From assembly GCA_014237465.1 (NCBI GenBank), contig JABZFM010000004.1, positions 1 to 64,000 on the forward strand: a stretch of 64,000 bases of DNA, read 5' to 3'. The stretch's first letter is position 1, and every line of letters starts with the position of its first letter. The notes under the pieces are model-generated. The model was given only the letters and a program-made list of their open reading frames with translations. It ran no database searches and was not told the DNA's origin. Shown here piece after piece: positions 1 through 64,000 of this stretch. The position numbers and the translations under genes are program-made. This DNA comes from Desulfobacteraceae bacterium. GTDB lineage: Bacteria; Desulfobacterota; Desulfobacteria; Desulfobacterales; Desulfosalsimonadaceae.

Positions 1-57
1 TCCCGCATCTTCGGGCCAATCCCACGGTGGCATGTCATAGAGTTTCTTTATCATCAT
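1..57 (-). CDS. Hypothetical protein, 5' fragment cut by the window edge
   Basis: Only the first 19 codons are inside the window. They read MMIKKLYDMPPWDWPEDAG and stay open to the edge. The ATG at 57 (a second one is at 54) follows AAAGGACAGG, a usable ribosome binding site. The Trp/Pro-rich start resembles, from memory only, the N-terminus of small HEAT-like proteins of Desulfobacterota. No function can be assigned from this fragment. Confidence 0.5.
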   Translation of the reverse strand, partial: MMIKKLYDMPPWDWPEDAG

Positions 58-653
58 CCTGTCCTTTCATTCTTTTATCATCTCTTTTGATATCTAAAAT
101 CAGGGTGCCCCCCAAATTTCAAGTAACAGACTTTTTAACATTAATGCTTCCAACCCACTGAACTGATAGCATAAATGTTTAAGGAAGACAAGAGAAGAAT
201 CAGTTGTCTTTCGAAGAGCCTATTCAATGTGTCACTCCTATCATTAGTGGATGTGAGACAAATTTATGTCTGGTATTTGTCCTTGGGCATCCGGATTACT
301 ATCCGCGCCATGGGTTTAAAACAGCTGGTGTACTTGGTTTCGAAGTGATCTCCGATTGTTCAGAAATCATCCAAGTCATCTACGTCATCAAAACAACCCG
401 GACGGATACTCTTCGGACACATCATTGCCGGAACTGTCCACAACGATGCGATGCGATGCGCTGATGCCGGCAGAAAACGCTCGATGTGCAACCCTGACGG
501 CGCGATACATTCGAGAACAAATACAGCCTCCAGAAGCAATAAGGCTGGACCGGACCTGAAACAGGGAAGTGTTTGCAGCTCCCCTTAAAAAAAGAATAAA
601 TTAAATTTTTTCCGGCATTTTTTTCCAATCAAAATTAGTTTATGAAATTTATT
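58..653. other. Non-coding gap with a gene remnant
   Basis: About 600 bases lie between the left-edge gene and the COG2426 membrane protein. The only recognisable content is the acetyltransferase remnant at 204-350. Short open frames at 356-559 (+) and 422-628 (-) overlap one another, have no ribosome binding site and no protein-like composition, so I do not count them as genes. Confidence 0.5.
204..350 (+). pseudogene. Remnant of a GNAT N-acetyltransferase (YhbS-like)
   Basis: The open frame contains LCLVFVLGHPDYYPRHGF (about 264-317), the hallmark Val-Leu-Gly-His-Pro-x-Tyr-Tyr-x-Arg-x-Gly-Phe stretch of YhbS-type GNAT acetyltransferases, followed by GVLGFE. In intact proteins of about 165-200 residues this stretch lies in the C-terminal half of the acetyl-CoA fold. 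Here neither the preceding acetyl-CoA-binding loop nor the following part is present, and the frame degenerates after about 350. The start at 204 is not a gene start, only the first ATG-like codon of the open frame. I read it as a decayed gene; a frameshifted living gene is ruled out by the missing flanks. Confidence 0.65.
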
Positions 654-1328
654 TCATGCACCGAATCCGTCCTTTGAAAACCAGTTTCTAATATGCTTTA
701 AAAAATAAACCACAATAACGATGGCAATGACCACTAATACACCCTGTATCTTGGTAATATGATCGCTTAAAAACTCAAAGAAAACGCTCCAAAGCACAAT
801 TGCGATAAAAGTACCGGCAAATGCGGTTAAAAAAATTTTTTTAAAACTAAAGCAAAGAAAATAGGCAATGAACGAACCCACAACCGGACCGGTGATCGGC
901 AAAGGAATCATTACAAAAATAAAAATTCCGATCCATCCGTATCTGGAAATAACTTCCTCGTATTTACGTGCATTTCTTTCAGAATTTTTAATGGCTTTTT
1001 GTAAAAACCCGAATTGAAAATATTGATTGTTGAATGAAAACAAAAACAGGGAAAAGCTGAAACAAACAATAAGGACTTCCAGAAACATGTTGTAAAGGAT
1101 GGTGGCATAAATATTAACATCAAATGCAATGCAAAGCCCGACACCTGCCGCCCTGCCGCCGAGTGTGTGAGCGACAAATGCACCAAAAAGAGTCCGGCCA
1201 AGGACCAAATCCCGAAGAAAAGCATATCCGACAATCGCAAAAAAAATAAAAAACAGAAAAATGGAGACAAGCAACATCCTGCCTGCTTCGGAACTATAAA
1301 TAATTCTTAAATTAAATTTGTTTTCCAT
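654..1328 (-). CDS. Small multi-drug export family membrane protein (COG2426)
   Basis: A 224-residue, very hydrophobic protein with about five membrane segments (near residues 18-40, 48-70, 75-100, 130-160 and 165-215). The segment around residue 140 reads PLPITGPVVGSFIAYFL, matching the Pro-x-Thr-Gly-Pro...Gly signature I associate with the Sm_multidrug_ex family. The name is historical: transport of drugs is poorly supported and the substrate is unknown. The ATG at 1328 follows TAGGAATAT, a modest ribosome binding site. The gene is divergent from yjgA with about 115 bases between them and has no operon partner on its downstream side. Family assignment is fairly secure; function is not. Confidence 0.7.
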   Translation of the reverse strand: MENKFNLRIIYSSEAGRMLLVSIFLFFIFFAIVGYAFLRDLVLGRTLFGAFVAHTLGGRAAGVGLCIAFDVNIYATILYNMFLEVLIVCFSFSLFLFSFNNQYFQFGFLQKAIKNSERNARKYEEVISRYGWIGIFIFVMIPLPITGPVVGSFIAYFLCFSFKKIFLTAFAGTFIAIVLWSVFFEFLSDHITKIQGVLVVIAIVIVVYFLKHIRNWFSKDGFGA

Positions 1329-1444
1329 ATATTCCTATTTTCATTTGATTCAAAATTCTTTACTATACACAATCATGACTATTGCTCAAATAAAAAATTT
1401 CTGACCTTTTCATCAAAAAAAAGAAAAATTAAAAAGTTTTGAAA

Positions 1445-1930
1445 ATGGATGACGATCGTAAAAGTAAAACACAGATAAAAAATGAAGTTAAAGCTTTGCA
1501 AAAAGTCGGGGAACAGCTTGTGAAGCTGTCATCTGATCAACTCGACAGAATTGATTTGCCCGAAGCACTTTCAGCGGCCGTCAAAGACGCTCGTCAAATA
1601 ACACGACACGAAGCAAGGCGCAGACAAATGCAATACATCGGAAAACTGATGCGTAAAATTGACCCGGCGCCCATTTTAAAATCCCTGCGGAATATCCGGC
1701 AGGGGGACTATCAGAAGGCCATTGCGATTAAAAAAATTGAAACATGGCGGGATGAACTCAAAGAAGGAAACGTAGAAATTATTGAAGAAATTATTAACAG
1801 CTGTCCAAACGCTGAAAGGCAACGGTTGAATCAGCTGGCAAGAAACACACGCAATTCAAGAGAAACCGCCAAAGCGTCAAATGCATCAAAGGCACTTTTC
1901 CGCTATCTTAAAGAAATTTATGATAGTTGA
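1445..1930 (+). CDS. yjgA: Ribosome-associated protein YjgA/DarP (DUF615)
   Basis: A 161-residue, basic, all-helical protein. It has the family pattern: an N-terminal KSKTQIKNEVKALQKVGEQL helix, then L-x-x-A-x-x-x-A-R-x-I-x-x-H-E-A-x-R-R-Q-x-Q-Y-I-G-K-L-M-R. In gammaproteobacteria YjgA (DarP) binds late 50S assembly intermediates and promotes peptidyl-transferase-centre maturation, so a cytoplasmic ribosome-biogenesis role is expected here. I chose ATG 1445 over an upstream in-frame TTG at 1439, because two more residues are not justified; neither start has a good Shine-Dalgarno. It stands alone and is divergent from the preceding membrane protein gene. Length matches the family. Confidence 0.85.
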   Translation: MDDDRKSKTQIKNEVKALQKVGEQLVKLSSDQLDRIDLPEALSAAVKDARQITRHEARRRQMQYIGKLMRKIDPAPILKSLRNIRQGDYQKAIAIKKIETWRDELKEGNVEIIEEIINSCPNAERQRLNQLARNTRNSRETAKASNASKALFRYLKEIYDS

Positions 1931-1995
1931 GTCATTTTTTTTAAAAGCTTATGAGTCTGAGCGAAGCATTGAATTTATGAAAAATTTAAAAACGA

Positions 1996-2379
1996 TTACA
2001 TTGCGTCATTCGGGACATCAGCATGGTGTTTCCGGCGTTGATAGGCTTTTACAAATGCCACAATCGCTTCAAGCTGTTCATCCTTTGGCCCGATAAATTC
2101 AATCCCGGTCAGATAACACTCTGTAGATTCATTATAACGACTGGTCACGACTTTTCCTTTAGCCTTTACTTTTTTACCTGCTAGGTCAATGGTTATCAGA
2201 AGAATGTATGAACCATCCAGAATTTTTCTTGTTTCCAGCAGGATTCCGGTCTGACTCAAGTTAATGGTACGCCCTGAACCCTGATCAACTTTAATCCGCA
2301 TTTCATTATAAAGGACATACACGATACTGTTTTCCGACTCTATCCGTGGATATCGCCTTTGATCTTTAAATCCTGTCAT
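1996..2379 (-). CDS. PilZ domain protein
   Basis: A 127-residue protein that is essentially one PilZ domain. The c-di-GMP-binding elements are visible: an Arg-rich RRYPRIES segment at the N-terminus (RxxxR) and NLSQTG later (the D/N-x-S-x-x-G motif). A role as a small c-di-GMP effector is therefore likely; the output partner is unknown. I chose the ATG at 2379, which follows GGTGGCAGG; an in-frame ATG at 2463 would add 28 residues with no domain content and has no ribosome binding site. The gene is convergent with yjgA. The nearby HD-GYP gene gives a second c-di-GMP-related protein in the same few kilobases. Confidence 0.75.
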   Translation of the reverse strand: MTGFKDQRRYPRIESENSIVYVLYNEMRIKVDQGSGRTINLSQTGILLETRKILDGSYILLITIDLAGKKVKAKGKVVTSRYNESTECYLTGIEFIGPKDEQLEAIVAFVKAYQRRKHHADVPNDAM

Positions 2380-2463
2380 GATTTGCCTGCCACCTATTAC
2401 TAAACTTTTAAAAAAAACTGATTTTTGTTCAAGTTTGTTGGAAACCCATGTACTTTCATCCAA

Positions 2464-2843
2464 GATATTTACTAAAAAAATTCATTAATATATATAATTT
2501 AATATTAACATTTTTTAAATCATCATTTCTCTGATTTTTTTGTAGGAATAATCCTAAATATCTTTACATAGACCTTTTTTCCTGTCTATAAATTTCTGAT
2601 ATTATTTTTAAGATTAAAATTTCAGGCACCGTTGAAGCATCAGAACAGATATGCCTATTTCAAAAATATCATCACACGTCTTACATGCTTGACAGTTTCT
2701 GAATATTTGATAAAAATGTTTGTATTTATAAACATAATTTTTCCGGTTACGGATTGAATCGATTTTCACACCCAATGCCTTTGCCCTGAAATCTGCGGGC
2801 AAGGGTAACCCAAAAGCCCCTGGTTGATAAAAAACAGACATCC
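2464..2843. other. AT-rich gap, no gene seen
   Basis: 380 bases between the PilZ gene and the acetyltransferase. The stretch 2480-2620 is very AT-rich and may hold promoters for the minus-strand PilZ gene. An open frame at 2614-2841 (-) ends in a Cys-rich segment (CQACKTC) but has no ribosome binding site or family resemblance. I see nothing else. Confidence 0.4.
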
Positions 2844-3386
2844 ATGATTTTAAGACCCCCTGTTGTCACCCCCAGATTACTGTTAAAGAAAGAATCTTTA
2901 AATGATTTTGAAAGATTCTTTGCCATGAGCAAAGATCGGAAAGTGATGCAATTTATTGGTGACGGAAGTATTTTTCACTGGACAAAAAAAACAGCTTTTG
3001 AAAAATTCAAAGCCGGCCTTGACCGGCAAAATGATAATGAATTTGGGACACTGGCGGTATACACAAAAAATAGTGATCAGTATATCGGCTGGTGCGGGAT
3101 CAGGCATTCGAAATTTCTGGATCATATTGAATTGGGATACCGTTACTGCAGGGATGCATGGTTTAACGGCTATGCCACGGAAGCCGCAACTGCCATTCTT
3201 ATCGAAACATACCGGTTGACAGATATTGACCGGATCCTTGCATGTACCCATCCGCAAAATATTGGAAGCATCCGCGTCCTTAAAAAGCTTGGTTTCACTT
3301 ACGCCTATTCAAAGCTGAGCCGATCGGCCGGAATGGACATCCCTGTGTATCGAATTGACCGTAAAACGTTTGAGCTGAAACATTAA
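2844..3386 (+). CDS. GNAT family N-acetyltransferase, RimJ/RimL type
   Basis: A 180-residue protein with the RimJ/RimL layout: TPRLLLKKES near the start, the central IGWCGIRH strand, IELGYRYCRDAWFNGYATEAA (acetyl-CoA-binding loop of the W-x-x-G-x-A-x-E-A type, residues about 95-115) and ACTHPQNIGSIRVLKKLGF, the Asn-x-x-S-x-x-x-x-x-K-x-G-F end of the fold. Such enzymes acetylate protein N-termini, amino groups of metabolites or antibiotics; the substrate here cannot be told. The ATG at 2844 has no clear ribosome binding site. It is a single gene convergent with the HD-GYP gene. Confidence 0.8.
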   Translation: MILRPPVVTPRLLLKKESLNDFERFFAMSKDRKVMQFIGDGSIFHWTKKTAFEKFKAGLDRQNDNEFGTLAVYTKNSDQYIGWCGIRHSKFLDHIELGYRYCRDAWFNGYATEAATAILIETYRLTDIDRILACTHPQNIGSIRVLKKLGFTYAYSKLSRSAGMDIPVYRIDRKTFELKH

Positions 3387-3431
3387 AAAGGTTTGACGCA
3401 ATAAACCCCTGCAAACGATTCTGCTTTAAGT

Positions 3432-4838
3432 CTACAATAAATATTCAGCGATATTAATATTCCACTTACTGACATCTAAAGTTCTGACAATAGTCCTTCT
3501 AAAGTCACCATCATTTTTTTTCTCTGCCAGATCACAAGCAAACGCATCCACCCGATTGCCGTTGCTGTCTGAGAGAATCAGGATACGCGGCCGGGTGACA
3601 AATCCGGGATTGCTTTCGTATACAAGCCCCAGCTCCATTGAATCCAGTATCACCAGTGTGCCAATAGGGTAAACGCCGACCATATTAATAAAAAACTGCA
3701 GCAGCAGGGGATCCAACTGGCTACCAGCCTGCTTGATCATCAGATTTAACGCTTTGTCCGGGGACATGGGAATTCTTGAATAAACCCGAGCGGATGTCAT
3801 GGCATCATACTGATCGGCAAGACTGACGATTCTGCTGTACAAATCCAGGGGGAAAGATTTTTTTATCCGGGGATAGCCGGTGTTATTGAAAAACATATGA
3901 TGTTCAAATGCGACGATTGCAGAACGGATTGAAATAAAATCCACATGCTTCATTTTCAGCAAAAGACGGACACCTTCAATGGGATGTTTTTTAATCACCT
4001 GCCATTCTTCATCAGACAACTTGGAGGTTTTATTCAAAATCCTACTGGGAATTTCCAGTTTCCCAATATCGTGAAACAATGAAACCATACCAAGCTCGGT
4101 CAGCTGCTTGATGTTCAACCCCAGTCTCTGACCCAATGCGACTGCGAGGATACTGACATTCACACAATGATGATATGTGTATTCATCATAGCTTTTTATG
4201 GATGTCATGCTCACCAAAAGCTGTTCCTGATTGATGATGTGGTCAACTAAAGACACGATCATTCGTTTGGCTTTTTTAAGGGCAATCTTTTCTCCCTGCT
4301 GAATTTTATTCATTACCCCCTGGGTAAAAGAAACAGCCTTAAAATATGACTTTTTAACCATCTTTCGAGCATCCAGCAGATCCTCTTCAACAATTTTTTT
4401 CAGTTTATGAACAGTTATACTGTTTACATGGGACATTTTCTGCTGAATTGTTTCAAACGGGTTGACAGCGGGAGATTTAACAAATGCTTCAGTTAAACTA
4501 ATAATATCGTTCGTCCCCGCACCGGATTTAATAATGACAGTACCGATCTCCAGTGTTCGGAAAAGTCTAACAAGATAGTCAAAATTAATCATCACTTCTG
4601 AAGCATAACGAATCCGAAATTCATTAACAAAAAAGAAATCTCCTCTTAGTTCAAGTATAAAATCACCCTCATATTTGACGAATTCGCTGAGCAGGGAAAC
4701 AAAATTATTGATGGCATTGCCGACTGCAATATTTTTAACGTGGTGAACTTCAGCAGATCGCAATACAACACCCAGTTGATTTATTAAATTTGATTTTGTT
4801 TTTGGAGAATCAGCCTCGTTTTTGGCTTTCATGTTCAA
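3432..4838 (-). CDS. HD-GYP domain phosphodiesterase-like protein
   Basis: A 468-residue cytoplasmic protein. Residues about 1-130 form a module with no enzymatic motif; residues about 210-400 form an HD-GYP domain. The metal-binding HD pair is at residues 256-257 (FHDIGK), HH at about 311-312 and GYP at 321-323, so the domain appears catalytically complete and should hydrolyse c-di-GMP (or a related cyclic dinucleotide). A short C-terminal beta-rich extension (VYPIGTLVILDS onwards) is common in HD-GYP proteins of this phylum. The start overlaps the end of the upstream HEAT-repeat gene by 29 bases, so the two are translationally coupled. No membrane segment or receiver domain is present, so its input probably comes from the partner or from the N-terminal module. 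Confidence 0.85.
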   Translation of the reverse strand: MNMKAKNEADSPKTKSNLINQLGVVLRSAEVHHVKNIAVGNAINNFVSLLSEFVKYEGDFILELRGDFFFVNEFRIRYASEVMINFDYLVRLFRTLEIGTVIIKSGAGTNDIISLTEAFVKSPAVNPFETIQQKMSHVNSITVHKLKKIVEEDLLDARKMVKKSYFKAVSFTQGVMNKIQQGEKIALKKAKRMIVSLVDHIINQEQLLVSMTSIKSYDEYTYHHCVNVSILAVALGQRLGLNIKQLTELGMVSLFHDIGKLEIPSRILNKTSKLSDEEWQVIKKHPIEGVRLLLKMKHVDFISIRSAIVAFEHHMFFNNTGYPRIKKSFPLDLYSRIVSLADQYDAMTSARVYSRIPMSPDKALNLMIKQAGSQLDPLLLQFFINMVGVYPIGTLVILDSMELGLVYESNPGFVTRPRILILSDSNGNRVDAFACDLAEKKNDGDFRRTIVRTLDVSKWNINIAEYLL

Positions 4839-6471
4839 TCCTTTTAATCGCAGAGTCAGAAAATTCCTTTAATACTTTATGGCCGGCACCTTGACACTTA
4901 TATAAAAACGGCAGCGCATCCCTGCTGCCGATAAGCCCCAGGCAATAGGCCGCACAGGCCCTTTTTTCATGGACCTTTGAATTGGAAAACAGAGTTTTCT
5001 TCGCAAGGACTCTGATCAGAAAATCAATCATTTCCTGGTCTTTCCAGCGTGAAAGAACGTGAAAATACTCTTTTTTTTCGTTAAACTTCTTATTATGGAA
5101 AGTTTTCGCGGAAATATTTTTCAATAAAACAATTCTGGCATCTTCAGAAGCCAGACTACCCAAAGCTCTTATTGACGCAAATTTCAACTGAATATCAGAG
5201 TCATCACTAAGACATTCAATCAATACCGGCAGGGCACGTGGATCTCCCAATTCTCCTAGGGACCGGATAACTTCAATCTTTACTCTCACATCAGAATGAT
5301 TGACCTTTTTTAAAAGATAATCGACCGCACGTTTATCTCCCACCTCACGGAGAATATAGATAACGTTTCTCACAACATACCATTCCGGACTGTTAAGACC
5401 TTTGGTAATGGTCATGAAATCCTTTGGACACAAAAGAACAAGAACGTCGATGACCACTTTCCGGGCGTGTATGGTATCAAGCGTTGACAATAAATTCATG
5501 AACGGCGGGATGGCGTTTTTATCAAAATAAGTAATCAGGTCTTTTAGAGGCGCCGGATCGGTCTTCTCCCCGCTGTCGATATATTCTCCTAAAAGATAAA
5601 TAATATGTTCGCTGCCCACAAAAAGAATGATCTTTTGAATGTTCTCTTTTACAATATCCGTAACTTTATCATTTGACGCGATCTTTTTAAGTCTTGCCAG
5701 AACTTTATTAATTGAATCAATATTTCCTTTTCTTGCTGAATACTCAATAGCACTTTTAAAAAAGTCAGCAACTTCTGAAAACTCTTCCTTGGATTTCGCT
5801 TTGTAGAAAATCTCAAAAAGAATATCCATAAACTTGTCAACTTTGTCATTTGCATCTTCTTCCAGTTCATGAAACAACATTTCCAGGTCACTATCTTCAA
5901 TTGTAACGATATCGACCTTTTCTATTTTATCTCCTGTTGGCGGTGAATCATCAAGAATGGCTTTAAATTTTTCCGGATCATTTTTTTCTTTCTTTACCTG
6001 AGAAACTGCCTGTTCTTCATAGTCTTCATCCGCAAGAAATTCATCTTCCACGACATATCGAATATATTGAAAATCATTTTCCCAGAACAGCGTTACCGTA
6101 TCATCATCAAGTACCTCATTATCGAAATCCAGGGAAATCACCTTTAAAAATGCTTCCATTTCTTCAAAAGGCATTTTTTGTTGAAAGGTTAATTCCCGCA
6201 ACCCGTCTTTGAAGAAAAAAAAAGCGAGATTATCGTTTTTCTGCTCGTTGTTATGATAGATTAATTCTTCACCATAATAAATATCATAGAGCCTGAGAGT
6301 TAAAACCAGCTTGTCTGTTAAATAAAAAAAATCTTTAAATTTATCAAAAGTATCTTCAAGAGTATTTGCATATACCGGATTATTGGCAGGATACATCCGA
6401 AGGTTTTTTCTTGCCTTCAAAAACATCTGGATGACAATCTTTGCAGCTTTAATATCTTCGCCATTTTCCAT
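4810..6471 (-). CDS. HEAT-repeat protein, partner of the HD-GYP protein
   Basis: A 553-residue protein with no signal peptide. Residues about 1-130 form an alpha/beta module (LRLYDIYYGEELIYHNNEQ), residues 130-210 an acidic linker, and residues about 330-550 HEAT/PBS-type helical repeats, clearest in VRVKIEVIRSLGELGDPRAL and the following LKFASIRALGSL. HEAT repeats are protein-binding scaffolds; no catalytic motif is seen. Its stop lies 29 bases inside the HD-GYP gene. The first module resembles the N-terminal module of that protein in length and strand pattern, which suggests the two proteins pair through it. The ATG at 6471 follows GAAGG. A role as an adaptor in cyclic-dinucleotide signalling is inference. 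Confidence 0.75.
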   Translation of the reverse strand: MENGEDIKAAKIVIQMFLKARKNLRMYPANNPVYANTLEDTFDKFKDFFYLTDKLVLTLRLYDIYYGEELIYHNNEQKNDNLAFFFFKDGLRELTFQQKMPFEEMEAFLKVISLDFDNEVLDDDTVTLFWENDFQYIRYVVEDEFLADEDYEEQAVSQVKKEKNDPEKFKAILDDSPPTGDKIEKVDIVTIEDSDLEMLFHELEEDANDKVDKFMDILFEIFYKAKSKEEFSEVADFFKSAIEYSARKGNIDSINKVLARLKKIASNDKVTDIVKENIQKIILFVGSEHIIYLLGEYIDSGEKTDPAPLKDLITYFDKNAIPPFMNLLSTLDTIHARKVVIDVLVLLCPKDFMTITKGLNSPEWYVVRNVIYILREVGDKRAVDYLLKKVNHSDVRVKIEVIRSLGELGDPRALPVLIECLSDDSDIQLKFASIRALGSLASEDARIVLLKNISAKTFHNKKFNEKKEYFHVLSRWKDQEMIDFLIRVLAKKTLFSNSKVHEKRACAAYCLGLIGSRDALPFLYKCQGAGHKVLKEFSDSAIKRIEHESQKRG

Positions 6472-7077
6472 TTCAGTCTACCTTCATTACATTCATTTTA
6501 TCTTATCTTATCCGGATAATAACCGTGCTGAAAATTTAACGAACTGATCATCTAATTCATTATACAGAATAAGGAATAATCATTAAATTCAACGAACAAC
6601 CCCGCAGCAGGCGGCGAAGTATCAATACAATATGCGTCATTCCTTTTATTGCTGCAAGCAGCGGGGAATTTAATCCAAATAGATTAAATTTTTTGTACTT
6701 TAACATAATTATTTGAATTATACGGTAAAAAGTTGTTCTTGAATTATAGAATATATGTGATATATTTAAAAAAATATGCCTACATGGCCGTTTGCCTCAG
6801 ATTCAAAATGCTTTCCGATATAAATTTCATATTCGAACCGACTCGGCTGAGAAATAAGGCTAAAATATCTATAACCCCTTGATTAAAAAAATATTTAAAA
6901 TATTTTTTGCAATAGCATGGTATAAAATCTGCGACTCATCTACCTGCTCTTATCCGCATTATAAACAATCGTACCGGCATTCAATTTCCACCGACAAACA
7001 TACACGGCCGGTTCACAGAAAATTAAAAGATATAACCAGCTTTCAAATGAATTGATTAAGTTATAGGTTGATAAACT
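6472..7077. other. Long AT-rich gap with a degenerate inverted pair
   Basis: No gene is seen. Around 6590-6675 there is a loose palindrome: ATTAAATTC...CCCCGC (6600-6605) on the left is answered by GCGGGGAATTTAAT (6661-6674) on the right, and the right arm itself holds the small hairpin GCTGC-AA-GCAGC. It looks like a decayed member of a short palindromic repeat family. The rest is AT-rich and may include the promoter of the HEAT/HD-GYP pair. Confidence 0.4.
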
Positions 7078-7220
7078 GGTAAAAAGTCAGATTTAGATGG
7101 CAAAGAAAAAAGCTCCAAATTTAAGGCGCGCAAATTCTGAGTAATGATTCGTACTTATCGTACTATGAAGAAACGAAGAATGCAGCGCAACGCAAAATTT
7201 GGACTTTTTACGAAGCCATC
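7078..7220 (+). repeat. Dispersed repeat family A, copy 1
   Basis: A 143-base element that recurs, with clear base-by-base similarity, at 22236-22377 (reverse) and 53702-53883 (same orientation), with a 20-base end at 51357-51376. Its ends are imperfectly inverted: GGTAAAAAGTCAGATTT on the left and the complement of AATTTGGACTTTTTACG on the right. The middle has a small palindrome (GTACTTATCGTAC) followed by GAAGAAACGAAGAATGCAGC. There is no coding capacity. It sits inside the gap upstream of the small arginine-rich gene. Confidence 0.8.
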
Positions 7221-7331
7221 ATAAATCATATTCATATGCTCAGTGAATATATGGGATAAACATCTGACTGTTCAACCAATTAAATATGCAAACGGATAAA
7301 ATAAAATCGATTTATTAAAGGAGGTAATTTT

Positions 7332-7475
7332 ATGGAACACAAGCGACGCCGATCAGGCATGGAAAGAAGAGTTGTTATTGAACGAAGGTTAGTAAATGAT
7401 CTAACATACCATAGCCCCCGGCGTAGAAAAATTTTAGACAGGAGGTGCGGAATCGACCGAAGACAGATATTTTAA
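7332..7475 (+). CDS. Very small arginine-rich protein (47 aa), unknown function
   Basis: The ATG at 7332 is preceded by AAAGGAGG, the best ribosome binding site in this gap. It opens a 47-codon frame ending at TAA 7473-7475. About 30 percent of residues are Arg or Lys, in repeated short clusters: KRRRSG, ERRVVIERR, PRRRK, DRRCGIDRR. The GxERR/DRRxGxDRR style is one I have seen in small unannotated proteins and in linkers of signalling proteins of Desulfobacterota (from memory). The composition suggests nucleic-acid or acidic-surface binding. It could also be a leader peptide. It is convergent with the 4-hydroxybutyryl-CoA dehydratase remnant. Real translation is likely because of the strong ribosome binding site, but nothing proves function. 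Confidence 0.6.
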   Translation: MEHKRRRSGMERRVVIERRLVNDLTYHSPRRRKILDRRCGIDRRQIF

Positions 7476-7487
7476 TCATCCTGTATT

Positions 7488-7780
7488 TTAATCATCCTGA
7501 ATCCCGCATAGTCTTTTAGTAAAAAACTGTTTTTCTATCATATTCACCTGACGCGAAATCATGATCCTTTGTGCCTGGGGAGATCCTGCACCATGCATGG
7601 ACTCTGTCAGGTATCCCACCGCTGCTGTTCCCAAAGTCAGGTTTTCAATTAAACGAAGAATGCGCAAATGGGATTATCCACCACATTTTTAAGCCGTTCA
7701 AGCCGTTCACCAAACATATATACCACAAGGTTCAGTTTGCGGAGACTCTCTTCATACTGTTGCGATGTTATCAACATCAT
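7488..7780 (-). pseudogene. Internally deleted 4-hydroxybutyryl-CoA dehydratase / vinylacetyl-CoA isomerase family gene
   Basis: Two pieces of one HpaB-fold family gene remain. From ATG 7780 (after AAGGGATAG) the frame reads QQYEESLRKLNLVVYMFGER and continues to a stop at 7649; this is the family N-terminus. From about 7660 a shifted frame reads LIENLTLGTAAVGYLTESMH and then GAGSPQAQRIMISRQVNM, ending at TAA 7488-7490; this is the family C-terminus. Roughly 400 central residues, including the flavin and [4Fe-4S] ligand regions, are missing, and the two pieces differ in frame, so no enzyme can be made. It lies directly downstream of the crotonase gene on the same strand and was presumably the third gene of that operon. 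The identification rests on remembered family sequence. Confidence 0.75.
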
Positions 7781-7793
7781 TACTATCCCTTAT

Positions 7794-8564
7794 CTATTTT
7801 CCTTTGAAAACCGGCTCTCTCTTTTCAAAAAAAGCCGTGAAACCTTCAATGGCATCTTGAGATGATGCGACTATCTTACTCCCTTCCGACTCCATTTCAA
7901 GACCCTGGTCCAGAGTTTCATAAATACCGGCCGAGATGGCTTTTAATACACAGCTGACCGCGAGAGGGGGACGTGTTGCAAGGTGTTTGGCAAAATCAAA
8001 CGTCACATCCATAAGCGTTTCAGGAGTAGCTATCTTGTTCACCAGTCCGATTTCAAGGGCTTGACTGGCATCGATACGCTTACTGAAAAGTATCATATCC
8101 AGAGCTTTTGCTTTTCCAATAATACGATAAAGGCGCTGGGTACCGCCCCATCCGGGGATAATACCCAGATTCAGTTCCGTGAGTCCGATTTTTGATTTGG
8201 GTAAATCGGCCATAATCCTGAAATGACAGGACAAGGCCAGTTCAAGCCCGCCGCCCAGAGCATGACCGTTGATGGCTGCGATTGTCGGTTTTTCAAATCG
8301 ATCAACCCGCCGCCACAATTCCCTACCTTTGGCCCCGAGCTCTGGGGATTTTGCTGCATCCGCAACATCCATTCCGGCTGAGAAACATTTTTCTCCGGCT
8401 CCGGTCAGTATGACCACACGGATATCCTGGTCATTTTCAATTTCATCAAGAATTTTTTCTAAGTCTTCCATAGCAGCCAGACTCCAGCTATTTGCCGGGG
8501 GCCGGTTGATAGTTACCAGTGCGATGCTGTCTTTTTTTTCATAAATTAAATTATCATAAGCCAT
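7794..8564 (-). CDS. Enoyl-CoA hydratase/isomerase (crotonase family)
   Basis: A 256-residue crotonase-fold protein, the usual length. The oxyanion-hole loop is SAGMDVAD (about residues 62-69). HALGGGLELAL carries Glu108, and LTELNLGIIPGWGGTQRL carries Glu130, matching the two catalytic glutamates of true hydratases, so addition of water to trans-2-enoyl-CoA is the likely reaction. I chose ATG 8564 with AAGGA about ten bases upstream; a TTG at 8570 would add two residues. It follows the acyl-CoA dehydrogenase gene on the same strand with a strong hairpin between them, and precedes the deleted 4-hydroxybutyryl-CoA dehydratase-family gene. This suggests a beta-oxidation-like or 4-hydroxybutyrate/crotonyl-CoA pathway. 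The exact acyl substrate is unknown. Confidence 0.88.
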   Translation of the reverse strand: MAYDNLIYEKKDSIALVTINRPPANSWSLAAMEDLEKILDEIENDQDIRVVILTGAGEKCFSAGMDVADAAKSPELGAKGRELWRRVDRFEKPTIAAINGHALGGGLELALSCHFRIMADLPKSKIGLTELNLGIIPGWGGTQRLYRIIGKAKALDMILFSKRIDASQALEIGLVNKIATPETLMDVTFDFAKHLATRPPLAVSCVLKAISAGIYETLDQGLEMESEGSKIVASSQDAIEGFTAFFEKREPVFKGK

Positions 8565-8587
8565 GATCAATATCCTTCCATAGAGTT

Positions 8588-8619
8588 TATCCCCCTGAAG
8601 TTAAATCTTCAGGGGGATA
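8588..8619. terminator. Strong 13-bp hairpin between acyl-CoA dehydrogenase and crotonase genes
   Basis: TATCCCCCTGAAG (8588-8600) pairs perfectly with CTTCAGGGGGATA (8607-8619) across a six-base loop. No clear U-run follows on either strand, so it may be a partial terminator or an RNA-processing/stability hairpin that separates the two minus-strand genes. Confidence 0.6.
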
Positions 8620-8681
8620 TATTAACAATATACATCCGAAATTGTAATTTACATCAATTTTATGAATGATTACGGTTCAGA

Positions 8682-10499
8682 TTAGAGTCCGCCAAATGCT
8701 GCATCATCTATTTCAATGGCTGCAGAAGAAAAACCCTGAATCGCATCCAGTTTTCCCAGAGTCACTGGAATCAACGTGTTGATGAAAAATTCAGCGGTTT
8801 TAATCTGACCCTGATAAAAAACAGTATCTTTCTTTTTCGCCCCGTTTTCAAGCTTGACAGATGCGGTTGCGGCTCGCCACAACAGCATCCATCCCATAAT
8901 AACGTCGCCCACTGTTTCCAAAAACGGCAGGGAATGGGCAAATGCGGTTTTAAATTGTAGCGACATGGCGTTTTTTCCCAGATGCATGGCAATTTCCCCC
9001 AGCCGGTTGACCGCTGTTTCCAGCTTTTCGGCCGGTTTGCTCAAACCATCAATTTCCTTTGCATTAGCAATTGTTTTATGTATTTCAGTTAAAAAATTAA
9101 TAAATACCTGGCCTTTTTTCATCCCCAGTTTCCGTCCCAACAGGTCCATGGCCTGAATACCGCTGGTTCCTTCAAATATGGAAGTAATTTTACAATCCCG
9201 GGCATACTGCTCAACTGGGAAATCTTTGCAATACCCTGCGCCGCCGTAAACCTGAATCGCCTGAATGCAAACCTCATGGCCGTGCACGGACAAATAATCC
9301 TTTATTAACGGCGTCAGCAGTTCAAACATGTCATTGTTTTTTCCCCGGTCTTCTTCAGATTCAAAAAGCAATGCCTTTGTCCGGCAGGATGCCATATAAT
9401 AAAAAAAGCTTCGCATACCGTCCACATATGACTTCATCCATAAAAGATTTCTCCGCACATCCGGGTGATTGATAATCGTAACCGAAGGAGCGGCAGGGTT
9501 TGCAAAATCCGCCAGGTCCCTGCTCTGGACTCTTTCCCGGGCATAATTTACCGCCAGCATATAAGCAGATGACGCATATGCCAGCGCCTGCAGACCGGTG
9601 CCCATCCTGGCACCGTTCATCATGTTAAACATGATTTTCATCCCTGCCCGTTCCTCTCCGAGCAGGTAACCGATACATTTGCCCTTGCTGCCAAGTGCCA
9701 TGCTGCAGGTTGCACTGGCATGGATCCCCATCTTTTCTTCGGTTCCGGTACAGACGATATCATTGCGTTCTCCAAAAGAGCCGTCATCATTAACAAAATA
9801 TTTCGGCACAATGAAAATTGAAATTCCTTTTGTTCCTGCCGGGTCCCCTTCAATGCGGGCAAGAACCGGATGAATAATATTGTCGCATAAATCATGTTCG
9901 CCATTGGTAATAAATATTTTATTTCCTAATAAGGTATATGTCCCGTCATCATTTTTTACCGCCGTGGTGGTCAAGGCGCCGACATCGGTTCCCGCGTTTG
10001 CTTCGGTGAGCAGCATCGTGCCCCCCAGTTCTCCGGAAACAAGACGCTTAACATATTTTTCTTTTTGTTCATCCGTACCGTATTGTACAATCATGTCAGC
10101 CGTGCCGTTCCCCATGGCAGCATAAGCGTAGAGTGCCCAGTTGGCCCCCATAAAATATTCCACAGCAGCCGTGGCTACCAGGCCGGGAGTCCCCTGCCCT
10201 CCCATTTCTGCCGGAACTGAAAGATTACCCCATTCACCTTCCAAAAGCAGCTTGTGAGTACGGTGAAGATTTTCCGGGACTTTCACTTTCCCATTATCAA
10301 ATGTGACGCCTATTTCATCGCTTTCCTGAAGTGTGGGAAGAATTTCGTTAATAGCCAACTTTCGTGCTTCTGTTAGAATCATATCACAGGTTTTTTTATT
10401 AAAATCACTGTATTCATCAAACTTTAACAGTTCTTCACCGTTAAGCTGTTCCCAGATCACAAAATCAATATCCCGCCTGTCTGCGATTAGCTGTGCCAT
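8682..10499 (-). CDS. Acyl-CoA dehydrogenase, long form with C-terminal extension
   Basis: A 605-residue FAD-dependent acyl-CoA dehydrogenase. Visible parts: N-terminal helical domain; the beta-domain segment MLLTEANAGTDVGAL (about residues 160-174) that contacts flavin; and ITSIFEGTSGIQAMDLLGRK, where Glu443 corresponds to the catalytic base. Residues after about 460 form the extra helical domain of the roughly 600-residue subfamily that includes the methylmercaptopropionyl-CoA dehydrogenases. It should introduce the 2,3 double bond into an acyl-CoA and pass electrons to electron-transfer flavoprotein. The ATG at 10499 follows AAGGAGA. It is divergent from a MerR-type regulator and is followed by the crotonase. 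Chain-length or aromatic/branched specificity cannot be read from sequence. Confidence 0.92.
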   Translation of the reverse strand: MAQLIADRRDIDFVIWEQLNGEELLKFDEYSDFNKKTCDMILTEARKLAINEILPTLQESDEIGVTFDNGKVKVPENLHRTHKLLLEGEWGNLSVPAEMGGQGTPGLVATAAVEYFMGANWALYAYAAMGNGTADMIVQYGTDEQKEKYVKRLVSGELGGTMLLTEANAGTDVGALTTTAVKNDDGTYTLLGNKIFITNGEHDLCDNIIHPVLARIEGDPAGTKGISIFIVPKYFVNDDGSFGERNDIVCTGTEEKMGIHASATCSMALGSKGKCIGYLLGEERAGMKIMFNMMNGARMGTGLQALAYASSAYMLAVNYARERVQSRDLADFANPAAPSVTIINHPDVRRNLLWMKSYVDGMRSFFYYMASCRTKALLFESEEDRGKNNDMFELLTPLIKDYLSVHGHEVCIQAIQVYGGAGYCKDFPVEQYARDCKITSIFEGTSGIQAMDLLGRKLGMKKGQVFINFLTEIHKTIANAKEIDGLSKPAEKLETAVNRLGEIAMHLGKNAMSLQFKTAFAHSLPFLETVGDVIMGWMLLWRAATASVKLENGAKKKDTVFYQGQIKTAEFFINTLIPVTLGKLDAIQGFSSAAIEIDDAAFGGL

Positions 10500-10869
10500 G
10501 GTTTTTTCTCCTTATATGTTTAAAATTTATTATTAAATTTTAACGGTATGCACCATCTGTTAACATGAATGAAGCATCCGAAACCATTCATTGTAAGCCT
10601 TCAAGTTTTTTGTCTAATCTGATTTTTTAAAAAATCAAAAAAACAACCATTGATTAGCGTATAACATTCAAAACAAAAACGTGTAGTGAATTACACGCTA
10701 TTTATTTATAGTGCTAATAATATACTTGATATTTGTCAATAAAAATTATAGTGAATGAATTATATTTAAAAACAGTTTTAAAAATGTATATATTCGGTTC
10801 GTTTCAACAGGCACTGCCGAATTTGATCATAAGGTGTGCCGATAAGATATATGAGTACCGAGGAATCAC
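10500..10869. promoter_or_regulatory. Divergent promoter region with repeated TAGTGAAT half-sites
   Basis: This 370-base gap separates the acyl-CoA dehydrogenase gene from its divergent MerR regulator, a typical place for the regulator's operators. CGTGTA-N6-TACACG (10680-10697) is an inverted repeat. Inside it TAGTGAAT (10684-10691) recurs at 10749-10756, 65 bases away. A MerR-family dimer usually binds an inverted repeat, so these are candidate operators. No direct proof exists in the sequence. Confidence 0.4.
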
Positions 10870-11574
10870 ATGAAAATCAGTGAACTGGTCAAAATTACAG
10901 GCGTTTCAAAAGAGACCATCCATTATTACATCCGAGAAGGCGTTTTGCGAAAACCCCGTAAAACCGGCAAAAATACAGCTGATTACAATGAAAGCTATGT
11001 TGATCAGATTCGAACCATTAAGGCCTTACGGGAAAACTATTTTCTGCCGATTCCGGTGATCAAAAAACTGATCAAAAAACACAAAAATCAGAATCGCTCG
11101 GAAAAATCCTCTTTTCAATTTTTAAGTGAGTATTTTCGTCCCCTTGACCAACTTCTTTCAAGTGAAGTAAATGGAAAACAATCATTTTTAGAGACTACCG
11201 GTCTGTCTGAAAAATGGCTGAACAAAATGGAGGAATGGAATGTGATCACGTCTGAAAAACGCGATAACGAATCATTCTATTCCCAGGATGATGTGATCAT
11301 CGGTAAACTTATAGCGGATATGGACCGCATCGGAATAGGCCCACGCGATGGTTTTAATCCGAGTGAACTAAAAAATTTTACCGCAGTACTTAGAACACTT
11401 GTTGCCAAAAATCTGAAGCGCTACATGGCGGCCGGCTGGAATAAAATGTCTCCCGAAAAGCTCCGTGAAAAAGGGAGCCAGTCCACAGAAGTACTAAGCC
11501 TTTTTTTCTATCACATTTACCGTAAGCTGGTCAGGGAAGAATACAAACGATACCTGGAGACCCATGGCGAATAA
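10870..11574 (+). CDS. MerR family transcriptional regulator
   Basis: A 234-residue regulator. Residues 1-70 are the MerR winged helix: MKISELVKITGVSKETIHYY recognises DNA, and the following REGVL and NESYVDQI complete the fold. The remaining 160 residues are helical, lack the metal-binding Cys patterns of MerR/CueR proteins, and repeat a second HTH-like segment (LETTGLSEKWLNKMEEWNVI) around residues 110-130. The effector is therefore probably an organic ligand such as an acyl-CoA, but this is inference. The ATG at 10870 follows CGAGGAA. Its position, divergent from the acyl-CoA dehydrogenase gene and 30 bases upstream of an esterase gene, suggests it controls both. Confidence 0.85.
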   Translation: MKISELVKITGVSKETIHYYIREGVLRKPRKTGKNTADYNESYVDQIRTIKALRENYFLPIPVIKKLIKKHKNQNRSEKSSFQFLSEYFRPLDQLLSSEVNGKQSFLETTGLSEKWLNKMEEWNVITSEKRDNESFYSQDDVIIGKLIADMDRIGIGPRDGFNPSELKNFTAVLRTLVAKNLKRYMAAGWNKMSPEKLREKGSQSTEVLSLFFYHIYRKLVREEYKRYLETHGE

Positions 11575-11604
11575 TCTATTATTGGCTAAAATACCTTACA
11601 CAAA

Positions 11605-12606
11605 ATGACGAATTCAACATCACACTATAAAAAAATCCGAAGGCACCTGTTTGATCAAGGGTTCCGCCTTTTTAGCCGTGCCAAATCATATTCCGCTTAT
11701 CAACGGAGCGCTAAAAGGCGCTGTAAAATAATCCGGAATGTTTCCTACCTGCAGAACAGCAGCCAGTCGCATCAACTGGATATCTATCGTCCAAGGAATG
11801 GCGCATTGCCTCGTCCTGTTATTATGTATATTCACGGCGGCGGGTTTACCATGTGCTCAAAGGATACCCACCAGGGTGTCGCCCTCGCCTACGCGGATAA
11901 CGGGTATGTTGTGTTTAACGTAAATTACCGACTGGCGCCAAAACACCGTTATCCGGCGGCCATAGAAGATGTTGCCCATGCCTGGCAATGGATTGTAAAA
12001 AACGCAGAACGTTATGGCGGTGATCCAAATCAAATCTCAGTTGCCGGAGAATCCGCCGGCGGCAATTTAACACTGGCCCTGGCATCGGCATGCTGCTTTC
12101 GCTTCGATGAACCGGTCGCAAAATTCATCTGGAACATAGGGGTTGTCCCGAAAAGCATTATGGTTTTATGTGGAATGCTGCAGGTCAGCGACCCGCATCG
12201 GTTGATAAACCTCTGCCCGCCCATCAACCGGTTATCTCAAAAACTGGATTTAACAATCGCACGGGATGTTTCCCGCGCGTACTTAGGTCCTGAATACAAA
12301 AGCTTTCATCCGGACCGGATGCTTGCAGACCCCTTGGTAGTCCTGGAATTAGAGGCCCTGGAATCAGAATCAAAACCGGATCGATTGTTTCCCCTTACCT
12401 ATGCCATGGTGGGCACCCATGACATCCTGCTTGACGATACCCGGCGCCTGGAAAAAGCATTAAACTCAAAACACATCCAAAATATGGTAAGCTACTTCCC
12501 GAATCAAGGCCACGCATTCCACCTGCTCGGCTTCAGCAACCAGGCCAAAATTTTCTGGAAGGAAAATCTGGCTTTTCTTTCCAGGGCTGCAAGAGCTGTA
12601 AAATAA
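11605..12606 (+). CDS. Alpha/beta hydrolase, hormone-sensitive-lipase type esterase
   Basis: A 333-residue alpha/beta hydrolase of the HSL/esterase IV group. The oxyanion motif HGGGF is at about residues 77-81, the nucleophile elbow GESAGG near 150, the acid in VGTHDILLDD near 270 and the histidine in NQGHAFHLL near 300. It should hydrolyse short-chain esters; the natural substrate is unknown. No signal peptide is present. The ATG at 11605 lies 30 bases after the MerR stop with no strong ribosome binding site, so it is probably cotranscribed with the regulator. Immediately downstream sits a truncated metallo-hydrolase remnant. All triad residues are present, so the enzyme looks functional. 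Confidence 0.85.
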   Translation: MTNSTSHYKKIRRHLFDQGFRLFSRAKSYSAYQRSAKRRCKIIRNVSYLQNSSQSHQLDIYRPRNGALPRPVIMYIHGGGFTMCSKDTHQGVALAYADNGYVVFNVNYRLAPKHRYPAAIEDVAHAWQWIVKNAERYGGDPNQISVAGESAGGNLTLALASACCFRFDEPVAKFIWNIGVVPKSIMVLCGMLQVSDPHRLINLCPPINRLSQKLDLTIARDVSRAYLGPEYKSFHPDRMLADPLVVLELEALESESKPDRLFPLTYAMVGTHDILLDDTRRLEKALNSKHIQNMVSYFPNQGHAFHLLGFSNQAKIFWKENLAFLSRAARAVK

Positions 12607-12618
12607 AGAATAAACTTT

Positions 12619-12756
12619 ATGAAAATTTCTATGCCGGGCCATGCCACTTTAATCATCGAAATAAACAGCAAAACCATACTGACGGATCCCTGGGTGACTG
12701 ACCCGCTGCACTTCGGCCAATTGCGTCATATTAACATTAATTTTCAGACAATTTAA
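12619..12756 (+). pseudogene. Truncated metallo-beta-lactamase-fold hydrolase
   Basis: A 45-codon frame from ATG 12619 reads MKISMPGHATLIIEINSKTI and continues LTDPWVTDPLHFGQLRH before a stop at 12754-12756. This is the recognisable N-terminus of UlaG-like metallo-hydrolases (Gly-His-Ala-x-x-x-Ile-Glu...Leu-Thr-Asp-Pro-Trp). The zinc-binding HxHxDH motif and the rest of the roughly 250-residue enzyme are absent, so it is a 3'-deleted remnant. It begins 12 bases after the esterase gene. Confidence 0.7.
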
Positions 12757-12860
12757 TTAGTGTATCTTACTAATTTATGTTATAAAATTTTACTTAAAAA
12801 TATTTCATAATATTTAAATGCGTCCCGCATTTTTTAGATCTGAAAACACAGGGAGAAAAT

Positions 12861-13991
12861 ATGTGTCGTTTATTTGCGGTAACCAGTGAAACACCACTGT
12901 CCCCAATAACCGCCCTTAAGGCGCTTAATGTTATGAAAGAAGGCCACGACGGCTCAGGCGTCGGCCTTTTCCTGCGCGATCTAGGCGGACCTTTTGAAGA
13001 GATCAAAGATGCCCCGATTTTATCCGGTATTTTCACTGAAGAAGGTTTAAAACGGCTCGATATTTTTATGATGGATATCGGTTTTATGACCAAATTTAAA
13101 CTCTCTTTTAAAGTGCCCAAATCAAATTCTGCAGGGATCCCCAAAAGAGATGTTTACCTGGTTCGCGCATATGAATACCCGGAAGACTGGGAAGAACTGA
13201 ACTGGAATGAAAAAACGACAAGGCTGATGATGATCCGTCTTAAACTCCGGGAAATGGGAGAAGAAAAAAAAGACATGATCGTGTTTTCCTTCTGGCCGGA
13301 TGTGATCATGATCAAGGAAATCGGTGATCCGCTGTCAGTGGGACAGTACCTTCAACTTGACCGCAAGGACCTGAAGGCCCGGGTCATCATGGCCCAGGGA
13401 AGACAGAACACCAATTATGATATTAATTTATATGCCTGCCATCCCTTTTTTGTACAGGGTTACGCAACAATGACCAACGGTGAAAACACCGCGTTTACCC
13501 CTATCAAAGAATTTCTGTCGACCCGCGGATTTCCTGGATACTCCGGATTTCAGTCGGATTCCGTTGTGTTTACACATATTCTGCACTACGTAATCTCCAA
13601 GCTCGGATTTGGAATTGATGCATACAAGCATATTATTACCCCTCTTCAGGAGAAGGACATTGAAAAGCATCCTGACAGCAGTTTCCTGAAACAAATGAAG
13701 CATACCTGCAGACGATTGATCATTGACGGCCCGAATTGCGTCATCGGGTGCCTGCCGGACCACTCCCTTTTTATGGCCCAGGACCGCAAGAAATTAAGGC
13801 CGGGTGTTGTCGGCGGTCGTCCCGGCATGTACGCGTTTTCTTCTGAAATCTGCGGTCTGGACGCCGTGATTCCTGACCGTGACCAATCAAAGGATTTCCA
13901 GCCCATGTACCTGGACACCGCCATTGTCGGCCCGGATCGACAGGAAATATCAATCTTGCGTCAGACCGATCCGTTAAATCTTTCCAATTAA
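12861..13991 (+). CDS. Class-II glutamine amidotransferase domain protein (GltB1-like)
   Basis: A 376-residue protein starting MCRLFAVTSE, so Cys2 becomes the N-terminal nucleophile after removal of Met, as in Ntn-type class-II glutamine amidotransferases. GHDGSGVGLF and MTNGENTAF are the glutamine-binding elements of the fold. Length and layout match the stand-alone domain-1 subunit of archaeal-type glutamate synthases, which releases ammonia from glutamine for a partner synthase. No glutamate synthase domain 2 or 3 gene is in the window, so the partner is elsewhere or the role is different. The ATG at 12861 follows GGGAGA. It stands alone between the esterase region and prpE. Confidence 0.75.
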   Translation: MCRLFAVTSETPLSPITALKALNVMKEGHDGSGVGLFLRDLGGPFEEIKDAPILSGIFTEEGLKRLDIFMMDIGFMTKFKLSFKVPKSNSAGIPKRDVYLVRAYEYPEDWEELNWNEKTTRLMMIRLKLREMGEEKKDMIVFSFWPDVIMIKEIGDPLSVGQYLQLDRKDLKARVIMAQGRQNTNYDINLYACHPFFVQGYATMTNGENTAFTPIKEFLSTRGFPGYSGFQSDSVVFTHILHYVISKLGFGIDAYKHIITPLQEKDIEKHPDSSFLKQMKHTCRRLIIDGPNCVIGCLPDHSLFMAQDRKKLRPGVVGGRPGMYAFSSEICGLDAVIPDRDQSKDFQPMYLDTAIVGPDRQEISILRQTDPLNLSN

Positions 13992-14228
13992 ACTTTTCAG
14001 GTCATTAATTTCAAATGCTGTGCAATTTCATTTCACAGCGGCTATCCGGTAGTCGCATGGCTTCCATAAACATGCCCCCCCCCCTGAACATTCCTTCAAT
14101 GATAAACAATGCTTATCTTAATCAACCGCGTTGTCATAAAACCTTTTACCTTTAATCTGATTTTCGATATTATATGACCTCCTTTGACGTTAAAACAAAA
14201 GTTAAAAACATAAAGAGGGAGATAATCG

Positions 14229-16136
14229 ATGACCAATCCTTACGATAAAGCATATCGGCAATCTATCAATGAACCCGAAAAATTCTGGGGCCAGGTCGCC
14301 CAAGACTGCCTTTGGTATAAAAAATGGGACAAAGTGCTGGATGATTCCCACAAGCCCTTTTACCGGTGGTTTGTGGGCGGAGAACTCAATACCTGTTACA
14401 ATGCGCTGGATTATCATGTGGATGAACGCAACCGCGGCGACAGGATTGCAATTATCTATGACAGCCCGGTAACCAATACAATTAAGAAATTCACGTATTC
14501 CGAAGTCAGAGACATTGTTGCCGAATTTGCCGGTGTTCTTGCCGCACAGGGTGTCGTAAAAGGTGACCGGGTGCTTATCTATATGCCGATGATCCCTGAA
14601 GCCGCCTTTGCCATGCTGGCCTGCGCACGGATCGGCGCGGTTCATTCCGTTGTTTTCGGCGGGTTTGCCGCCAAGGAACTGGCAACCCGTATCGAAGATG
14701 CCAAGCCCAGGGTTATTGTTTCCGCCTCCTGCGGTATTGAAGGACAGCGGATCATTAAATACAAGCCGCTTCTGGACAAAGCCATCGAAATTTCAACCAC
14801 AAAACCGAAAAAATGCATTATTTACCAGCGGCCACAGGAAAGCGCGTCCATGATCAAAGGACGGGATCTGGACTGGGGCGAAGAAATGGCTGCTGCCAAA
14901 CCTGCTGAATGCATACCGATGGCGGCGACCGACCCGCTGTATATTCTTTATACCTCCGGAACAACCGGTCAACCCAAAGGGGTTGTGCGGGATAACGGTG
15001 GTCATATGGTGGCTTTGAAATGGACCATGAAAGCGATTTACAATATTGATGAAAACGATATCTGGTGGGCGGCTTCGGATGTGGGCTGGGTTGTGGGGCA
15101 TTCTTATATTGTCTACGCCCCGCTGTTTAAAGGCTGCGCCACCGTTCTTTTTGAAGGCAAACCGGTCGGCACCCCGGATGCGGGTGTGTTCTGGCGAATT
15201 ATTTCCGAACACAAGGTCAAGTGCATGTTCACGGCGCCGACCGCATACCGGGCCATCAAACGGGAGGACCCGAATGCCGAACTCATGAAGGGCTATGATC
15301 TGTCTGATTTCAAAATTCTTTTTCTTGCCGGGGAACGCTCTGACCCGGATACTATTCAGTGGTCTGAAAATCATTTGAATGTTCCGGTCATCGATCACTG
15401 GTGGCAGACAGAAACCGGATGGTCTATTGCGGCCAACTGTATGGGGCTGCATCATTTCCCTGTAAAATACGGTTCCCCTACCAAGGCGGTCCCGGGATGG
15501 GATGTCAAGGTGCTCAATGCGTATAATGAAGTCGTTACGGCCGGGGAAACCGGGGCTTTGTCCGTCAAGCTACCCCTGCCCCCGGGAACTCTGCCGACTC
15601 TGTGGCAGAATGACGCGCGCTATATTGAATCATACCTGAAAGAATATCCCGGATATTATAAAACCGCAGATGCCGGCATTATCGATGAGGACGGGTATAT
15701 TTATGTCATGTCACGGACAGATGATATTATCAATGTGGCCGGCCACCGGCTTTCCACCGGCGCTATGGAGGAAGTCCTGGCCGATCATCCGGATGTCGCA
15801 GAATGTGCGGTACTGGGTGTTGAAGACAAGCTCAAGGGGCAAATCCCTGTAGGGTTTCTGGTTTTAAACGCCGGTGTTACCCGTGCCCACAATGAAATAA
15901 TCAAAGAGATTGTTCAAATGGTGAGGGACCGCATCGGACCGGTGGCCGCATTCAAGATGGCGACCGTTATCAAGCGGCTTCCCAAGACCCGTTCCGGTAA
16001 AATACTGCGGGGCACCATTCAAAAAATCGCTGACAATAAAGAATGCAAAGTCCCGGCAACCATTGATGATCCAACGACATTGGACGAAATTGAAATCGCT
16101 CTGGAGGGGATCGGCCTGGCAAAAGCAAGGAAATAA
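14229..16136 (+). CDS. prpE: Propionyl-CoA synthetase (acetyl-CoA synthetase family)
   Basis: A 635-residue AMP-forming acyl-CoA synthetase. It has the N-terminal ACAS cap (residues 1-60), the phosphate loop YTSGTTGQPKGVV (about 240-252), WWQTETGW (about 390) for substrate and ATP binding, and TRSGKILRG near residue 590 with the catalytic lysine. The RDNGGHMVAL and SASCGIEGQR segments favour the PrpE subgroup over Acs. The reaction is propionate + ATP + CoA to propionyl-CoA; acetate and other short acids may also be used. The ATG at 14229 follows GAGGGAGA. It is convergent with korC, 60 bases apart. A ten-base C run (14075-14084) lies in the upstream gap. Acs function cannot be fully excluded. 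Confidence 0.85.
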   Translation: MTNPYDKAYRQSINEPEKFWGQVAQDCLWYKKWDKVLDDSHKPFYRWFVGGELNTCYNALDYHVDERNRGDRIAIIYDSPVTNTIKKFTYSEVRDIVAEFAGVLAAQGVVKGDRVLIYMPMIPEAAFAMLACARIGAVHSVVFGGFAAKELATRIEDAKPRVIVSASCGIEGQRIIKYKPLLDKAIEISTTKPKKCIIYQRPQESASMIKGRDLDWGEEMAAAKPAECIPMAATDPLYILYTSGTTGQPKGVVRDNGGHMVALKWTMKAIYNIDENDIWWAASDVGWVVGHSYIVYAPLFKGCATVLFEGKPVGTPDAGVFWRIISEHKVKCMFTAPTAYRAIKREDPNAELMKGYDLSDFKILFLAGERSDPDTIQWSENHLNVPVIDHWWQTETGWSIAANCMGLHHFPVKYGSPTKAVPGWDVKVLNAYNEVVTAGETGALSVKLPLPPGTLPTLWQNDARYIESYLKEYPGYYKTADAGIIDEDGYIYVMSRTDDIINVAGHRLSTGAMEEVLADHPDVAECAVLGVEDKLKGQIPVGFLVLNAGVTRAHNEIIKEIVQMVRDRIGPVAAFKMATVIKRLPKTRSGKILRGTIQKIADNKECKVPATIDDPTTLDEIEIALEGIGLAKARK

Positions 16137-16196
16137 TGGAATTTTTTGTAAAGATCCGGCTCCAAAGGACCCAGCTTTGAATTTGCTTCTAATCTG

Positions 16197-16745
16197 CTAT
16201 TTTGATTGAAACTGCCGGACCAGTTCAACCCCCAGGTCCACTGCCTGAAAATTCGTTTCGTGGAATTCTTCCGCAAACCGTTCCGCGATCAGGCTTTTGA
16301 TTGACTCGATCCTGACAAGTTCTGTAACGGCGATAACAGCCCCCAGCATGCAGATATTTAAAACAACCGGCTTTTTGATTGTATCCATAACCGCCTCATA
16401 AAAGGGAAGCTCGATTCTTCGGGCATCGACTTTTCGGGAGTTTTTGACCAAACGGCTGTCAGTAACGAGCAGCCCACCGGGACGAATCATTTCCTGATAT
16501 TTGTTAAAAGCTGCCTGTGTCAGGCAAATCAATACATTGGCCTGGGTCACCCGGGGAAAATAAATGGGCTTATCCCAGATGATCACATCGCTTCGCGTTG
16601 CCCCGCCTCTGGCCTCCGCACCATAGGATTGCGCCTGAACCGCGTTTAACGATTCATAACGCACGGCTGCTTCAGCCATCAGAATGGCAGCGGTAATAAC
16701 CCCCTGACCGCCGGAACCTGAAAATAAAAGTCTGCTTTTTTCCAT
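16197..16745 (-). CDS. korC: 2-oxoacid:ferredoxin oxidoreductase, gamma subunit
   Basis: A 182-residue gamma subunit, last gene of the korDABC operon. LLFSGSGGQGVITAAILMAE near the N-terminus is the Gly-rich signature of this family, and QSYGAEARGGATRSDVI is the second conserved block. The subunit binds CoA and structurally closes the alpha-beta core. The stop of korB and the start of korC are two bases apart, so the genes are tightly coupled. Length is normal for four-subunit enzymes. It is convergent with prpE. Substrate identity (2-oxoglutarate rather than a branched 2-oxoacid) is inferred from the D-A-B-C order. Confidence 0.85.
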   Translation of the reverse strand: MEKSRLLFSGSGGQGVITAAILMAEAAVRYESLNAVQAQSYGAEARGGATRSDVIIWDKPIYFPRVTQANVLICLTQAAFNKYQEMIRPGGLLVTDSRLVKNSRKVDARRIELPFYEAVMDTIKKPVVLNICMLGAVIAVTELVRIESIKSLIAERFAEEFHETNFQAVDLGVELVRQFQSK

Positions 16746-16747
16746 GA

Positions 16748-17551
16748 TTATTTTTTCTTGCGGGATTTTAAAATGAGTTGATCATACTCCCGGCAATATT
16801 CCGGAAGATCCTTTTTCACAAAAACACCCCGTTCGATGAGGTCCGGGTCCGTCTGTTTTTTATCTGATCCGATGCGAACGGTTCGTTTTTTATACATTTT
16901 AAGAATATCCACGGCATCTCCGATTTTGTTGCGCCGTCCAAAATGAGTGGGACACTGACTCAGGACTTCGAGAACAGAAAAACCTTTGTGAACAATTGCC
17001 TGCTGGATCAAGTCCGACAGTTCATGAACATGGTACGTTGTCGTCCGGGCAACAAATGTCGCCCCGGCTGCAACGGCCAGGTCGACAACATCAAAATCGT
17101 GATCAATATTTCCATATGGCGCAGTCGTTCCCATTGAACCGTAGCCGGAAAGCGGTGAAAACTGCCCCCCGGTCATTCCGTAAATCCGGTTGTTCATAAC
17201 AATTGCGGTCATTTCTATATTCCGACGGGCGGCATGAATAAAATGATTGCCGCCAATCGCAAGGGCGTCACCATCCCCCATGGGCACGATAACATTCAGC
17301 TCGGGCTTGCTCATTTTTACGCCGGTGGCAAATGCCAGGGCCCGGCCATGAAGTGTATGCATGGAATGAAAATCAACATAACCGGATATACGGGCGGAAC
17401 AGCCGATACCGGATACCATCACGATATCCTGCTTGTTCAATCCTAAATTATCAACAGCCCGGAGCAGAGCGTTTAAAATAATTCCATGACCGCAGCCCGC
17501 ACACCACATGTGGGGGAAAAACCGTTCCCTGATATAATCTTTGACTGCCAT
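16748..17551 (-). CDS. korB: 2-oxoacid:ferredoxin oxidoreductase, beta subunit
   Basis: A 267-residue thiamine-diphosphate-binding subunit. WCAGCGHGIILNALLRAV near the N-terminus carries the CxxCGHG motif, and GDGDALAIGGNHFIHAARR followed by NNRIYGMTGGQ is the Mg-thiamine diphosphate signature (GDG...NN). It performs the decarboxylation step that yields acyl-CoA and reduced ferredoxin with the alpha and gamma subunits. In a strict anaerobe the complex serves the oxidative or reductive citrate cycle between 2-oxoglutarate and succinyl-CoA. Gaps of only three and two bases to korA and korC show one transcription unit. Confidence 0.9.
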   Translation of the reverse strand: MAVKDYIRERFFPHMWCAGCGHGIILNALLRAVDNLGLNKQDIVMVSGIGCSARISGYVDFHSMHTLHGRALAFATGVKMSKPELNVIVPMGDGDALAIGGNHFIHAARRNIEMTAIVMNNRIYGMTGGQFSPLSGYGSMGTTAPYGNIDHDFDVVDLAVAAGATFVARTTTYHVHELSDLIQQAIVHKGFSVLEVLSQCPTHFGRRNKIGDAVDILKMYKKRTVRIGSDKKQTDPDLIERGVFVKKDLPEYCREYDQLILKSRKKK

Positions 17552-17554
17552 GGA

Positions 17555-18703
17555 TCAGACTCCTTTTCCCTGTATCACGCGAAGGATATTCCTGATATCA
17601 GTGGGGGTAATGAGCTCACCGTCGATCCGGTTGGCCAGAAATATTTTTTCAGGCATATCAACGGCCAGCTTGACTTGTTGAAGCACCTGGCCCATGTTCA
17701 TTTCCACGACCACCGTAAATTTTACATTCTTACAGACCTCCCGAACAATCTCACATGGAAAGGGCCAGAGCGTCTGAAGTTCGAGCAGTCCGAGTTTCTC
17801 GCCCCGGCTGCGCCGATTCTCAACCAGATGAAGCGCGGAACGCGCGGACGCACCATAGGAGATCAGCAGAACATCCGCGTCTTTTACATGGTATTTACGA
17901 AACCGGGCAATCTGATGGCTGTTATTTTCTATTTTATCCACCAGATGACGGATAAGCCCATAAACAATTTTTGGGTTGTCCGAAGGAAATCCCCACATGT
18001 CGTGATACAGTCCGGTCACATTATAACGGTGCTCATCTCCGAAATCCGACATGGGAAGGCGTCCGTCTTCCCGGGGAAGGTACGGGCGATAATCAATTCC
18101 ACTTTTTACCGCTGTTCGAAGACGTTTTACCAGCGTAATATTACCGGGTTCCGGTATTTCTATTCTTTCACGCAGGTGTCCGGTCACTTCATCAAGCAGT
18201 AAAATAACCGGTGTTCGGTAGGTTTCCGCAAAATTAAACGCTTCCACGGTCATCCGGAAAATATCCTGATGGTTGGAGGCTGTCAGGGCAATAATGGAAT
18301 GATCACCGTGGGTACCGTATCGCGCCTGGTTGACATCACCCTGTCCGGCATGGGTGGGCAGCCCTGTTGATGGACCGCCTCGCATGACATTAACAATAAC
18401 ACACGGGATTTCCGCCATCACCGCATATCCCAGCGCTTCCTGCATCAGGGAAAACCCGGGACCACTGGTGGCGGTCATGGCTTTATGACCGGTTAAAGAA
18501 GCCCCGATAATTGCGCAAAGCGAAGAAATCTCATCTTCCATTTGCAAAAACTTACCGCCGAGTTGAGGCAACCGGCTCGCCATCTGTTCAGCTATCTCGG
18601 TTGAGGGCGTTATAGGATACCCGGCAAAAAATTCAATGCCTGCATAAAGGGCGGCTTCCACACAAACGTCGTTGCCCTGAATAAATTTAATGTTCTTATT
18701 CAT
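17555..18703 (-). CDS. korA: 2-oxoacid:ferredoxin oxidoreductase, alpha subunit
   Basis: A 382-residue alpha subunit. FFAGYPITPSTEIAEQM (about residues 26-42), MEDEISSLCAIIGASLTG and MTATSGPGFSLMQEALG are the conserved pyrimidine-binding and interface blocks; GGPSTGLPTHAGQGDV (about 108-123) is the family's substrate-side signature. Together with korB it forms the catalytic core that oxidises a 2-oxoacid to acyl-CoA. The start overlaps the end of korD by eight bases. An open frame of 238 codons runs antisense at 17486-18202 but is only a shadow. The GPSTG block favours 2-oxoglutarate or branched 2-oxoacids over pyruvate; 2-oxoglutarate is my best guess. Confidence 0.9.
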   Translation of the reverse strand: MNKNIKFIQGNDVCVEAALYAGIEFFAGYPITPSTEIAEQMASRLPQLGGKFLQMEDEISSLCAIIGASLTGHKAMTATSGPGFSLMQEALGYAVMAEIPCVIVNVMRGGPSTGLPTHAGQGDVNQARYGTHGDHSIIALTASNHQDIFRMTVEAFNFAETYRTPVILLLDEVTGHLRERIEIPEPGNITLVKRLRTAVKSGIDYRPYLPREDGRLPMSDFGDEHRYNVTGLYHDMWGFPSDNPKIVYGLIRHLVDKIENNSHQIARFRKYHVKDADVLLISYGASARSALHLVENRRSRGEKLGLLELQTLWPFPCEIVREVCKNVKFTVVVEMNMGQVLQQVKLAVDMPEKIFLANRIDGELITPTDIRNILRVIQGKGV

Positions 18704-18920
18704 TGCCGCCCTCCGTTTTGCTGCAGATCACTTCAATGGCCAGGTCAGGACATCTGAGTTCACATTGCCGGCAGCATATACAATCCTCCGGACGGACAGC
18801 GATGGCCTTTTGATCATTATCCAGTTCCAGAACCTGTTTCGGGCAAAATTCAACACAGATGCCGCATCCTTTACACCATGACGGATCAATGTGGTGGGAT
18901 TGAAGTTTATTTTTTCCCAT
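18696..18920 (-). CDS. korD: 2-oxoacid:ferredoxin oxidoreductase, delta (2x[4Fe-4S]) subunit
   Basis: A 74-residue ferredoxin-like subunit, first gene of the operon. Two [4Fe-4S] motifs are complete: CKGCGICVEFCP and CICCRQCELRCP. It passes electrons from the thiamine site to an external ferredoxin. The ATG at 18920 was chosen because the conserved part begins about 15 residues later; an overlapping frame starting at 18937 is in the wrong phase. The C-terminus overlaps korA by eight bases. Confidence 0.9.
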   Translation of the reverse strand: MGKNKLQSHHIDPSWCKGCGICVEFCPKQVLELDNDQKAIAVRPEDCICCRQCELRCPDLAIEVICSKTEGGNE

Positions 18921-19226
18921 GCCTGTCTTTCAATCACTTCCTTGAAGAGGTTGACGTATGTCGATAATCACAAATTCCCGACCCTGATGACTATTAATAT
19001 ACTTCTTTAACTCTTACACATTAACTATTTAAAATAAAAATGTTTTCATAGATCTAATCTGCGTAAACAGATATTTAAATACACAATAAAAAGACCCAAG
19101 GCAGATGAAGGGGGAAAAACAGTATGGCTATTAAATTTTTTTTAAACCGAAAAAAACAAATACATTTTAACGTACCTGAATTTCCTGCTACCTTCCGTCT
19201 TATATCTTAAACCTTCAGCCTATTCT
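18921..19226. other. Gap upstream of korDABC, nothing firm
   Basis: 306 AT-rich bases between the korD start and the leuD stop; it must hold the korDABC promoter. A 28-codon frame at 19124-19210 (+) follows GAAGGGGG but encodes no recognisable peptide, so I do not call it a gene. Confidence 0.35.
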
Positions 19227-19751
19227 TCAATAATTCTTGTCAGCATAATCAACCCATCCGCCGGCTTCCACCAGTGCACGATCAAAACCTGAGATTGAAA
19301 ATGATATTTCAGATTCTTTGCCGTCCGCCTTTATAATAAACCGATTATTTGCAAAATCCGTTTCAATGATCGTGGGTTTATCTGAAAATTCTGCAAAAAG
19401 ACGATCAATCTCACCTGCTGGCAGTTCAACGGCCATCATGCCGCAGTTAAACATATTCTGGCGAAAAATCCGCGCATAGCTTTCCGCGATTAACAGGTTA
19501 ATGCCGTTGACTTCCAAAGCCCACGGGGCATGCTCCCGTGAAGAGCCGCAGCCGAAATTTGACCGGGTAATGATAATGCTTTTGCCGCTGATATCCTTTT
19601 CAGGATCAAATCCTTTGAATTTCAGGTCCTCAAGCAAATACGGCTTTAAAGCTTCTTTGGTAATTTCCGTTAAATACCGTGCCGGTATTAATTCATCCGT
19701 ATTTATATCTGCGCGATCCAGAAAAAGAACTTGTCCGTTAAAATTCTTCAT
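19227..19751 (-). CDS. leuD: 3-isopropylmalate dehydratase small subunit (LeuD type)
   Basis: A 174-residue swivel-domain subunit of the aconitase superfamily. DRADINTDELIPARYL near the start and SNFGCGSSREHAPWAL (about residues 60-75) are the expected anion-binding segments. With LeuC it isomerises 2-isopropylmalate to 3-isopropylmalate in leucine synthesis. I chose ATG 19751 (TAGGAAAC upstream); an ATG at 19802 would add 17 residues that overlap leuC and lack homology. The leuC stop lies ten bases upstream. No leuA or leuB gene is nearby, so a related dehydratase such as homoaconitase or 2,3-dimethylmalate dehydratase is an alternative. Confidence 0.8.
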   Translation of the reverse strand: MKNFNGQVLFLDRADINTDELIPARYLTEITKEALKPYLLEDLKFKGFDPEKDISGKSIIITRSNFGCGSSREHAPWALEVNGINLLIAESYARIFRQNMFNCGMMAVELPAGEIDRLFAEFSDKPTIIETDFANNRFIIKADGKESEISFSISGFDRALVEAGGWVDYADKNY

Positions 19752-19761
19752 TTTTAGTTTC

Positions 19762-21051
19762 CTATACCTTGTACAATTTTGAATTTGTGATGTAACCGGC
19801 AATTGCTGTTACGGCTGCAGTAGCGGGGCTCATAAGATGAACCATACCGCCTTTTCCCATTCGCCCAAAAAAATTCCGGTTCGTCGTGGACGCACAGACT
19901 TCGCCTTCGGCCAGCACCCCGTTGCTCATTCCCAGGCATGCGCCGCATGTGGGATTAGTGACACAGAATCCGGCGTCCATGAATATTTTGATAATGCCTT
20001 CGTCAAGCGCCATATTGAAAATTTCCGGTGTAGCCGGGGACACGATTCCGCGGACAGCGTCACTGATTTTCTGCCCTTTCAATACCTGGGCTGCCACACG
20101 AAGGTCCTCTATTCTGCCATTGGTACAGGACCCGATATACACCTGATCTACCGGTGTACCGTCCATTTCACTGACCGGCTTGACGGTGTCCGGCTTATAC
20201 CCGTAGGTCACCTGCGGCGAAAGGCCGCCGGCATCTATTGTGATCACATCATCATATTCCGCGTCTGCATCCGGATAAAATTCCTGAAAAGCGGCCAAAG
20301 CGGCCTGTCTGGATTCATATTCATTGGAAATAAAGACCCAGAGGTAATCCACAGTAATCTTATCCGGGTAGCAGATACCGCAGGTACCGCCGGCCTCAAT
20401 CGCCATATTGCATAGTGTCATCCGGGCTTCCATGCTCATTGCGTCAACCACCGGTCCGGCAAATTCAATGACTTTGTTGGTTGCACCGTTAACTCCCAGT
20501 TGGCCGATAATTGAAAGGATCACATCTTTGGCATATACCCCTTCCGGCAGCGTTCCGATGATTTCAATCTTTATGGTTTTGGGATAATGAAACGCGCAAA
20601 CCCCTTTTAAAATCCCCACTTCCAGGTCGGTTGTGCCGACACCGGCGGCAAACGCGCCGAAGGCCCCATGGGTACAAGTATGGGAATCCCCCATAATGAT
20701 GGTAAAACCCGGCCGGACAAACCCTTTTTCGGGAAAAATGGCATGGCAAACACCGTTTCTGCCGATATCAAAAAAGTCCTTAATATCGTGTCGCTTCGCC
20801 CAGTCCCGAATGATTTTTCCCTGTAAAGCGGTTTTGGAATCCTTGGCCGGCGTTACATGATCAATCACTGCTTTTATTTTCGCAGGATCAAAAACCCGGT
20901 CTTTGCCGCGACTCACCAGGTCATTAACTGCCACAGGTGTTGTAATTTCATGGCAGAAAACCGAATCCAGTTTTATGACATGAATATCACCGTACGGATT
21001 GTCAACTAAGTGCGCATCAAAAATTTTTTCAGCAACCGTCTTGCCCATCAT
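19762..21051 (-). CDS. leuC: 3-isopropylmalate dehydratase large subunit (LeuC type)
   Basis: A 429-residue aconitase-family subunit of the shorter archaeal-type LeuC/HacA length (E. coli LeuC is longer). MGDSHTCTHGAFGAFAAGVG (about residues 115-135) supplies the first cluster-region Cys, GSCTNGR (about 300) and NPTCGACLG (about 360) hold the other [4Fe-4S] ligands, so the active cluster is intact. It partners the adjacent leuD gene. The start MMGKTVAEKIF has two adjacent ATGs; either could serve, and a TAAGGAGAA ribosome binding site precedes them. Leucine synthesis is the default reading; substrate is uncertain because no other leu gene is in view. Confidence 0.82.
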   Translation of the reverse strand: MMGKTVAEKIFDAHLVDNPYGDIHVIKLDSVFCHEITTPVAVNDLVSRGKDRVFDPAKIKAVIDHVTPAKDSKTALQGKIIRDWAKRHDIKDFFDIGRNGVCHAIFPEKGFVRPGFTIIMGDSHTCTHGAFGAFAAGVGTTDLEVGILKGVCAFHYPKTIKIEIIGTLPEGVYAKDVILSIIGQLGVNGATNKVIEFAGPVVDAMSMEARMTLCNMAIEAGGTCGICYPDKITVDYLWVFISNEYESRQAALAAFQEFYPDADAEYDDVITIDAGGLSPQVTYGYKPDTVKPVSEMDGTPVDQVYIGSCTNGRIEDLRVAAQVLKGQKISDAVRGIVSPATPEIFNMALDEGIIKIFMDAGFCVTNPTCGACLGMSNGVLAEGEVCASTTNRNFFGRMGKGGMVHLMSPATAAVTAIAGYITNSKLYKV

Positions 21052-21314
21052 TTCTCCTTACAAATTACAATCGAAACATTTATTTCCAAGATTGCCTGGT
21101 CCGGATAATTCAGGAATTATCCGAATTAAAAAACAGTCAGTTACTCGAAACAATTTTTTGTCTTCTGTGTTGATTTGAACAAAAACCAGAACATAAAAAA
21201 TTTTTCCCCTTTCAATGATATGAACGAAGAAAAATTCATAACTACTTCAGATAACGTGTTTTTATTGATTAGTCAAATTACTTTGTGAACTAAAAAAAAT
21301 CCGGCGCCGCTATT

Positions 21315-21647
21315 TTATTCCCAACCGCCGATCAGGTGCAGATGCAGATGAAACACCTCCTGACCGCCGCCTTTTTCCACGTTAAAAAACAGCCGGTACC
21401 CGGATTTGTTCACCGACATTTTTTCAGCCATATCCCTGGCTGTCATAATTAAATCAATGACAATCGTCTGCTCCGAATCATCCAGATCATTAATACTGCG
21501 GATATGTTTTTTCGGAACAAGCAGCAGGTGAATGGGAGCCAACGGGTTAATATCTTTAAAAACAACCAGTTGATCGTTTTCATACAGAAACTCTGTTGGG
21601 ATTTCATTGCAAATTATTTTACAAAAAATACAATCTTCATTTTCCAT
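21315..21647 (-). CDS. HIT family protein (HINT-like nucleotide hydrolase)
   Basis: A 110-residue histidine-triad protein. CIFCKIICNEIP near the N-terminus carries the structural CxxC of the HINT branch; HLLLVPKKH and the catalytic triad EVFHLHLHLIGG at the end are complete. HINT proteins hydrolyse adenosine phosphoramidates and related adducts such as lysyl-AMP. It sits alone between leuC and the universal stress protein gene on the same strand. Full length for the family, and the C-terminal GGW ends normally. Confidence 0.9.
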   Translation of the reverse strand: MENEDCIFCKIICNEIPTEFLYENDQLVVFKDINPLAPIHLLLVPKKHIRSINDLDDSEQTIVIDLIMTARDMAEKMSVNKSGYRLFFNVEKGGGQEVFHLHLHLIGGWE

Positions 21648-21711
21648 GGCTCATTCATTCTCCAACTTTTAAATTAATCCTGGGAACAGAACCTTTACCT
21701 TTATTAATATA

Positions 21712-21765
21712 CCCTCTACCCGGTTTCATATATCCTTTATCCGGGTTGATATCTTTATCCGGGTT
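21712..21765. repeat. Three degenerate tandem copies of an 18-21 base unit across the usp stop codon
   Basis: Copies of CTTTATCCGGGTT begin at 21735 and 21753 (period 18), and a diverged copy CTCTACCCGGTTT begins at 21714 (period 21). The rightmost copy contains the final codons and stop of the universal stress protein gene (reading AAACCCGGATAA on the minus strand), so the repeat has copied the gene's end into its own 3' flank. Both periods are multiples of three. Confidence 0.6.
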
Positions 21766-22204
21766 TAACGACCAGGATAGATGTTTTTTCCAGCGAACGG
21801 ACCAGCTTCACACTGATATCACCCATAATAAACTCTTCGGATTTTGACATTTTCTTACGACCAATTATAACCATATCATATTGACCTTTTGTGAAAAAGT
21901 CGATTATTCCTTCCGTAACCGATGGATACTGATCCGTCAAGAGTTGTATATCAATCTGATCGGGATCAAACCCTTTTTCGGAAACAAGCCGCTGTTTTGC
22001 CTTTTCAAGCAATGCTTTATGTTTGGCCGGCTGTTCATCCATAAATTTTTTCCCCATCAGTTCCTCACCGGATGTCGGTTTCCGAAATACATGGATTAAC
22101 GTAATATGGCATCCTTCGGGACAAAAAGACATATTGATTAAAAAATCGACAACCGCACTGGAAGCGACCGAATCGTTTAATGGAATAAGCAAAGAATTCG
22201 CCAA
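21755..22204 (-). CDS. Universal stress protein (UspA family)
   Basis: A 149-residue single-domain Usp. The N-terminal strand LLIPLNDSVASSAVVDFLI, the middle ITLIHVF and the ending VIIGRKKMSKSEEFIMGDIS with SILVVKPG fit the family; the ATP-binding G-x2-G-x9-G-S/T loop is altered (GRKKMSKSEEFIMGDIS), so nucleotide binding is uncertain. The best start is TTG 22204, eight bases after AAGGAAGGGGG. A longer frame back to 22315 would translate dispersed repeat A2 into an unrelated Arg-rich N-terminus, which is very unlikely. Its stop codon lies within a small tandem repeat. No partner gene indicates the stress involved. Confidence 0.75.
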   Translation of the reverse strand: MANSLLIPLNDSVASSAVVDFLINMSFCPEGCHITLIHVFRKPTSGEELMGKKFMDEQPAKHKALLEKAKQRLVSEKGFDPDQIDIQLLTDQYPSVTEGIIDFFTKGQYDMVIIGRKKMSKSEEFIMGDISVKLVRSLEKTSILVVKPG

Positions 22205-22235
22205 AGCATTCCCCCTTCCTTTTTCCGATATTTTT

Positions 22236-22377
22236 GATGGCTTCGCAAAAAATCCAACTTCTGCGTTGCGCTGCATTCTTCGTTTCTTCATAGTACGACA
22301 AGTACGAATCATCACTCAGAATTTGCGCGCCTTGAATTTGAAGTTTTTTTCTTTGCCATCGGAATCTGAGTTTTTAG
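22236..22377 (-). repeat. Dispersed repeat family A, copy 2
   Basis: Reverse-oriented relative to copy 1 (7078-7220). It begins GATGGCTTCGCAAAAAATCC, contains the GCTGCATTCTTCGTTTCTTC and GTACGACAAGTACGAATCAT segments and ends near CTTTGCCATCGGAATCTGAG. Nearly every position of copy 1 can be matched. It lies 30 bases upstream of the usp start, between usp and the GAF gene. Confidence 0.8.
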
Positions 22378-22428
22378 ATGGGTTTCATTTTCATACTTAA
22401 ATAATAAATACGTTCATTCAATGTGGCT

Positions 22429-23001
22429 TCATCTGCAATATCCCCGGACCAGGCGGGGCGGCAACTGTTCAAATGCCATATTGACATGGTCGACAAAATT
22501 TTTCAGCCCGTTGTTTTCAATGACCAGTCCAAGCTGATTGCCGAGAACACACAGAGAATCCACATCGGATTCATGAAGATTCAGAACCTGACTGTGGTAA
22601 ATCCGAATAACCCCGATTGACGATGTCCGGTACTTGATGGGAATACCCATCATCGAGACAATGCTTTCATTTTTTGCAGCCTCAGGATACTGAATCCGGT
22701 CATCATGCTGAATGTCTTTGATCAGCTCCACTTTTCCGGTGCCAAGAGAACAGTATTTATCATCGATAAAAAGAGGCCCCTTGCTCAGGTACTCGTCACT
22801 GATTCCGTGACTGCTAACGCGAAACAGCTGCTGTTCGATTTGATCCAGAATCAAAATACTGCAGCCCTTAACCTTAAACGTCCGGCAAACACCTTCAACC
22901 AGGTGATTGACCAGAAGATTAAAATCATCATAGGTTGAAATGGCATTACTGATGGCTTTAAATTGTTTGAGATAAAATTTTCGTTCAGGTTTCTGCGTCA
23001 T
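22429..23001 (-). CDS. GAF domain protein
   Basis: A 190-residue protein consisting of one GAF domain (about residues 15-170). The segments VCRTFKVKGCSILILDQ, GISDEYLSKG and SMMGIPIKYRTSSIGVIRIY have the GAF strand-helix pattern. It has no output domain, so it may act as a stand-alone ligand or redox sensor; Cys48 and a few other cysteines are possible sites, but no cNMP-binding NKFDE motif is seen. The ATG at 23001 follows AAAAGGAGA. It precedes usp on the same strand but repeat A2 separates them. Function unknown. Confidence 0.75.
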   Translation of the reverse strand: MTQKPERKFYLKQFKAISNAISTYDDFNLLVNHLVEGVCRTFKVKGCSILILDQIEQQLFRVSSHGISDEYLSKGPLFIDDKYCSLGTGKVELIKDIQHDDRIQYPEAAKNESIVSMMGIPIKYRTSSIGVIRIYHSQVLNLHESDVDSLCVLGNQLGLVIENNGLKNFVDHVNMAFEQLPPRLVRGYCR

Positions 23002-23048
23002 GGTATCTCCTTTTCCCCATAACCTAACCCGGATAAACCGGAAAAGTT

Positions 23049-23183
23049 ACAAGTGAACTAAAGTTTGAAGTGATCTAAAGTTGTGGTTAATGCCTCCGGC
23101 ATTATCAATTTTAATTTTAAAAATGATTGCGCGAAACGCGCAGTCCAAAACCTTAGACACTTTAGATCACTTTAGTCACTTAA
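23049..23183. repeat. Dispersed palindromic repeat family B, copy 1
   Basis: About 135 bases with inverted ends: AAGTGAACTAAAGT on the left and the complement of ACTTTAGTCACTT on the right, and inside them AGTGATCTAAAG / CTTTAGATCACT. The centre has two small hairpins, TGCCTCCGGCATTA and ATTGCGCGAAACGCGCAGT. Copy 2 at 55577-55718 keeps the same layout. It occupies the gap between the GAF gene and aat. Confidence 0.8.
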
Positions 23184-23283
23184 CACTTTCAGAATTTGAA
23201 AATTTTGTGCGCTTTTTGCACACCTCTTAAAAAGTTAGTCCCTAAATTGACATTATGGTTTGCCGCCTGACAATTTATGTGAA

Positions 23284-23994
23284 TCATGTGCATCTGTCTT
23301 GAAACTCCTGAAATGCGATTTTCCAGTTACCTTTTAAGGTATGCCGGGCCACGGATTGCTGCAGTTGCTTTAAATACCGTGATCGTGACACCTCCACTGC
23401 CCCCATTCGCTTTAAGTGAGCCGTTGTGACCTGGCAGTCAATCAAATCAAAAGACAGGGCATTTAAAAATCGGCACAACGCCACAAGGGCTATTTTTGAC
23501 GTGTTGCTGACAAGCGAAAACATAGATTCACCGAAAAAACTGCCGCCCAGGGAAAGACCGTAGAGACCGCCGGCCAGTTCACCCCGATGCCACACTTCAA
23601 CGGAATGAGCATATCCGGATTCAAAAAGGCGGCAATAGGCTTCGATCATTGCATCCCCGATCCATGTTTCCTGAAAATTTTTCACGCGAACGGAAGCACA
23701 GGTGGAAATCACACGATCAAATGCCGTATCGCAGGTTATTTTAAATTTCCCCTGCCGGATGATCCGTTTTAAACGCTTTGAAACATAGATATCTGATGGA
23801 TAAAGCAGAAGACGAGGATCCGGGGACCACCACAGGATCGGTTCATCTTCAGTGAACCAGGGGAATATTCCCATTTGATATGCCAGTAAAATCCGTTTTT
23901 TACTCAAATCCCCCCCCACCGCCAGCAGACCCTCAGGTTCTGCAAAATATGGTGGCGGAAATGAATTCTTTTCAGACAAACGAAAAATCGGCAT
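23284..23994 (-). CDS. aat: Leucyl/phenylalanyl-tRNA--protein transferase
   Basis: A 236-residue Aat enzyme of normal length. FPPPYFAEPEGLLAVGGDLS, MGIFPWF, ILWWSPDPRLLLYP, ETWIGDAMIEAYCRL and GGLYGLSLGGSFFGESMFS are the conserved blocks. It adds Leu or Phe to proteins with N-terminal Lys or Arg, marking them for ClpAP. It is the last gene of clpS-clpA-aat; only eight bases separate it from clpA, so the whole bacterial N-degron pathway is one operon. It contains a seven-base C run near 23910 but the frame is intact. Confidence 0.95.
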   Translation of the reverse strand: MPIFRLSEKNSFPPPYFAEPEGLLAVGGDLSKKRILLAYQMGIFPWFTEDEPILWWSPDPRLLLYPSDIYVSKRLKRIIRQGKFKITCDTAFDRVISTCASVRVKNFQETWIGDAMIEAYCRLFESGYAHSVEVWHRGELAGGLYGLSLGGSFFGESMFSLVSNTSKIALVALCRFLNALSFDLIDCQVTTAHLKRMGAVEVSRSRYLKQLQQSVARHTLKGNWKIAFQEFQDRCT

Positions 23995-24002
23995 GCCGGA
24001 AA

Positions 24003-26243
24003 TCAGGAATAATTAAACATCAGTTTGTTATCTTTAACCTTAATATAGACAGCTCCGCCGTTTGTTAACCGGCCGAAAAGAATCTGATCCGTGAGGACAT
24101 CCTTGATTTCCTTCTGGATCAGTCGGTCAAGAGGTCTGGCACCGAAATGCGGATCAAAACCTTTTTCAGCCAGCCACAGCCGGGCAGGGTTTGATAATTT
24201 GATGGTGACTTTTTTGGCCAAGAGCTGGGGGGCAAATTCATCGATAAATTTGTCCACCACCCGTTCCATGATTTTCAAATTTAACGATTTGAATGTAATA
24301 ATATCATCCAGCCGGTTCCTGAACTCCGGGTTGAAGAATTCATTAACCGCTTTTTTGCCTTTTGTGGCCGGATCTATGGCGGAGTCACCGCCAAAACCGA
24401 TGCTGGTGCTGACCATTTCCCGGGCTCCGGCATTGGATGTCATGATCAGGATGATATTCCTGAAATCCGCGGTCTTGCCGGTATTATCAGTTAATGCGGC
24501 ATGATCCATCACCTGGAGAAGGATGCTGTAAATATCCATATGGGCTTTTTCAATTTCATCGAGCAGCAATACACTATATGGATGTTTCCGGATCTGATCA
24601 GTCAGCAGTCCGCCCTGGTCAAAACCGATATACCCGGGCGGGGCGCCGATTAATCGTGCCACTGCATGCTTTTCCATATATTCACTCATATCAAACCGTA
24701 GAAACTGGACCCCGAGCAACCTTGCCATCTGTTTGGCGACTTCTGTTTTTCCGACTCCGGTGGGCCCGGTAAATAAAAAGGATCCGATGGGTCTTTCCGG
24801 CGCGCTTAAGCCCGCCCGTGACCGTTTGATGGCGGTTACAAGAGATCCGATCGCCTCGTCCTGGCCGAAAATCTTTTCTTTGAGGCGGTCATCTAAAAAT
24901 TCCAGGTTCGATCGGTCTGAAGTGCTCACACTCTGGGTGGGAATTTTAGCTATTTTTGAGACCACTTTTTCAACATCCGACGGCTGCACCCGTTTTCTGG
25001 ATTTTGAAGAGGAAAGGCGCAACAAAACTCCGGCTTCATCAATAACGTCAATGGCCTTGTCCGGCAAAAACCGCTCATTAATATGCTTGGCCGAAAGTTC
25101 AGCTGCAGCTTGCAGGGCCTTATCCGTGTATTTGATTTTATGATGGTCTTCATAATAGACCTTCAGCCCCTTGAGAATTTTGACCGTATCGGATACAGAT
25201 GGTTCGGCGATTTCTATTTTTTCAAACCGCCGGGAAAATGCTCGGTCCTTGTCAAAAAAATTTTTAAATTCTTCATACGTCGTGGAACCGATGCATCTCA
25301 GTCCACCAGTTAAAAGAGACGGTTTCAGGATATTGGATGCATCCATGGAACCGCTGCTGGTTGCCCCGGCACCGATAATCGTATGAATTTCATCAATAAA
25401 CAAAATAGCGTTTGTCTTTTTCTGCAAAGAAGCAATAATCGCTTTTAACCGCTGCTCAAAATCACCCCGATACTTGGTTCCGGCAAGCAGGGCCCCAAGG
25501 TCCAGAGAATAAATCCTGGCATCTGCGAGTATATCCGGGAGTTGATTTTTTGCGATTTTCTGCGCAAGCCCTTCGGCCATGGCCGTTTTTCCAACACCGG
25601 CATCCCCCACGAACACCGGGTTGTTCTTCCGGCGGCGACAAAGAACCTGTATGGTTCGCTGCATTTCCGATTCCCGGCCGATCAGTGGGTCCAGTTTACC
25701 CTGAATGGCCCGGTCCACCAGATCAATGGTAAATGCTTCCAGCGGGTCTGTTTTTGCTTTCTTCCCTTTTTGCCTGGAAATCACCCCGGCATCAGGATCA
25801 TCCTTAAAAGGTTCTTCCCGGCTGCCGTGGGAAATCACATTTAATACATCAAGTCGGGTAATCCCCTCAGCTGCCATGAAATAGGAAGCGTGTGATTTTT
25901 TTTCCTCCAGCATGGACGCCAGAAGATCACCAATATATACGGTTTCCTTTTCCGCGGAACGGGCGTGATTCACAGCGCGCTGAATAACACGCTGAAATCG
26001 CATGGTTTGCTGCAGAACATATTCCTGGTCATCCGGCACCCGATCAAGTTTTTTATTAAAAAAATTTTCAAGCTCATTATGGATGTTTTCCACATCCCCG
26101 CCGCAGGATTCAATCAGCTCAATTCCGCCGCTGTCATGGACAATTGCGTAAAGAATATGTTCAATGCAGACATACTCATGTCTTCGTTTACGGGCTTCTT
26201 TTACCGCGGTACTCAATATAGCGCTTAATCCCTTGCTAATCAT
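24003..26243 (-). CDS. clpA: ATP-dependent Clp protease ATP-binding subunit ClpA
   Basis: A 746-residue Hsp100 unfoldase. It has the N-terminal Clp repeats (about 1-140) that bind ClpS, an AAA+ module with Walker [16 protein letters not shown] (about 210-225) and [11 protein letters not shown], and a second module with [15 protein letters not shown] (about 490) and LLDEIEKAH. The second module ends in the C-terminal D2-small domain. There is no ClpB-type middle coiled coil, which distinguishes it from ClpB. It feeds substrates to ClpP (not in this window). The start is only four bases from the clpS stop. Confidence 0.95.
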
Positions 26244-26247
26244 AATA

Positions 26248-26562
26248 TTATGCCTTTTCTATAGAACTTTTCAGCGGAAATCCTCTTTCCATTGCAAGTT
26301 CATGAGCTGTTTCCACTTTGGTTTCCGCGATCTCAAATGTATAAATACCGCAGACACCATGCCCGGTTTTATGAACATTGAGCATAATCCGGGTCGCATC
26401 CTCAAATGTTTTATGAAAAACACTCATCAGTAATTCCACGACAAATTCCATGGTGGTATAGTCATCATTGTGCAGCAGCACTTTATACATGGGTGGTTCA
26501 GTTATATCTTCCCGGGTTTCTGAAATTACTTCACCCTCTGTTTCCGGGCTCAATCCGTTCAT
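26248..26562 (-). CDS. clpS: ATP-dependent Clp protease adaptor ClpS
   Basis: A 104-residue adaptor. MYKVLLHNDDYTTMEFVVEL (about residues 25-44) contains the N-degron-binding Asn-Asp pair, and VHKTGHGVCGIYTFEIAETK contains the ClpA-contact and pocket residues. It captures proteins with N-terminal Leu, Phe, Trp or Tyr and hands them to ClpA. First gene of the operon; the acidic N-terminal 20 residues are the flexible extension needed for substrate hand-over. Confidence 0.95.
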   Translation of the reverse strand: MNGLSPETEGEVISETREDITEPPMYKVLLHNDDYTTMEFVVELLMSVFHKTFEDATRIMLNVHKTGHGVCGIYTFEIAETKVETAHELAMERGFPLKSSIEKA

Positions 26563-26897
26563 TTATTTACTCCAGATTACACACAAAATCAACTGGCTGT
26601 GATCATCAAAAAAGTTATATTTCTATGATTAAGTATGAAACCTTTGCTTTCAAGTAATGAAAAGGTTCTCATCAATCTTTATGCAAGATTTAAGTATTAA
26701 TATAAGCACCTGTTTAATAGAATGCCATTTTTAATGAAATTTTACAAAAAAATAATGGTGAGATTCAATTTAAATTTGAAATATTGATAAAAAAAGGAAT
26801 CAAAATTTATTGAATATTTTGAAATTTACTTAATTTTGACTTTTTGTGCATGGAGGCGGTAATGAGAGATCAAAAATTGCGTTTTACTTGAAACCAA
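26563..26897. other. Gap between clpS and secA, no gene seen
   Basis: 335 very AT-rich bases. Both neighbours are on the minus strand, so it should hold the clpS promoter and the secA 3' end. No hairpin with a U-run stands out. A short frame opened by ATG at about 26861 ends after nine codons. Confidence 0.4.
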
Positions 26898-29450
26898 TCA
26901 TTTCCCGCAGCATTTCTTGTATTTCTTCCCGCTGCCGCACGGGCATGGATCATTTCTGCCGACTTTATCTTTGTCGCGAACCACCGGTGCCTTTTTCAGG
27001 CCGGAGTCACTGTGGGAAAAGTTCATCTCCTGTTCTTTGGGTGTTGACAGTTCATTGACCACACTGGGTTCGGCAATCTGAATCCTGAACAGGATCGTAA
27101 TGGTTTCCTCCCGGACCCTTGCAACCATCTCCTGAAACATTTCAAATGCTTCTTTTTTATAAATCATCAACGGATTCTGCTGGGCATAACTCCGGAGTCC
27201 GATGCCTTCTTTTAAATGATCCATGGACAGCAGGTGATCCTTCCAAAGGTTATCCATGGTCTGCAGCATAATGATGCGCTCAATATTGCGAAAATCCAGG
27301 GCACCAATCCTGGCTTCTTTTTGATTGTAAATGAATAGGGCCGTGTCGTAAATCGTCTGGGACAATTTTTCCATGGTCATCTGATCTATGTCGGATTCAT
27401 CGGTTTCGTCGGTTGCCGCTAGGTTTAGCCTGAAATTAAACTGTTTAAACACTGCACCGGTCAGGCCTTTTATGTCCCATTCCCGGGGGGGCATTTTTTC
27501 ATCCGCATGCATTGAAACGATTTCTTCGGAAAAATCACTGATCATATCATCAATCACAGGTCGCAGGCTCTCATAGGTGATGGCCTGGTGACGCTGTTTA
27601 TAAATCACTTCCCGCTGCTGGTTCATTACATCATCATATTCGAGCAGCTGTTTACGGATATTGAAATTATGCCCTTCCACCTTGCTCTGTGCGTTTTCAA
27701 TGGCACGGGAAATCATCTTGTGCTCGATGGGTTCGCCTTCCTGCATGCCCAAACGGCTCATGATCCCGGAGATGCGCTCACCCCCGAAAATTCTCAGCAG
27801 ATCATCTTCAAGGGCCAGATAAAAACGAGATGAACCGGGGTCCCCCTGGCGTCCGGAACGCCCCCGGAGCTGGTTGTCTATCCGCCGGCTTTCATGGCGT
27901 TCGGTCCCGATGATATGAAGGCCGCCCAGGTCCGTCACCCCCTCACCCAGCACGATATCCGTACCGCGGCCGGCCATATTGGTTGAAATCGTAACAGCGC
28001 CCTTTTGTCCGGCATTGGCAATAATTTCCGCTTCACCGGCATGATTTTTGGCATTCAATACATTATGCCGCACGCCTCTTTTCTTTAATTTACGACTCAC
28101 ATCTTCCGACACATCGATATTCACGGTACCCACCAGCACCGGCTGTCCTGCCTTATGAAGTTCAACTATTTCATCTAAAACCGCTTCAAATTTTTCCCTT
28201 CGGGTGCGGTAGATGACATCCGGAAAATCATTACGGATCATGGGTTGGTTGGTGGGAATAACCGCCACTCCCAGTCCGTAAATTTTGCCGAATTCGGCTG
28301 CTTCCGTGTATGCGGTACCGGTCATGCCGCTGAGCTTATCGTACATCCGGAAATAATTCTGGAATGTGATGGTGGCAAGGGTCTGGTTTTCATTTTCGAT
28401 TTTTACTTTTTCTTTTGCTTCCAGCGCCTGGTGGAGTCCTTCACTATACCGACGGCCAGGCATCAGCCGCCCGGTGAACTCGTCGACAATAATGACTTCC
28501 CCGTCTTTGACAATGTAATCCACGTCCCGGGTGAAAATGGCATGGGCTTTGAGGGCCTGGTTGACATGGTGCAGCAGGTCGATATTTTTTGTATCATACA
28601 GGTTATCCACCTTTAACAGCTTTTCTGCAGTTGCCACCCCCTCTTCCGTCAGTGTGGAGGCTTTTGACTTTTCATCAACCGTATAGTGTTCTTCCGGTTT
28701 TAAGTGCGGGACAATATTGTTGACCTCATAATACAGGTGGGTCGATTTTTCAGCCGGCCCGGAAATAATCAGCGGTGTACGGGCTTCATCGATAAGAATA
28801 CTGTCCACCTCATCGACAACGGCAAAATGCAGATCCCGCTGGACAAGGGCTTCTTTTTCAAACTTCATATTGTCCCGGAGATAGTCAAACCCGAACTCAT
28901 TGTTTGTGCCATACGTAATATCCGCATTATAAGCAGCTTTGCGCTGGGCATCATCCATGCCGTGAAGGATGGCACCCACTGTCAACCCCAAAAATGTAAA
29001 TACTTTTCCCATCCACTCCGCATCACGCCTGGCCAGGTAATCATTGACCGTAATCACATGAACGCCTTTGCCGGTTAATGAATTTAAGTATGCGGCCAAA
29101 GGCGCGATAAGGGTTTTACCTTCACCGGTTTTCATTTCAGCGATATTTCCTTCATGGAGGACCATGCCGCCAATCAGCTGAACATCAAAATGCCGCATCC
29201 TCAATGTCCGCCAGGTTGCCTCCCTGACTGTTGCAAACGCTTCAGGCAGAAGATCATCTAAAGCTACTCCGGACTGATAGCGGGATTTTAGCTTTTGTGT
29301 CTGGCCGGCGAGTTCTGAATCACTCAACGCCTTTATATCGGATTCCAGGAGATTGATCGATTCAATAAGGGGTATATACTGTTTTATAACCCGTTCATTT
29401 TTACTGCCAAAAATTTTTAATAAAAATTTATTAACTGCACTTAAGCTCAT
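26898..29450 (-). CDS. secA: Protein translocase ATPase SecA
   Basis: An 850-residue Sec[21 protein letters not shown] is the Walker A region of NBD1 (about residue 105), [19 protein letters not shown] the DEVD box (about 210), [20 protein letters not shown] and [20 protein letters not shown] the NBD2 motifs. The C-terminus keeps the zinc tail [15 protein letters not shown] that binds SecB or phospholipid. It drives preproteins through SecYEG. Length is on the short side for proteobacteria, with a brief linker before the zinc tail. Single gene, upstream of an M23 peptidase gene in the same direction but read before it only if the latter's transcript extends through a 170-base gap. Confidence 0.97.
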
Positions 29451-29617
29451 CTTAAAAATGTCCTTATCGATTTATTCTGCCGCAAACAAATGAGGCTGTT
29501 TCCAATGCCGTCAAATTATTGACGGCAACATTACAGATATTTAAAAAATGCGTCACTATTTATTCAAGAAATATAATTTCAAACAAAATTGAGGTACTGA
29601 ACGGGCGGGGATATATC

Positions 29618-30568
29618 TTATGAAGGATCTTTATTCGCCAGATATTCAGACATGTACTTTTCGGCATTTACCGGAATATCATTTAACCGGACTTCGTAAT
29701 GAAGATGCGGACCTGTGCTTCGACCTGTACTTCCTACCTCACCAATGACATCTCCTCGTTTGACTTTCTGGCCCTCATTGACATGGAAACTGTTCAAATG
29801 ACCATATCGTGTCACAATTCCAAATCCATGGTTAATAAAAACTGTCTTTCCGAGAGACCCTTTATAACCGGCATATGAGATTGTCCCATTCGCAGTTGCC
29901 ACAACCGGCGTCCCCTTGTGGGCGGCAATATCCACACCGGAATGAAACTCATGCTTATCAGAAAACGGAGATTTCCGAAAACCGAATTTCGATGAAATCC
30001 AGCCGCCCTCAACAGGCCGCATGGAAGGTGTGACCTGCTGGATGGCCTTGATTTCTTTTAATGTTTCCCAAAGAATTTGAAATTCTTCAGACTGATCGCA
30101 GGCCTCACGGTCAAGCCGATCAACGTCATCATCCATGTTTTGCAAAAATTTATTGTAAAAATCAGCGGTACATACCTGTTCTCCGGAAATATCTAAAATG
30201 CCGCCGATGCCGTAGTCACCCGTATCCTGTGAATTATTATTGATCCCGGTATACGACCGGATTTCCTGCTCCAGTTGATTCAGTTTGATCAGCTTTAACT
30301 GGAGCGCATCAATTCTCGAATAAAATGTTTCAATCTGCTTGTTTCTGTCCTTTAACTCTGATTTTAAACTGCGAACCTCATTTTTTAAATTACGGGAATG
30401 ATAACTTGTATATTTCAGATAGGCGTAATCAAAGAGGATAAAACCGAGCAGAAAAATACAAAAGACGCCAATCACACTTAAAATTTTGAGGAATTTTTTC
30501 GAAAGCAGCTTCAAACGTACAAACGAACCGCCTTCATTGTATATTAATAATGTCAGTTTTTCCCGCAT
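29618..30568 (-). CDS. M23 family peptidase, membrane-anchored, with coiled coil
   Basis: A 316-residue inner-membrane protein facing the periplasm. One membrane segment (about residues 31-52), a coiled coil (about 60-115; LKNEVRSLKSELKDRNKQIE), a linker and a LytM/M23 domain (about 195-305). The zinc site is complete: HSGVD in the first motif and HLHYE in the last. Such proteins cut or regulate peptidoglycan cross-links, often in cell division or sporulation-like contexts. No clear ribosome binding site precedes ATG 30568. It sits between folD and secA on the same strand. Active hydrolase rather than a degenerate EnvC-type activator, judging by the intact metal ligands. Confidence 0.88.
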   Translation of the reverse strand: MREKLTLLIYNEGGSFVRLKLLSKKFLKILSVIGVFCIFLLGFILFDYAYLKYTSYHSRNLKNEVRSLKSELKDRNKQIETFYSRIDALQLKLIKLNQLEQEIRSYTGINNNSQDTGDYGIGGILDISGEQVCTADFYNKFLQNMDDDVDRLDREACDQSEEFQILWETLKEIKAIQQVTPSMRPVEGGWISSKFGFRKSPFSDKHEFHSGVDIAAHKGTPVVATANGTISYAGYKGSLGKTVFINHGFGIVTRYGHLNSFHVNEGQKVKRGDVIGEVGSTGRSTGPHLHYEVRLNDIPVNAEKYMSEYLANKDPS

Positions 30569-30865
30569 ATATATTTTTTAGCCTTTATATCAATGACTTA
30601 ATAAAACCACAGCATACAAACAATTTTTATTTTATCATTTTAATAATTAAACTGTCAAGTTCACATTAACTCGCAGAAAATTTCAATTAAAATAAGCATT
30701 CATATTGGAAATTGCAAATCCCAACAGCAGAAACCGGCATGAGAAAATCAAAATGAGCCCCTGAAATTTATCAGGAAAATAAAAATCCGGGTCCAAAGCG
30801 GCTGGATTTGGGTTAATCACAGAGGGCATGGTTTATATACTTCAAAAAAACCTGATTCACAATTT

Positions 30866-30897
30866 AAAAAGGCCATGTCGATTGACATGGCCTTTTT
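30866..30897 (-). terminator. Rho-independent terminator downstream of folD
   Basis: AAAAAGGCCATGTC (30866-30879) pairs perfectly with GACATGGCCTTTTT (30884-30897) across four bases. On the minus strand the stem ends in a run of U, as expected for the end of the folD transcript; the mirror run of A means it can also stop plus-strand transcription. Confidence 0.85.
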
Positions 30898-30901
30898 ATT
30901 T

Positions 30902-30937
30902 AGTAGCCGACCGAAAACCGCCAATTTTCCCAATTTA
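30902..30937 (+). repeat. Fragment of dispersed repeat family D
   Basis: AGTAGCCGACCGAAAACCGC followed by CAATTTTCCCAATTT matches the left end of the family D element at 36960 (AGTGCCCGAACGAAAACCGC, then TAATTCCCCCAATTT). Only this end is present, between the folD terminator and the folD stop. The remaining bases of the 30569-30943 gap show nothing else. Confidence 0.6.
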
Positions 30938-30943
30938 TGAAAA

Positions 30944-31852
30944 TTACATTAATCCAAGTTTGAACTTCAGTGATTTTAACGTATTGAGCATCAGCATGGT
31001 GATGGTCATGGGGCCAACACCACCTGGAACCGGTGTAATGTAGCCGGCGATTTCCTTGGCAGCTTCGAAATCCACATCACCCTTGAGGATAGCGATTTTT
31101 TTGCCGGTCTTTTCACTGATTTTTTCGCCCACGCGGTTAACACCGACATCAATAACGCATGAACCGGGTTTAATCCATTCGGGTTTGACAAGGTCCGGCA
31201 CACCGGCGGCGACGATTAAAATATCCGCACGCTTGCAATGGGCGGCAAGATCCTTTGTACGGGTATGAACGATTGTTACCGTAGAGTTTGCGCCCGGGCC
31301 TTTTTGAACCATCATGTTGGCAATGGGTTTACCGACAATATTTGAACGGCCGACCACAACAACTTCGGCACCGCTGGTCTCAACACCGGCGCGAATGATC
31401 ATTTCCTGGATACCGAACGGCGTACACGGCGGAAATTTCACTTCATCACCACCGATCATCAGGCGGCCCACGTTCACCGGATGGAAACCATCCACATCTT
31501 TATCCGGATCAATAGCATTTAATATTTTTTTCTCATTAATGTGCTTAGGCAACGGCAGCTGAACGAGAATACCGTTTATAGAATCATCGTTGTTATATTT
31601 GTCAATCATTGCCAAAAGATCGGCTTCGGAAATATCTTCCGGCTGGCTGTCCTGAACTTCAGTAAATCCCACACGATGAGCGGTTTTAATTTTTAAGGTC
31701 ACGTAAGACATAGATGCCGGACTTTCACCGATAAGGATGGTCACCAGACCCGGTACAACTCCATGTTTTTCCTTAATTTCCTTTACTTCCTTGGTGATTT
31801 CTTCAAGAATTTCCTCTCGAATTTCGGTTCCTTTGATCAGTTTTGCTGTCAT
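30944..31852 (-). CDS. folD: Methylenetetrahydrofolate dehydrogenase/cyclohydrolase
   Basis: A 302-residue bifunctional FolD. The substrate side has YVTLKIKTAHRVG with the catalytic Lys and LVQLPLPKHIN; the NAD(P) side has VGRSNIVGKPIANMM and YITPVPGGVGPMTITML. It interconverts methylene-, methenyl- and formyl-tetrahydrofolate, which supplies one-carbon units and, in anaerobes of this group, may also serve the Wood-Ljungdahl methyl branch. The ATG at 31852 follows AAAAGGAG, and a clear terminator follows the stop. Transcribed alone. Confidence 0.95.
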   Translation of the reverse strand: MTAKLIKGTEIREEILEEITKEVKEIKEKHGVVPGLVTILIGESPASMSYVTLKIKTAHRVGFTEVQDSQPEDISEADLLAMIDKYNNDDSINGILVQLPLPKHINEKKILNAIDPDKDVDGFHPVNVGRLMIGGDEVKFPPCTPFGIQEMIIRAGVETSGAEVVVVGRSNIVGKPIANMMVQKGPGANSTVTIVHTRTKDLAAHCKRADILIVAAGVPDLVKPEWIKPGSCVIDVGVNRVGEKISEKTGKKIAILKGDVDFEAAKEIAGYITPVPGGVGPMTITMLMLNTLKSLKFKLGLM

Positions 31853-31974
31853 TTTAAAATCTCCTTTTAGAAAAGTTAATCAATAATAAATTTATTAAAA
31901 ATAACAATTAGTTAATATATATATACAAACATCCATTTATTTAGAAAAATACAAATGGCTAACGACGCCATCAT

Positions 31975-33267
31975 CTATTGAAATTGACGTTTATCCAGTA
32001 CTTTTTCTTCCGGATCAAATGTGCCGGGTTCAACCAAGCGAACGACCACTTCCCAGCCAAGCAATTCCGACAACTCGCGGTGAAGCTGTTCTACAAACCA
32101 GCGCTGCTTTTTCATTTCATCAAAAAAGTTAAGATCTGAAATTTCAATCATTACGATCATCTGGTCCTGGCCGTCACTTCGCTCCACCACTATCTGGAAA
32201 ACCGGCTGACCTCCGCTGACCCGGGACAGGACCCGGCCAATCTGTTCCGGCGTTATCGTCATACCCCGGACCACGATCACATCATCACATCGCTTAAAAA
32301 TCCGGGAAATACGGCAATGGGTTCTCCCGCAGGAACAGGGCGCATAATCGATCCGGCTTAAATCACCTGTCCTGAATCGAATCAACGGAAATGCCTCTTT
32401 TGAAATAGAGGTCAGCACCAGTTCACCTTCAGCACCTTCCGGCAAGGATTCAAGAGTTACCGGATCAATTATTTCAGGAATAAAATGATCTTCTGCAATA
32501 TGCAACCCGTTTTTTTCAGAACATTCCCATGCGACTCCCGGCCCGAACAATTCCGTCATTCCATAGGTGTCCGTGGCGGTAATATGCATTTTTGTTTCAA
32601 TCTCATCCCGGGTGCTTTCAGACCATGGTTCAGAACCGAAAACACCATATTTGAGAGATAGTTTACGGGGGTCTATATTCATCTCCTCCATTTGACGAAC
32701 CAGGCTGAGCGCCAGCGTGGGGGTTGATACCAGAACCGTTGTTCGGAAATCACGCATTATTTTAATCTGGGCTGAAAATTTTCCGGCCGACATGGGAATT
32801 ACGGATGCGCCTATTTTTTCAGCTCCCACCTGAATACCGAACGGGCCGGTGGTGATTCCGAAACTTAAAGCAATCTGAACAACATCATCTTTACTGATTC
32901 CGACAGCAGTAAAATTCCGGGCCATCAGTTCCGACCAGTTATTGATATCATTCTGCGTAAAACCGATGACAATGGGGTCTTCAAAATTAATGGAAGCCGT
33001 ATGCAGCCGGACCACTTCTCTTAAAGGGACGGCAAACATATCATAAGGATAATTTTCACTGAGATCCAGCCGGGAAATAAACGGCAGGCATTTAAAATCA
33101 GAAAACGAGCGGAGATCTTCGGGCATAAAGTCGACTTCCCTGAATATCTTGCGATAATGCCGGACATTTTTATAAACCCGGTTCAGGGTCGCTTGGAGTT
33201 TTTCAAGCTGAATCTGTTTGATTTCATCCCGGTTCATGCATTCGTTTTTTTTATCCCAGAATTCCAT
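31975..33267 (-). CDS. Phenylacetate-CoA ligase family protein
   Basis: A 430-residue AMP-forming ligase of the PaaK branch. VRLHTASINFEDPIVIGFT occupies the position of the phosphate loop but departs from the usual T-S-G-T-T-G, ATDTYGMTELFGPGVAWEC (about residue 240) is the adenine-binding region, FRTGDLSRI near 305 and the C-terminal VLDKRQF include the expected domain-swap hinge. PaaK-like proteins next to livFGMH genes in this phylum are usually thought to activate aryl acids from aromatic amino-acid breakdown. The divergent phosphate loop (ASINFEDP where SSGTTGKP is typical) is odd and could reduce or change activity. Which acid is used is unknown. Confidence 0.75.
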   Translation of the reverse strand: MEFWDKKNECMNRDEIKQIQLEKLQATLNRVYKNVRHYRKIFREVDFMPEDLRSFSDFKCLPFISRLDLSENYPYDMFAVPLREVVRLHTASINFEDPIVIGFTQNDINNWSELMARNFTAVGISKDDVVQIALSFGITTGPFGIQVGAEKIGASVIPMSAGKFSAQIKIMRDFRTTVLVSTPTLALSLVRQMEEMNIDPRKLSLKYGVFGSEPWSESTRDEIETKMHITATDTYGMTELFGPGVAWECSEKNGLHIAEDHFIPEIIDPVTLESLPEGAEGELVLTSISKEAFPLIRFRTGDLSRIDYAPCSCGRTHCRISRIFKRCDDVIVVRGMTITPEQIGRVLSRVSGGQPVFQIVVERSDGQDQMIVMIEISDLNFFDEMKKQRWFVEQLHRELSELLGWEVVVRLVEPGTFDPEEKVLDKRQFQ

Positions 33268-33291
33268 ATTTTTTATTCCCTGATAAAATTA

Positions 33292-33392
33292 TAGGTATTT
33301 AGACTGAAGGTATAAGGCTTAAGGTTTCCCAATAACAAATTTCATTCAATCAGTTTCCTTCAGTCTTCTACCTTCAACCTAAGCCCCTTATA
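33292..33392. repeat. Degenerate inverted element (family C), copy 1
   Basis: ATAGGTATTTAGACTGAAGG on the left and a right half rich in CTTCAGTC, ACCTTCAACCTAAGC form an imperfect palindrome filling the gap between the ligase gene and livF. The left end is shared with 34142-34186 (TTAGGTATTTAGGTTGAAGG). Confidence 0.55.
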
Positions 33393-33395
33393 AAT

Positions 33396-34133
33396 TTATT
33401 CCCATATCTCTTTCTGTTCCCGGCCTAAATATGCCCGTTTGACCTCCTGGTTTGTCCTGAGTTTTTCAGCATCTTCTTCCAGTACAATCTTACCGGTTTC
33501 AATCACATAGCCCCTGTCGGCAATTTTTAATGCCGCATTGGCATTCTGTTCGATTAAAAGCACGGTAAGTTTGCGGTCAGCCTGCAACTCTGCTATCAGC
33601 TGGAATATATTCTTGATAATCAGCGGCGCAAGCCCCATGGACGGTTCATCCAGCAACAACAGTTTGGGACGCGACATGAGCGCCATGGCAATGGTCAGCA
33701 TCTGCTGTTCACCACCGCTTAATGTTCCTGCAAACTGATTTCGACGTTCCTTTAAAATGGGAAACAGGGCAAATGTTTGCTCAATATCCGTCTTCAGCTG
33801 TTTTCTACCGTAATGTTTATAAATTAAATACCCACCCAGTTCAAGGTTATCATATACGGACATGGGTCGAAAAATCTGACGGCCTTCGGGCACATGGGCA
33901 ATGCCCAGACCCACCAGTTTTTCCGGGCTGGCACCGGTAATTTCCTGGTCGTTATAATATATCTTTCCACCTTTAACAGGCTGAAGCCCGCTGATGGTTT
34001 TTAATGTCGTAGTCTTTCCGGCGCCATTGGCCCCCAGCATGGTCACGATTTCACCTTCGGAAACATGCATGGACACATTCTTTAATATGTGTATCAGACC
34101 GTAATAACTGTTTACATTTACCAAACGAAGCAT
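33396..34133 (-). CDS. livF: Branched-chain amino acid ABC transporter ATP-binding protein LivF
   Basis: A 245-residue ABC ATPase. Walker A GANGAGKTTTLKTISG (about 34-49), signature LSGGEQQMLTIAMAL (about 137-151), Walker B LLLLDEPSMGLAP (about 158-170) and the H-loop replaced, as in LivF proteins, by LLIEQN. It forms the ATPase heterodimer with LivG under the LivHM permease. Ends YLGREQKEIWE, normal for the family. Separated from livG by a repeat-rich 137-base gap, which may make its expression partly independent. Confidence 0.92.
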   Translation of the reverse strand: MLRLVNVNSYYGLIHILKNVSMHVSEGEIVTMLGANGAGKTTTLKTISGLQPVKGGKIYYNDQEITGASPEKLVGLGIAHVPEGRQIFRPMSVYDNLELGGYLIYKHYGRKQLKTDIEQTFALFPILKERRNQFAGTLSGGEQQMLTIAMALMSRPKLLLLDEPSMGLAPLIIKNIFQLIAELQADRKLTVLLIEQNANAALKIADRGYVIETGKIVLEEDAEKLRTNQEVKRAYLGREQKEIWE

Positions 34134-34141
34134 ATAATTTT

Positions 34142-34266
34142 TAGGTATTTAGGTTGAAGGTTGAAGGTTGAAGGTTGAAGGCTGAAGGTCAATTTTTAAT
34201 TGGTAACATCAAGTCTTTACACATAAATTCTTAATTCCTAATTCTCAATTCCTAATTCTCAATTAA
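34142..34266. repeat. Tandem heptamers and direct repeats between livG and livF (family C, copy 2)
   Basis: GGTTGAA is repeated four times without interruption (34152-34179) and followed by a fifth copy, GGCTGAA (34180-34186). Further right TTCCTAATTCTCAA occurs twice in tandem (about 34232-34262). The left flank TAGGTATTTAGGTTGAAGG matches copy 1. No coding capacity. Confidence 0.75.
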
Positions 34267-34270
34267 TCCC

Positions 34271-35032
34271 TTATTCACCTAAGTATGCCGCAATCACATC
34301 TTTATTTTCCTGAATTTCGACAGGCGGGCCTTCTGCAATCAATTTGCCAAAATTAATTACCGCCACATAGTCTGAAATATCCATCACCAGTTCCATATCA
34401 TGTTCAACCAGCAGAACCGTGATATTCATCTGTTTAATCTTTTCAATCAGCTCTCCCATGGCAATGGTTTCACGCGCATTTAAACCGGATGCCGGTTCAT
34501 CAAGCAGCAGCAGTTTGGGTTCAAGTGCCAGAGCCCTGGCAATCTCAAGCATGCGCTGGTTCCCTAATGGCAGACTGCCGGCCGGGACACGAGCAAATTC
34601 TGAAAGATCTAAAAAGTGAAGCTGTTTTTCCGCTTCCGCCCGAATCAGCTTTTCTTCTTTTCTCAAAAATGGGGGCAAAACGGAAGAGGATAAAATTCCG
34701 GCACGTGAACGAAGATGTCGTCCGACCATGATATTTTCAAGAACACTCATTTTCGGAAAAATCTGAACATTCTGAAACGTCCGTCCAATACCGATGGAGG
34801 CAATGGTGTGAGGTTTCATATGCTTTACGATGCGCCCCGAAAAACGGATATGACCGGAAGTCGGTTCAAGAAACCCTGTCACCAGGTTAAAAATTGTTGT
34901 TTTCCCGGCTCCGTTGGGCCCGATAAGTGATGTAATGAATCCTTTTTCAATACGTAACGACAAATTGGAAACAGCGACAACACCGCCAAAATTCTTACAT
35001 AACACTTCCAGTTCAAGAATACTATTCGACAC
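34271..35032 (-). CDS. livG: Branched-chain amino acid ABC transporter ATP-binding protein LivG
   Basis: A 253-residue ABC ATPase. Walker A GPNGAGKTTIFNLVTGF (about 37-53), the LivG-type signature PLGNQRMLEIARAL (about 152-165), Walker B LLLLDEPASGLN (about 172-183) and H-loop LLVEHDM. It pairs with LivF. The start overlaps the livM stop by 11 bases, showing translational coupling to the permease. Complete and normal length. Confidence 0.93.
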   Translation of the reverse strand: MSNSILELEVLCKNFGGVVAVSNLSLRIEKGFITSLIGPNGAGKTTIFNLVTGFLEPTSGHIRFSGRIVKHMKPHTIASIGIGRTFQNVQIFPKMSVLENIMVGRHLRSRAGILSSSVLPPFLRKEEKLIRAEAEKQLHFLDLSEFARVPAGSLPLGNQRMLEIARALALEPKLLLLDEPASGLNARETIAMGELIEKIKQMNITVLLVEHDMELVMDISDYVAVINFGKLIAEGPPVEIQENKDVIAAYLGE

Positions 35033-36038
35033 GCCCGGCTGCTCTCCCTGAAAATTTTCGAAAAGATGACCTGATAAACTGTATGATACTGCTAAGGCCG
35101 TTAAAAATCCCTTCCGGAAGGAAGAGCATAATAATCAAAAGAATACCGCCATAAACCAGGGTATCGTAGTCTGGTTGATACTCAATGCCCAGTACCTGCA
35201 AGTAATCGGATAAAAAAGATAAAAATTCGGGCAAAAGTGAAAGAAAAATAGCACCAATCAACGCACCCCAGATATTATGCAGTCCGCCAACCGCCACCAT
35301 GGTGACCAGCAGCACGGAATGCATGACATCAAATGGTCCCGGATCAATATAATTCATATAGTAAGCATACAAACTGCCGCTTATCGAGGCAAACACAGCA
35401 CTTAGAATAAACACCTGAACTTTATAAGATGTGATGTTAATACCCAGAGAAGAAGCCGCATCTTCACTTCCGTGAATGGCCTGCAGGCCCCGCCCAACCC
35501 TTGAATTAATCAGATTAAACGCGATGTAAATACTCAGTGCAACAACGCTCCAGGAAAAATAAAAATACTGTTTATCTGAACTTAAAACATACCCAAAAAG
35601 ATCAAGCCTTGGAATATTGACAATGCCCGAAGGACCACCGGTCAAATCAACGGCTGCCACCGCGACAATATGCACAATTGATGCAAACCCCAATGTGGCC
35701 ATGGCAAGATAATGACCTTTTAATCTTAAAGCGGGAATTCCAAGGCAGAATGCGATAACAATGACAATGAGCACCCCGCAAAGCATGGCAAGCCATGGAG
35801 ACCAGGCAAATTTTGCGGTCAAAATCCCTGAAGTATATGCGCCGATGGCAATAAAGGCCCCGTGGCCGATAGAGATCTGTCCGGCATATCCCATCAGAAG
35901 GCACAGACCGATACATGCCAGGCAGTTGAAAGCCGTAAATATCAGTACCCCGAGATAATAATCATTGGTGACCATAAACGGGATTGATATAATCGAAATG
36001 ATCAGAGCTAAAAATCCGGCGCTGTTTTTTCCTTTCAT
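35022..36038 (-). CDS. livM: Branched-chain amino acid ABC transporter permease LivM
   Basis: A 338-residue permease with eight to ten membrane segments. GYAGQISIGHGAFIAIGAYT (about 50-69) and the cytoplasmic loop SEDAASSLGINITSYKVQVF (about 190-210) are LivM hallmarks; VGGLHNIWGALIGAIFL follows. It forms the transmembrane channel with LivH for Leu/Ile/Val or, in this phylum, often other hydrophobic or aromatic acids. One base separates it from livH. Confidence 0.92.
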   Translation of the reverse strand: MKGKNSAGFLALIISIISIPFMVTNDYYLGVLIFTAFNCLACIGLCLLMGYAGQISIGHGAFIAIGAYTSGILTAKFAWSPWLAMLCGVLIVIVIAFCLGIPALRLKGHYLAMATLGFASIVHIVAVAAVDLTGGPSGIVNIPRLDLFGYVLSSDKQYFYFSWSVVALSIYIAFNLINSRVGRGLQAIHGSEDAASSLGINITSYKVQVFILSAVFASISGSLYAYYMNYIDPGPFDVMHSVLLVTMVAVGGLHNIWGALIGAIFLSLLPEFLSFLSDYLQVLGIEYQPDYDTLVYGGILLIIMLFLPEGIFNGLSSIIQFIRSSFRKFSGRAAGRVE

Positions 36039-36039
36039 A

Positions 36040-36945
36040 CTAGAACTCTTTTAACCTCATGGCTTCCGAACTTCCAAAAATACCGCTGGGCCTTATGAAC
36101 AGGACAAACAGCAGAATCACAAGCGCAATGGCATCCATGTAGTGAGAGGATATGTATCCCGCACCAAACGCTTCTAAAACGCCTAACAATACACCGGCAA
36201 CCACTGCCCCCATGCTGTTGCCAAGCCCTCCCAGAACAGCGGCACCAAACCCTTTCAAACCCAGCATCGCCCCCCGGGCATAATCCATCTGGATGATCGG
36301 TGTGATGATAATACCGGCAATGGCACCGATTCCGGCGGATAAGGCAAATGACAGCATGACCATTTTCCGGTCATTAATGCCGGCAAGGCGGGCGGCATCC
36401 CGATTAATGGCACAGGCGCGCATGCATTTACCGGTCATGGTGTAATTAAAAAAGATAACATATGCAACAACAAGAAAAAAAAGAATTGCAAAAATCCACA
36501 ACGTTTGCGGCAAAATGGTGGCCCCATAAAAATCAAGCGGTTCAGTGCTTGAAAAATGCCGCATGTAATGTGAACCTTTTCCCCAGAAACACATGGCTGC
36601 GCCTTTGATAATAATTGAAACAGCAATGGTGATAATAATCAATCGTATCACCGTCGGCTGTTTCACGGGATTAATGGTCAGGCGCTCCATTAAAATACCG
36701 GTGATGATGACAAAAAGGACGGTCAGTATAAACGCAAAAACAATTGACAGGTTGAATGCCATTGTCAATGTCACCATCATCAGCCCGCCCAGAACCACAA
36801 ATTCACCCTGGGCAAAGTTGATAATTCCGGTTGAATTGTAAATCATGTTAAATCCCATGGCGACCATGGCATAAATGCTGCCGCGCTGGATTCCCATGAA
36901 CAGAAATTGAAGCACGTCAATTAAGGTGCTGTCTGTATAATTCAT
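36040..36945 (-). CDS. livH: Branched-chain amino acid ABC transporter permease LivH
   Basis: A 301-residue permease. QRGSIYAMVAMGFNMIYNST and INFAQGEFVVLGGLM at the N-terminus and RDAARLAGINDRKMVMLSFA (the EAA-like loop, about 195) are typical of LivH. It partners LivM. It follows the livK1 gene on the same strand after a long hairpin and a family D repeat, so it may be transcribed at a lower level than livK. Confidence 0.92.
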   Translation of the reverse strand: MNYTDSTLIDVLQFLFMGIQRGSIYAMVAMGFNMIYNSTGIINFAQGEFVVLGGLMMVTLTMAFNLSIVFAFILTVLFVIITGILMERLTINPVKQPTVIRLIIITIAVSIIIKGAAMCFWGKGSHYMRHFSSTEPLDFYGATILPQTLWIFAILFFLVVAYVIFFNYTMTGKCMRACAINRDAARLAGINDRKMVMLSFALSAGIGAIAGIIITPIIQMDYARGAMLGLKGFGAAVLGGLGNSMGAVVAGVLLGVLEAFGAGYISSHYMDAIALVILLFVLFIRPSGIFGSSEAMRLKEF

Positions 36946-36959
36946 GAAGCCCGCCTATA

Positions 36960-37102
36960 AGTGCCCGAACGAAAACCGCTAATTCCCCCAATTTCTACGT
37001 TGGGCTCAAATTTTAATACTCAAAAGACTATATGTATTCCTGCGTTTAAACTTTTCGTCCGCCTTGAACTTAAAAAAATTTTCAGGTTTTCGGTCAGGCA
37101 CT
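36960..37102. repeat. Dispersed repeat family D, full copy with inverted ends
   Basis: AGTGCCCGAACGAAAACC (36960-36977) on the left is matched by GGTTTTCGGTCAGGCACT (37085-37102) on the right, an 18-base inverted pair with two mismatches. The 107 bases between are AT-rich and non-coding. A one-ended fragment lies at 30902 and a degenerate relative at 47966-48066. It sits between livH and the livK1 hairpin. Confidence 0.8.
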
Positions 37103-37152
37103 GTCAATTGTTCATCGTACTTAAAAATAAATTAATCGCATTATCAGATAAA

Positions 37153-37199
37153 ACTTATCCGCTGTTTATGATTTTATACATCATCAACAGCGGATAAGT
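37153..37199 (-). terminator. Long hairpin downstream of livK1
   Basis: ACTTATCCGCTGTTTATGAT (37153-37172) pairs with ATCATCAACAGCGGATAAGT (37180-37199); one of 20 positions mismatches and the loop is seven bases. It follows the livK1 stop and precedes livHMGF, so it probably acts as a partial terminator or RNA-stabilising structure that raises the binding-protein level over the permease. No strong U-run follows. Confidence 0.65.
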
Positions 37200-37247
37200 A
37201 TCCTAATTTAAATAAATCGAACACAAAATATATTATTCAGTAAATTT

Positions 37248-38414
37248 TTAATCCTTCAGAACAACAAATTTACCGTCTTTTACGGTCAACATCTCAAACG
37301 CATCTTTCCCCAGCCCGCAGTGATCTGCTGGTGAAAATTTAAATATACCGGCAGTACCGACAAATTCGGTTTTTTCTATTTCATCACGAAGTTTTGCCGG
37401 GTCATCACCAACTTTCTTTAATGCGTTTACAACAATCCACAAGGCATCATAGGCATGACCGCCGAATGTGCTGACCGTATCATTATATGTTTTTTCATAT
37501 GCTGCTTTGTAGTCTACCAGCACCTTTTTCTGAGGACTATCATCAGGCACGGTATCAGCGGCAAGAAGCCTTCCGCCGGGGAACATGATCCCATTGCCTG
37601 CTTCACCGGCTGCGGCTGCATATTTGACATTCCCGAATCCATGGCTCTGGTAAAGAGGAATCGTCAATTTAAGCTGCTGCATATTCTGGGGAACAATTGA
37701 CTGTGCAGGTACAATTGACCAGTTTACCACTGCCTGGGCGCCGGCGTTCTTGATTTTAAGCAGCTGTGCGGTCATATCCGTATCCGCCGGGCTGTATGTT
37801 TCGTCAGCAACAATCTCAAGTTTATATTCTACAGCAATATCCTTTAATTGGGTACGGCCGGCAGCACCGAAACCGGTTGTCCCGGAAATGATGCCAATCT
37901 TTGTGATCCCCTTGGATGCCATGTGATCATAAATCCGTTTTACACAGTCGCTGTCTCTTTGCGGGACTTTAAATACCCATTTCCGCTCTTCAACCGGTGT
38001 GACAATAACCGCAGCACCCGCACAGGATACCAGCGGAATTTTGGCTTCCTGAACAACCGGGATGACTGCCATGCTCGTTCCACTTCGCGATGGGCCGATA
38101 ATCGTGCAGACCTTATCATTATTTATAAGTTTCTTTACCGCATTAACCGCACGCGTATTTTCTCCACCTGTATCTTCCAAATGTAAAACAAGTTTGTGGC
38201 CGTTAATGCCGCCCGCATCGTTGATCTCTTTTGCGATCATTTCAACCGTATTCCACTCGGGTTCACCCAGCCAGGAAGCTTTCCCGGTTTTGGCAAATAC
38301 GCATCCCACATCATAGTCTTTCAATCCGGCTATTTCTTCCGCGTACAGACTCGGTGCTGAAAAAGCCAGTAAAAGCGTGACTGCCATCGACAAAATTAAA
38401 ATTCTTTTTTTCAC
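37248..38414 (-). CDS. livK: Branched-chain amino acid ABC transporter substrate-binding protein, paralogue 1
   Basis: A 388-residue periplasmic binding protein of the LivK type. The signal peptide KKRILILSMAVTLLLAFSAP ends near SLYA. I chose the GTG start at 38414, seven bases after GGGAGGA; an open frame back to 38471 would put 19 hydrophilic residues before the signal peptide. Mature protein: two-lobed type-I fold with GKASWLGEPEWNTVEMIAKE, DTGGENTRAVNAVKKLI and GPSRSGTSMAVIPVV (ligand-binding Ser/Thr). More than two-thirds of residues match the adjacent paralogue by eye. The ligand may be an aromatic or branched amino acid; it cannot be read. Confidence 0.88.
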   Translation of the reverse strand: MKKRILILSMAVTLLLAFSAPSLYAEEIAGLKDYDVGCVFAKTGKASWLGEPEWNTVEMIAKEINDAGGINGHKLVLHLEDTGGENTRAVNAVKKLINNDKVCTIIGPSRSGTSMAVIPVVQEAKIPLVSCAGAAVIVTPVEERKWVFKVPQRDSDCVKRIYDHMASKGITKIGIISGTTGFGAAGRTQLKDIAVEYKLEIVADETYSPADTDMTAQLLKIKNAGAQAVVNWSIVPAQSIVPQNMQQLKLTIPLYQSHGFGNVKYAAAAGEAGNGIMFPGGRLLAADTVPDDSPQKKVLVDYKAAYEKTYNDTVSTFGGHAYDALWIVVNALKKVGDDPAKLRDEIEKTEFVGTAGIFKFSPADHCGLGKDAFEMLTVKDGKFVVLKD

Positions 38415-38527
38415 GGTAAAAATCCTCCCTGTGCGTCTATTGTTAAAATAGTGCTCTTTACCAACAACCAATTATATATACATAAGTCCGTATCGGACTA
38501 AATTTTAATTTTTCCGGAAAGAAGCAG

Positions 38528-38655
38528 GATGGCTAAGTTAAAAGTTCCATATACAAGGCGTAGTGGTTTTTCAGGCTCGAAATTATACAGTTAGTATCTT
38601 GAGTGCCTGAAAAACCGATACAACGCCGTAGATGGGACTTTTTAACGACGCCATC
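38528..38655. repeat. 128-base self-complementary element abutting the livK2 stop codon
   Basis: GATGGCTAAGTTAAAAGTTCC (38528 onward) is answered by GGGACTTTTTAACGACGCCATC ending at 38655, and ACAAGGCGT by ACGCCGT. Further in, GGTTTTTCAGGC (about 38565-38576) pairs perfectly with GCCTGAAAAACC. The whole can fold into one long hairpin. The outer end resembles the ends of family A (GATGGCTTCGTAAAAAGTCC), so it is a relative. Its right end overlaps the TGA stop of livK2 (38654-38656). Confidence 0.75.
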
Positions 38656-39802
38656 AGTCTTTTAATACAACAAACTTACCATCTTCAACCGTTAATATCG
38701 CAAAGTCGTCTTTGTCCAGACCGCAGTGATCTTTTTCTGAATATTCAAAGCCACCGCCAACACCGACAAATTTGGTGTTTTCAAGTTCATCACGGATTTT
38801 TGCCGAATCATCTCCGACCTTCTTAAGCGCGTTTACGACCATCCACAGGGCATCATAGGCGTGACCGCCAAATGTACTGACATGTTCGTTATACGTTGAC
38901 TCATACGCTTTTTTATAAGCACCAAGAACCGGCTTTTGGGGTTGATCATCAGCCAGCGTATCCACTGCCATGATTCTGCCGGCCGGGAAAATACAGCCTT
39001 CAGCCGAATCACCGGCAGCTTCGGCATATTTGATATTTGCAAATCCGTGGCTCTGGTACAAAGGAATGGTCATCTTCAGCTGATGCATGTTTTTGGAAAC
39101 AATTGACTGGGCTGGAACAATCGACCAGTTAATGACTGCCTGGGCATCGGATTTTCTGATACGGATTAATTGGGCGGTCATATCTGTATCTGCCGGGCTG
39201 TAAGTTTCATCAGCAATAATTTGAATGCCGTAATCAACGGCAATTTGTTTCAGCTGTTCCCGTCCGGCAGCGCCGAATCCGGTGGTACCGGTCACAATGC
39301 CGACCTGTTTGATGCCGTTGGCATTCATATGTTCAAAAATATTTCGTGCGGCATCACTGTCATCCGGGCCGACTTTAAAAATCCATTTTCGTTCTTCCGG
39401 CGGAGTGGTAATTACAGCGGCTGAAGCACAGGAAATCATCGGAATCTTTGCCTGAGTGACCACTGGAATGACAGCCATCGATGTGCCACTTCTGGACGGC
39501 CCGATGATGGCGCATACTTTATTCTTTTTAATCAGCTTTTTAATGGCATTGACTGCACGGGTATTATCACCCTGAGTATCTTCAATATGCAGAACAAGGG
39601 GATGACCGTTAATACCGCCGGCATCATTAATTTCCTTTGCTATCATTTCAACGGTGTTCCGTTCGGGTTCACCCAGCCAGGACGCTTTTCCGGTTACAGC
39701 AAACGCGCACCCCACATGGTATGCTGCCGGGTTTGCGTAAATCGTTGAAGCTGAAAATAACATCACCACACATAAACAAGCTAAAAGTAGAATTCGTTTC
39801 AA
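38654..39802 (-). CDS. livK: Branched-chain amino acid ABC transporter substrate-binding protein, paralogue 2
   Basis: A 382-residue LivK-type protein. The signal peptide KRILLLACLCVVMLFSASTI ends near YA. The TTG at 39802 was chosen because GGAGG lies six to ten bases upstream, in the same geometry as in paralogue 1; an ATG at 39817 would itself contain that ribosome binding site. The mature part shares GKASWLGEPERNTVEMIAKE, RAVNAIKKLI and GPSRSGTSMAVIPVV with paralogue 1, and both end DGKFVVLKD, so this is a tandem duplication. Differences concentrate around residues 120-165, which may alter ligand preference. First gene of the liv cluster. Confidence 0.87.
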   Translation of the reverse strand: MKRILLLACLCVVMLFSASTIYANPAAYHVGCAFAVTGKASWLGEPERNTVEMIAKEINDAGGINGHPLVLHIEDTQGDNTRAVNAIKKLIKKNKVCAIIGPSRSGTSMAVIPVVTQAKIPMISCASAAVITTPPEERKWIFKVGPDDSDAARNIFEHMNANGIKQVGIVTGTTGFGAAGREQLKQIAVDYGIQIIADETYSPADTDMTAQLIRIRKSDAQAVINWSIVPAQSIVSKNMHQLKMTIPLYQSHGFANIKYAEAAGDSAEGCIFPAGRIMAVDTLADDQPQKPVLGAYKKAYESTYNEHVSTFGGHAYDALWMVVNALKKVGDDSAKIRDELENTKFVGVGGGFEYSEKDHCGLDKDDFAILTVEDGKFVVLKD

Positions 39803-39850
39803 AATCGGAACCTCCATTTTTTTCAGTCACCAGATAAATAAATATAATTC

Positions 39851-40282
39851 TTATATAGTCAGTAATGTTTTTTGCTCAATCACGTTAATATCATTTTCCA
39901 ACAGGGCTTCAAGGGCCTTGTCCGTATCATCAAAATAAAAAATGATAATCGCCTGGTCCATATTCTTTTCCACAAACGCATACATGTATTCTACATTTAA
40001 GCCGGCATGTTCCATAATCGACAACAGGTTGCCAAGGGCGCCGGGGGTATCCGGAATCGCCACAGCTATGACTTCCGAAATCCTGACAGTAAACCCGTGA
40101 TCGATAAGCGTTTCTTTTGCTTTTTCAGTATTATTTACGATCAGACGTAGAATCCCAAAATCCGATGTGTCCGCCAGCGACATGGCCCGGATATTGACGC
40201 CTGCGTTGCCAAGAGCAGTGGTAATTTTAGCAAGACGTCCGGATCTGTTTTCGATAAAAACTGAAATCTGTTTTGTTTTCAT
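39851..40282 (-). CDS. Tandem ACT domain protein
   Basis: A 143-residue protein of two ACT domains (about residues 5-70 and 72-140). ISVFIENRSGRLAKITTALG and VAIPDTPGALGNLLSIMEHA are the two ligand-binding loop/helix segments. Stand-alone double-ACT proteins next to phenylacetate-CoA ligase and liv genes are common in anaerobes and archaea and are taken to sense an amino acid and regulate aromatic amino-acid metabolism. It has no DNA-binding or catalytic domain. It lies between argC and livK2 on the same strand, 33 bases after the argC stop and 48 bases before livK2. Confidence 0.85.
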   Translation of the reverse strand: MKTKQISVFIENRSGRLAKITTALGNAGVNIRAMSLADTSDFGILRLIVNNTEKAKETLIDHGFTVRISEVIAVAIPDTPGALGNLLSIMEHAGLNVEYMYAFVEKNMDQAIIIFYFDDTDKALEALLENDINVIEQKTLLTI

Positions 40283-40314
40283 AGCACCAACAGGTTTTTA
40301 AATTAACAGTTTAA

Positions 40315-41352
40315 TTAAATAGGATACGGCATGGCTTTTAGCCCGACTGTTTCATCCATCCCCAGCATTAAATTCATATTCTGTACTGCCTGACCGGACG
40401 CGCCTTTGACCAAATTATCAATAACAGACATCATGATAATCCGATCTTTGTCTTTTTCCAGGACAAATCCGATATCACAAAAGTTGGTTCCCCGGACATT
40501 GGCGGTATCAGTGGCAATACCATGATCATAGATTCGAACAAACGGACAGCCTGAATAAAAATCCGCCAAACAGTTATGAATTTCATCCGGCGTAACACTT
40601 TTCTTCAGACCAGCATAAATGGTTGATTCCATTCCCCGCGACATGGGTAAAAGATGCGGGATAAATGTAATATCAACCGGTTTTCCGGCAGCAGCGGTCA
40701 GGATTTCATCCATTTCCGGCTTGTGCCGGTGGCCCGTTACTTTATAGGCTTTAAATGATTCAGTGATTTCACAAATATGGGTTGCCAGTGAAAGTGAGCG
40801 CCCGGCCCCGCTGGCTCCTGACTTTGAATCCGCAATAATGGTTGAGACATCGATTAAATCTGATTTTAAGAGTGGATACAGCGGCAGAATCACGCTGGTG
40901 GGGTAACATCCCGGATTGCCGACCAGATCGGCATTTTTGATCTGATCCGTAAACACCTCTGAAAGACCATATACCGATTGTGACAAAAGATCTTTTGATG
41001 TGTGGAGTTGATACACTGCTTCATATGTTGCCGGATCTGAAAACCGGAAGTCCGCAGAAAGATCAATAATCTTTTTGCCGTTTTTAAGCAGGTCCGGAAC
41101 AAACGCCATGGGCAATTTATGCGGCAGCGCCAGAAAAATGACGTCTGTTTTACTGCAGATACTGTTGTTGTCAAATACTTCACAGTTGAGATCGATCAAA
41201 CCTTTCATTGCCGGGTAAATGGTTTCAAATGGTTCACCGGCATACTGGCGGGAAGTCAATACCGTCAGGCTTGCATCCGGATGGCCCGCAATAATGCGAA
41301 CAAGTTCAGCCCCCGCATATCCTGTTGCTCCGACAACACCGACCCTGATCAT
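40315..41352 (-). CDS. argC: N-acetyl-gamma-glutamyl-phosphate reductase
   Basis: A 345-residue ArgC. VGVVGATGYAGAELVRIIAG is the NADP-binding N-terminus, LVGNPGCYPTSVILPLYPLL carries the catalytic Cys (about residue 148), and VTGHRHKPEMDEI the substrate-binding His/Arg. It reduces N-acetylglutamyl phosphate to the semialdehyde in arginine synthesis. No other arg gene is in the window. It is divergent from the RND efflux operon, with 315 bases between. Confidence 0.94.
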   Translation of the reverse strand: MIRVGVVGATGYAGAELVRIIAGHPDASLTVLTSRQYAGEPFETIYPAMKGLIDLNCEVFDNNSICSKTDVIFLALPHKLPMAFVPDLLKNGKKIIDLSADFRFSDPATYEAVYQLHTSKDLLSQSVYGLSEVFTDQIKNADLVGNPGCYPTSVILPLYPLLKSDLIDVSTIIADSKSGASGAGRSLSLATHICEITESFKAYKVTGHRHKPEMDEILTAAAGKPVDITFIPHLLPMSRGMESTIYAGLKKSVTPDEIHNCLADFYSGCPFVRIYDHGIATDTANVRGTNFCDIGFVLEKDKDRIIMMSVIDNLVKGASGQAVQNMNLMLGMDETVGLKAMPYPI

Positions 41353-41667
41353 TAGCCTGTCCTATTTCGTATCATTATGAATAAATTGAAGAAATTTGAA
41401 TTCAAAATTCATCAACTGTTTAATTTTCAGAACTGTATTGTAAATTATTTCATATGAGTTATCAGACGTTGGATTGATTTTCAAGTAGATTCATTTGCTC
41501 TTTGAAACAACTACATAGAAACAATGTCAACGATGAAGGGCTTTAAGTCATTTAATCTGATAAAAAATTTTTGCTAAAAAAATTTGACCGGGAAAAATTT
41601 TTTTGTTATTTTGCCTAACAAACGTTTGGTTGATTAATATAATTTTAAATATTTCAAGGGGCGGCGC
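41353..41667 (+). promoter_or_regulatory. Promoter and palindromic operator of the RND efflux operon
   Basis: Within this 315-base divergent gap, TTGACC (41584-41589), a 17-base spacer and TATTTT (41607-41612) form a plausible promoter pointing at the efflux genes. CAAACGTTTG (41619-41628), a perfect 10-bp palindrome, sits at the predicted transcription start, with matching outer bases at 41615/41632 and 41617/41630. The AACnAAACGTTTGnTT style is common for TetR-family repressors, and the operon's last gene is a TetR regulator. Autoregulation is the obvious reading (inference). Confidence 0.6.
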
Positions 41668-42747
41668 ATGTTAAAGAAAAAAATTATTTTTATGCCGGCA
41701 TTGATTACCGGCCTTCTTTTCATATTGGCCATAACGGTTCATGGAGAAGATCAAAAGGAAAAACAAACAACACCCATTACCATAAGTACGGTCAAATCTC
41801 AAACCATATTAATTACCGAAGAATCAGTTGGGCGCATAGAAGCCAGGTTTGCACCGCTGGTTTCAGCCGAAGAGACCGGATTAATTGTCGAGATCTTTGC
41901 GGAAACCGGCCGGCATGTCGTGGCTGGCGATATGCTGGTCCAAATTGACAACCAGGCCTATTGTCTTGCAGAAGATGCCAGAAAAGCCGAGGTTCAACGG
42001 CTTGAAGCCCTGATTGCCAACCAGAAAAAAACCGTTGAAAGATACCGTAACCTGCTGGCCAAAAAATCGATCCCCCAGGACCGGATGGATACTGCAGATA
42101 TGAATCTTGCCGCATTAAAAGTTCAGCTGGATGCTGCAAACGCCGGTCTTGCAGATGCAACCCGCCGCAAGGGAAAAACACAATGCGTCGCCCCGATATC
42201 CGGCTGGATTGAAAAACGATTCGTTACCACCGGTGATTTTGTTAATACGGGAAAACCGCTGTTTAAAATCACCAGTGATGAAAACCTGCGTATTGTTTTA
42301 CCTTTTCCGGAGTCCGTTGCATCAAAGTTCAAAAAAGGTCAGAAAGTTCTGCTCAATACGCCGACCACGCCGGATATTCCCGTTGAAAGCACAATTTCTA
42401 AAATACGGCCTTCAGTCAATGTCAGCAACCGGGCAGTTGAAATCATCGTGGATATCGACAATCCCGGATCATGGCGCCCCGGCGCTTCCATCAATGGCAC
42501 GGTTATCATTAATGAACAGCCGGATACCAATATGGTGCCGGACAAAAGTGTTATCCGCCGTCCGGCCGGAGACGTTGTATACGTGATTGACCAAAATATT
42601 GCCAGAGAACGAAAAGTGATCACCGGCCTCCGGATTGACGACTTCCTGGAGATTGTCAATGGTCTCAGCAAAGGCGATGTCATCGCAGTTTATGGTGCAA
42701 ACTACCTGACGGACAATGCCCTGGTTCAGGTGCAGGAGAACAACTAA
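41668..42747 (+). CDS. RND efflux periplasmic adaptor subunit (membrane fusion protein)
   Basis: A 359-residue HlyD/AcrA-type adaptor with a signal peptide (residues 1-27, ending TVHG). The split lipoyl domain (ETGLIVEIFAETGRHVVAGDMLVQID and CVAPISGWIEKRFVTTGDFV), a helical hairpin (residues about 95-150), then beta-barrel and membrane-proximal domains are present. No lipobox Cys is seen, so it is probably held by an uncleaved or soluble form. It bridges the inner-membrane pump and the TolC channel. The stop and the pump's ATG overlap (TAATG at 42745-42749). SD AAGGGGCGG precedes the ATG. Confidence 0.9.
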   Translation: MLKKKIIFMPALITGLLFILAITVHGEDQKEKQTTPITISTVKSQTILITEESVGRIEARFAPLVSAEETGLIVEIFAETGRHVVAGDMLVQIDNQAYCLAEDARKAEVQRLEALIANQKKTVERYRNLLAKKSIPQDRMDTADMNLAALKVQLDAANAGLADATRRKGKTQCVAPISGWIEKRFVTTGDFVNTGKPLFKITSDENLRIVLPFPESVASKFKKGQKVLLNTPTTPDIPVESTISKIRPSVNVSNRAVEIIVDIDNPGSWRPGASINGTVIINEQPDTNMVPDKSVIRRPAGDVVYVIDQNIARERKVITGLRIDDFLEIVNGLSKGDVIAVYGANYLTDNALVQVQENN

Positions 42748-45700
42748 TGAATATACCGGAAATATCCATTAATCGTTATGTATTTGCTTTTATGCTCAGC
42801 GCGGTGATCGTATTATTCGGCATTGTCAGTTATAACCGAATCGGTATAGACGAGTTTCCGGACATTGATGTTCCGATGATTACGATCACCACCACCCTGA
42901 TCGGCGCTGACCCGGATATTATTGATTCCACGGTGACAAATATTATTGAAACCGCGGTCAACAGTACACCGGGAATTGAACACATTCAATCCAAATCCGC
43001 ACCCGGTTTTTCAGTTGTCATGATTAACTTTCAACTGAGCAAAGACATTGATGTGGCCTTTAATGAAGTGCAGACAAAAATCAACCAGGTGCTCCGCGAT
43101 CTTCCCAAGGATGCGGACCCTCCGATCATTGCCAAGGTTGAATTCGGCACCACCCCTATTTTGTGGCTGACCCTGCAGGGGGACAGGACGCTTCAGCAGC
43201 TCAACCTGTATGTCAAAAATATCCTAAAAAAACGTCTGGAAAACATTAACGGTGTCGGTGAAGTCCGTGTGGGCGGCGAAAGAGAACGAAACATCCGCAT
43301 CAATCTTCAACCGGACCGGATGGCAGCCCTGGCTATAACCATACCGGATATTATTTCCGCATTTAAAAGAGAACATATCCAGATGCCTGGGGGATTTCTT
43401 GTGGGAGGCAACAGGGAAGACCTGGTAAAACTGGATATCGAATTTCATAAACTTGAAGACATTAAAAAACTGATCATTGCCTATCGAAACAATGCGCCGT
43501 TGCGCTTAAGCCGGGTTGCAGAAGTTGAAGACGGCCTTGCCGATTATCGTCAGATTGCCCGGTTTAACGATCAACCCTGTGTCAGTCTCGGGATTGTAAA
43601 AGTGACCGGCTCCAATTCGGTGGCTATTGTCGAAGCAGTTAAGGATAAACTTAAAAAGGATATTATCCCACAATTGCCGCCGGGGCTTGAAATTAAAATC
43701 GCGTCCAACGATGCCGACTTTATCGAGGAATCGGTCCAGGCGCTCAAGGAACACCTTCTGCTCGGGACTTTATTTGCCGCCCTGGTGGTTTTTGCATTTT
43801 TAAAAAGCCTTCGATCCACCCTGATCATATCGGTTGCCATTCCGGTTTCCCTTTTAGGCGCGATCATGGTCATGTATTTTTCAGGTTATACGTTCAACAA
43901 AATGACCATGCTCGGCCTGCTGCTGCTGATTGGAATTGTGGTGGATGATGCCATTGTTGTTCTGGAAAACATTTTCAAACAAAGAGAACTCGGTGAAGTC
44001 GACCCGAAAACAGCCGCTTTGACCGGTACCAACCAGGTGGTTTTTGCCGTTCTTGCGGCAACGTTTGCCCTGGTCTGTATTTTTGCCCCGGTGATTTACA
44101 TGAAAGGGATCATTGGAAGATTTTTTCAGGCATTTTCCGTGGTGGTCACCGTCGGTGTTCTGGTATCCCTTTTTGTGTCCATTACCCTGACCCCGATGCT
44201 GTGTTCTCGCTATCTGGTGGTTAAAACCCAGCATGGAAAACTGTATCAGATATGGGAAAAGATGCTCCAGTCCCTGGAGTGGCTCTATGGCAAGGCGCTG
44301 TTTTTCTCACTGAATTTCCGCTGGATTGTTGTCGTCATAACCATCGCCATCGTCTATATTGCCCTGCCCCTTTTCGGGCAGCTGGGAAAAGAATTTATGC
44401 CAAATGAAGACAAGGGACAATTCAACATTACATTTAAAACCCCGCTTGGATCCAGCCTTGATTATACCAATGACCGGCTGACGGAAATTGAAAAGATACT
44501 TCAACAACACGAAGAAATCGAAGGCTATCTGTCGTCCATTGGTACGGACGCCACCGGTCAGGTTTCTTCCGGCACGATTTCCGTCCGCCTGACGCCTCTG
44601 GAAGGCAGAAAACTAAAGCAATACGATTTGCTCCCCATTCTCCGAAAAAAAATGGCGAAAATACCCGGCATACAGGCTTTTCCGACACCGGTTTCTGTCA
44701 TCGGCGGACAACGGGGGGAAAAGCTGCAATTTAAACTAACTGGTCCGGAACTTGCCAAAGTAGCGGAATATGCAAATATACTGAATAAAAAGCTGATAAC
44801 CGACCCGGATGTCGGCCAGGTGGATCTTGACTTAAAGCTTGATCTTCCCCAGCTGAAACTCATTATTGACCGGACCCGGGCGGCTGACCTGGGCATTTCC
44901 GGCCTGGATATCGCCTATGCGGTCAATGCACTGGTGGGCGGACTGGATATTGCAAAGTATAATGATGAACCGGGTGATGGTGAACGTTACGACATCCGAC
45001 TCAAGGCGGAAAGCGGCCGGATTGAACAACCCCAGGATTTTCGACGGATTTATTTACGTTCCAAAACCGGAGAACTGGTCCGATTAGATACCGTGGTCAG
45101 TGTTCAAAAAATACTGGGACCGGCGGTTATTTCAAGATTTGACCTTGAATATGCCGCAGATTTCTATGCCACACCGAACGCGTCTTTGGGTGTTGCCATA
45201 AACAAAGTGATGACGCTTTCCAAAGACATCCTGCCCATCGGTTATGCCATTAAAATGACCGGCCGGGCCGAAGAATTTTCCAAAACCGTCCATTACATCA
45301 GCTTCACCTTTATCATGGCCATTTTGCTTGTCTACATGGTCCTGGCCAGTCAATTTAATTCATTTATTCAGCCCCTGGTTATTATGGTCGCCCAACCCCT
45401 GGCAATTATCGGCGGGGTTTTTGGGCTGTGGTTCCTGAATCACTCTTTGAATATTTTTTCAATGGTCGGCCTGGTACTGCTCATGGGGCTTGTGGCCAAA
45501 AACTCCATTTTACTGGTGGATATGACCAATCAGTTGCGAAACAAGGGAAAAGGAATTGATCAGGCATTGCAGGAAGCCTGCCCGAACCGGCTTCGACCGG
45601 TGCTGATGACATCTTTGACCGTCATCTTTGCCATGTTCCCTGCTGCCCTTGGCTATGGTGCCGGGGCCGACACCAACGCTCCCTTAGCCGTTGCCGTCAT

Positions 45701-45839
45701 CGGTGGGATGCTGAGCTCCACCCTGCTGACACTCGTTGTGGTGCCATCAATGTACTCGCTGGTTGAAAACGGTTTTGAACGAATCCGTTTGCGGCATGCA
45801 TTAAGCAAAAAAAGCGAAAAAAACGAAAAAGAGGACTAA
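42747..45839 (+). CDS. RND multidrug efflux transporter, HAE1 type
   Basis: A 1030-residue, 12-segment RND pump. The proton-relay pair is in LIGIVVDDAIVVLENIFKQ (TM4, about residues 400-418); SISINRYVFAFML-like N-terminal and GLVAKNSILLVDMTNQLR (TM10 region) segments are standard. Two large periplasmic loops (about 40-330 and 560-860) include porter and docking domains. Drug or lipid substrate unknown. It is shorter than AcrB but normal for HAE1 pumps of this phylum. The gene belongs to the four-gene operon adaptor-pump-TolC-TetR. Confidence 0.95.
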   Translation: MNIPEISINRYVFAFMLSAVIVLFGIVSYNRIGIDEFPDIDVPMITITTTLIGADPDIIDSTVTNIIETAVNSTPGIEHIQSKSAPGFSVVMINFQLSKDIDVAFNEVQTKINQVLRDLPKDADPPIIAKVEFGTTPILWLTLQGDRTLQQLNLYVKNILKKRLENINGVGEVRVGGERERNIRINLQPDRMAALAITIPDIISAFKREHIQMPGGFLVGGNREDLVKLDIEFHKLEDIKKLIIAYRNNAPLRLSRVAEVEDGLADYRQIARFNDQPCVSLGIVKVTGSNSVAIVEAVKDKLKKDIIPQLPPGLEIKIASNDADFIEESVQALKEHLLLGTLFAALVVFAFLKSLRSTLIISVAIPVSLLGAIMVMYFSGYTFNKMTMLGLLLLIGIVVDDAIVVLENIFKQRELGEVDPKTAALTGTNQVVFAVLAATFALVCIFAPVIYMKGIIGRFFQAFSVVVTVGVLVSLFVSITLTPMLCSRYLVVKTQHGKLYQIWEKMLQSLEWLYGKALFFSLNFRWIVVVITIAIVYIALPLFGQLGKEFMPNEDKGQFNITFKTPLGSSLDYTNDRLTEIEKILQQHEEIEGYLSSIGTDATGQVSSGTISVRLTPLEGRKLKQYDLLPILRKKMAKIPGIQAFPTPVSVIGGQRGEKLQFKLTGPELAKVAEYANILNKKLITDPDVGQVDLDLKLDLPQLKLIIDRTRAADLGISGLDIAYAVNALVGGLDIAKYNDEPGDGERYDIRLKAESGRIEQPQDFRRIYLRSKTGELVRLDTVVSVQKILGPAVISRFDLEYAADFYATPNASLGVAINKVMTLSKDILPIGYAIKMTGRAEEFSKTVHYISFTFIMAILLVYMVLASQFNSFIQPLVIMVAQPLAIIGGVFGLWFLNHSLNIFSMVGLVLLMGLVAKNSILLVDMTNQLRNKGKGIDQALQEACPNRLRPVLMTSLTVIFAMFPAALGYGAGADTNAPLAVAVIGGMLSSTLLTLVVVPSMYSLVENGFERIRLRHALSKKSEKNEKED

Positions 45840-45844
45840 GAAAT

Positions 45845-47125
45845 ATGCAAATATTGAAACGATATTCCATTTGTTTGATTTTTATACTGACAAACCTGAT
45901 AATAACAAATATTGCACCGGCAGAAACCCTTGATGATGCCTGGTCAGTATCCCTTGCAAATGATCATTCATTAAAGGCAGTTGAAAAATCACTGGAGGCT
46001 GCCCGGTTTGAAGTCAGCGCCGCAAAAGGGACCCGTCTGCCGAAACTAAACCTGTATACCGGCTATACATATTTAAATGAAGAACCGGGCGCATTTTTTA
46101 ACGGCAGTGAGGTCACAACCGCGGAAGATGAATTTCTGACCTATCACGCAAGATTAGCGGTTCCGATTTACACACATTTTCGAATCAGTCATGGAATCAA
46201 TGCCGCCGAATCAAACCTGGAAGCTGTTGGTTATGAACAAAAAGCCCTGGAGCAGGACATTAAACTCCAGGTAGCTGAAATCTATATCGCGGTTCTGCTT
46301 TCACAAAAAGGGGTTGAAGTTGCTGAAAGTCATGTCAAGAGTTTGACCGCGATTGCTGAAGATGTACAAAACCTCTATGATCAGGGGATGGTGGCAATTA
46401 ATGACCTTCTGGCAGCCCAGGTCTCTTTGGCGGATGCAAAACAAAAAGAATTAAATGTACGCAATCATCTGGATACCGCCAAATCCGCTTACAACAGGAT
46501 ACTGGTCCGATCCCTGGATGCGCCGGTTAAAATCGAAGCACTGGAGTTTTCCGCTCCCACGGATTCCCTTGAAAAACTTATAAAACAGGCCATTGAAACC
46601 CGCCCTGAACTGGTTGCCTTATCTAAACAGACGGAAGCCCTGGAACAAAACGCTGCGGCGCAAAAAGCGGTAACCGGTCCACAGATTCAATTGAGCGGGG
46701 GAACCGAATACACGCAAAACCGACATCAGGTCCACGAAGGATTATGGTCTGCAAATTTAAGCGTGTCATGGGATATTTTTGACGGGAACATTGCCAGACA
46801 TAAAAGCAGCGCGATTTTAAAACGCGCCGGGTCGCTCAGGGAAAAACAATGGGATTTTGAATCCATGATCAGGCTTCATGTACGCGATGCATGGCTGAAA
46901 ATGCAGGTTAGCAAAGAACGCATTAAAGTTGCCGAAGGCGCCTTGAAACAGGCTAAAGAGAACCTCGATGTCTCTCGAAACCGTTACCAGGAAGGCGTTG
47001 GCACAAACACCGACGTACTGAATGCTGAATCCTTGAGAATCAACAGCCGGGTCAATTATGAAAATGCGTATTATGATTATGGTCTGGCAATCATGAGATT
47101 AAAAAGGGCCACAGGAGAAATTTAA
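45845..47125 (+). CDS. TolC-family outer membrane efflux protein
   Basis: A 426-residue TolC-like protein with a signal peptide (MQILKRYSICLIFILTNLII, cleaved near APA). Two repeats of the OEP domain are visible, the first around YEQKALEQDIKLQVAEIYIA and the second around WDFESMIRLHVRDAWLKMQV, each with the long helical hairpins. It forms the outer-membrane duct for the pump encoded upstream. AGAGGA precedes the ATG, five bases after the pump stop. Confidence 0.92.
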   Translation: MQILKRYSICLIFILTNLIITNIAPAETLDDAWSVSLANDHSLKAVEKSLEAARFEVSAAKGTRLPKLNLYTGYTYLNEEPGAFFNGSEVTTAEDEFLTYHARLAVPIYTHFRISHGINAAESNLEAVGYEQKALEQDIKLQVAEIYIAVLLSQKGVEVAESHVKSLTAIAEDVQNLYDQGMVAINDLLAAQVSLADAKQKELNVRNHLDTAKSAYNRILVRSLDAPVKIEALEFSAPTDSLEKLIKQAIETRPELVALSKQTEALEQNAAAQKAVTGPQIQLSGGTEYTQNRHQVHEGLWSANLSVSWDIFDGNIARHKSSAILKRAGSLREKQWDFESMIRLHVRDAWLKMQVSKERIKVAEGALKQAKENLDVSRNRYQEGVGTNTDVLNAESLRINSRVNYENAYYDYGLAIMRLKRATGEI

Positions 47126-47126
47126 T

Positions 47127-47771
47127 ATGAGCCCGGAAAATCCAAAGGCGAATCCAAAGCCTGAACCAAAAACCAAACCAAAAACTCAAACTGACATTCT
47201 GGAAAAGGCGATCCCGCTTTTCGCCAAATCCGGTTTCACCGGGATCTCCATGCGGCAGATAGCAAAAGCGGTCGGTATGAATGCCGCTTCCCTGTACCAT
47301 CACTTTCCGGATAAACAAACATTATATATTGCCGCTGTGCAGCAAGCTTTTGCCACCAGGGAATTTGTTTTATCGGAAATTTTATCAATGAAAATTCCCG
47401 TGCACGAAAAGTTACATCTTTTTCTAAAAAGAATCTGTGATTTCATGCAGAATGAACCGGACTTCAGCAGACTCATCCATCGCGAAATCCTTGATGGTGA
47501 CGGGGATGAAACACGTCTGCGCTTACTGGCGGATCAGGTTTTTCAAAACTTTTTTGCCGCCGTCATCGGCCTGGCAGGGGAACTGGCGCCGGACAAAGAC
47601 CCCCACCTCCTGGCCATGTCAATATTCGGCCTGGTTGCCTATCATTACCAAACCATGCCCATTCGACTGTTTTTGCCCGGCGGCAAACCGGAACACAATG
47701 AGTCAGAAATTGTGGCAAATCATGTGACGTCGTTGCTGCTGCAAGGGCTGAAAAGTAAAAAGAAACGATGA
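47127..47771 (+). CDS. TetR family regulator of the efflux operon
   Basis: A 214-residue repressor. After an unusual Pro/Lys tail (NPKANPKPEPKTKPKTQ, residues 5-21) comes the TetR helix-turn-helix (FAKSGFTGISMRQIAKAVGM then NAASLYHHFPDKQTLYIAAV, about 32-70), then a helical ligand-binding domain with the CECR-type ending. The gene begins one base after the TolC stop, so it is the fourth cistron and probably represses its own operon through the palindrome at 41619. The Pro/Lys tail is not needed for the fold and looks like a short in-frame codon expansion. Confidence 0.88.
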   Translation: MSPENPKANPKPEPKTKPKTQTDILEKAIPLFAKSGFTGISMRQIAKAVGMNAASLYHHFPDKQTLYIAAVQQAFATREFVLSEILSMKIPVHEKLHLFLKRICDFMQNEPDFSRLIHREILDGDGDETRLRLLADQVFQNFFAAVIGLAGELAPDKDPHLLAMSIFGLVAYHYQTMPIRLFLPGGKPEHNESEIVANHVTSLLLQGLKSKKKR

Positions 47772-48108
47772 CGTCCGAAGCAATGATGCACAACATCTGC
47801 ATGACTTTGCTTGTTCGGCCATAATAATTTTCTTCAGGTTATATGGATTTACAAAGTCGCATTTTGGTGCATGGACTTGAAAATATTGTTAAACATATAG
47901 TTTGTATTTAAACTGCTTGTATGCCAACTATATATCAATCAGCATTGCTCAGGGTTTTAGTGGTTGAACGAAAACCCATCTGAACAATTTGTTGAGTTTT
48001 GCCCTGAGGAATGGAATCCGACATATCAGAGCGGGCTCAACCTGCCAATAAAAAAACTTTTCGTTCAGAGACAAGCTAAAAACTGCCGACCAGACAGGGA
48101 AATCTGAC
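47772..48108. other. Gap with a degenerate family D-like inverted element
   Basis: 337 bases without a gene. GAACGAAAA (47966-47974) and TTTTCGTTC (48058-48066) form inverted ends 83 bases apart, resembling the arms of family D, but the rest has diverged. Otherwise AT-rich; a promoter for the acyl-CoA synthetase genes is expected near the right end. Confidence 0.45.
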
Positions 48109-48783
48109 ATGAACATTATAGAAAAAGCTGCGTCCGAAGGAAAAACAACTCTCTCGGAATACGAGTCAAAGCAGGTTTTGTCCGCCTACCAGATCCCGGT
48201 CACACGTGAATTTTTGGTCTATAATGAAAAGGATCTCATCAAAGCCGCCAGAAAAATAGGTTATCCGCTGGTTGTAAAAGGATGCGATGCCTTAATCGCA
48301 CATAAGACAGAAAAAAATTTGATTCGGACAGCCATCGACAGTGAAAAAAAAGCTATAACGGCGTTTAATGATATTCAGGCCGGCATGACGGAAAACAATG
48401 CCGCTGTTATTGTTCAGGAAATGATTATCGGAAGGCGGGAACTGGTCGCAGGTCTGATCCGTGATCATCAGTTCGGTCCTTCCGTCATGTTCGGTATTGG
48501 CGGGATATTTACTGAGATCTTCAATGATGTCACCTTTCGAATCGCCCCCCTAAATAGACAAGACGCCTTTGAGATGATGGACGAAATCCGGGGCAAACGA
48601 ATACTGGGTGCCATCCGAGGGATGAAGGACGTTGACCGTGAACAGTTAAGTGATATCCTGATCCGCATCGGACAAATCGGCATTGAAAACAAGATGATTC
48701 AGGAAATTGACATCAATCCCATTATCATTTCAAAAGGCAAGGGCATCGTTGTTGATGCGATGATCGTACTCGAATCTTCATAA
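48109..48783 (+). CDS. ADP-forming acyl-CoA synthetase, beta (ATP-grasp) subunit
   Basis: A 224-residue ATP-grasp domain. SEYESKQVLSAYQIPVTREF at the start, PLVVKGCDALIAHKTEKNL for ATP-binding lysines, and GPSVMFGIGGIFTEIFNDVT with EIDINPIII at the end are the family blocks. With the alpha subunit encoded next it converts acyl-CoA + ADP + Pi to acid + ATP + CoA, an energy-conserving step in fermenting and syntrophic anaerobes; the reverse activation is possible. Separate beta and alpha genes are the archaeal-style arrangement. The gap to the alpha gene is 13 bases. Confidence 0.87.
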   Translation: MNIIEKAASEGKTTLSEYESKQVLSAYQIPVTREFLVYNEKDLIKAARKIGYPLVVKGCDALIAHKTEKNLIRTAIDSEKKAITAFNDIQAGMTENNAAVIVQEMIIGRRELVAGLIRDHQFGPSVMFGIGGIFTEIFNDVTFRIAPLNRQDAFEMMDEIRGKRILGAIRGMKDVDREQLSDILIRIGQIGIENKMIQEIDINPIIISKGKGIVVDAMIVLESS

Positions 48784-48796
48784 AAACAAAAAGTAT

Positions 48797-50194
48797 ATGA
48801 TAAAAAAAGCACATGAATTGATAGCGCAGCTGGACGCGATTTTTCACCCTGAGTCAGTTGCGATTATCGGACTCCCGCGGGGATTCAAGGCTGGCAAACT
48901 GTTTCTTATGGCGCTGCTGGATCTGAAATATGCCGGCCGGATTTATCCGGTCCACCCGGAAGCAAAAGAGATCGACGGGATTAGAGCCTATCAGAGCATT
49001 GAAGAAATTCCCGGAACCGTTGACCTGGCAATTATCCTGGTGCCGCACCACCGAACGCTGCCGATCGTCAAAGCGTGTGCGGCCAAAGGAGTCAAAGGAG
49101 CGGTACTATTCACCGCAGGATACAAAGAGACCGGGACGGAGGACGGACGCCGGCTGGAAGAAGCCCTGACCCATGTGGCGCATTCCTCCGGCATGCGGCT
49201 TTTCGGCCCGAATTGCATGGGAATATATGTACCGGAATCGGGCATCTCCTTCTTTCCCGGGCTTTCGAAAAAATCGGGACCGGTCGGATTTATATCACAC
49301 AGTGGTTCGCTCGCCAATATTCTTGGCCGAATTGCCCCGCAAAAGGGTATTTACTTCAGCAGCGCTGTGAGCCTGGGGAATGAATGCGATATTTCCAGCG
49401 CTGACATGCTTGCCTATTTAGGAAACGACCCGAAAACCGGTGTCATCGGCGCCTATTTGGAAAGCATCCGAAATGGACCTTATTTTTTGGAGACCCTTAA
49501 AAATGCGTCTGAAAAAAAACCGGTCATTCTCTGGAAGGTCGGATTAAACCCGGAAGGACAAAAAGCCGCGACTTCTCACACAGGCGCCCTGGCAAGTCAG
49601 AAACATATATGGGAAGCGGTTGTACGACAAGGGGGCGCTATTTCGGTTAAAGGATTTGATTTTTTAACAGATGCCCTGATGGGTTTTTCCATGCTTCCGG
49701 TCGGTATCGGTGATCGGATAGCCATTTTATCAGGCCCCGGAGGGATGGCTGTGGCGGCGGCCGAAGCCTGCGGTGACGAAGGATTAACACTGGCGAGACT
49801 CTCAGACAAGACGCATTTAAAATTATCCGATTTTGTTCCGCAAACCGGCACGAGTCTCTCAAACCCTGTGGATGTCGGGCTGACAGCCTCTCTGGAAATG
49901 GAAATCTATATCCGGGCCGCGCGTGCTCTGGCGGCGGACCCGGGTGTGGATGCCGTGGTCGTAATCGGGGTTGGGCTGGACCGGAAAACAAACGAATTAT
50001 ATACGGAATCCATGATTCAGGCGCATCGGGAGTTTGGAAAACCTTTTATCATAGTGAACATACCCGGGTTTGATTCGGATCTGGCACATAAGTTTTGCCA
50101 GGCAGGGATACCTTTTTTCGAAACCACTGAACGGGCCATGTCCGTTTATGCGATGGTGAGACGATATCAAATCTTTCGCCAAAAAAGAGCTTAA
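48797..50194 (+). CDS. ADP-forming acyl-CoA synthetase, alpha (CoA-binding) subunit
   Basis: A 465-residue alpha subunit: CoA-binding domain (about 10-135; FHPESVAIIGLPRGFKAGKL), first succinyl-CoA-ligase-like domain (about 150-290; FGPNCMGIYVPESG, ISHSGSLANILG), and a second one to the end. AATSHTGALAS near residue 257 contains the phospho-histidine. It accepts the acyl group and forms the acyl phosphate. Acyl specificity (acetyl, branched or aryl) cannot be read. The start ATG lacks a good ribosome binding site, consistent with coupling to the beta gene. Confidence 0.87.
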   Translation: MIKKAHELIAQLDAIFHPESVAIIGLPRGFKAGKLFLMALLDLKYAGRIYPVHPEAKEIDGIRAYQSIEEIPGTVDLAIILVPHHRTLPIVKACAAKGVKGAVLFTAGYKETGTEDGRRLEEALTHVAHSSGMRLFGPNCMGIYVPESGISFFPGLSKKSGPVGFISHSGSLANILGRIAPQKGIYFSSAVSLGNECDISSADMLAYLGNDPKTGVIGAYLESIRNGPYFLETLKNASEKKPVILWKVGLNPEGQKAATSHTGALASQKHIWEAVVRQGGAISVKGFDFLTDALMGFSMLPVGIGDRIAILSGPGGMAVAAAEACGDEGLTLARLSDKTHLKLSDFVPQTGTSLSNPVDVGLTASLEMEIYIRAARALAADPGVDAVVVIGVGLDRKTNELYTESMIQAHREFGKPFIIVNIPGFDSDLAHKFCQAGIPFFETTERAMSVYAMVRRYQIFRQKRA

Positions 50195-50534
50195 ACCGCT
50201 TCTCTGCTTTAATACTCTTTCGCCCCTGGTAAAACACCCATCAAATATTTTACGTTATCAATAAAGTTTTTACTTCCTACAGCGATGCTCCTGCTCCATT
50301 TTTCGTCGCGGCAATTATCATCATTTCAGGCGCAAATAAATGATTACTGCATTTCGATATCTAAATTTGCCCTCGATTGTGCCTATTGAACTAAAATTAG
50401 AATAAATGTGTTACTTAAACAAACGAATTATTGACACAATTTTAGTTTTAAAACAATAGTAGAAATAAAAAATACTCAAAATCGGGGTTCTATATGTGTT
50501 GAGAAAAGACATCCAAGAGTATAGAAAAAAACAA
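50195..50534. other. Gap between convergent genes, inverted decamer only
   Basis: 340 AT-rich bases. AACTAAAATT (50389-50398) and AATTTTAGTT (50438-50447) are exact inverted repeats 39 bases apart. A plus-strand frame at 50496-50825 overlaps the following minus-strand gene completely and is a shadow. No other content seen. Confidence 0.4.
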
Positions 50535-51296
50535 TTACCGCCTCTTTCGGAACTTTATGCGACTCCCCTTTGCCACTTTCTTAGACGATTGACGCAACTC
50601 GCCGCCACCCGGAGGCAGGACATTTTTGTCCTCAGAAGCGACAAATATAAAACGGGACTGGGTTTTACTCCCCTTGTAGGCAGGGACCCTGAAACGGGTT
50701 ACCTGAAAACCGCAGCTCATCAGGAGCTTTTCGAATTTCTTGCTCGGTTCAGCCGACCAAACCGCCAGACACCCCTGTTTGCGAAGTACGCGCTGACACG
50801 CCTGAATGCCTTCCTGACCGTATAGACGGCGGTTCCCTGAATCGGTCATTGCGGCAGGACCATTATCTATATCCAGCAGGATGGCATCAAATTTGCTTTT
50901 AGAACGTGAGATAAGCGCGACGATATCGCCCGTCTGAACATCCACCCGATCGTCTTCCAACGGGTGGCCGTTGAGTTGACCCAGGAACTCACGATTCCAT
51001 TCGACAACGGGACCCAACAGTTCCCCCACCACCACTTGAGCGCAGGGGTTGAGCATGTCAAGCGCCTGACGCAAGGTGTAGCCCATACCCAATCCGCCAA
51101 TGAGTATGCTGGCCGATTTGCAGCCAAGCAGATGCGCACACCCCAGCCGGGCCAGTTCCAGTTCCGACTCATGGTGAAGACTGTTCATCAATTCCTGACC
51201 GTTGATATTGATCGAGAAATCACTGTCATGCTGATAAAGCTCTATCTCGCCACCGTCCGGGGTCCGGGCGGTGGCTATTTTTATTCTTGGTTTCAT
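50535..51296 (-). CDS. Spermidine-synthase-like (Rossmann) protein
   Basis: A 253-residue protein with a spermidine-synthase/methyltransferase fold. ILIGGLGMGYTLRQALDML is the nucleotide-binding loop, VVVGELLG the second strand end with the ribose-binding acid, DVQTGDI the next turn and DAILLDIDNGP the active-site strand. True spermidine synthases have a conserved polyamine pocket (GGGDG and YxxI motifs) that is not evident here, so polyamine synthesis is not assured. It belongs to the large family annotated 'spermidine synthase-like' in many genomes. Its C-terminus is highly basic (KKVAKGSRIKFRKRR). Single gene. Confidence 0.7.
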   Translation of the reverse strand: MKPRIKIATARTPDGGEIELYQHDSDFSININGQELMNSLHHESELELARLGCAHLLGCKSASILIGGLGMGYTLRQALDMLNPCAQVVVGELLGPVVEWNREFLGQLNGHPLEDDRVDVQTGDIVALISRSKSKFDAILLDIDNGPAAMTDSGNRRLYGQEGIQACQRVLRKQGCLAVWSAEPSKKFEKLLMSCGFQVTRFRVPAYKGSKTQSRFIFVASEDKNVLPPGGGELRQSSKKVAKGSRIKFRKRR

Positions 51297-51356
51297 GGTA
51301 TTATCCTAGTAGTGCAAAGAATTCAGAGGACAGAAGTCAGGAGCCAGTTGGAATTG

Positions 51357-51376
51357 GACTTTTTACAAAGCCACCC
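51357..51376. repeat. 20-base terminal fragment of dispersed family A
   Basis: GGACTTTTTACAAAGCCACC matches the family A end GGACTTTTTACGAAGCCATC at 18 of 20 positions. On the minus strand it contains the last codons and the TAA stop of the adjacent hydrolase gene (51363-51365). Confidence 0.6.
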
Positions 51377-52130
51377 GGATAAAGTTTCTGATTATTTGAA
51401 CTACTTCTGCCGGTTTTTCCAAGGGAGAAAGATGCCCGGCTTCCGCAATGACTGCCAATTCAGATCCGGGGATGTTCTTATGCAAATACTCACCGTACTT
51501 GGGCGGCGTGATATTGTCCTCATCACCCACAACCACCAGCACTTTTGCCTTTATCTCGCCCAGACGGTCCATCACATCAAACTGATCACAGGCGGTAAAA
51601 TCTTTTAACGCCACGTCTGATTTTGTTACGGCAATATTATTCATTATTTCTTTAATTTTTGCTTTGTCACTCTTATTGGAGACCGAAAAATCAACCGCTA
51701 AATCAAGATACTGGGAATAGTCTTTTTCAATGCTTTCAAAAATAAACGGAAATACCTTCAAACGGGCACCTGTATTCATCAGTATGGCCGCCTTAAAAAT
51801 ATCCGGCTTTGTGATCAACAGCTCCAGGGAAACCGCCCCGCCCATGCTTAACCCGCATAAAATGGGGTTTGGTGCCTGTATCTGTTCAATCAAATGCGCC
51901 ACGGATGCCGCGCAATCGGAAATCCGTTCACAGGCCAGTCCTTTTGAATCCTTATGGCCGGGCAGATCAATGGCGATGGTATTGACAATATCAGACAAAT
52001 CCTCAACCTGGGCTGCCCAGAATCCCTTGGATAACGCCGCACCGTGAATAAATATCAAAGACGGTTTATCCGGCGCAAGCGGCCAGTTTCCTGCTAAAAT
52101 ACCAAAATCTTCTATAATCAGTTTTTCCAT
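51363..52130 (-). CDS. Alpha/beta hydrolase, third gene of the mazEF operon
   Basis: A 255-residue alpha/beta hydrolase. LIFIHGAALSKGFW (oxyanion region), CGLSMGGAVSLEL (nucleophile Ser near residue 98), VVVGDEDNITPP (Asp) and AEAGHLSPLEKP (His) complete the triad. The substrate is unknown; the size and motifs fit the broad esterase / C-C hydrolase group. I chose ATG 52130, which begins one base after the mazF stop and would be translated by coupling; the alternative at 52142 lies inside mazF. The stop codon lies in a family A repeat end. Being directly behind a toxin-antitoxin pair is unusual. Confidence 0.8.
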   Translation of the reverse strand: MEKLIIEDFGILAGNWPLAPDKPSLIFIHGAALSKGFWAAQVEDLSDIVNTIAIDLPGHKDSKGLACERISDCAASVAHLIEQIQAPNPILCGLSMGGAVSLELLITKPDIFKAAILMNTGARLKVFPFIFESIEKDYSQYLDLAVDFSVSNKSDKAKIKEIMNNIAVTKSDVALKDFTACDQFDVMDRLGEIKAKVLVVVGDEDNITPPKYGEYLHKNIPGSELAVIAEAGHLSPLEKPAEVVQIIRNFIRVAL

Positions 52131-52131
52131 G

Positions 52132-52467
52132 TTATTCCCCATACATATCAGTTATCAGCTTGCGTAATTGAGCGGCTTTGATCTTTGATAATTTATCGAT
52201 TCTTTTTTTCAATCTCTGTTTGCTAATGGTGCGTATTTGGTCAACTGCGATTTCAGCCTTTTTATTTGCACATTTAATCTGGAGTCGGGTTCTCCATTGT
52301 GGGTGCAGCTTTGAGGTTAAGGGACATACGACAACAGTTTCTAAATATTTATTCATTACATCTTGGCTAATTATCACAACAGGACGTATTTTTTTTATTT
52401 CGCTTCCCATCGCAGGATTGAGATCAGCAAAATATACTTCGTACCTTTTAATATTCAAAGTCTTCAT
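52132..52467 (-). CDS. mazF: MazF/PemK-type mRNA interferase toxin
   Basis: A 111-residue toxin of the MazF fold. KRYEVYFADLNPAMGSEIKK then RPVVIISQDVMN at the N-terminus, VVVCPLTSKLHPQWRTRLQI in the middle and AVDQIRTISKQRL at the end are standard. It cleaves mRNA at short specific sites when freed from MazE. I chose ATG 52467, which overlaps the antitoxin gene by 20 bases; a longer frame to 52704 would translate mazE out of frame. Confidence 0.9.
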   Translation of the reverse strand: MKTLNIKRYEVYFADLNPAMGSEIKKIRPVVIISQDVMNKYLETVVVCPLTSKLHPQWRTRLQIKCANKKAEIAVDQIRTISKQRLKKRIDKLSKIKAAQLRKLITDMYGE

Positions 52468-52720
52468 CCTCCAGCCCGTCAAGAAGCGCTGTGTCAAAAT
52501 CGTCCCAATCTTCTTTTTCGTCAGCCATGGCTTTATACGTATCTTCCCAAGAAAGTTTATTGTCGTCTTTCTTCCGAAGAAGCAGTCCCCTGTCTGTTTC
52601 TTCAAGCAAAAGGGAGTTATTAAGATCATATTTCTGAAGGAGTTCTTTGGGTATGCGAACCCCCTTAGAATTTCCAATAGGGACAAGTTTAATATCCCTT
52701 GCACGTATTTGTTTTTCCAT
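52448..52720 (-). CDS. mazE: MazE-type antitoxin (AbrB/SpoVT swapped-hairpin)
   Basis: A 90-residue antitoxin. IKLVPIGNSKGVRIPKELLQ (residues 10-29) is the AbrB-like DNA-binding hairpin; the acidic C-terminus (EKEDWDDFDTALLDGLEDED) wraps and inhibits MazF. It precedes and overlaps mazF, the typical order. A perfect palindrome overlaps its promoter and is the likely autoregulatory operator. Confidence 0.9.
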   Translation of the reverse strand: MEKQIRARDIKLVPIGNSKGVRIPKELLQKYDLNNSLLLEETDRGLLLRKKDDNKLSWEDTYKAMADEKEDWDDFDTALLDGLEDEDFEY

Positions 52721-52755
52721 AGTTATTGTTCCTTAAATTATTATTGAGCTTGTGG

Positions 52756-52791
52756 TGTAATTATTGTAATTACATTTATAAATAAAGTCAA
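52756..52791 (-). promoter_or_regulatory. mazEF promoter with overlapping palindromic operator
   Basis: On the minus strand TTGACT (52791-52786), a 17-base spacer and TACAAT (52768-52763) make a strong sigma-70-type promoter. TGTAATTA-N3-TAATTACA (52756-52774) is a perfect 8-bp inverted repeat covering the -10 box. A MazE-MazF complex bound there would block transcription, the usual control of such systems. Confidence 0.75.
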
Positions 52792-52872
52792 GCTTAGAAT
52801 AAAATAGCATGAGGCCTGTATAATATTAAAATAAACGATATTTCGTACAACAAATCATTGAACGTGGACGCC

Positions 52873-53035
52873 TAGTGTCTCGTCAAGGATGAAATGGCGC
52901 AAGATTGCGCCGTAATTTTTTGTGCCTGCAAGGCACGACTCGAGGAGCATAGTGGGCTACGCGACTCAAGTCGTAACAACGCAGGCGCGAAAATGGACAA
53001 GCAATATGCGTCAGTTCAGAGTTGACGAGACACTA
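52873..53035. mobile_element. 163-bp MITE-like element with perfect 14-bp terminal inverted repeats
   Basis: TAGTGTCTCGTCAA (52873-52886) and TTGACGAGACACTA (53022-53035) are exact inverted ends. Inside are short hairpins: GGCGCAAGATTGCGCC, TGCCTGCAAGGCA, and CGACTC/GAGTCG-like arms. There is no open frame, so it would need a transposase in trans. Its right end supplies the stop codon (TAG, minus strand) of the M23-like gene. A target-site duplication is not obvious. Confidence 0.75.
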
Positions 53036-53689
53036 ATTCTGTGCGGCCTTAAACTGGCTGCACCGGGTAAATACCTTTGATACATCCAATTCATCATCAT
53101 GTTCAATAATCGAATATTTGGGAGAGATTGCTTTTAAGGGATCCATAAACACAGACCGGTCCACCCTGTTGAGAAACTCCCATTCCAGGCAGTTGGCCGG
53201 CGGCAGCAAATCCGATTTTGTCAGAGATATGTGCAAATGGGGTAACAGAATTTGCTTTTTATTTTCAAACCCTGAAATTTTTGCAAATACCTGCCCTTGT
53301 TTAATTTCATCCCCGATTTTCAGATTTTTACCCGGATTCAGGTGCCCAAACAGCGACAGCAGTGCCGGTTGATCCGGATCATCGAAACAATGACTGGTGA
53401 TGACTGTTTTTCCGAGAAAATCTTCTGTGATATGTTCCACCCGGCCATCATAGAGCATGGGGACTTTAACAGTTTCATCCAGTCGGAAGTATTCATTGCG
53501 GGTGTTTGTAAAAAAACACAGATCCAGTCCTTCGTGTAAAGACCTGCGAATCCCTTTGGTTCCCCACCATTTTTTTTCCGAACCAAACATCATGCCCTGA
53601 AATAAAATAAACCGGTCAAAATCACACGCATTCAGTTTATTTATGCGGATCAGATAAGATACAAATTTTGATTGTGGCAAATGTTTCAT
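53033..53689 (-). CDS. M23 family peptidase-like protein, C-terminus set by a MITE
   Basis: A 218-residue soluble protein with an M23/LytM-like fold (about residues 45-160). SLHEGLDLCFF holds the first metal-ligand motif (HxxxD), GHLNPG and LPHLHISL the others, so a zinc site is possible. There is no signal peptide or membrane segment, unusual for a peptidoglycan hydrolase, so it may act on cytoplasmic or foreign substrate or depend on another export route. Its TAG stop is the first three bases of the inserted element at 53035, so the original C-terminus was probably different or longer. Start ATG 53689 has no strong ribosome binding site. Confidence 0.65.
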   Translation of the reverse strand: MKHLPQSKFVSYLIRINKLNACDFDRFILFQGMMFGSEKKWWGTKGIRRSLHEGLDLCFFTNTRNEYFRLDETVKVPMLYDGRVEHITEDFLGKTVITSHCFDDPDQPALLSLFGHLNPGKNLKIGDEIKQGQVFAKISGFENKKQILLPHLHISLTKSDLLPPANCLEWEFLNRVDRSVFMDPLKAISPKYSIIEHDDELDVSKVFTRCSQFKAAQN

Positions 53690-53701
53690 AATTGTTGATC
53701 C

Positions 53702-53883
53702 GGTAAGAAGCCAGATTTAAATGGCAAAGAAAAAAGCTTCACCATTCTTATGAAAATTGGCAAGGCGCACAAATTCGTCAGGAATGAGGCGTAGCATGCC
53801 TACCCCCCCCCCCCCCCCCCCGCGAAAGAATGCAGACGAAGAATGCAGTGCAACACAGAATTTGGACTTTTTACGAAGCCATC
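53702..53883 (+). repeat. Dispersed repeat family A, copy 3, carrying a 19-base C run
   Basis: Same orientation as copy 1; GGTAAGAAGCCAGATTTAAA opens it and GGACTTTTTACGAAGCC closes it. The centre is replaced by new sequence containing 19 consecutive C (53803-53821). Its right end stops five bases before the stop codon of the TPR gene. Confidence 0.8.
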
Positions 53884-53887
53884 ATTA

Positions 53888-55105
53888 TTAAATAGAAGAC
53901 TGATATCTGGCGGCTTCTTTTGTGTTCCCCAATGCAGTGTACAACTCATAAATCCTCTGATAATAATCGTCTTTACTGTCCGGATCTTCCTGCAGGATAG
54001 ATAAATAAAGATCAAGCAGTTGAGAAGATCTTTCACCGCATGCAAAACAAAGCTCCGCATATCTTCGCAGAACAAACGGATCGGTCCTGACGCCACACTT
54101 GGTACAACCGTTAAGAATCTGGGCGTAAATATCACGGGCCCTCTCCAGATCACCCATTGCCTCATATGTCTTGGCCAGTGACCGGGTAATAATCTCATTT
54201 TGCCCGAAGCTGTTTTCACAGGCAAGAAACAGGGACTCAGCGTCAGCGTATCTTTTCATCTGATAATATGTTTCCCCCAGAAGCATCCGGACAGGAAATG
54301 TTTCTTTTAATGCGCCCGGGCATTGCTCAATAAGCGCAACCGCGTCATCATGATTTTTAGTCACCCAGTAAATGTCGCAAAGCACCTGGTATGCCCGAAC
54401 CTCCTGGTCATTTACTTCGATAAATTCCTCAAGCAGCTTCCGGGCCCGGTCATATTGGCCCAGGTTCACCAATGCGGTTGAAAGTTCCAGCGGGATTAAA
54501 GGCTGTTCAAGTCCAGACCCATTTATTGAATCCGTAAACTTTTCCACGGCCACTTCAAAATCACCATTATTTAGCGCAATAAATCCCTGTTTAAATGCCT
54601 GATCATAGCTCAGATAAATTTTTCTGATATCTTTGGGCAGGGCATTGCACAGAATTGAAAAATATTCTTCATCACTGTCTATTTCTTCGGCAGTCGGAAA
54701 TGGTTCTGATCCTGAACTAAACATTTTTGTATCATCCGGATCATTTGATGCAAACGCCTGATGCAGTTTTTTTAATGTGGTTTTAACCTCTTCCTTTAAA
54801 TTAACATTTTCCGTTAATTCGAAAGCCAGTTCCAGTAAATCTTCAGCTTCGGTATAATTTTGAGACGCAATCAGGTGCTCGCTGTTCTGCTGATGAGCCA
54901 GCGCAAGGGCTTCCTTTGAATTTTTAATTTTTTCATAAAGGCGCTGGATCAGATTCTCTTTTTCCGGAAACCTGCTTTCAGTTTTGTTGAGTGCTTTTTC
55001 ATATTCAATTTTCGCAGCGCCGAATTCTTTGACTTTAAAAAAGTTATCTCCAATCAGTTCTATCTCTTCCGGTGCTTTACCGGTTAAAAAGCTGAACAAC
55101 CCCAT
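53888..55105 (-). CDS. Tetratricopeptide repeat protein
   Basis: A 405-residue TPR protein without signal peptide. Repeats are clearest at about residues 18-55, 175-205 (KQGFIALNNGDFEVAVEKFT), 208-240, 276-310 and 311-345 (AKTYEAMGDLERARDIYAQI). Residues about 60-120 are helical and charged. Two Cys pairs, CTKC and CFAC, 17-20 residues apart in the last third, could bind zinc. TPR arrays bind partner proteins; no partner is indicated. It is the only gene between repeat A3 and the small membrane protein. Function unknown. Confidence 0.75.
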   Translation of the reverse strand: MGLFSFLTGKAPEEIELIGDNFFKVKEFGAAKIEYEKALNKTESRFPEKENLIQRLYEKIKNSKEALALAHQQNSEHLIASQNYTEAEDLLELAFELTENVNLKEEVKTTLKKLHQAFASNDPDDTKMFSSGSEPFPTAEEIDSDEEYFSILCNALPKDIRKIYLSYDQAFKQGFIALNNGDFEVAVEKFTDSINGSGLEQPLIPLELSTALVNLGQYDRARKLLEEFIEVNDQEVRAYQVLCDIYWVTKNHDDAVALIEQCPGALKETFPVRMLLGETYYQMKRYADAESLFLACENSFGQNEIITRSLAKTYEAMGDLERARDIYAQILNGCTKCGVRTDPFVLRRYAELCFACGERSSQLLDLYLSILQEDPDSKDDYYQRIYELYTALGNTKEAARYQSSI

Positions 55106-55269
55106 TTAAACACTCCTGTATGATTTTAGTTTGATGTAATTATAATTTCATGCTATTAAAACAATAATCAATAAACGAATGAGAAATTAAGTCTTCAGAA
55201 GAAAGCCCGTAAAAATTTTTGATTTTAAACCATTCCCGATGGGAATTAAAGGGTCAAAAAAGGATAAAT

Positions 55270-55512
55270 ATGTTTCAATTACTACTATTTACCGGAAGTA
55301 TTATCGCCTTTATCATCGGCGGACTGGTGGTATTAATCGGTATTGGTGCAATTACAGGCTGTGCCGGCGGCCTGATCGTTATGATGGCCGGCGGAATTGT
55401 CGCATTTTTAGGCGTCTGGTCTGCAATCGCCTTCTTCCTTCCATTGCCGGAAAATATCCCGTCAAAAGCCGGGGTAATCAACCTGATCAAACATGATGGG
55501 AAATGGAAGTAA
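55270..55512 (+). CDS. Small membrane protein (80 aa), unknown function
   Basis: Two hydrophobic segments (about residues 3-25 and 28-55) joined by a Gly-Cys-Ala-Gly-Gly turn, then a short basic C-terminus ending HDGKWK. The glycine-rich helices (IIGGLVVLIGIGAI, IVMMAGGIVAF) suggest tight packing or oligomers. I chose ATG 55270 after AAAAGGATAAAT; the frame is open back to 55219 but those residues are hydrophilic and unlikely. Divergent from the TPR gene and convergent with phaR1. No family recognised. Confidence 0.65.
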   Translation: MFQLLLFTGSIIAFIIGGLVVLIGIGAITGCAGGLIVMMAGGIVAFLGVWSAIAFFLPLPENIPSKAGVINLIKHDGKWK

Positions 55513-55576
55513 AACCCCGGTTCCAGAGTGCCCGGCTTTAAATTATCCATAGAAGAAATTTCTCTAAAAACCCGGG

Positions 55577-55718
55577 AAGTTTGAAGTTGAAAGTGAGCTA
55601 AAGTGCCTAAAGTTAATGGTATACCTACGGCATTATCTGTTTTTATTAAAAATGATTGTGCGCTTAGCGCAGTCATAAACTTTAGGCGCTTAAAACTTTA
55701 GGCACTTCAGGTCACTCA
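55577..55718. repeat. Dispersed palindromic repeat family B, copy 2
   Basis: Same layout as copy 1 at 23049: inverted ends AGTGAGCTAAAGTGCCTAAAG / CTTTAGGCACTTCAGGTCACT and a centre with TACGGCATTATC and AAAATGATTGTGCGCTTAGC. The arms have changed together (the GATCT of copy 1 is GCCT here on both sides), which preserves base pairing. It lies between two convergent genes. Confidence 0.8.
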
Positions 55719-55775
55719 TTTTCTTTTATCAGGCAAAACCTCTGACCTGGCCTTAAGACTCATGCCCTCTGGTAT

Positions 55776-56330
55776 TTATTTCTTCTCCAGTTCCTTAACT
55801 TTTCGGGTTAGTGCGGTCACTCGTTCGGACAGCTCATTCACCTGATCTTTAGACGACAGGTTCATCACTTTAAGTCCTTCAGAGACCCGCTGATCGATAT
55901 TGTCAATTATCCAGGACTTCAGGTTATTTGCAAAACCCATAATCTCATTTTTTAAATTTAAACCTTCCGATTCTGAAATCTCCTTATCGTTAACCAGGCT
56001 GTTAACCAGTTTTTCTATTTCATCTTTTGACATGGTTAAAGCACTTTGCCACAGGGAAACATACTTTTTACCATAACCGAAAAGCGTGCCTCTGCCTTTA
56101 CGCAACATCTGCATCAGCACCCGTGACGGCACTGCTTTATCTGTACCTGAATCTTCTCTTGCCAGGAGCTGAGAAACGATAGAAGATGTCAGATCATCGC
56201 CTGTTTCATTATCAATAATTGACACCTCTTCACCGGACTTAATCAGAACTGCAAGTCGATCCATTGTCAGATAACGCTTATCGGTTGTATCATAGAGCTT
56301 TCGATTGGCGTATTTTTTTATCAAATGCAT
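55776..56330 (-). CDS. phaR: PhaR-type polyhydroxyalkanoate synthesis regulator 1
   Basis: A 184-residue regulator. Residues 1-65 are the PHB/PHA accumulation regulator DNA-binding domain: LIKKYANRKLYDTTDKRYLT and VSIIDNETGDDLTSSIVSQL. The rest is helical and phasin-like (SLWQSALTMSKDEIEKLVNS, then a C-terminal heptad coil VNELSERVTALTRKVKELEK). In known systems PhaR represses phasin genes and leaves DNA when granules form. It lacks only a phaC gene nearby. AGGAGGG precedes ATG 56330. It is divergent from the wax-ester synthase gene; its own promoter holds the TGACGC-N3-GCGTTA palindrome. A second paralogue is at 60751-61410. Confidence 0.88.
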   Translation of the reverse strand: MHLIKKYANRKLYDTTDKRYLTMDRLAVLIKSGEEVSIIDNETGDDLTSSIVSQLLAREDSGTDKAVPSRVLMQMLRKGRGTLFGYGKKYVSLWQSALTMSKDEIEKLVNSLVNDKEISESEGLNLKNEIMGFANNLKSWIIDNIDQRVSEGLKVMNLSSKDQVNELSERVTALTRKVKELEKK

Positions 56331-56466
56331 ACACCCTCCTGAAAAAACATTTTATCTCTTAAAGTTAAAATCCATAAAATATTAATGATAAAATAGCTAA
56401 AACGCAATCCGGAACAACAAAAAAAGTCTATAAAATCACGGATATCTCCGGTAACCGGTATAAACG

Positions 56467-56495
56467 AATATGACGCTGCGCGTTATAAGTGTCAA
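56467..56495 (-). promoter_or_regulatory. phaR1 promoter with palindromic operator in the spacer
   Basis: On the minus strand TTGACA (56495-56490), exactly 17 bases and CATATT (56472-56467) make a promoter directed at phaR1, about 130 bases upstream of its ATG. The spacer contains the 15-bp palindrome TGACGC-TGC-GCGTTA (56471-56485, plus-strand reading). The same architecture occurs in front of the phasin gene (62232-62280). PhaR is the most likely binder, giving autoregulation; this is inference. Confidence 0.7.
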
Positions 56496-56605
56496 GCTTT
56501 TTTAACCTTTTTGATTTTTTAAACCTAAATTTTCAGATTGCATTCACTATTATCCTCTGATAATAAATGAAAATATACCGTTTAAAATTTCTAAGGAGGC
56601 ATGCA

Positions 56606-58288
56606 ATGAAAAAACAGGTTGAAATCATGTCAAGTATTGACAATTTCTGGCTTCACATGGATCACCCAACTAACCTGATGGTCATTACAGCATTTCTTCA
56701 ATTTGACGAACCCCTGGACTTTGACCGTCTGGTTGAAACTATCAAAAACCGGTTGCTGTGTTACGATCGTTTTAAAAAACGGGTAGTCCGCCCCATCAGC
56801 GGCGTGGGGAATGCTGTCTGGGAACTGGATCCCAAATTTGATATTCGTTCGCACCTGCATCGTATTGCGTTACCGTCTCCCGGGAACAAGGAAGCGCTCC
56901 AGGAACTCATCAGCGATTTGACCGCAACCCCGCTTGACCCGACCAAACCGCCCTGGCAGGCCCATTATATTGAAAATTACGAGGGCGGCGGGTCCGTATT
57001 ATTTATTCGCATCCATCACTGTATCGGGGACGGCATTTCATTGATCCGTGTTCTGCTTTCCACGGCAGACTTAGAACCGAATGCCATGTGGACCGACACG
57101 GTCGATGAATTAAAAGGTGAAAAAGAAGACTCCAATTTTTTTTCGCCTTTTGAAAAAACGTTTAAAAAAATCAACCGGGCAAAAAAACGGGCCTTCAAAG
57201 TCAGCGATTTTATTTCCAAAGAAATCGAAGCCAGTATTGCCAACCCCTCACACATTATCAAACGCGCAAAACTGGTGGGCAAATACGCTGTTGATGCCAC
57301 CGCGGTGATCAGCAAAATCCTGATTATGCCGGCGGACAAAAAAACCGTTTTTAAAGGCGAACTTGGCATCCGAAAAAGCGTTGCGTTCAGTAACCCCCTT
57401 CCGGTTCCTGATATTAAAGTCATTGGCAAGTATTTTAACGCCACCATTAACGACATTCTCGTATCAATGGTGACCGGAGCCCTGCGACGATACCTGCAGC
57501 AATCCAACAACCTGGTGGGTGATCTGGACATTCGGGTGGCGATGCCGATCAATATCCGCCCGCTGGAAGATGAAATCACGCTGGGCAATCAGTTCAGCCT
57601 GATACTCGTTTCGCTGCCGGTGCATATCGATGATCCGGTGCTTCGGATCCGGGAAGTACAGCGCCGCCTAAATGATTTGAAAGAAGCCCCGGATGCAGCG
57701 ATTGCTTATGTCTTGTTAAATGCGCTCGGCATTTCATCCGCCAAACTGGCCAAAACCGCCGCTACCATGTTTGCCAACAAAACAACGGGTGTCTTCAGCA
57801 ATGTGCCGGGTCCCCGACAACCATTATTCTTTGCCGGCAAAGAAATTAAAAATATCATGTTCTGGGTTCCCCGTATCGGCGGACTGGGTCTCGGGATCAG
57901 TATTATCAGCTATAATGGAAAAGTTTCTTTAGGAATCGCCACGGATACCGGGCTTGTGCAGGACCCGAAAACAATTTTAGACAATTTTGAAAATGAATAC
58001 CGGATGCTGCTTGGCATGTACCGGGCCGGCCAGATTGAAAAAGACCCCCTGATTATCAATGACCGGTTCCAGGATACGGCTAAAATTACCAAGGAAGAAA
58101 CCAAAGGTGGTACGATTCAGGCAATTCGCTGCAAAGCCATCACCCGAAGCGGCTCCCAATGCCACAACCGGGCGGCAACCGACTCCCTGTACTGCACGAT
58201 TCACCAGAACAAATATGAAAGTTTTGCAGACCTGAAACCAGAATCCGGCAAAGAAAGCAAAAAAGACAATAAAGCTTCGGCCGGATAA
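56606..58288 (+). CDS. Wax ester synthase / diacylglycerol acyltransferase with C-terminal Cys/His module
   Basis: A 560-residue WS/DGAT enzyme. IRIHHCIGDGISLIRVLLST carries the HHxxxDG catalytic motif (about residues 134-140), and TTGVFSNVPGPRQPLFFAGK (about 395) is the second hallmark. It transfers acyl groups from acyl-CoA to a fatty alcohol or diacylglycerol and sits at the membrane/lipid-body interface. ATG 56606 follows AAGGAGG; an earlier ATG at 56567 adds residues without a ribosome binding site. Unusually, the last 60 residues hold C509-x9-C519-x10-C530-x2-H533 (motif RCKAITRSGSQCHNRA), a small zinc-finger-like module, followed by a Lys-rich tail. It is divergent from phaR1. Confidence 0.87.
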   Translation: MKKQVEIMSSIDNFWLHMDHPTNLMVITAFLQFDEPLDFDRLVETIKNRLLCYDRFKKRVVRPISGVGNAVWELDPKFDIRSHLHRIALPSPGNKEALQELISDLTATPLDPTKPPWQAHYIENYEGGGSVLFIRIHHCIGDGISLIRVLLSTADLEPNAMWTDTVDELKGEKEDSNFFSPFEKTFKKINRAKKRAFKVSDFISKEIEASIANPSHIIKRAKLVGKYAVDATAVISKILIMPADKKTVFKGELGIRKSVAFSNPLPVPDIKVIGKYFNATINDILVSMVTGALRRYLQQSNNLVGDLDIRVAMPINIRPLEDEITLGNQFSLILVSLPVHIDDPVLRIREVQRRLNDLKEAPDAAIAYVLLNALGISSAKLAKTAATMFANKTTGVFSNVPGPRQPLFFAGKEIKNIMFWVPRIGGLGLGISIISYNGKVSLGIATDTGLVQDPKTILDNFENEYRMLLGMYRAGQIEKDPLIINDRFQDTAKITKEETKGGTIQAIRCKAITRSGSQCHNRAATDSLYCTIHQNKYESFADLKPESGKESKKDNKASAG

Positions 58289-58341
58289 ATAAAACGGATA
58301 AATAAACCGAAATAAACGATATATCGAGAATATTTAAAAGA

Positions 58342-58379
58342 CGAATGCGAAGAAATTTTTCTTCGCATTCGCCTTTTTT
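58342..58379 (+). terminator. Rho-independent terminator of the wax-ester synthase gene
   Basis: CGAATGCGAAG (58342-58352) pairs with CTTCGCATTCG (58361-58371), extended by AAA/TTT inside the loop, and is followed by six T (58374-58379). It lies 54 bases after the stop, facing the convergent ATPase gene. Confidence 0.85.
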
Positions 58380-58409
58380 CAGGCTAAAAATTTCATACCG
58401 GCACTATTT

Positions 58410-59549
58410 TCATTCAAACAGTCGGGACAAACGATATAAATCATCCAGACTCACGATTTCGCTATCCGAAAATGGAATCTGCAAGACATTATTCCCTGAC
58501 CCTGTTTTCTCAATCAGATGATTAACCGACCGGGCATCATTTTTCGCCATTTTCAAAATATTGTTATGGACCGATATCAACTTTTCCTTCAATTCCGGAT
58601 CAATTCGTGTGCCTGCAAATACCTTATCTGAATCAAACCCCTGTATTTCCGTGTTCGAATTTGAAAAGTTCACCCGGTTTATAATAAATCCCCCAAACGG
58701 CATCTCGTTGAGCAGCAGTTTCTCGCTTAGAAAGATGGCTTCATCCATTGGCAGGCGTTGAGGTGTTGCAACAGCCAGGAACAGAGTCTGGTTGCCGGCA
58801 AGCAATTCTTTGACCGCGGTTGCGCGTCGGCTGAAACCTTCAAACATAATATCATCCCACAATTGCATAAATCCGGCAAAATCATCTAAAGCCTGTTTTC
58901 CAAGCACCTTGCTGACACCCTTTAAAACCGGCGATGCGAGGATGTTCAAGAAGCGGATGCCCCACTTTCCGGCCTTTAGATAGGGTTTAAACATCCTCAT
59001 AAAAAAATTGTGACCAAGAATATTCAGCATCCTCTGGGGTGCTTCCAGGAAATCGAGTGCCCGCCGGCTGGGGGGTGTATCCAGAACAATCAGGTCATAT
59101 TGATTCTGATTGAATATTTCATAGAGCTTTTCCATTGCCATATATTCATGGGATCCTGCCATATTGTTCGATAGATGCTGGTAATACCTGTTTTTGAAAA
59201 TTTTTTTCTGGAATTCAGGAGGTGCGTACCGGGCGATTAATTGATCAAATGTGTGTTTGGCATCCAGCATCATGGCATACAAACCTGCATCAGGAGTTGC
59301 TGAGTCCTTACAGACGATGAGGTTTTCAACCGGAACCCGCTGCGCATCCACATCAAATTTTTTCAAACCAAGCGAATCCGCTAAACGTTTTGCCGGATCA
59401 ATCGTCAAAACAATTGTTTTTTTACCGGACAACGCACCATATAAACCGATGGCAGCAGATATTGTCGTTTTTCCGACACCCCCGCTGCCGCAGCATACAA
59501 TAATTTTAGGACCATCCGGGTCCTTGATGCAACTTAACATACCGGTCAT
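58410..59549 (-). CDS. ArsA/Get3-family ATPase 1, signature lysine replaced
   Basis: A 379-residue, single-domain member of the ArsA/Get3 group. IIVCCGSGGVGKTTISAAIG (about residues 16-35) is the deviant Walker A, but position 22 is Ser where the xKGG signature lysine is expected. TIDPAKRLADSLGL is switch-I-like and LIVLDTPPSRRALDFLEAP switch II. The arsenite-binding Cys triad of E. coli ArsA is absent, and no arsenic genes are nearby, so arsenite transport is unlikely. It ends the operon phaR2-ATPase2-ATPase1. Actinobacterial pairs (as I recall, Rv3679/Rv3680) also combine a CGSGGVGKT and a KGGVGKT member. A Get3-like chaperone heterodimer is my inference. Confidence 0.8.
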   Translation of the reverse strand: MTGMLSCIKDPDGPKIIVCCGSGGVGKTTISAAIGLYGALSGKKTIVLTIDPAKRLADSLGLKKFDVDAQRVPVENLIVCKDSATPDAGLYAMMLDAKHTFDQLIARYAPPEFQKKIFKNRYYQHLSNNMAGSHEYMAMEKLYEIFNQNQYDLIVLDTPPSRRALDFLEAPQRMLNILGHNFFMRMFKPYLKAGKWGIRFLNILASPVLKGVSKVLGKQALDDFAGFMQLWDDIMFEGFSRRATAVKELLAGNQTLFLAVATPQRLPMDEAIFLSEKLLLNEMPFGGFIINRVNFSNSNTEIQGFDSDKVFAGTRIDPELKEKLISVHNNILKMAKNDARSVNHLIEKTGSGNNVLQIPFSDSEIVSLDDLYRLSRLFE

Positions 59550-59697
59550 AGATATTTTTTTCGGAATATTATTTAATTGATGACTGAGCCGAAGGCAAAT
59601 ACCTTATTCTGCATTCTGACTTCTGTATTCCTTACCGGATTGATTCCGGCAAAGCCTCGGGGCTCAGATCTGGCCTTGAAGACCAGGTTCTCAAGAT

Positions 59698-60720
59698 TCA
59701 AATAAAAAACGATAATTCTTGAATTTGATTTATTGTCAAATCATTTGTATAGCAAAATGGAATTTCCTGCACGTGGCCGTTTGCTTTTGCATAAATTTCT
59801 TCAATATGCTTTAATTGATCGATTCGCCGACGGTTTAAAATCCTGGCAGATGCGATAAGCTTGCTTACAGCGGAGAAAGAAAAATCCCAGTCACTGCTTT
59901 CAATAGATTCAATCAGTTGCAAATCTGTCCGGTTGAAAACAGCAGGATATACACAATTGATAAATGTGGCAGCAACCGGCATATCAAGTGTATCTTCGGC
60001 CATTGAATAAAATTCAACGGCTTCATTGGCCGGAAGTTCTTCTGGAAGAGATACAAGAACAAGACTGGTTTTTTGATGGTTTTTCAGAAGATGCTGAAGG
60101 CCGCGTATCTGGTTTGCCACCGGGCCTACACGAATCATGTTGATCAATAAATCAGGCAGGCGCAGGAGGCTCATTGCATGACCGGTTGCGGGCGCGTCAA
60201 CAATTATTAGATCATATGTTGCCCCGGCGTGGTTATTTTCTTCCTTTTCCCATCGCCATAAGCGGCCGAGACTCATGACCTCTTTTAAGCCGGGTGTTGC
60301 TTCAAAAAGATACTCAAACAACCTGCTGCGTACTATTTTACCGGCAATGAATCCAGGTGTGACATGCGCACGGACATAGGCTTCCAGCTCAGCTTTGGGA
60401 TCAACACGCGCTCCCCATATGCTTTGCGTTAATATCCGGGGAGCTTCCGACAGGGCCTGGTCCCGGTAGAGCCTTCCAATGGAATCCGTATCTCCGATTT
60501 CCGCCAGAAGCACTTTTTTGTTCATGCGCTCCGCAGCACACGCAAGGGCAATACTGATGGTTGTCTTGCCCACCCCGCCTTTTCCCATCACAAAAATCAG
60601 TCTGCAGGAGAATAACCGTTCCAGCCAGGGATTAGCCGGTTCTCCTGAAACAGAGGAACCGGTAATGCCGGCTTTCTTACCTCCGGGAATCCGATGTCCA
60701 TCTTTGTTCTCGGATGACAT
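59698..60720 (-). CDS. ArsA/Get3-family ATPase 2, canonical P-loop
   Basis: A 340-residue partner ATPase. After a 35-residue hydrophilic tail, LIFVMGKGGVGKTTISIALA (about residues 41-60) has the full xKGGxGKT motif with signature Lys47. LLAEIGDTDSIGRLYRD follows, and DLIIVDAPATGHAMSLLRLP is the DxAPxGH switch II of Get3/ArsA. A helical subdomain (about 130-250) may form the client groove. Its gene starts 30 bases after phaR2 and precedes ATPase 1, so the three are one operon. No metalloid ligands. Likely dimerises with ATPase 1. Confidence 0.82.
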   Translation of the reverse strand: MSSENKDGHRIPGGKKAGITGSSVSGEPANPWLERLFSCRLIFVMGKGGVGKTTISIALACAAERMNKKVLLAEIGDTDSIGRLYRDQALSEAPRILTQSIWGARVDPKAELEAYVRAHVTPGFIAGKIVRSRLFEYLFEATPGLKEVMSLGRLWRWEKEENNHAGATYDLIIVDAPATGHAMSLLRLPDLLINMIRVGPVANQIRGLQHLLKNHQKTSLVLVSLPEELPANEAVEFYSMAEDTLDMPVAATFINCVYPAVFNRTDLQLIESIESSDWDFSFSAVSKLIASARILNRRRIDQLKHIEEIYAKANGHVQEIPFCYTNDLTINQIQELSFFI

Positions 60721-60750
60721 TTTGAAAAAACAGGAAAAATTTATATATGG

Positions 60751-61410
60751 TTATTTTGTCGCTTTTTTGGACGCTGCAGTTTTTTTGGGCGCAGACTTGC
60801 CGGGTTTAGCTGAACTTTTTGCTTTTTCAAGTTTTACGATTTTACTGCTTAATGACTTGATCTTAGACGTAAGATCCAGCACCTGATCCCTGTTGGCAAG
60901 GTTCATCCTGTTGAGCACTTCATTAATCCGATGGTCAATATTCTTTGTAATCCAGTTTTGAATATTATCGCGATATTTTAGTATTTCTTTTTTCATCTTT
61001 GTTGCTTCAAATTCTGAAATCTTGTTATCTTTGACCAGCAAATTAACGACTTTGTCGACCTCCTCCTTGGACATGGTCAACATTTCCTGCCACATGGAGG
61101 CATATTTTTTACCATAATCAGACAATGTATCGCCGCCTTTTCGGAAAAGCTGTACGATAAAACTGGCGGAATCCTGTTTTGTCTTTTTAGAGGCTGCTTT
61201 TTTCGCTTTGGATTTCTGCTTACCGGATTTTGCATCCTTGGCCTTGATCTGTGAGACGACCCCTTTGGTAATGTCCGTTCCGGACTTTGTATCAACGATT
61301 TTGATCTTTTTTCTGGAACGAATTAATTCAGAAATCTGGGAGCGTGTGATGTAATTTTTTGTAACGGTATCGTAAAATCGACCATTGGCGTATTTTTTTA
61401 TCGTATACAT
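60751..61410 (-). CDS. PhaR-type regulator 2 with phasin-like and Lys/Ala-rich tail
   Basis: A 219-residue relative of PhaR1. The N-terminal TIKKYANGRFYDTVTKNYIT and IKIVDTKSGTDITKGVVSQI segments match the PhaR DNA-binding domain. A Lys/Ala-rich linker (about 65-85) and a helical phasin-like region (SMWQEMLTMSKEEVDKVVNL) follow, and the end is KPGKSAPKKTAASKKATK, a histone-H1-like basic tail not present in PhaR1. It may bridge granule and DNA. AAAGGAGGTCC precedes ATG 61410, the strongest ribosome binding site here. It heads the operon with the two ATPases, which ties them to storage granules. Confidence 0.83.
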   Translation of the reverse strand: MYTIKKYANGRFYDTVTKNYITRSQISELIRSRKKIKIVDTKSGTDITKGVVSQIKAKDAKSGKQKSKAKKAASKKTKQDSASFIVQLFRKGGDTLSDYGKKYASMWQEMLTMSKEEVDKVVNLLVKDNKISEFEATKMKKEILKYRDNIQNWITKNIDHRINEVLNRMNLANRDQVLDLTSKIKSLSSKIVKLEKAKSSAKPGKSAPKKTAASKKATK

Positions 61411-61528
61411 CCGGACCTCCTTTTGCGTACATTAATTCAAATTAATTAAAAATGTATTTAAAAAAAATTTGCTTAACCATATCATAAAAAAACTAAAAAC
61501 AAAATATCGGATACATTATTTAATTAAA

Positions 61529-61559
61529 ACGGCGGCCCACTCTGAGTCTGAGCCGCCGT
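61529..61559 (-). terminator. Terminator downstream of the phasin-like gene
   Basis: ACGGCGGC (61529-61536) pairs with GCCGCCGT (61552-61559), with a partly paired ACTCTGAGTCTGA interior. On the minus strand a T-rich run (TTTTAATTAAATAAT) follows. It separates the phasin-like gene from the phaR2 operon and would let the phasin be made in excess. Confidence 0.75.
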
Positions 61560-61573
61560 CATATGATATTTTT

Positions 61574-62125
61574 TTAAGCAGCCTTCTGTTTTTTCAGTAT
61601 TTCAATGTTTGTATTTAATGCCTGCATGGCCAGGGTCAGTTTTTCTATTTCGCTTTTGTTCGGCATATTGACAATGCCCGGCAGAGAATTCAGGCTTTCA
61701 GAGACTTTCTTTTCAACCGTTTCCACCATAGGGATTTTATACATAAACTTTTTACCGTTATCCACGACTTCATCAAGTTTTTTAAGGGCGTCCTTTTCTA
61801 AATCACGGCCTTTTTCCAGAACATCGTCAATGGTTTCGGAAACCTTTTTATACGGGCCGTCAAAATATTCTTTGCCTTTTTCAAGGTTTTTTACAACGAA
61901 TTTCTCATTGTATTCCTTGATTGTCTCTTTACCCTTTTCAATATTTTTGGAAACGTATTTTTCATTGTACTCTTTGAAAGTTTTCTTTCCCTTTTCAATG
62001 GTTTCTGCCAGGTACTTCTCATTGTAGTCTTTGATTTTTTCTGTGACAGCATCAGACGCTTTCTGAATTTTTTCCACGATCACATTGTTTTTTACTTCTT
62101 CTTTTTTTGCTTTTTTTTTCGCCAT
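61574..62125 (-). CDS. Phasin-like granule-associated protein with 19-residue tandem repeats
   Basis: A 183-residue, very Lys/Glu-rich helical protein. Residues 34-52, 53-71 and 72-90 are three tandem repeats, e.g. YNEKYVSKNIEKGKETIKE, each 19 long with conserved Tyr-Asn-Glu-Lys and Glu-Lys-Gly-Lys. The rest is an amphipathic helix and a short C-terminal coil (KLTLAMQALNTNIEILKKQK). The length and composition fit a phasin, and the motif VEKIQKASDAVTEKIKDYNE is like phasin cores. Phasins coat PHA or lipid inclusions. AGGAGGG precedes ATG 62125. Its promoter has two TGACGC-N3-GCGTTA palindromes. Divergent from the patatin gene. Confidence 0.75.
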   Translation of the reverse strand: MAKKKAKKEEVKNNVIVEKIQKASDAVTEKIKDYNEKYLAETIEKGKKTFKEYNEKYVSKNIEKGKETIKEYNEKFVVKNLEKGKEYFDGPYKKVSETIDDVLEKGRDLEKDALKKLDEVVDNGKKFMYKIPMVETVEKKVSESLNSLPGIVNMPNKSEIEKLTLAMQALNTNIEILKKQKAA

Positions 62126-62231
62126 TGTTCTACCCTCCTGTAAGATTGTTTGTATATATTATATATTAACCCGGTTATTAACGCCTGTAACTACCTTAAA
62201 ATCGAATTTTCATTATTTCAAAAGACATCGA

Positions 62232-62280
62232 TGACGCGTTGCGTTATGGCATATATGACGCACCGCGTTATCCATGTCAA
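62232..62280 (-). promoter_or_regulatory. Phasin promoter with two palindromic operators
   Basis: Minus strand: TTGACA (62280-62275), 17 bases, CATATA (62257-62252), pointing at the phasin gene with a leader of about 125 bases. TGACGC-ACC-GCGTTA (62256-62270) fills the spacer, and a second copy TGACGC-GTT-GCGTTA (62232-62246) lies just past the -10, centre to centre 24 bp away. The first site has the same promoter position as that of phaR1. Binding would block RNA polymerase at both. Confidence 0.75.
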
Positions 62281-62388
62281 GTATTTTTTTAAAAAAATTA
62301 ATTTTTTTATGCCAAACCGAATTGACATGAAAATTTCTATAGACTAAGCTGAAACATTCCAAACATTTAAAATTCAAGCGGAGGCACA

Positions 62389-63285
62389 ATGAAACGAGCT
62401 TTAGTTCTATCCGGCGGCGGTGCCAGGGGCGCTTTTCAAGTCGGCGTCATGAAATACCTAAGTGAAATTAACTGGACACCCGATCTGATCTGCGGAACAT
62501 CCGTCGGTGCCATTAATGCCGTGGCATACGGCTCCGGAATGTCAATCGACCAAATAACCCGGCTATGGCAGACTTATCGCCGGAAAAGAATGTACCGCAT
62601 CACGCTGCCGATTTTATTTCGGTCATTGAGAAGCCGAAAACAATTCTCCCCCATGTCCGATACCCGGCCACTTAAAAAGTTGCTTAAAGAGCACTTACAT
62701 TTTGAGGCCCTTCGATTCAGTAAACCAGAAATAATTATCAGCGTCTTGAACATGATTACCGGTCAGATTGTATATTTCAACAAACATGCCGTTAAAATAA
62801 AACACATTATGGCGGCAAGCGCTATTCCCGGCCTGTTCGGCTGGCAGTATATTGACGGTGTTCCTTATTGGGACGCCGGGCTTATGGTTAACACACCGAT
62901 TGCCCCGGCACTCAAGCTTGATGCCAGGGAAATTATCGTTGTGCTGCACTCTCCGGTGGGCGCCTTTAATGCCAGAGAACCGCGCTCGCCCATGGAAGTG
63001 GCGGAACTTGTTTTTGAACATTTTCTGATCGGCTCTTATACCAACTCACTGCCTGATTCTTCATGGCAGGTAAACCCGGATGCCCATTGCCATAAAACCC
63101 CATTACCGAATTCCCCCCAGCTTCAGCTTGCCGCAAAAGGCACAAAGATTTTAACAGTTGCACCGACCCGCATGCTTGGATTTCGATCGTTGCTTAATTT
63201 TTCTCTGCGCCAGGCAAACACCCTAATTGACGAAGGGTATAATAATGCCCGGATGCAGCTGAAACCTCATTTGGATCAACCGTAA
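62389..63285 (+). CDS. Patatin-like phospholipase/lipase
   Basis: A 298-residue patatin-family serine hydrolase. LSGGGARGAFQVGVMKYL (residues about 6-23) forms the oxyanion hole, GTSVGAINAVAYG (about 37-49) holds the nucleophilic Ser, and WDAGLMVNTP (about 161-170) the Asp of the dyad. Such enzymes cleave acyl esters of phospholipids, neutral lipids or PHA-associated membranes. No signal peptide, so the substrate is cytoplasmic, fitting release of stored lipid. GGAGG precedes the ATG. It is divergent from the phasin gene; a TTGACA at 62322 may be its own -35. The palindromes in the shared gap might also control it. Confidence 0.85.
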   Translation: MKRALVLSGGGARGAFQVGVMKYLSEINWTPDLICGTSVGAINAVAYGSGMSIDQITRLWQTYRRKRMYRITLPILFRSLRSRKQFSPMSDTRPLKKLLKEHLHFEALRFSKPEIIISVLNMITGQIVYFNKHAVKIKHIMAASAIPGLFGWQYIDGVPYWDAGLMVNTPIAPALKLDAREIIVVLHSPVGAFNAREPRSPMEVAELVFEHFLIGSYTNSLPDSSWQVNPDAHCHKTPLPNSPQLQLAAKGTKILTVAPTRMLGFRSLLNFSLRQANTLIDEGYNNARMQLKPHLDQP

Positions 63286-63718
63286 AATCCTGTGCTAAAG
63301 GATCAGAATCAGTAGCAAGCCCAGATGGCATGGTTTTGGCTTTGATAATAACCGGTAACCGGCACTCAATTCTCATTACCTTAAACATAATCTGTCTTTT
63401 TGTGAAACAGTTGAAGTGGTTTTAGCACCAAAGATTATGATTAAGTAAGATTACGGTTACAAATTTTTAAATGATTTTACATCAATATTTAAAACCATGG
63501 GAAATACCTGAAAAAAAATCGGTTTCTGGCACCGTACCCGCGTAATACATTGTGGAAAAAAGGATATGGGACACACTGGAAACGGCTGTAAACTAGGAAA
63601 ACGTACAACCTGCCATGGCCGCGATTGAAAATTAAAAAAATGTACAAATAACTCAAATCCCTGTATCATCTATATACGAAAATTAACGGTTACCCTAAAT
63701 TAAGGAGGTGCCTGTGCC
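63286..63718. other. Gap with no recognised gene
   Basis: 433 AT-rich bases. An open frame at 63457-63669 (-) is Phe-rich with no ribosome binding site and is not credible. TAAGGAGGTG at the right end is the ribosome binding site of the next gene. Otherwise nothing is seen. Confidence 0.4.
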
Positions 63719-64000
63719 ATGAGTAAACAGAATCAGGTTATTTTCACAGATACCGGAAACGGGATCGATTTGGCGGTCAAGGAAATATTTGACCATTTTG
63801 GAGGAGTGCGCGCACTTCTAAAATCAAGCAAGGATGTCTACATTAAGGTCAACGGGGTGGATTCAAAAAAATACGCCTATACCGACCCTGAAGTTTTGCG
63901 ACAGGTCATTGTGTATTTACGGGAAAACGGTGCCAACGACATTTATGTCATTGAAAACGCCACCCAGGGCAATATCACCCGCCTGGTTTTTATGGTCACA
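63719..64000 (+). CDS. DUF362 domain protein, 5' part
   Basis: The first 94 codons of a gene that runs off the window. It starts at ATG 63719 after TAAGGAGGTG. DVYIKVNGVDSKKYAYTDPE followed by VLRQVIVYLRENGANDIYVI is the N-terminal block of DUF362 proteins (Lys-x-Asn ... Thr-Asp-Pro-Glu-Val-Leu ... Gly-Ala ... Ile). Full proteins have about 300-400 residues and often two [4Fe-4S] motifs, which would lie beyond the edge. Function unknown. Confidence 0.75.
   Translation, partial: MSKQNQVIFTDTGNGIDLAVKEIFDHFGGVRALLKSSKDVYIKVNGVDSKKYAYTDPEVLRQVIVYLRENGANDIYVIENATQGNITRLVFMVT

Follow-up and report, generated by a model that had tools for sequence, protein, structure and literature searches.

Two ArsA/Get3-like ATPases are encoded among predicted storage-inclusion genes of a Desulfobacteraceae bacterium, in a 64,000-nucleotide stretch of contig JABZFM010000004.1 that we call the window. 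What could such a pair do beside regulators, a coat protein and lipid enzymes? In the original prediction, the ATPases deliver or remove hydrophobic proteins at the inclusion surface under PhaR control. That proposal was followed up computationally, by searching families, motifs and gene neighborhoods.

The cluster and its proteins

The cluster runs in the order PhaR1, WS/DGAT, BagB, BagA, PhaR2, phasin-like gene, patatin, and occupies 55776-63285 in the window's ORF listing (Table 1). It is real and conserved. The ORF listing and family searches reproduced the predicted gene positions and the gaps of 30 bases between PhaR2 and BagA and 148 bases between BagA and BagB. Judged from these gaps, cotranscription of PhaR2 with both ATPases is plausible.

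Table 1. Features of the cluster and its flanks (positions in the window).
Feature	Position	Strand	Evidence
M23-peptidase-like protein, conserved flank	53033..53689	(-)	PF01551 2.2e-6, 28.2 bits, just below cut-off 28.7; syntenic in relatives
TPR-like protein, conserved flank	53888..55105	(-)	model match and synteny in relatives
Small protein, ~80 aa, two hydrophobic spans	55270..55512	(+)	hydropathy
PhaR1: PHB_acc_N DNA-binding domain and phasin-like C-terminal part	55776..56330	(-)	PF07879 1e-21; PF05597 8.8e-5 (below cut-off)
Putative PhaR operator ATGACGCTGCGCGTTAT, divergent PhaR1/WS-DGAT promoter region	56470..56486	.	palindrome search
WS/DGAT wax ester synthase / diacylglycerol acyltransferase	56567..58288	(+)	TIGR02946 365.6 bits, above cut-off 309.95
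BagB-like ATPase	58410..59549	(-)	PF02374 1.7e-27; NF053621 7.8e-89; 6bs3_B
BagA-like ATPase	59698..60720	(-)	PF02374 5.4e-26; NF053622 6.3e-32; 6bs3_A
PhaR2: PHB_acc_N domain and phasin-like tail	60751..61410	(-)	PF07879 3.8e-18; PF05597 0.0017 (below cut-off)
GC-rich hairpin then U-rich bases (terminator-/attenuator-like)	61528..61561	(-)	folding
Phasin-like protein, 19-residue amphipathic repeats	61574..62125	(-)	TIGR01837 17.3 bits (below cut-off); alignment
Putative PhaR operator ATGACGCGTTGCGTTAT, first of two tandem copies, phasin-patatin intergenic region	62231..62247	.	palindrome search
Putative PhaR operator ATGACGCACCGCGTTAT, second tandem copy, offset by 24 bases	62255..62271	.	palindrome search
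Patatin-like lipase	62389..63285	(+)	PF01734 9.6e-29

Both PhaR proteins scored above the cut-off of 25 bits for PHB_acc_N (PF07879; 77.2 and 65.8 bits) and below the cut-off of 109.45 for the PhaR equivalog TIGR01848 (71.9 and 53.8 bits). The phasin-like protein reached 17.3 bits with TIGR01837 against a cut-off of 94.7, and its sole Pfam match was to an unrelated coiled-coil family, below cut-off. Its 19-residue repeat gave 28 identities at lag 19, the most of any lag from 7 to 39, and its mean helical moment exceeded that of the other five cluster proteins for which it was computed. Taken on the window protein by itself, the assignment by gene order, repeat and helical moment is weak. As predicted, no PHA synthase was found among the cluster proteins scanned. 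This does not hold for the genome, where another contig encodes a class III PhaE-PhaC accompanied by a PhaR of its own (L064; TIGR01836 435.7 bits, cut-off 365.3).

Identity of the two ATPases

The original prediction placed both ATPases in the ArsA/Get3 family, and PF02374 confirmed this; the already described BagA/BagB family had been left unnamed. The top NCBIfam match of each subunit was the BagA or BagB model, at 298.3 bits for BagB (NF053621, equivalog cut-off 521) and 111.3 bits for BagA (NF053622, cut-off 400). The genes are adjacent, A then B, as in the mycobacterial pair (Rv3679/Rv3680, PDB 6bs3-6bs5). In single-sequence searches of the PDB, the top match was 6bs3_A for BagA and 6bs3_B for BagB, and the predicted BagB model had 6bs3_B as its top fold match (TM 0.79). 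With a BagA profile, the ArsA1 entry 5zme came slightly above 6bs3_A over several domains (155.9 vs 144.5 bits). The pair is homologous to mycobacterial BagA/BagB (the names stand for "bacterial Get3-like A and B") and does not consist of arsenic pumps; at these scores the proteins are homologues, not certified equivalogs.

An ArsA arsenite pump was considered and rejected. The ArsA model TIGR04291 gave 33.5 and 52.9 bits against a cut-off of 650, and no ars family was found among the cluster proteins scanned. No cysteine is invariant in the BagA alignment, and the one in BagB lies beside the P-loop.

In Get3/TRC40, the signature lysine of the deviant Walker A motif is found in every subunit, and the dimer interface holds a zinc-binding CxxC. 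In the window, BagA keeps the lysine (GKGGVGKT), while in BagB it is replaced by serine (CGSGGVGKT). Across alignments in which some loci are duplicated, lysine was present in 125 of 130 BagA rows, the motif not being found in the other 5, and the BagB position held S in 126, A in 3, P in 3, K in 1 and none in 1 of 134 rows. A motif scan of the same rows found CxxC in none of the 134 BagB rows and, anywhere in the protein, in 4 of the 130 BagA rows. Get3 is also the product of one gene, in contrast to the BagAB pair, although the BagB model shares its fold and P-loop ATPase domain (TM ~0.5-0.6 by query length).

The same P-loop superfamily includes ParA/McdA-type ATPases, and BagAB might position or segregate inclusions in their manner, with phasin or PhaR as adaptor to DNA or the nucleoid. 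PhaR does combine DNA binding, through one domain, with a phasin-like tail. ParA-type models match only weakly (NF041546, 22.9 and 32.2 bits, cut-off 180), and both sequence and fold are nearer BagA/B and Get3. ParA is not known to come as two genes of which one has lost the signature lysine, as BagB has. We consider this role very unlikely.

A shared palindrome and predicted PhaR control

A 17-bp palindrome, ATRACGCNNNGCGTYAT, occurs in each of the cluster's two divergent promoters. All three exact sites in the window lie in the cluster and none elsewhere. At two or fewer mismatches the window has five matches, against 0.58 expected, and none of 100 shuffles had as many. The palindrome recurs at phasin-PhaR-WS/DGAT-patatin modules and before the PhaR-phasin-BagA-BagB genes of another family; of 75 exact sites at module loci, 73 lie 5' of a phasin, PhaR, patatin or WS/DGAT gene. 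The exact sequence was absent from ~2.1 Mb of comparison sequence. A TTGACA-17-CATATT sequence, promoter-like by consensus alone, overlaps the ATGACGCTGCGCGTTAT site with its spacer and second hexamer.

Published Ralstonia PhaR sites, as given in PMC12849132, are likewise 17-bp palindromes with a single-base centre near promoter elements. They share symmetry and core with the window palindrome and differ at the outer positions and position 4. Compared with the Ralstonia consensus, the window palindromes have 5-6 mismatches over 17 positions; the consensus itself is loose, with 70 window positions within 3 mismatches. The predicted PhaR control gains support from the conserved palindrome at the cluster promoters.

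The Ralstonia/Paracoccus PHA system likewise combines PHB_acc_N regulators with a phasin-type gene. It has a PHA synthase, whereas the window cluster has WS/DGAT and a lipase instead, and two PhaR genes. Actinobacterial triacylglycerol inclusions resemble the function suggested by sequence for the window, that is, WS/DGAT neutral-lipid storage with coat proteins. The coat proteins known there belong to families other than PhaR/phasin, in contrast to the coat and regulator here. In the window a conserved module with a candidate shared operator brings together a wax ester/TAG synthase, a lipase, and PhaR and phasin-like proteins, two types assigned to PHA. Should this hold up, PHA-type surface sensing would govern neutral-lipid inclusions across a large anaerobe group.

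Our preferred reading, which we hold tentatively and at somewhat less than even confidence, is a neutral-lipid inclusion regulon under PhaR control, into which BagAB was recruited in the window's family, perhaps as a chaperone or loader of phasin-type coat proteins. Computation shows the homology, conserved gene order, recurrent linkage of BagAB to phasin/PhaR genes, palindrome with its placement, and signature-lysine asymmetry on which it draws. WS/DGAT would make the neutral lipid (wax ester and/or triacylglycerol), the phasin-like amphipathic protein would coat the inclusion, and patatin would mobilize the stored lipid. The two PhaRs, with their DNA-binding domains and phasin-like tails, would sense free inclusion surface and, presumably by binding the palindrome, regulate both divergent promoters. 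BagA and BagB may form an asymmetric, ATP-driven Get3-like heterodimer with phasin-type clients (phasin and the PhaR tails), whose amphipathic helices it would keep soluble, or which it would load onto a nascent inclusion or recycle from it.

Linkage of BagAB and its possible clients

In the window's family, PhaR is within 2 kb of the BagAB pair at all 21 BagB loci, and a phasin-like gene at 17. One of the other four is at a contig edge, and three have phasin and PhaR at a second locus. WS/DGAT adjoins BagB in all 20 loci fetched, as in the window. It is present in 22/22 genomes with a BagAB locus (one split over contigs) and 0/13 listed genomes without one, counts in which genomes are not phylogenetically independent.

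Among the 36 BagB-positive genomes outside the window's family, 15 carry a PhaR gene or a weakly scoring phasin-like gene no more than 2 kb away; uniform placement, with weak TIGR01837 matches counted in, predicts 0.24. These 15 are spread over 8 families plus G676, and their gene arrangements differ. The other 21 are unlinked, six of them with less than 800 bases upstream of the pair. At 70 further loci (L078-L147, 69 titled Actinobacteria), no PhaR or phasin-like gene was found near BagAB, in contrast to the window pair. The original prediction named missing linkage to phaR, phasin and WS/DGAT genes elsewhere as its refutation, and the neighborhood analysis did not refute it: linkage to all three is conserved in the window's family, and linkage of BagAB to PhaR or phasin recurs in others, though not in most BagB genomes outside the family nor at the actinobacterial loci. 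Five families have two BagAB paralogues. There, one paralogue clade is linked in 9/10 rows and the other in 0/10, where for two rows less than 1 kb of sequence is available to one side. A point against the preferred reading is that the phasin-like gene of the second paralogue clade is convergent and outside the operon.

The linkage could be historical, a chance co-carriage with no functional link. The phasin-PhaR-WS/DGAT-patatin module is indeed common without BagAB across the window's order, and none of 46 WS/DGAT loci outside the family showed a BagAB pair within 5 kb; 22 of the 46 have a contig end that close. The excess of linked genomes in differing arrangements argues against chance, as does the BagB tree, on which the linked label is clustered (at least 7 changes, 5 forced by starred branches, against a shuffled mean of 25.6). 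We regard chance as highly improbable. A lone "BagB" label among the 46 loci was in G283, a genome with no BagB match at 1e-40.

In family f48, BagAB is behind PhaR and a phasin-like gene in genomes with strong PhaC_N matches and no WS/DGAT match. The phasin-like proteins there match TIGR01837 at E values of 5e-19 and 2e-18 (68.6 and 66.3 bits, below the cut-off of 94.7). Since f48 is linked without a WS/DGAT match, the common partner of BagAB is a type of coat and regulator, not one lipid. Three BagAB genomes, G676 (linked) and G060 and G075 (unlinked), matched neither TIGR02946 nor PF07167, which detects class III PhaC weakly.

BagAB is widespread and its structures are solved, yet we know of no client. 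Linkage to droplet-coat genes in more distant relatives suggests what the ATPases may act on. Guided loading of phasin-type coats and PhaR tails by a BagAB heterodimer, recruited more than once to PHA and neutral-lipid inclusions, is possible but doubtful. If it occurs, these would be the first client class for the family. The recurrent genomic partner turns the client question into a direct binding test. On the other side, the main texts of the three lipid-inclusion papers compared gave no match to terms for such ATPases.

Another possible explanation, which we find rather unlikely, is that BagAB protects against stress or metabolites and is co-regulated with storage owing to toxic fatty acid, aldehyde or glycerol flux, leaving coat proteins untouched. 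PMC10597346 connects bagAB of M. tuberculosis with the toxicity of glycerol and nitric oxide, and bagAB is cited as protective. The 69 actinobacterial loci without PhaR or phasin nearby fit this, as does one relative with aldehyde ferredoxin oxidoreductase and Fe-alcohol dehydrogenase genes between BagA and BagB. Protection leaves unexplained the recurrent phasin-like/PhaR neighbor across lineages with different storage-lipid genes.

Get3 binds the hydrophobic tails of tail-anchored proteins. By hydropathy, no such tail is present in the phasin-like protein or the PhaRs. Delivery of membrane-embedded or hairpin proteins to inclusion or membrane, Get3-style, would suit the Get3-like fold of the BagB model, and the small protein at 55270-55512, with two strongly hydrophobic spans, is a candidate. 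It is listed as an ORF at 55219-55512 from TTG (relatives' ORFs are mostly 80-81 aa), was the only one of 11 proteins measured with hydrophobic spans, and occurs at 14 of the 20 loci fetched in the family. It was not found at either locus in three g8 genomes that keep BagAB, nor, searching as in the family, near linked BagAB outside it. Such delivery is distinctly unlikely. No tail-anchored client is visible for the predicted delivery or removal of hydrophobic proteins, which stays hypothetical; taken as a whole, the original interpretation is partly supported.

A GC-rich hairpin 12 bases after the phasin gene (z -1.87; equalled in stability by 9 of 200 shuffles) may give phasin an expression level different from that of PhaR2-BagA-BagB. 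Folding 12 relatives gave a GC-rich hairpin in each, and in 10 it lies shortly after the stop codon.

Identity of the ATPase pair

The original prediction placed seven genes at 55776-63285, and an ORF check found both their coordinates and the gaps between them to be correct. Both ATPases of this cluster match PF02374. The top NCBIfam models were BagB for one (NF053621, 298.3 bits) and BagA for the other (NF053622, 111.3 bits), each score being below the curated equivalog cut-off. The top single-sequence matches in the PDB were the two chains of 6bs3, "bacterial Get3-like A and B in Mycobacterium tuberculosis". When profiles were compared with the PDB, 6bs3_B led by far for BagB, and for BagA the ArsA1 entry 5zme scored 155.9 bits (summed over several domains) versus 144.5 for 6bs3_A. 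The predicted model of BagB (mean pLDDT 79.6, low around residues 160-240) also gave 6bs3_B as its top fold match, with a TM of 0.79. A plasmid search with BagA returned 189 records, every one below 60% identity; among the five matches listed, three are annotated as ArsA or ArsA-related. No relative was found in a search of viral contigs. An arsenic pump was ruled out by the scores, the cysteines and the content of the cluster.

Signature lysines were scanned in BagA and BagB loci, in rows that are not all independent since eight named loci repeat contigs also present under genome handles. BagA retained the lysine in 125 of 130 rows, and its motif was not found in the other five. In BagB the lysine is gone, being replaced by Ser (126), Ala (3) or Pro (3) in 134 rows; the exceptions are one row without the motif and one with Lys, which sits in a long ORF matching both models, where the BagA motif may be the one read. 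In Get3-like dimers, the signature lysine reaches the nucleotide of the partner. Since BagB has lost this residue and BagA has kept it, the pair probably forms an obligate heterodimer whose two sites differ.

Linkage of BagAB to PhaR and phasin-like genes

Conservation in the window's own family (f1) was drawn from 60 relatives searched, and f1 genomes with a full BagB were compared. The gene order is patatin, phasin-like, PhaR2, BagA, BagB, WS/DGAT, PhaR1, a small two-span protein, TPR, M23-like and hydrolase; it holds as far as the contigs extend, with some members absent in some genomes. WS/DGAT was present in all 20 fetched f1 loci. With the window counted, PhaR lies within 2 kb of the BagAB pair in 21/21 f1 rows (PhaR1 being the one counted for locus L048) and a phasin-like gene in 17/21. 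The four rows with no phasin in view are L048, at a contig edge, and three genomes of one genus. The BagAB locus of that genus has a divergent PhaR, a patatin and another WS/DGAT. Its second locus carries a phasin, a PhaR2-like gene and a WS/DGAT, with PhaR1 as well in two genomes, and the contig ends in the third. Further loci, including these second loci, were partly picked for known nearby PhaR or TIGR01837 matches and are not used by themselves to give a rate. L048 has masked bases in its BagA region, and 5.3 kb of other genes precede BagB. In this locus, BagA and BagB are separated by genes for an aldehyde ferredoxin oxidoreductase and an iron alcohol dehydrogenase; a fatty aldehyde/alcohol route to wax esters is possible.

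Outside f1, a PhaR or phasin-like gene lies within 2 kb of BagAB in 15 of 36 BagB genomes (rows of 120 bits or less left out), versus 0.24 expected with randomly placed hits. Families f48, f35 and f72 and genome G676 have the partner just upstream (Table). Five other families (f127, f89, f114, f122 and f150) have a small phasin-like protein convergent to BagB, with a gap of 9-90 bases in 8/9 rows and 1.65 kb in one. The TIGR01837 matches of these convergent proteins are weak (E 4.5e-3 to 3.1e-6, all below the cut-off), and at 0.01 this model had some match in 39 of the 40 genomes searched. A purpose-built phasin model was made from eight of the nine convergent proteins and the two f48 phasins. 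On 61 loci, its own sources included, it found only those proteins and the PhaR/phasin genes of f1, f35, f48 and G676, and it had no match on another 70 loci, of which 69 are actinobacterial. A BagB tree with 76 rows (a quick tree with several long branches) required 7 changes of the linked label versus a shuffled mean of 25.6. In five families, one paralogue clade was linked in 9/10 rows and the other paralogues in 0/10. Several genomes from other classes of the phylum have two BagAB loci (L198-L209, L270-L279), and the adjacent phasin-like gene, where present, is beside one. The 2-kb scan found no link in f26 (6 genomes), f82 (2), f97, f25, f31, f52, f62, one f127 genome (G663) and G677, nor in six genomes with less than 800 bases available upstream of the pair.

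The class survey of 389 genomes found BagB at 1e-40 in 38, PF07879 in 160 and WS/DGAT at 1e-40 in 68. Within f1, WS/DGAT occurs in 22/22 genomes with a BagAB locus (21 by BagB at 1e-40; in the last, G019, the locus is split across contigs) versus 0/13 listed without one. Outside f1, it occurs in 7 of the 17 BagB genomes of the class versus 46 of about 353 (Fisher p 0.003, with an approximate total and relatedness uncorrected). One locus was surveyed in each of the 46 non-f1 WS/DGAT genomes, with about 6 kb fetched on each side. Within 5 kb of WS/DGAT, PhaR was found in 25, a phasin-like gene in 25 and patatin in 16, and a BagAB pair in none (G283 has a single ORF labelled BagB). Flanks of at least 5 kb on both sides were available for 22 of the 46 loci, of which 17 carry PhaR or phasin inside that distance. 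In L251 and L253, also among the 46, WS/DGAT fell below threshold, so they have no distances, and no PhaR or phasin match was listed for them. Because the core module occurs without BagAB in non-f1 WS/DGAT loci, BagAB seems to have joined a pre-existing module in f1.

Locations and arrangements of features (f, families; G, genomes; G000, the window's own; L, fetched loci; C, contigs)
Feature	Location	Arrangement
Exact palindrome	window 56470	between PhaR1 and WS/DGAT
Exact palindrome, tandem	window 62231 and 62255	between phasin and patatin
Window WS/DGAT	window 56567-58288	
Window phasin-like protein	window 61574-62125	
Class III PHA synthase locus	L064 9047-14345 (own genome, C64)	PhaR3 divergent from PhaE, PhaC; MaoC-like protein farther on
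Other WS/DGAT	G000:C13:24025-25404	
Other WS/DGAT	G000:C66:204266-205648	
Oxidoreductase and dehydrogenase genes	L048 1930-7134	locus partly masked
f48 PhaR, phasin-like, BagA, BagB		just upstream, same direction; TIGR01837 E 5e-19, 2e-18
f35 PhaR		just upstream of BagAB, same direction
f72 PhaR (other class of phylum)		divergent; listed among just-upstream partners
G676 phasin-like		just upstream of BagAB, same direction

Candidate operator and expression

Comparison of divergent promoters yielded the palindrome ATRACGCNNNGCGTYAT. In module loci, 73 of 75 exact sites are centred from -400 to +120 bases of the ORF start of a phasin, PhaR, patatin or WS/DGAT gene, the f1 counts not being independent as the palindrome was built from f1 promoters. 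Exact sites also occur in 11 of the 46 non-f1 WS/DGAT loci. In f48 an exact palindrome precedes the PhaR-phasin-BagA-BagB genes, and in f35 one with a single mismatch precedes PhaR-BagA-BagB. The PhaR1 site of the window shares bases with the spacer and the second hexamer of TTGACA-17-CATATT, a consensus match only.

No exact palindrome was found in the other 55.5 kb of the window, in 409 kb from 26 unlinked BagAB loci, in 51 kb covering the two other WS/DGAT loci and the PHA locus of the genome, or in 1.39 Mb of 70 comparison BagB loci (L078-L147); the actinobacterial ones among these 70 are probably GC-richer, which makes chance sites rarer in them. There was also none in 146 kb of nine second-clade loci or 30 kb of f72, so the palindrome is not a feature of the second clade or of f72.

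PMC12849132 describes Ralstonia PhaR sites as the palindrome YTKNTGCRNYGCANMAR, with the highest conservation at positions 1-4 and 7 counted from the centre. The window motif is like it in length, symmetry and the T/A pair at position 7, and 2/3 window sites have the GC-RNY-GC core in common with it. However, the motif differs at position 4 and the window sites have 5-6 mismatches. On sequence grounds, the palindrome is a candidate PhaR box and not a match to the Ralstonia site as described there.

A GC-rich hairpin with a U-rich tail lies 3' of the phasin gene in the window. The GC-rich hairpin was present in 12/12 relatives folded, soon after the stop in 10 and further downstream in L051 and L059 (judged by eye). 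It may hold the output of PhaR2 and the ATPases below that of the coat protein. There is no exact palindrome between phasin and PhaR2; therefore, if the palindrome controls BagAB in f1, it would do so through read-through.

Proposed role of the pair

A PHA-granule locus was rejected, as the genome's class III synthase sits on another contig together with a separate PhaR (Table). No palindrome, exact or with one mismatch, was found in that stretch. Two more WS/DGAT genes lie elsewhere in the genome; the sequence examined around them has no PhaR, phasin or palindrome. PHA synthases in other genomes were sought with PF07167, which detects class III PhaC weakly, so that blanks are not proof of absence. 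Among linked genomes, f1 has WS/DGAT, f48 and f72 have a PhaC_N-type synthase without WS/DGAT, f35 and G603 have both types, and G676 matches neither model. Since phasin-type proteins are the shared neighbour where synthase genes differ, we favor a reading from gene linkage in which BagAB would serve phasin-type proteins as a chaperone or loader. The chief rival reading is stress protection, a role that PMC10597346 cites for mycobacterial bagAB.

The protein families are all known. Among the matches listed from the open-licence literature, nothing was found on BagAB- or ArsA-type ATPases with phasins or on phasins with wax esters in sulfate reducers, and neither the recurrent BagAB-phasin/PhaR association nor the neutral-lipid PhaR module with its candidate operator was found.

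Rfam at the gathering threshold gave nothing in window 50000-64000. The predicted model of PhaR2 is weak overall (pTM 0.29), and a search of solved structures with PhaR found no relative at a threshold of 0.01. The C-terminal tail of the window WS/DGAT has a Cys/His pattern with a weak likeness to the HGGxSTG and GvpO N-terminal models. In the phasin-like protein, the copy number of a 19-residue repeat seems variable among relatives, judging from alignment gaps.
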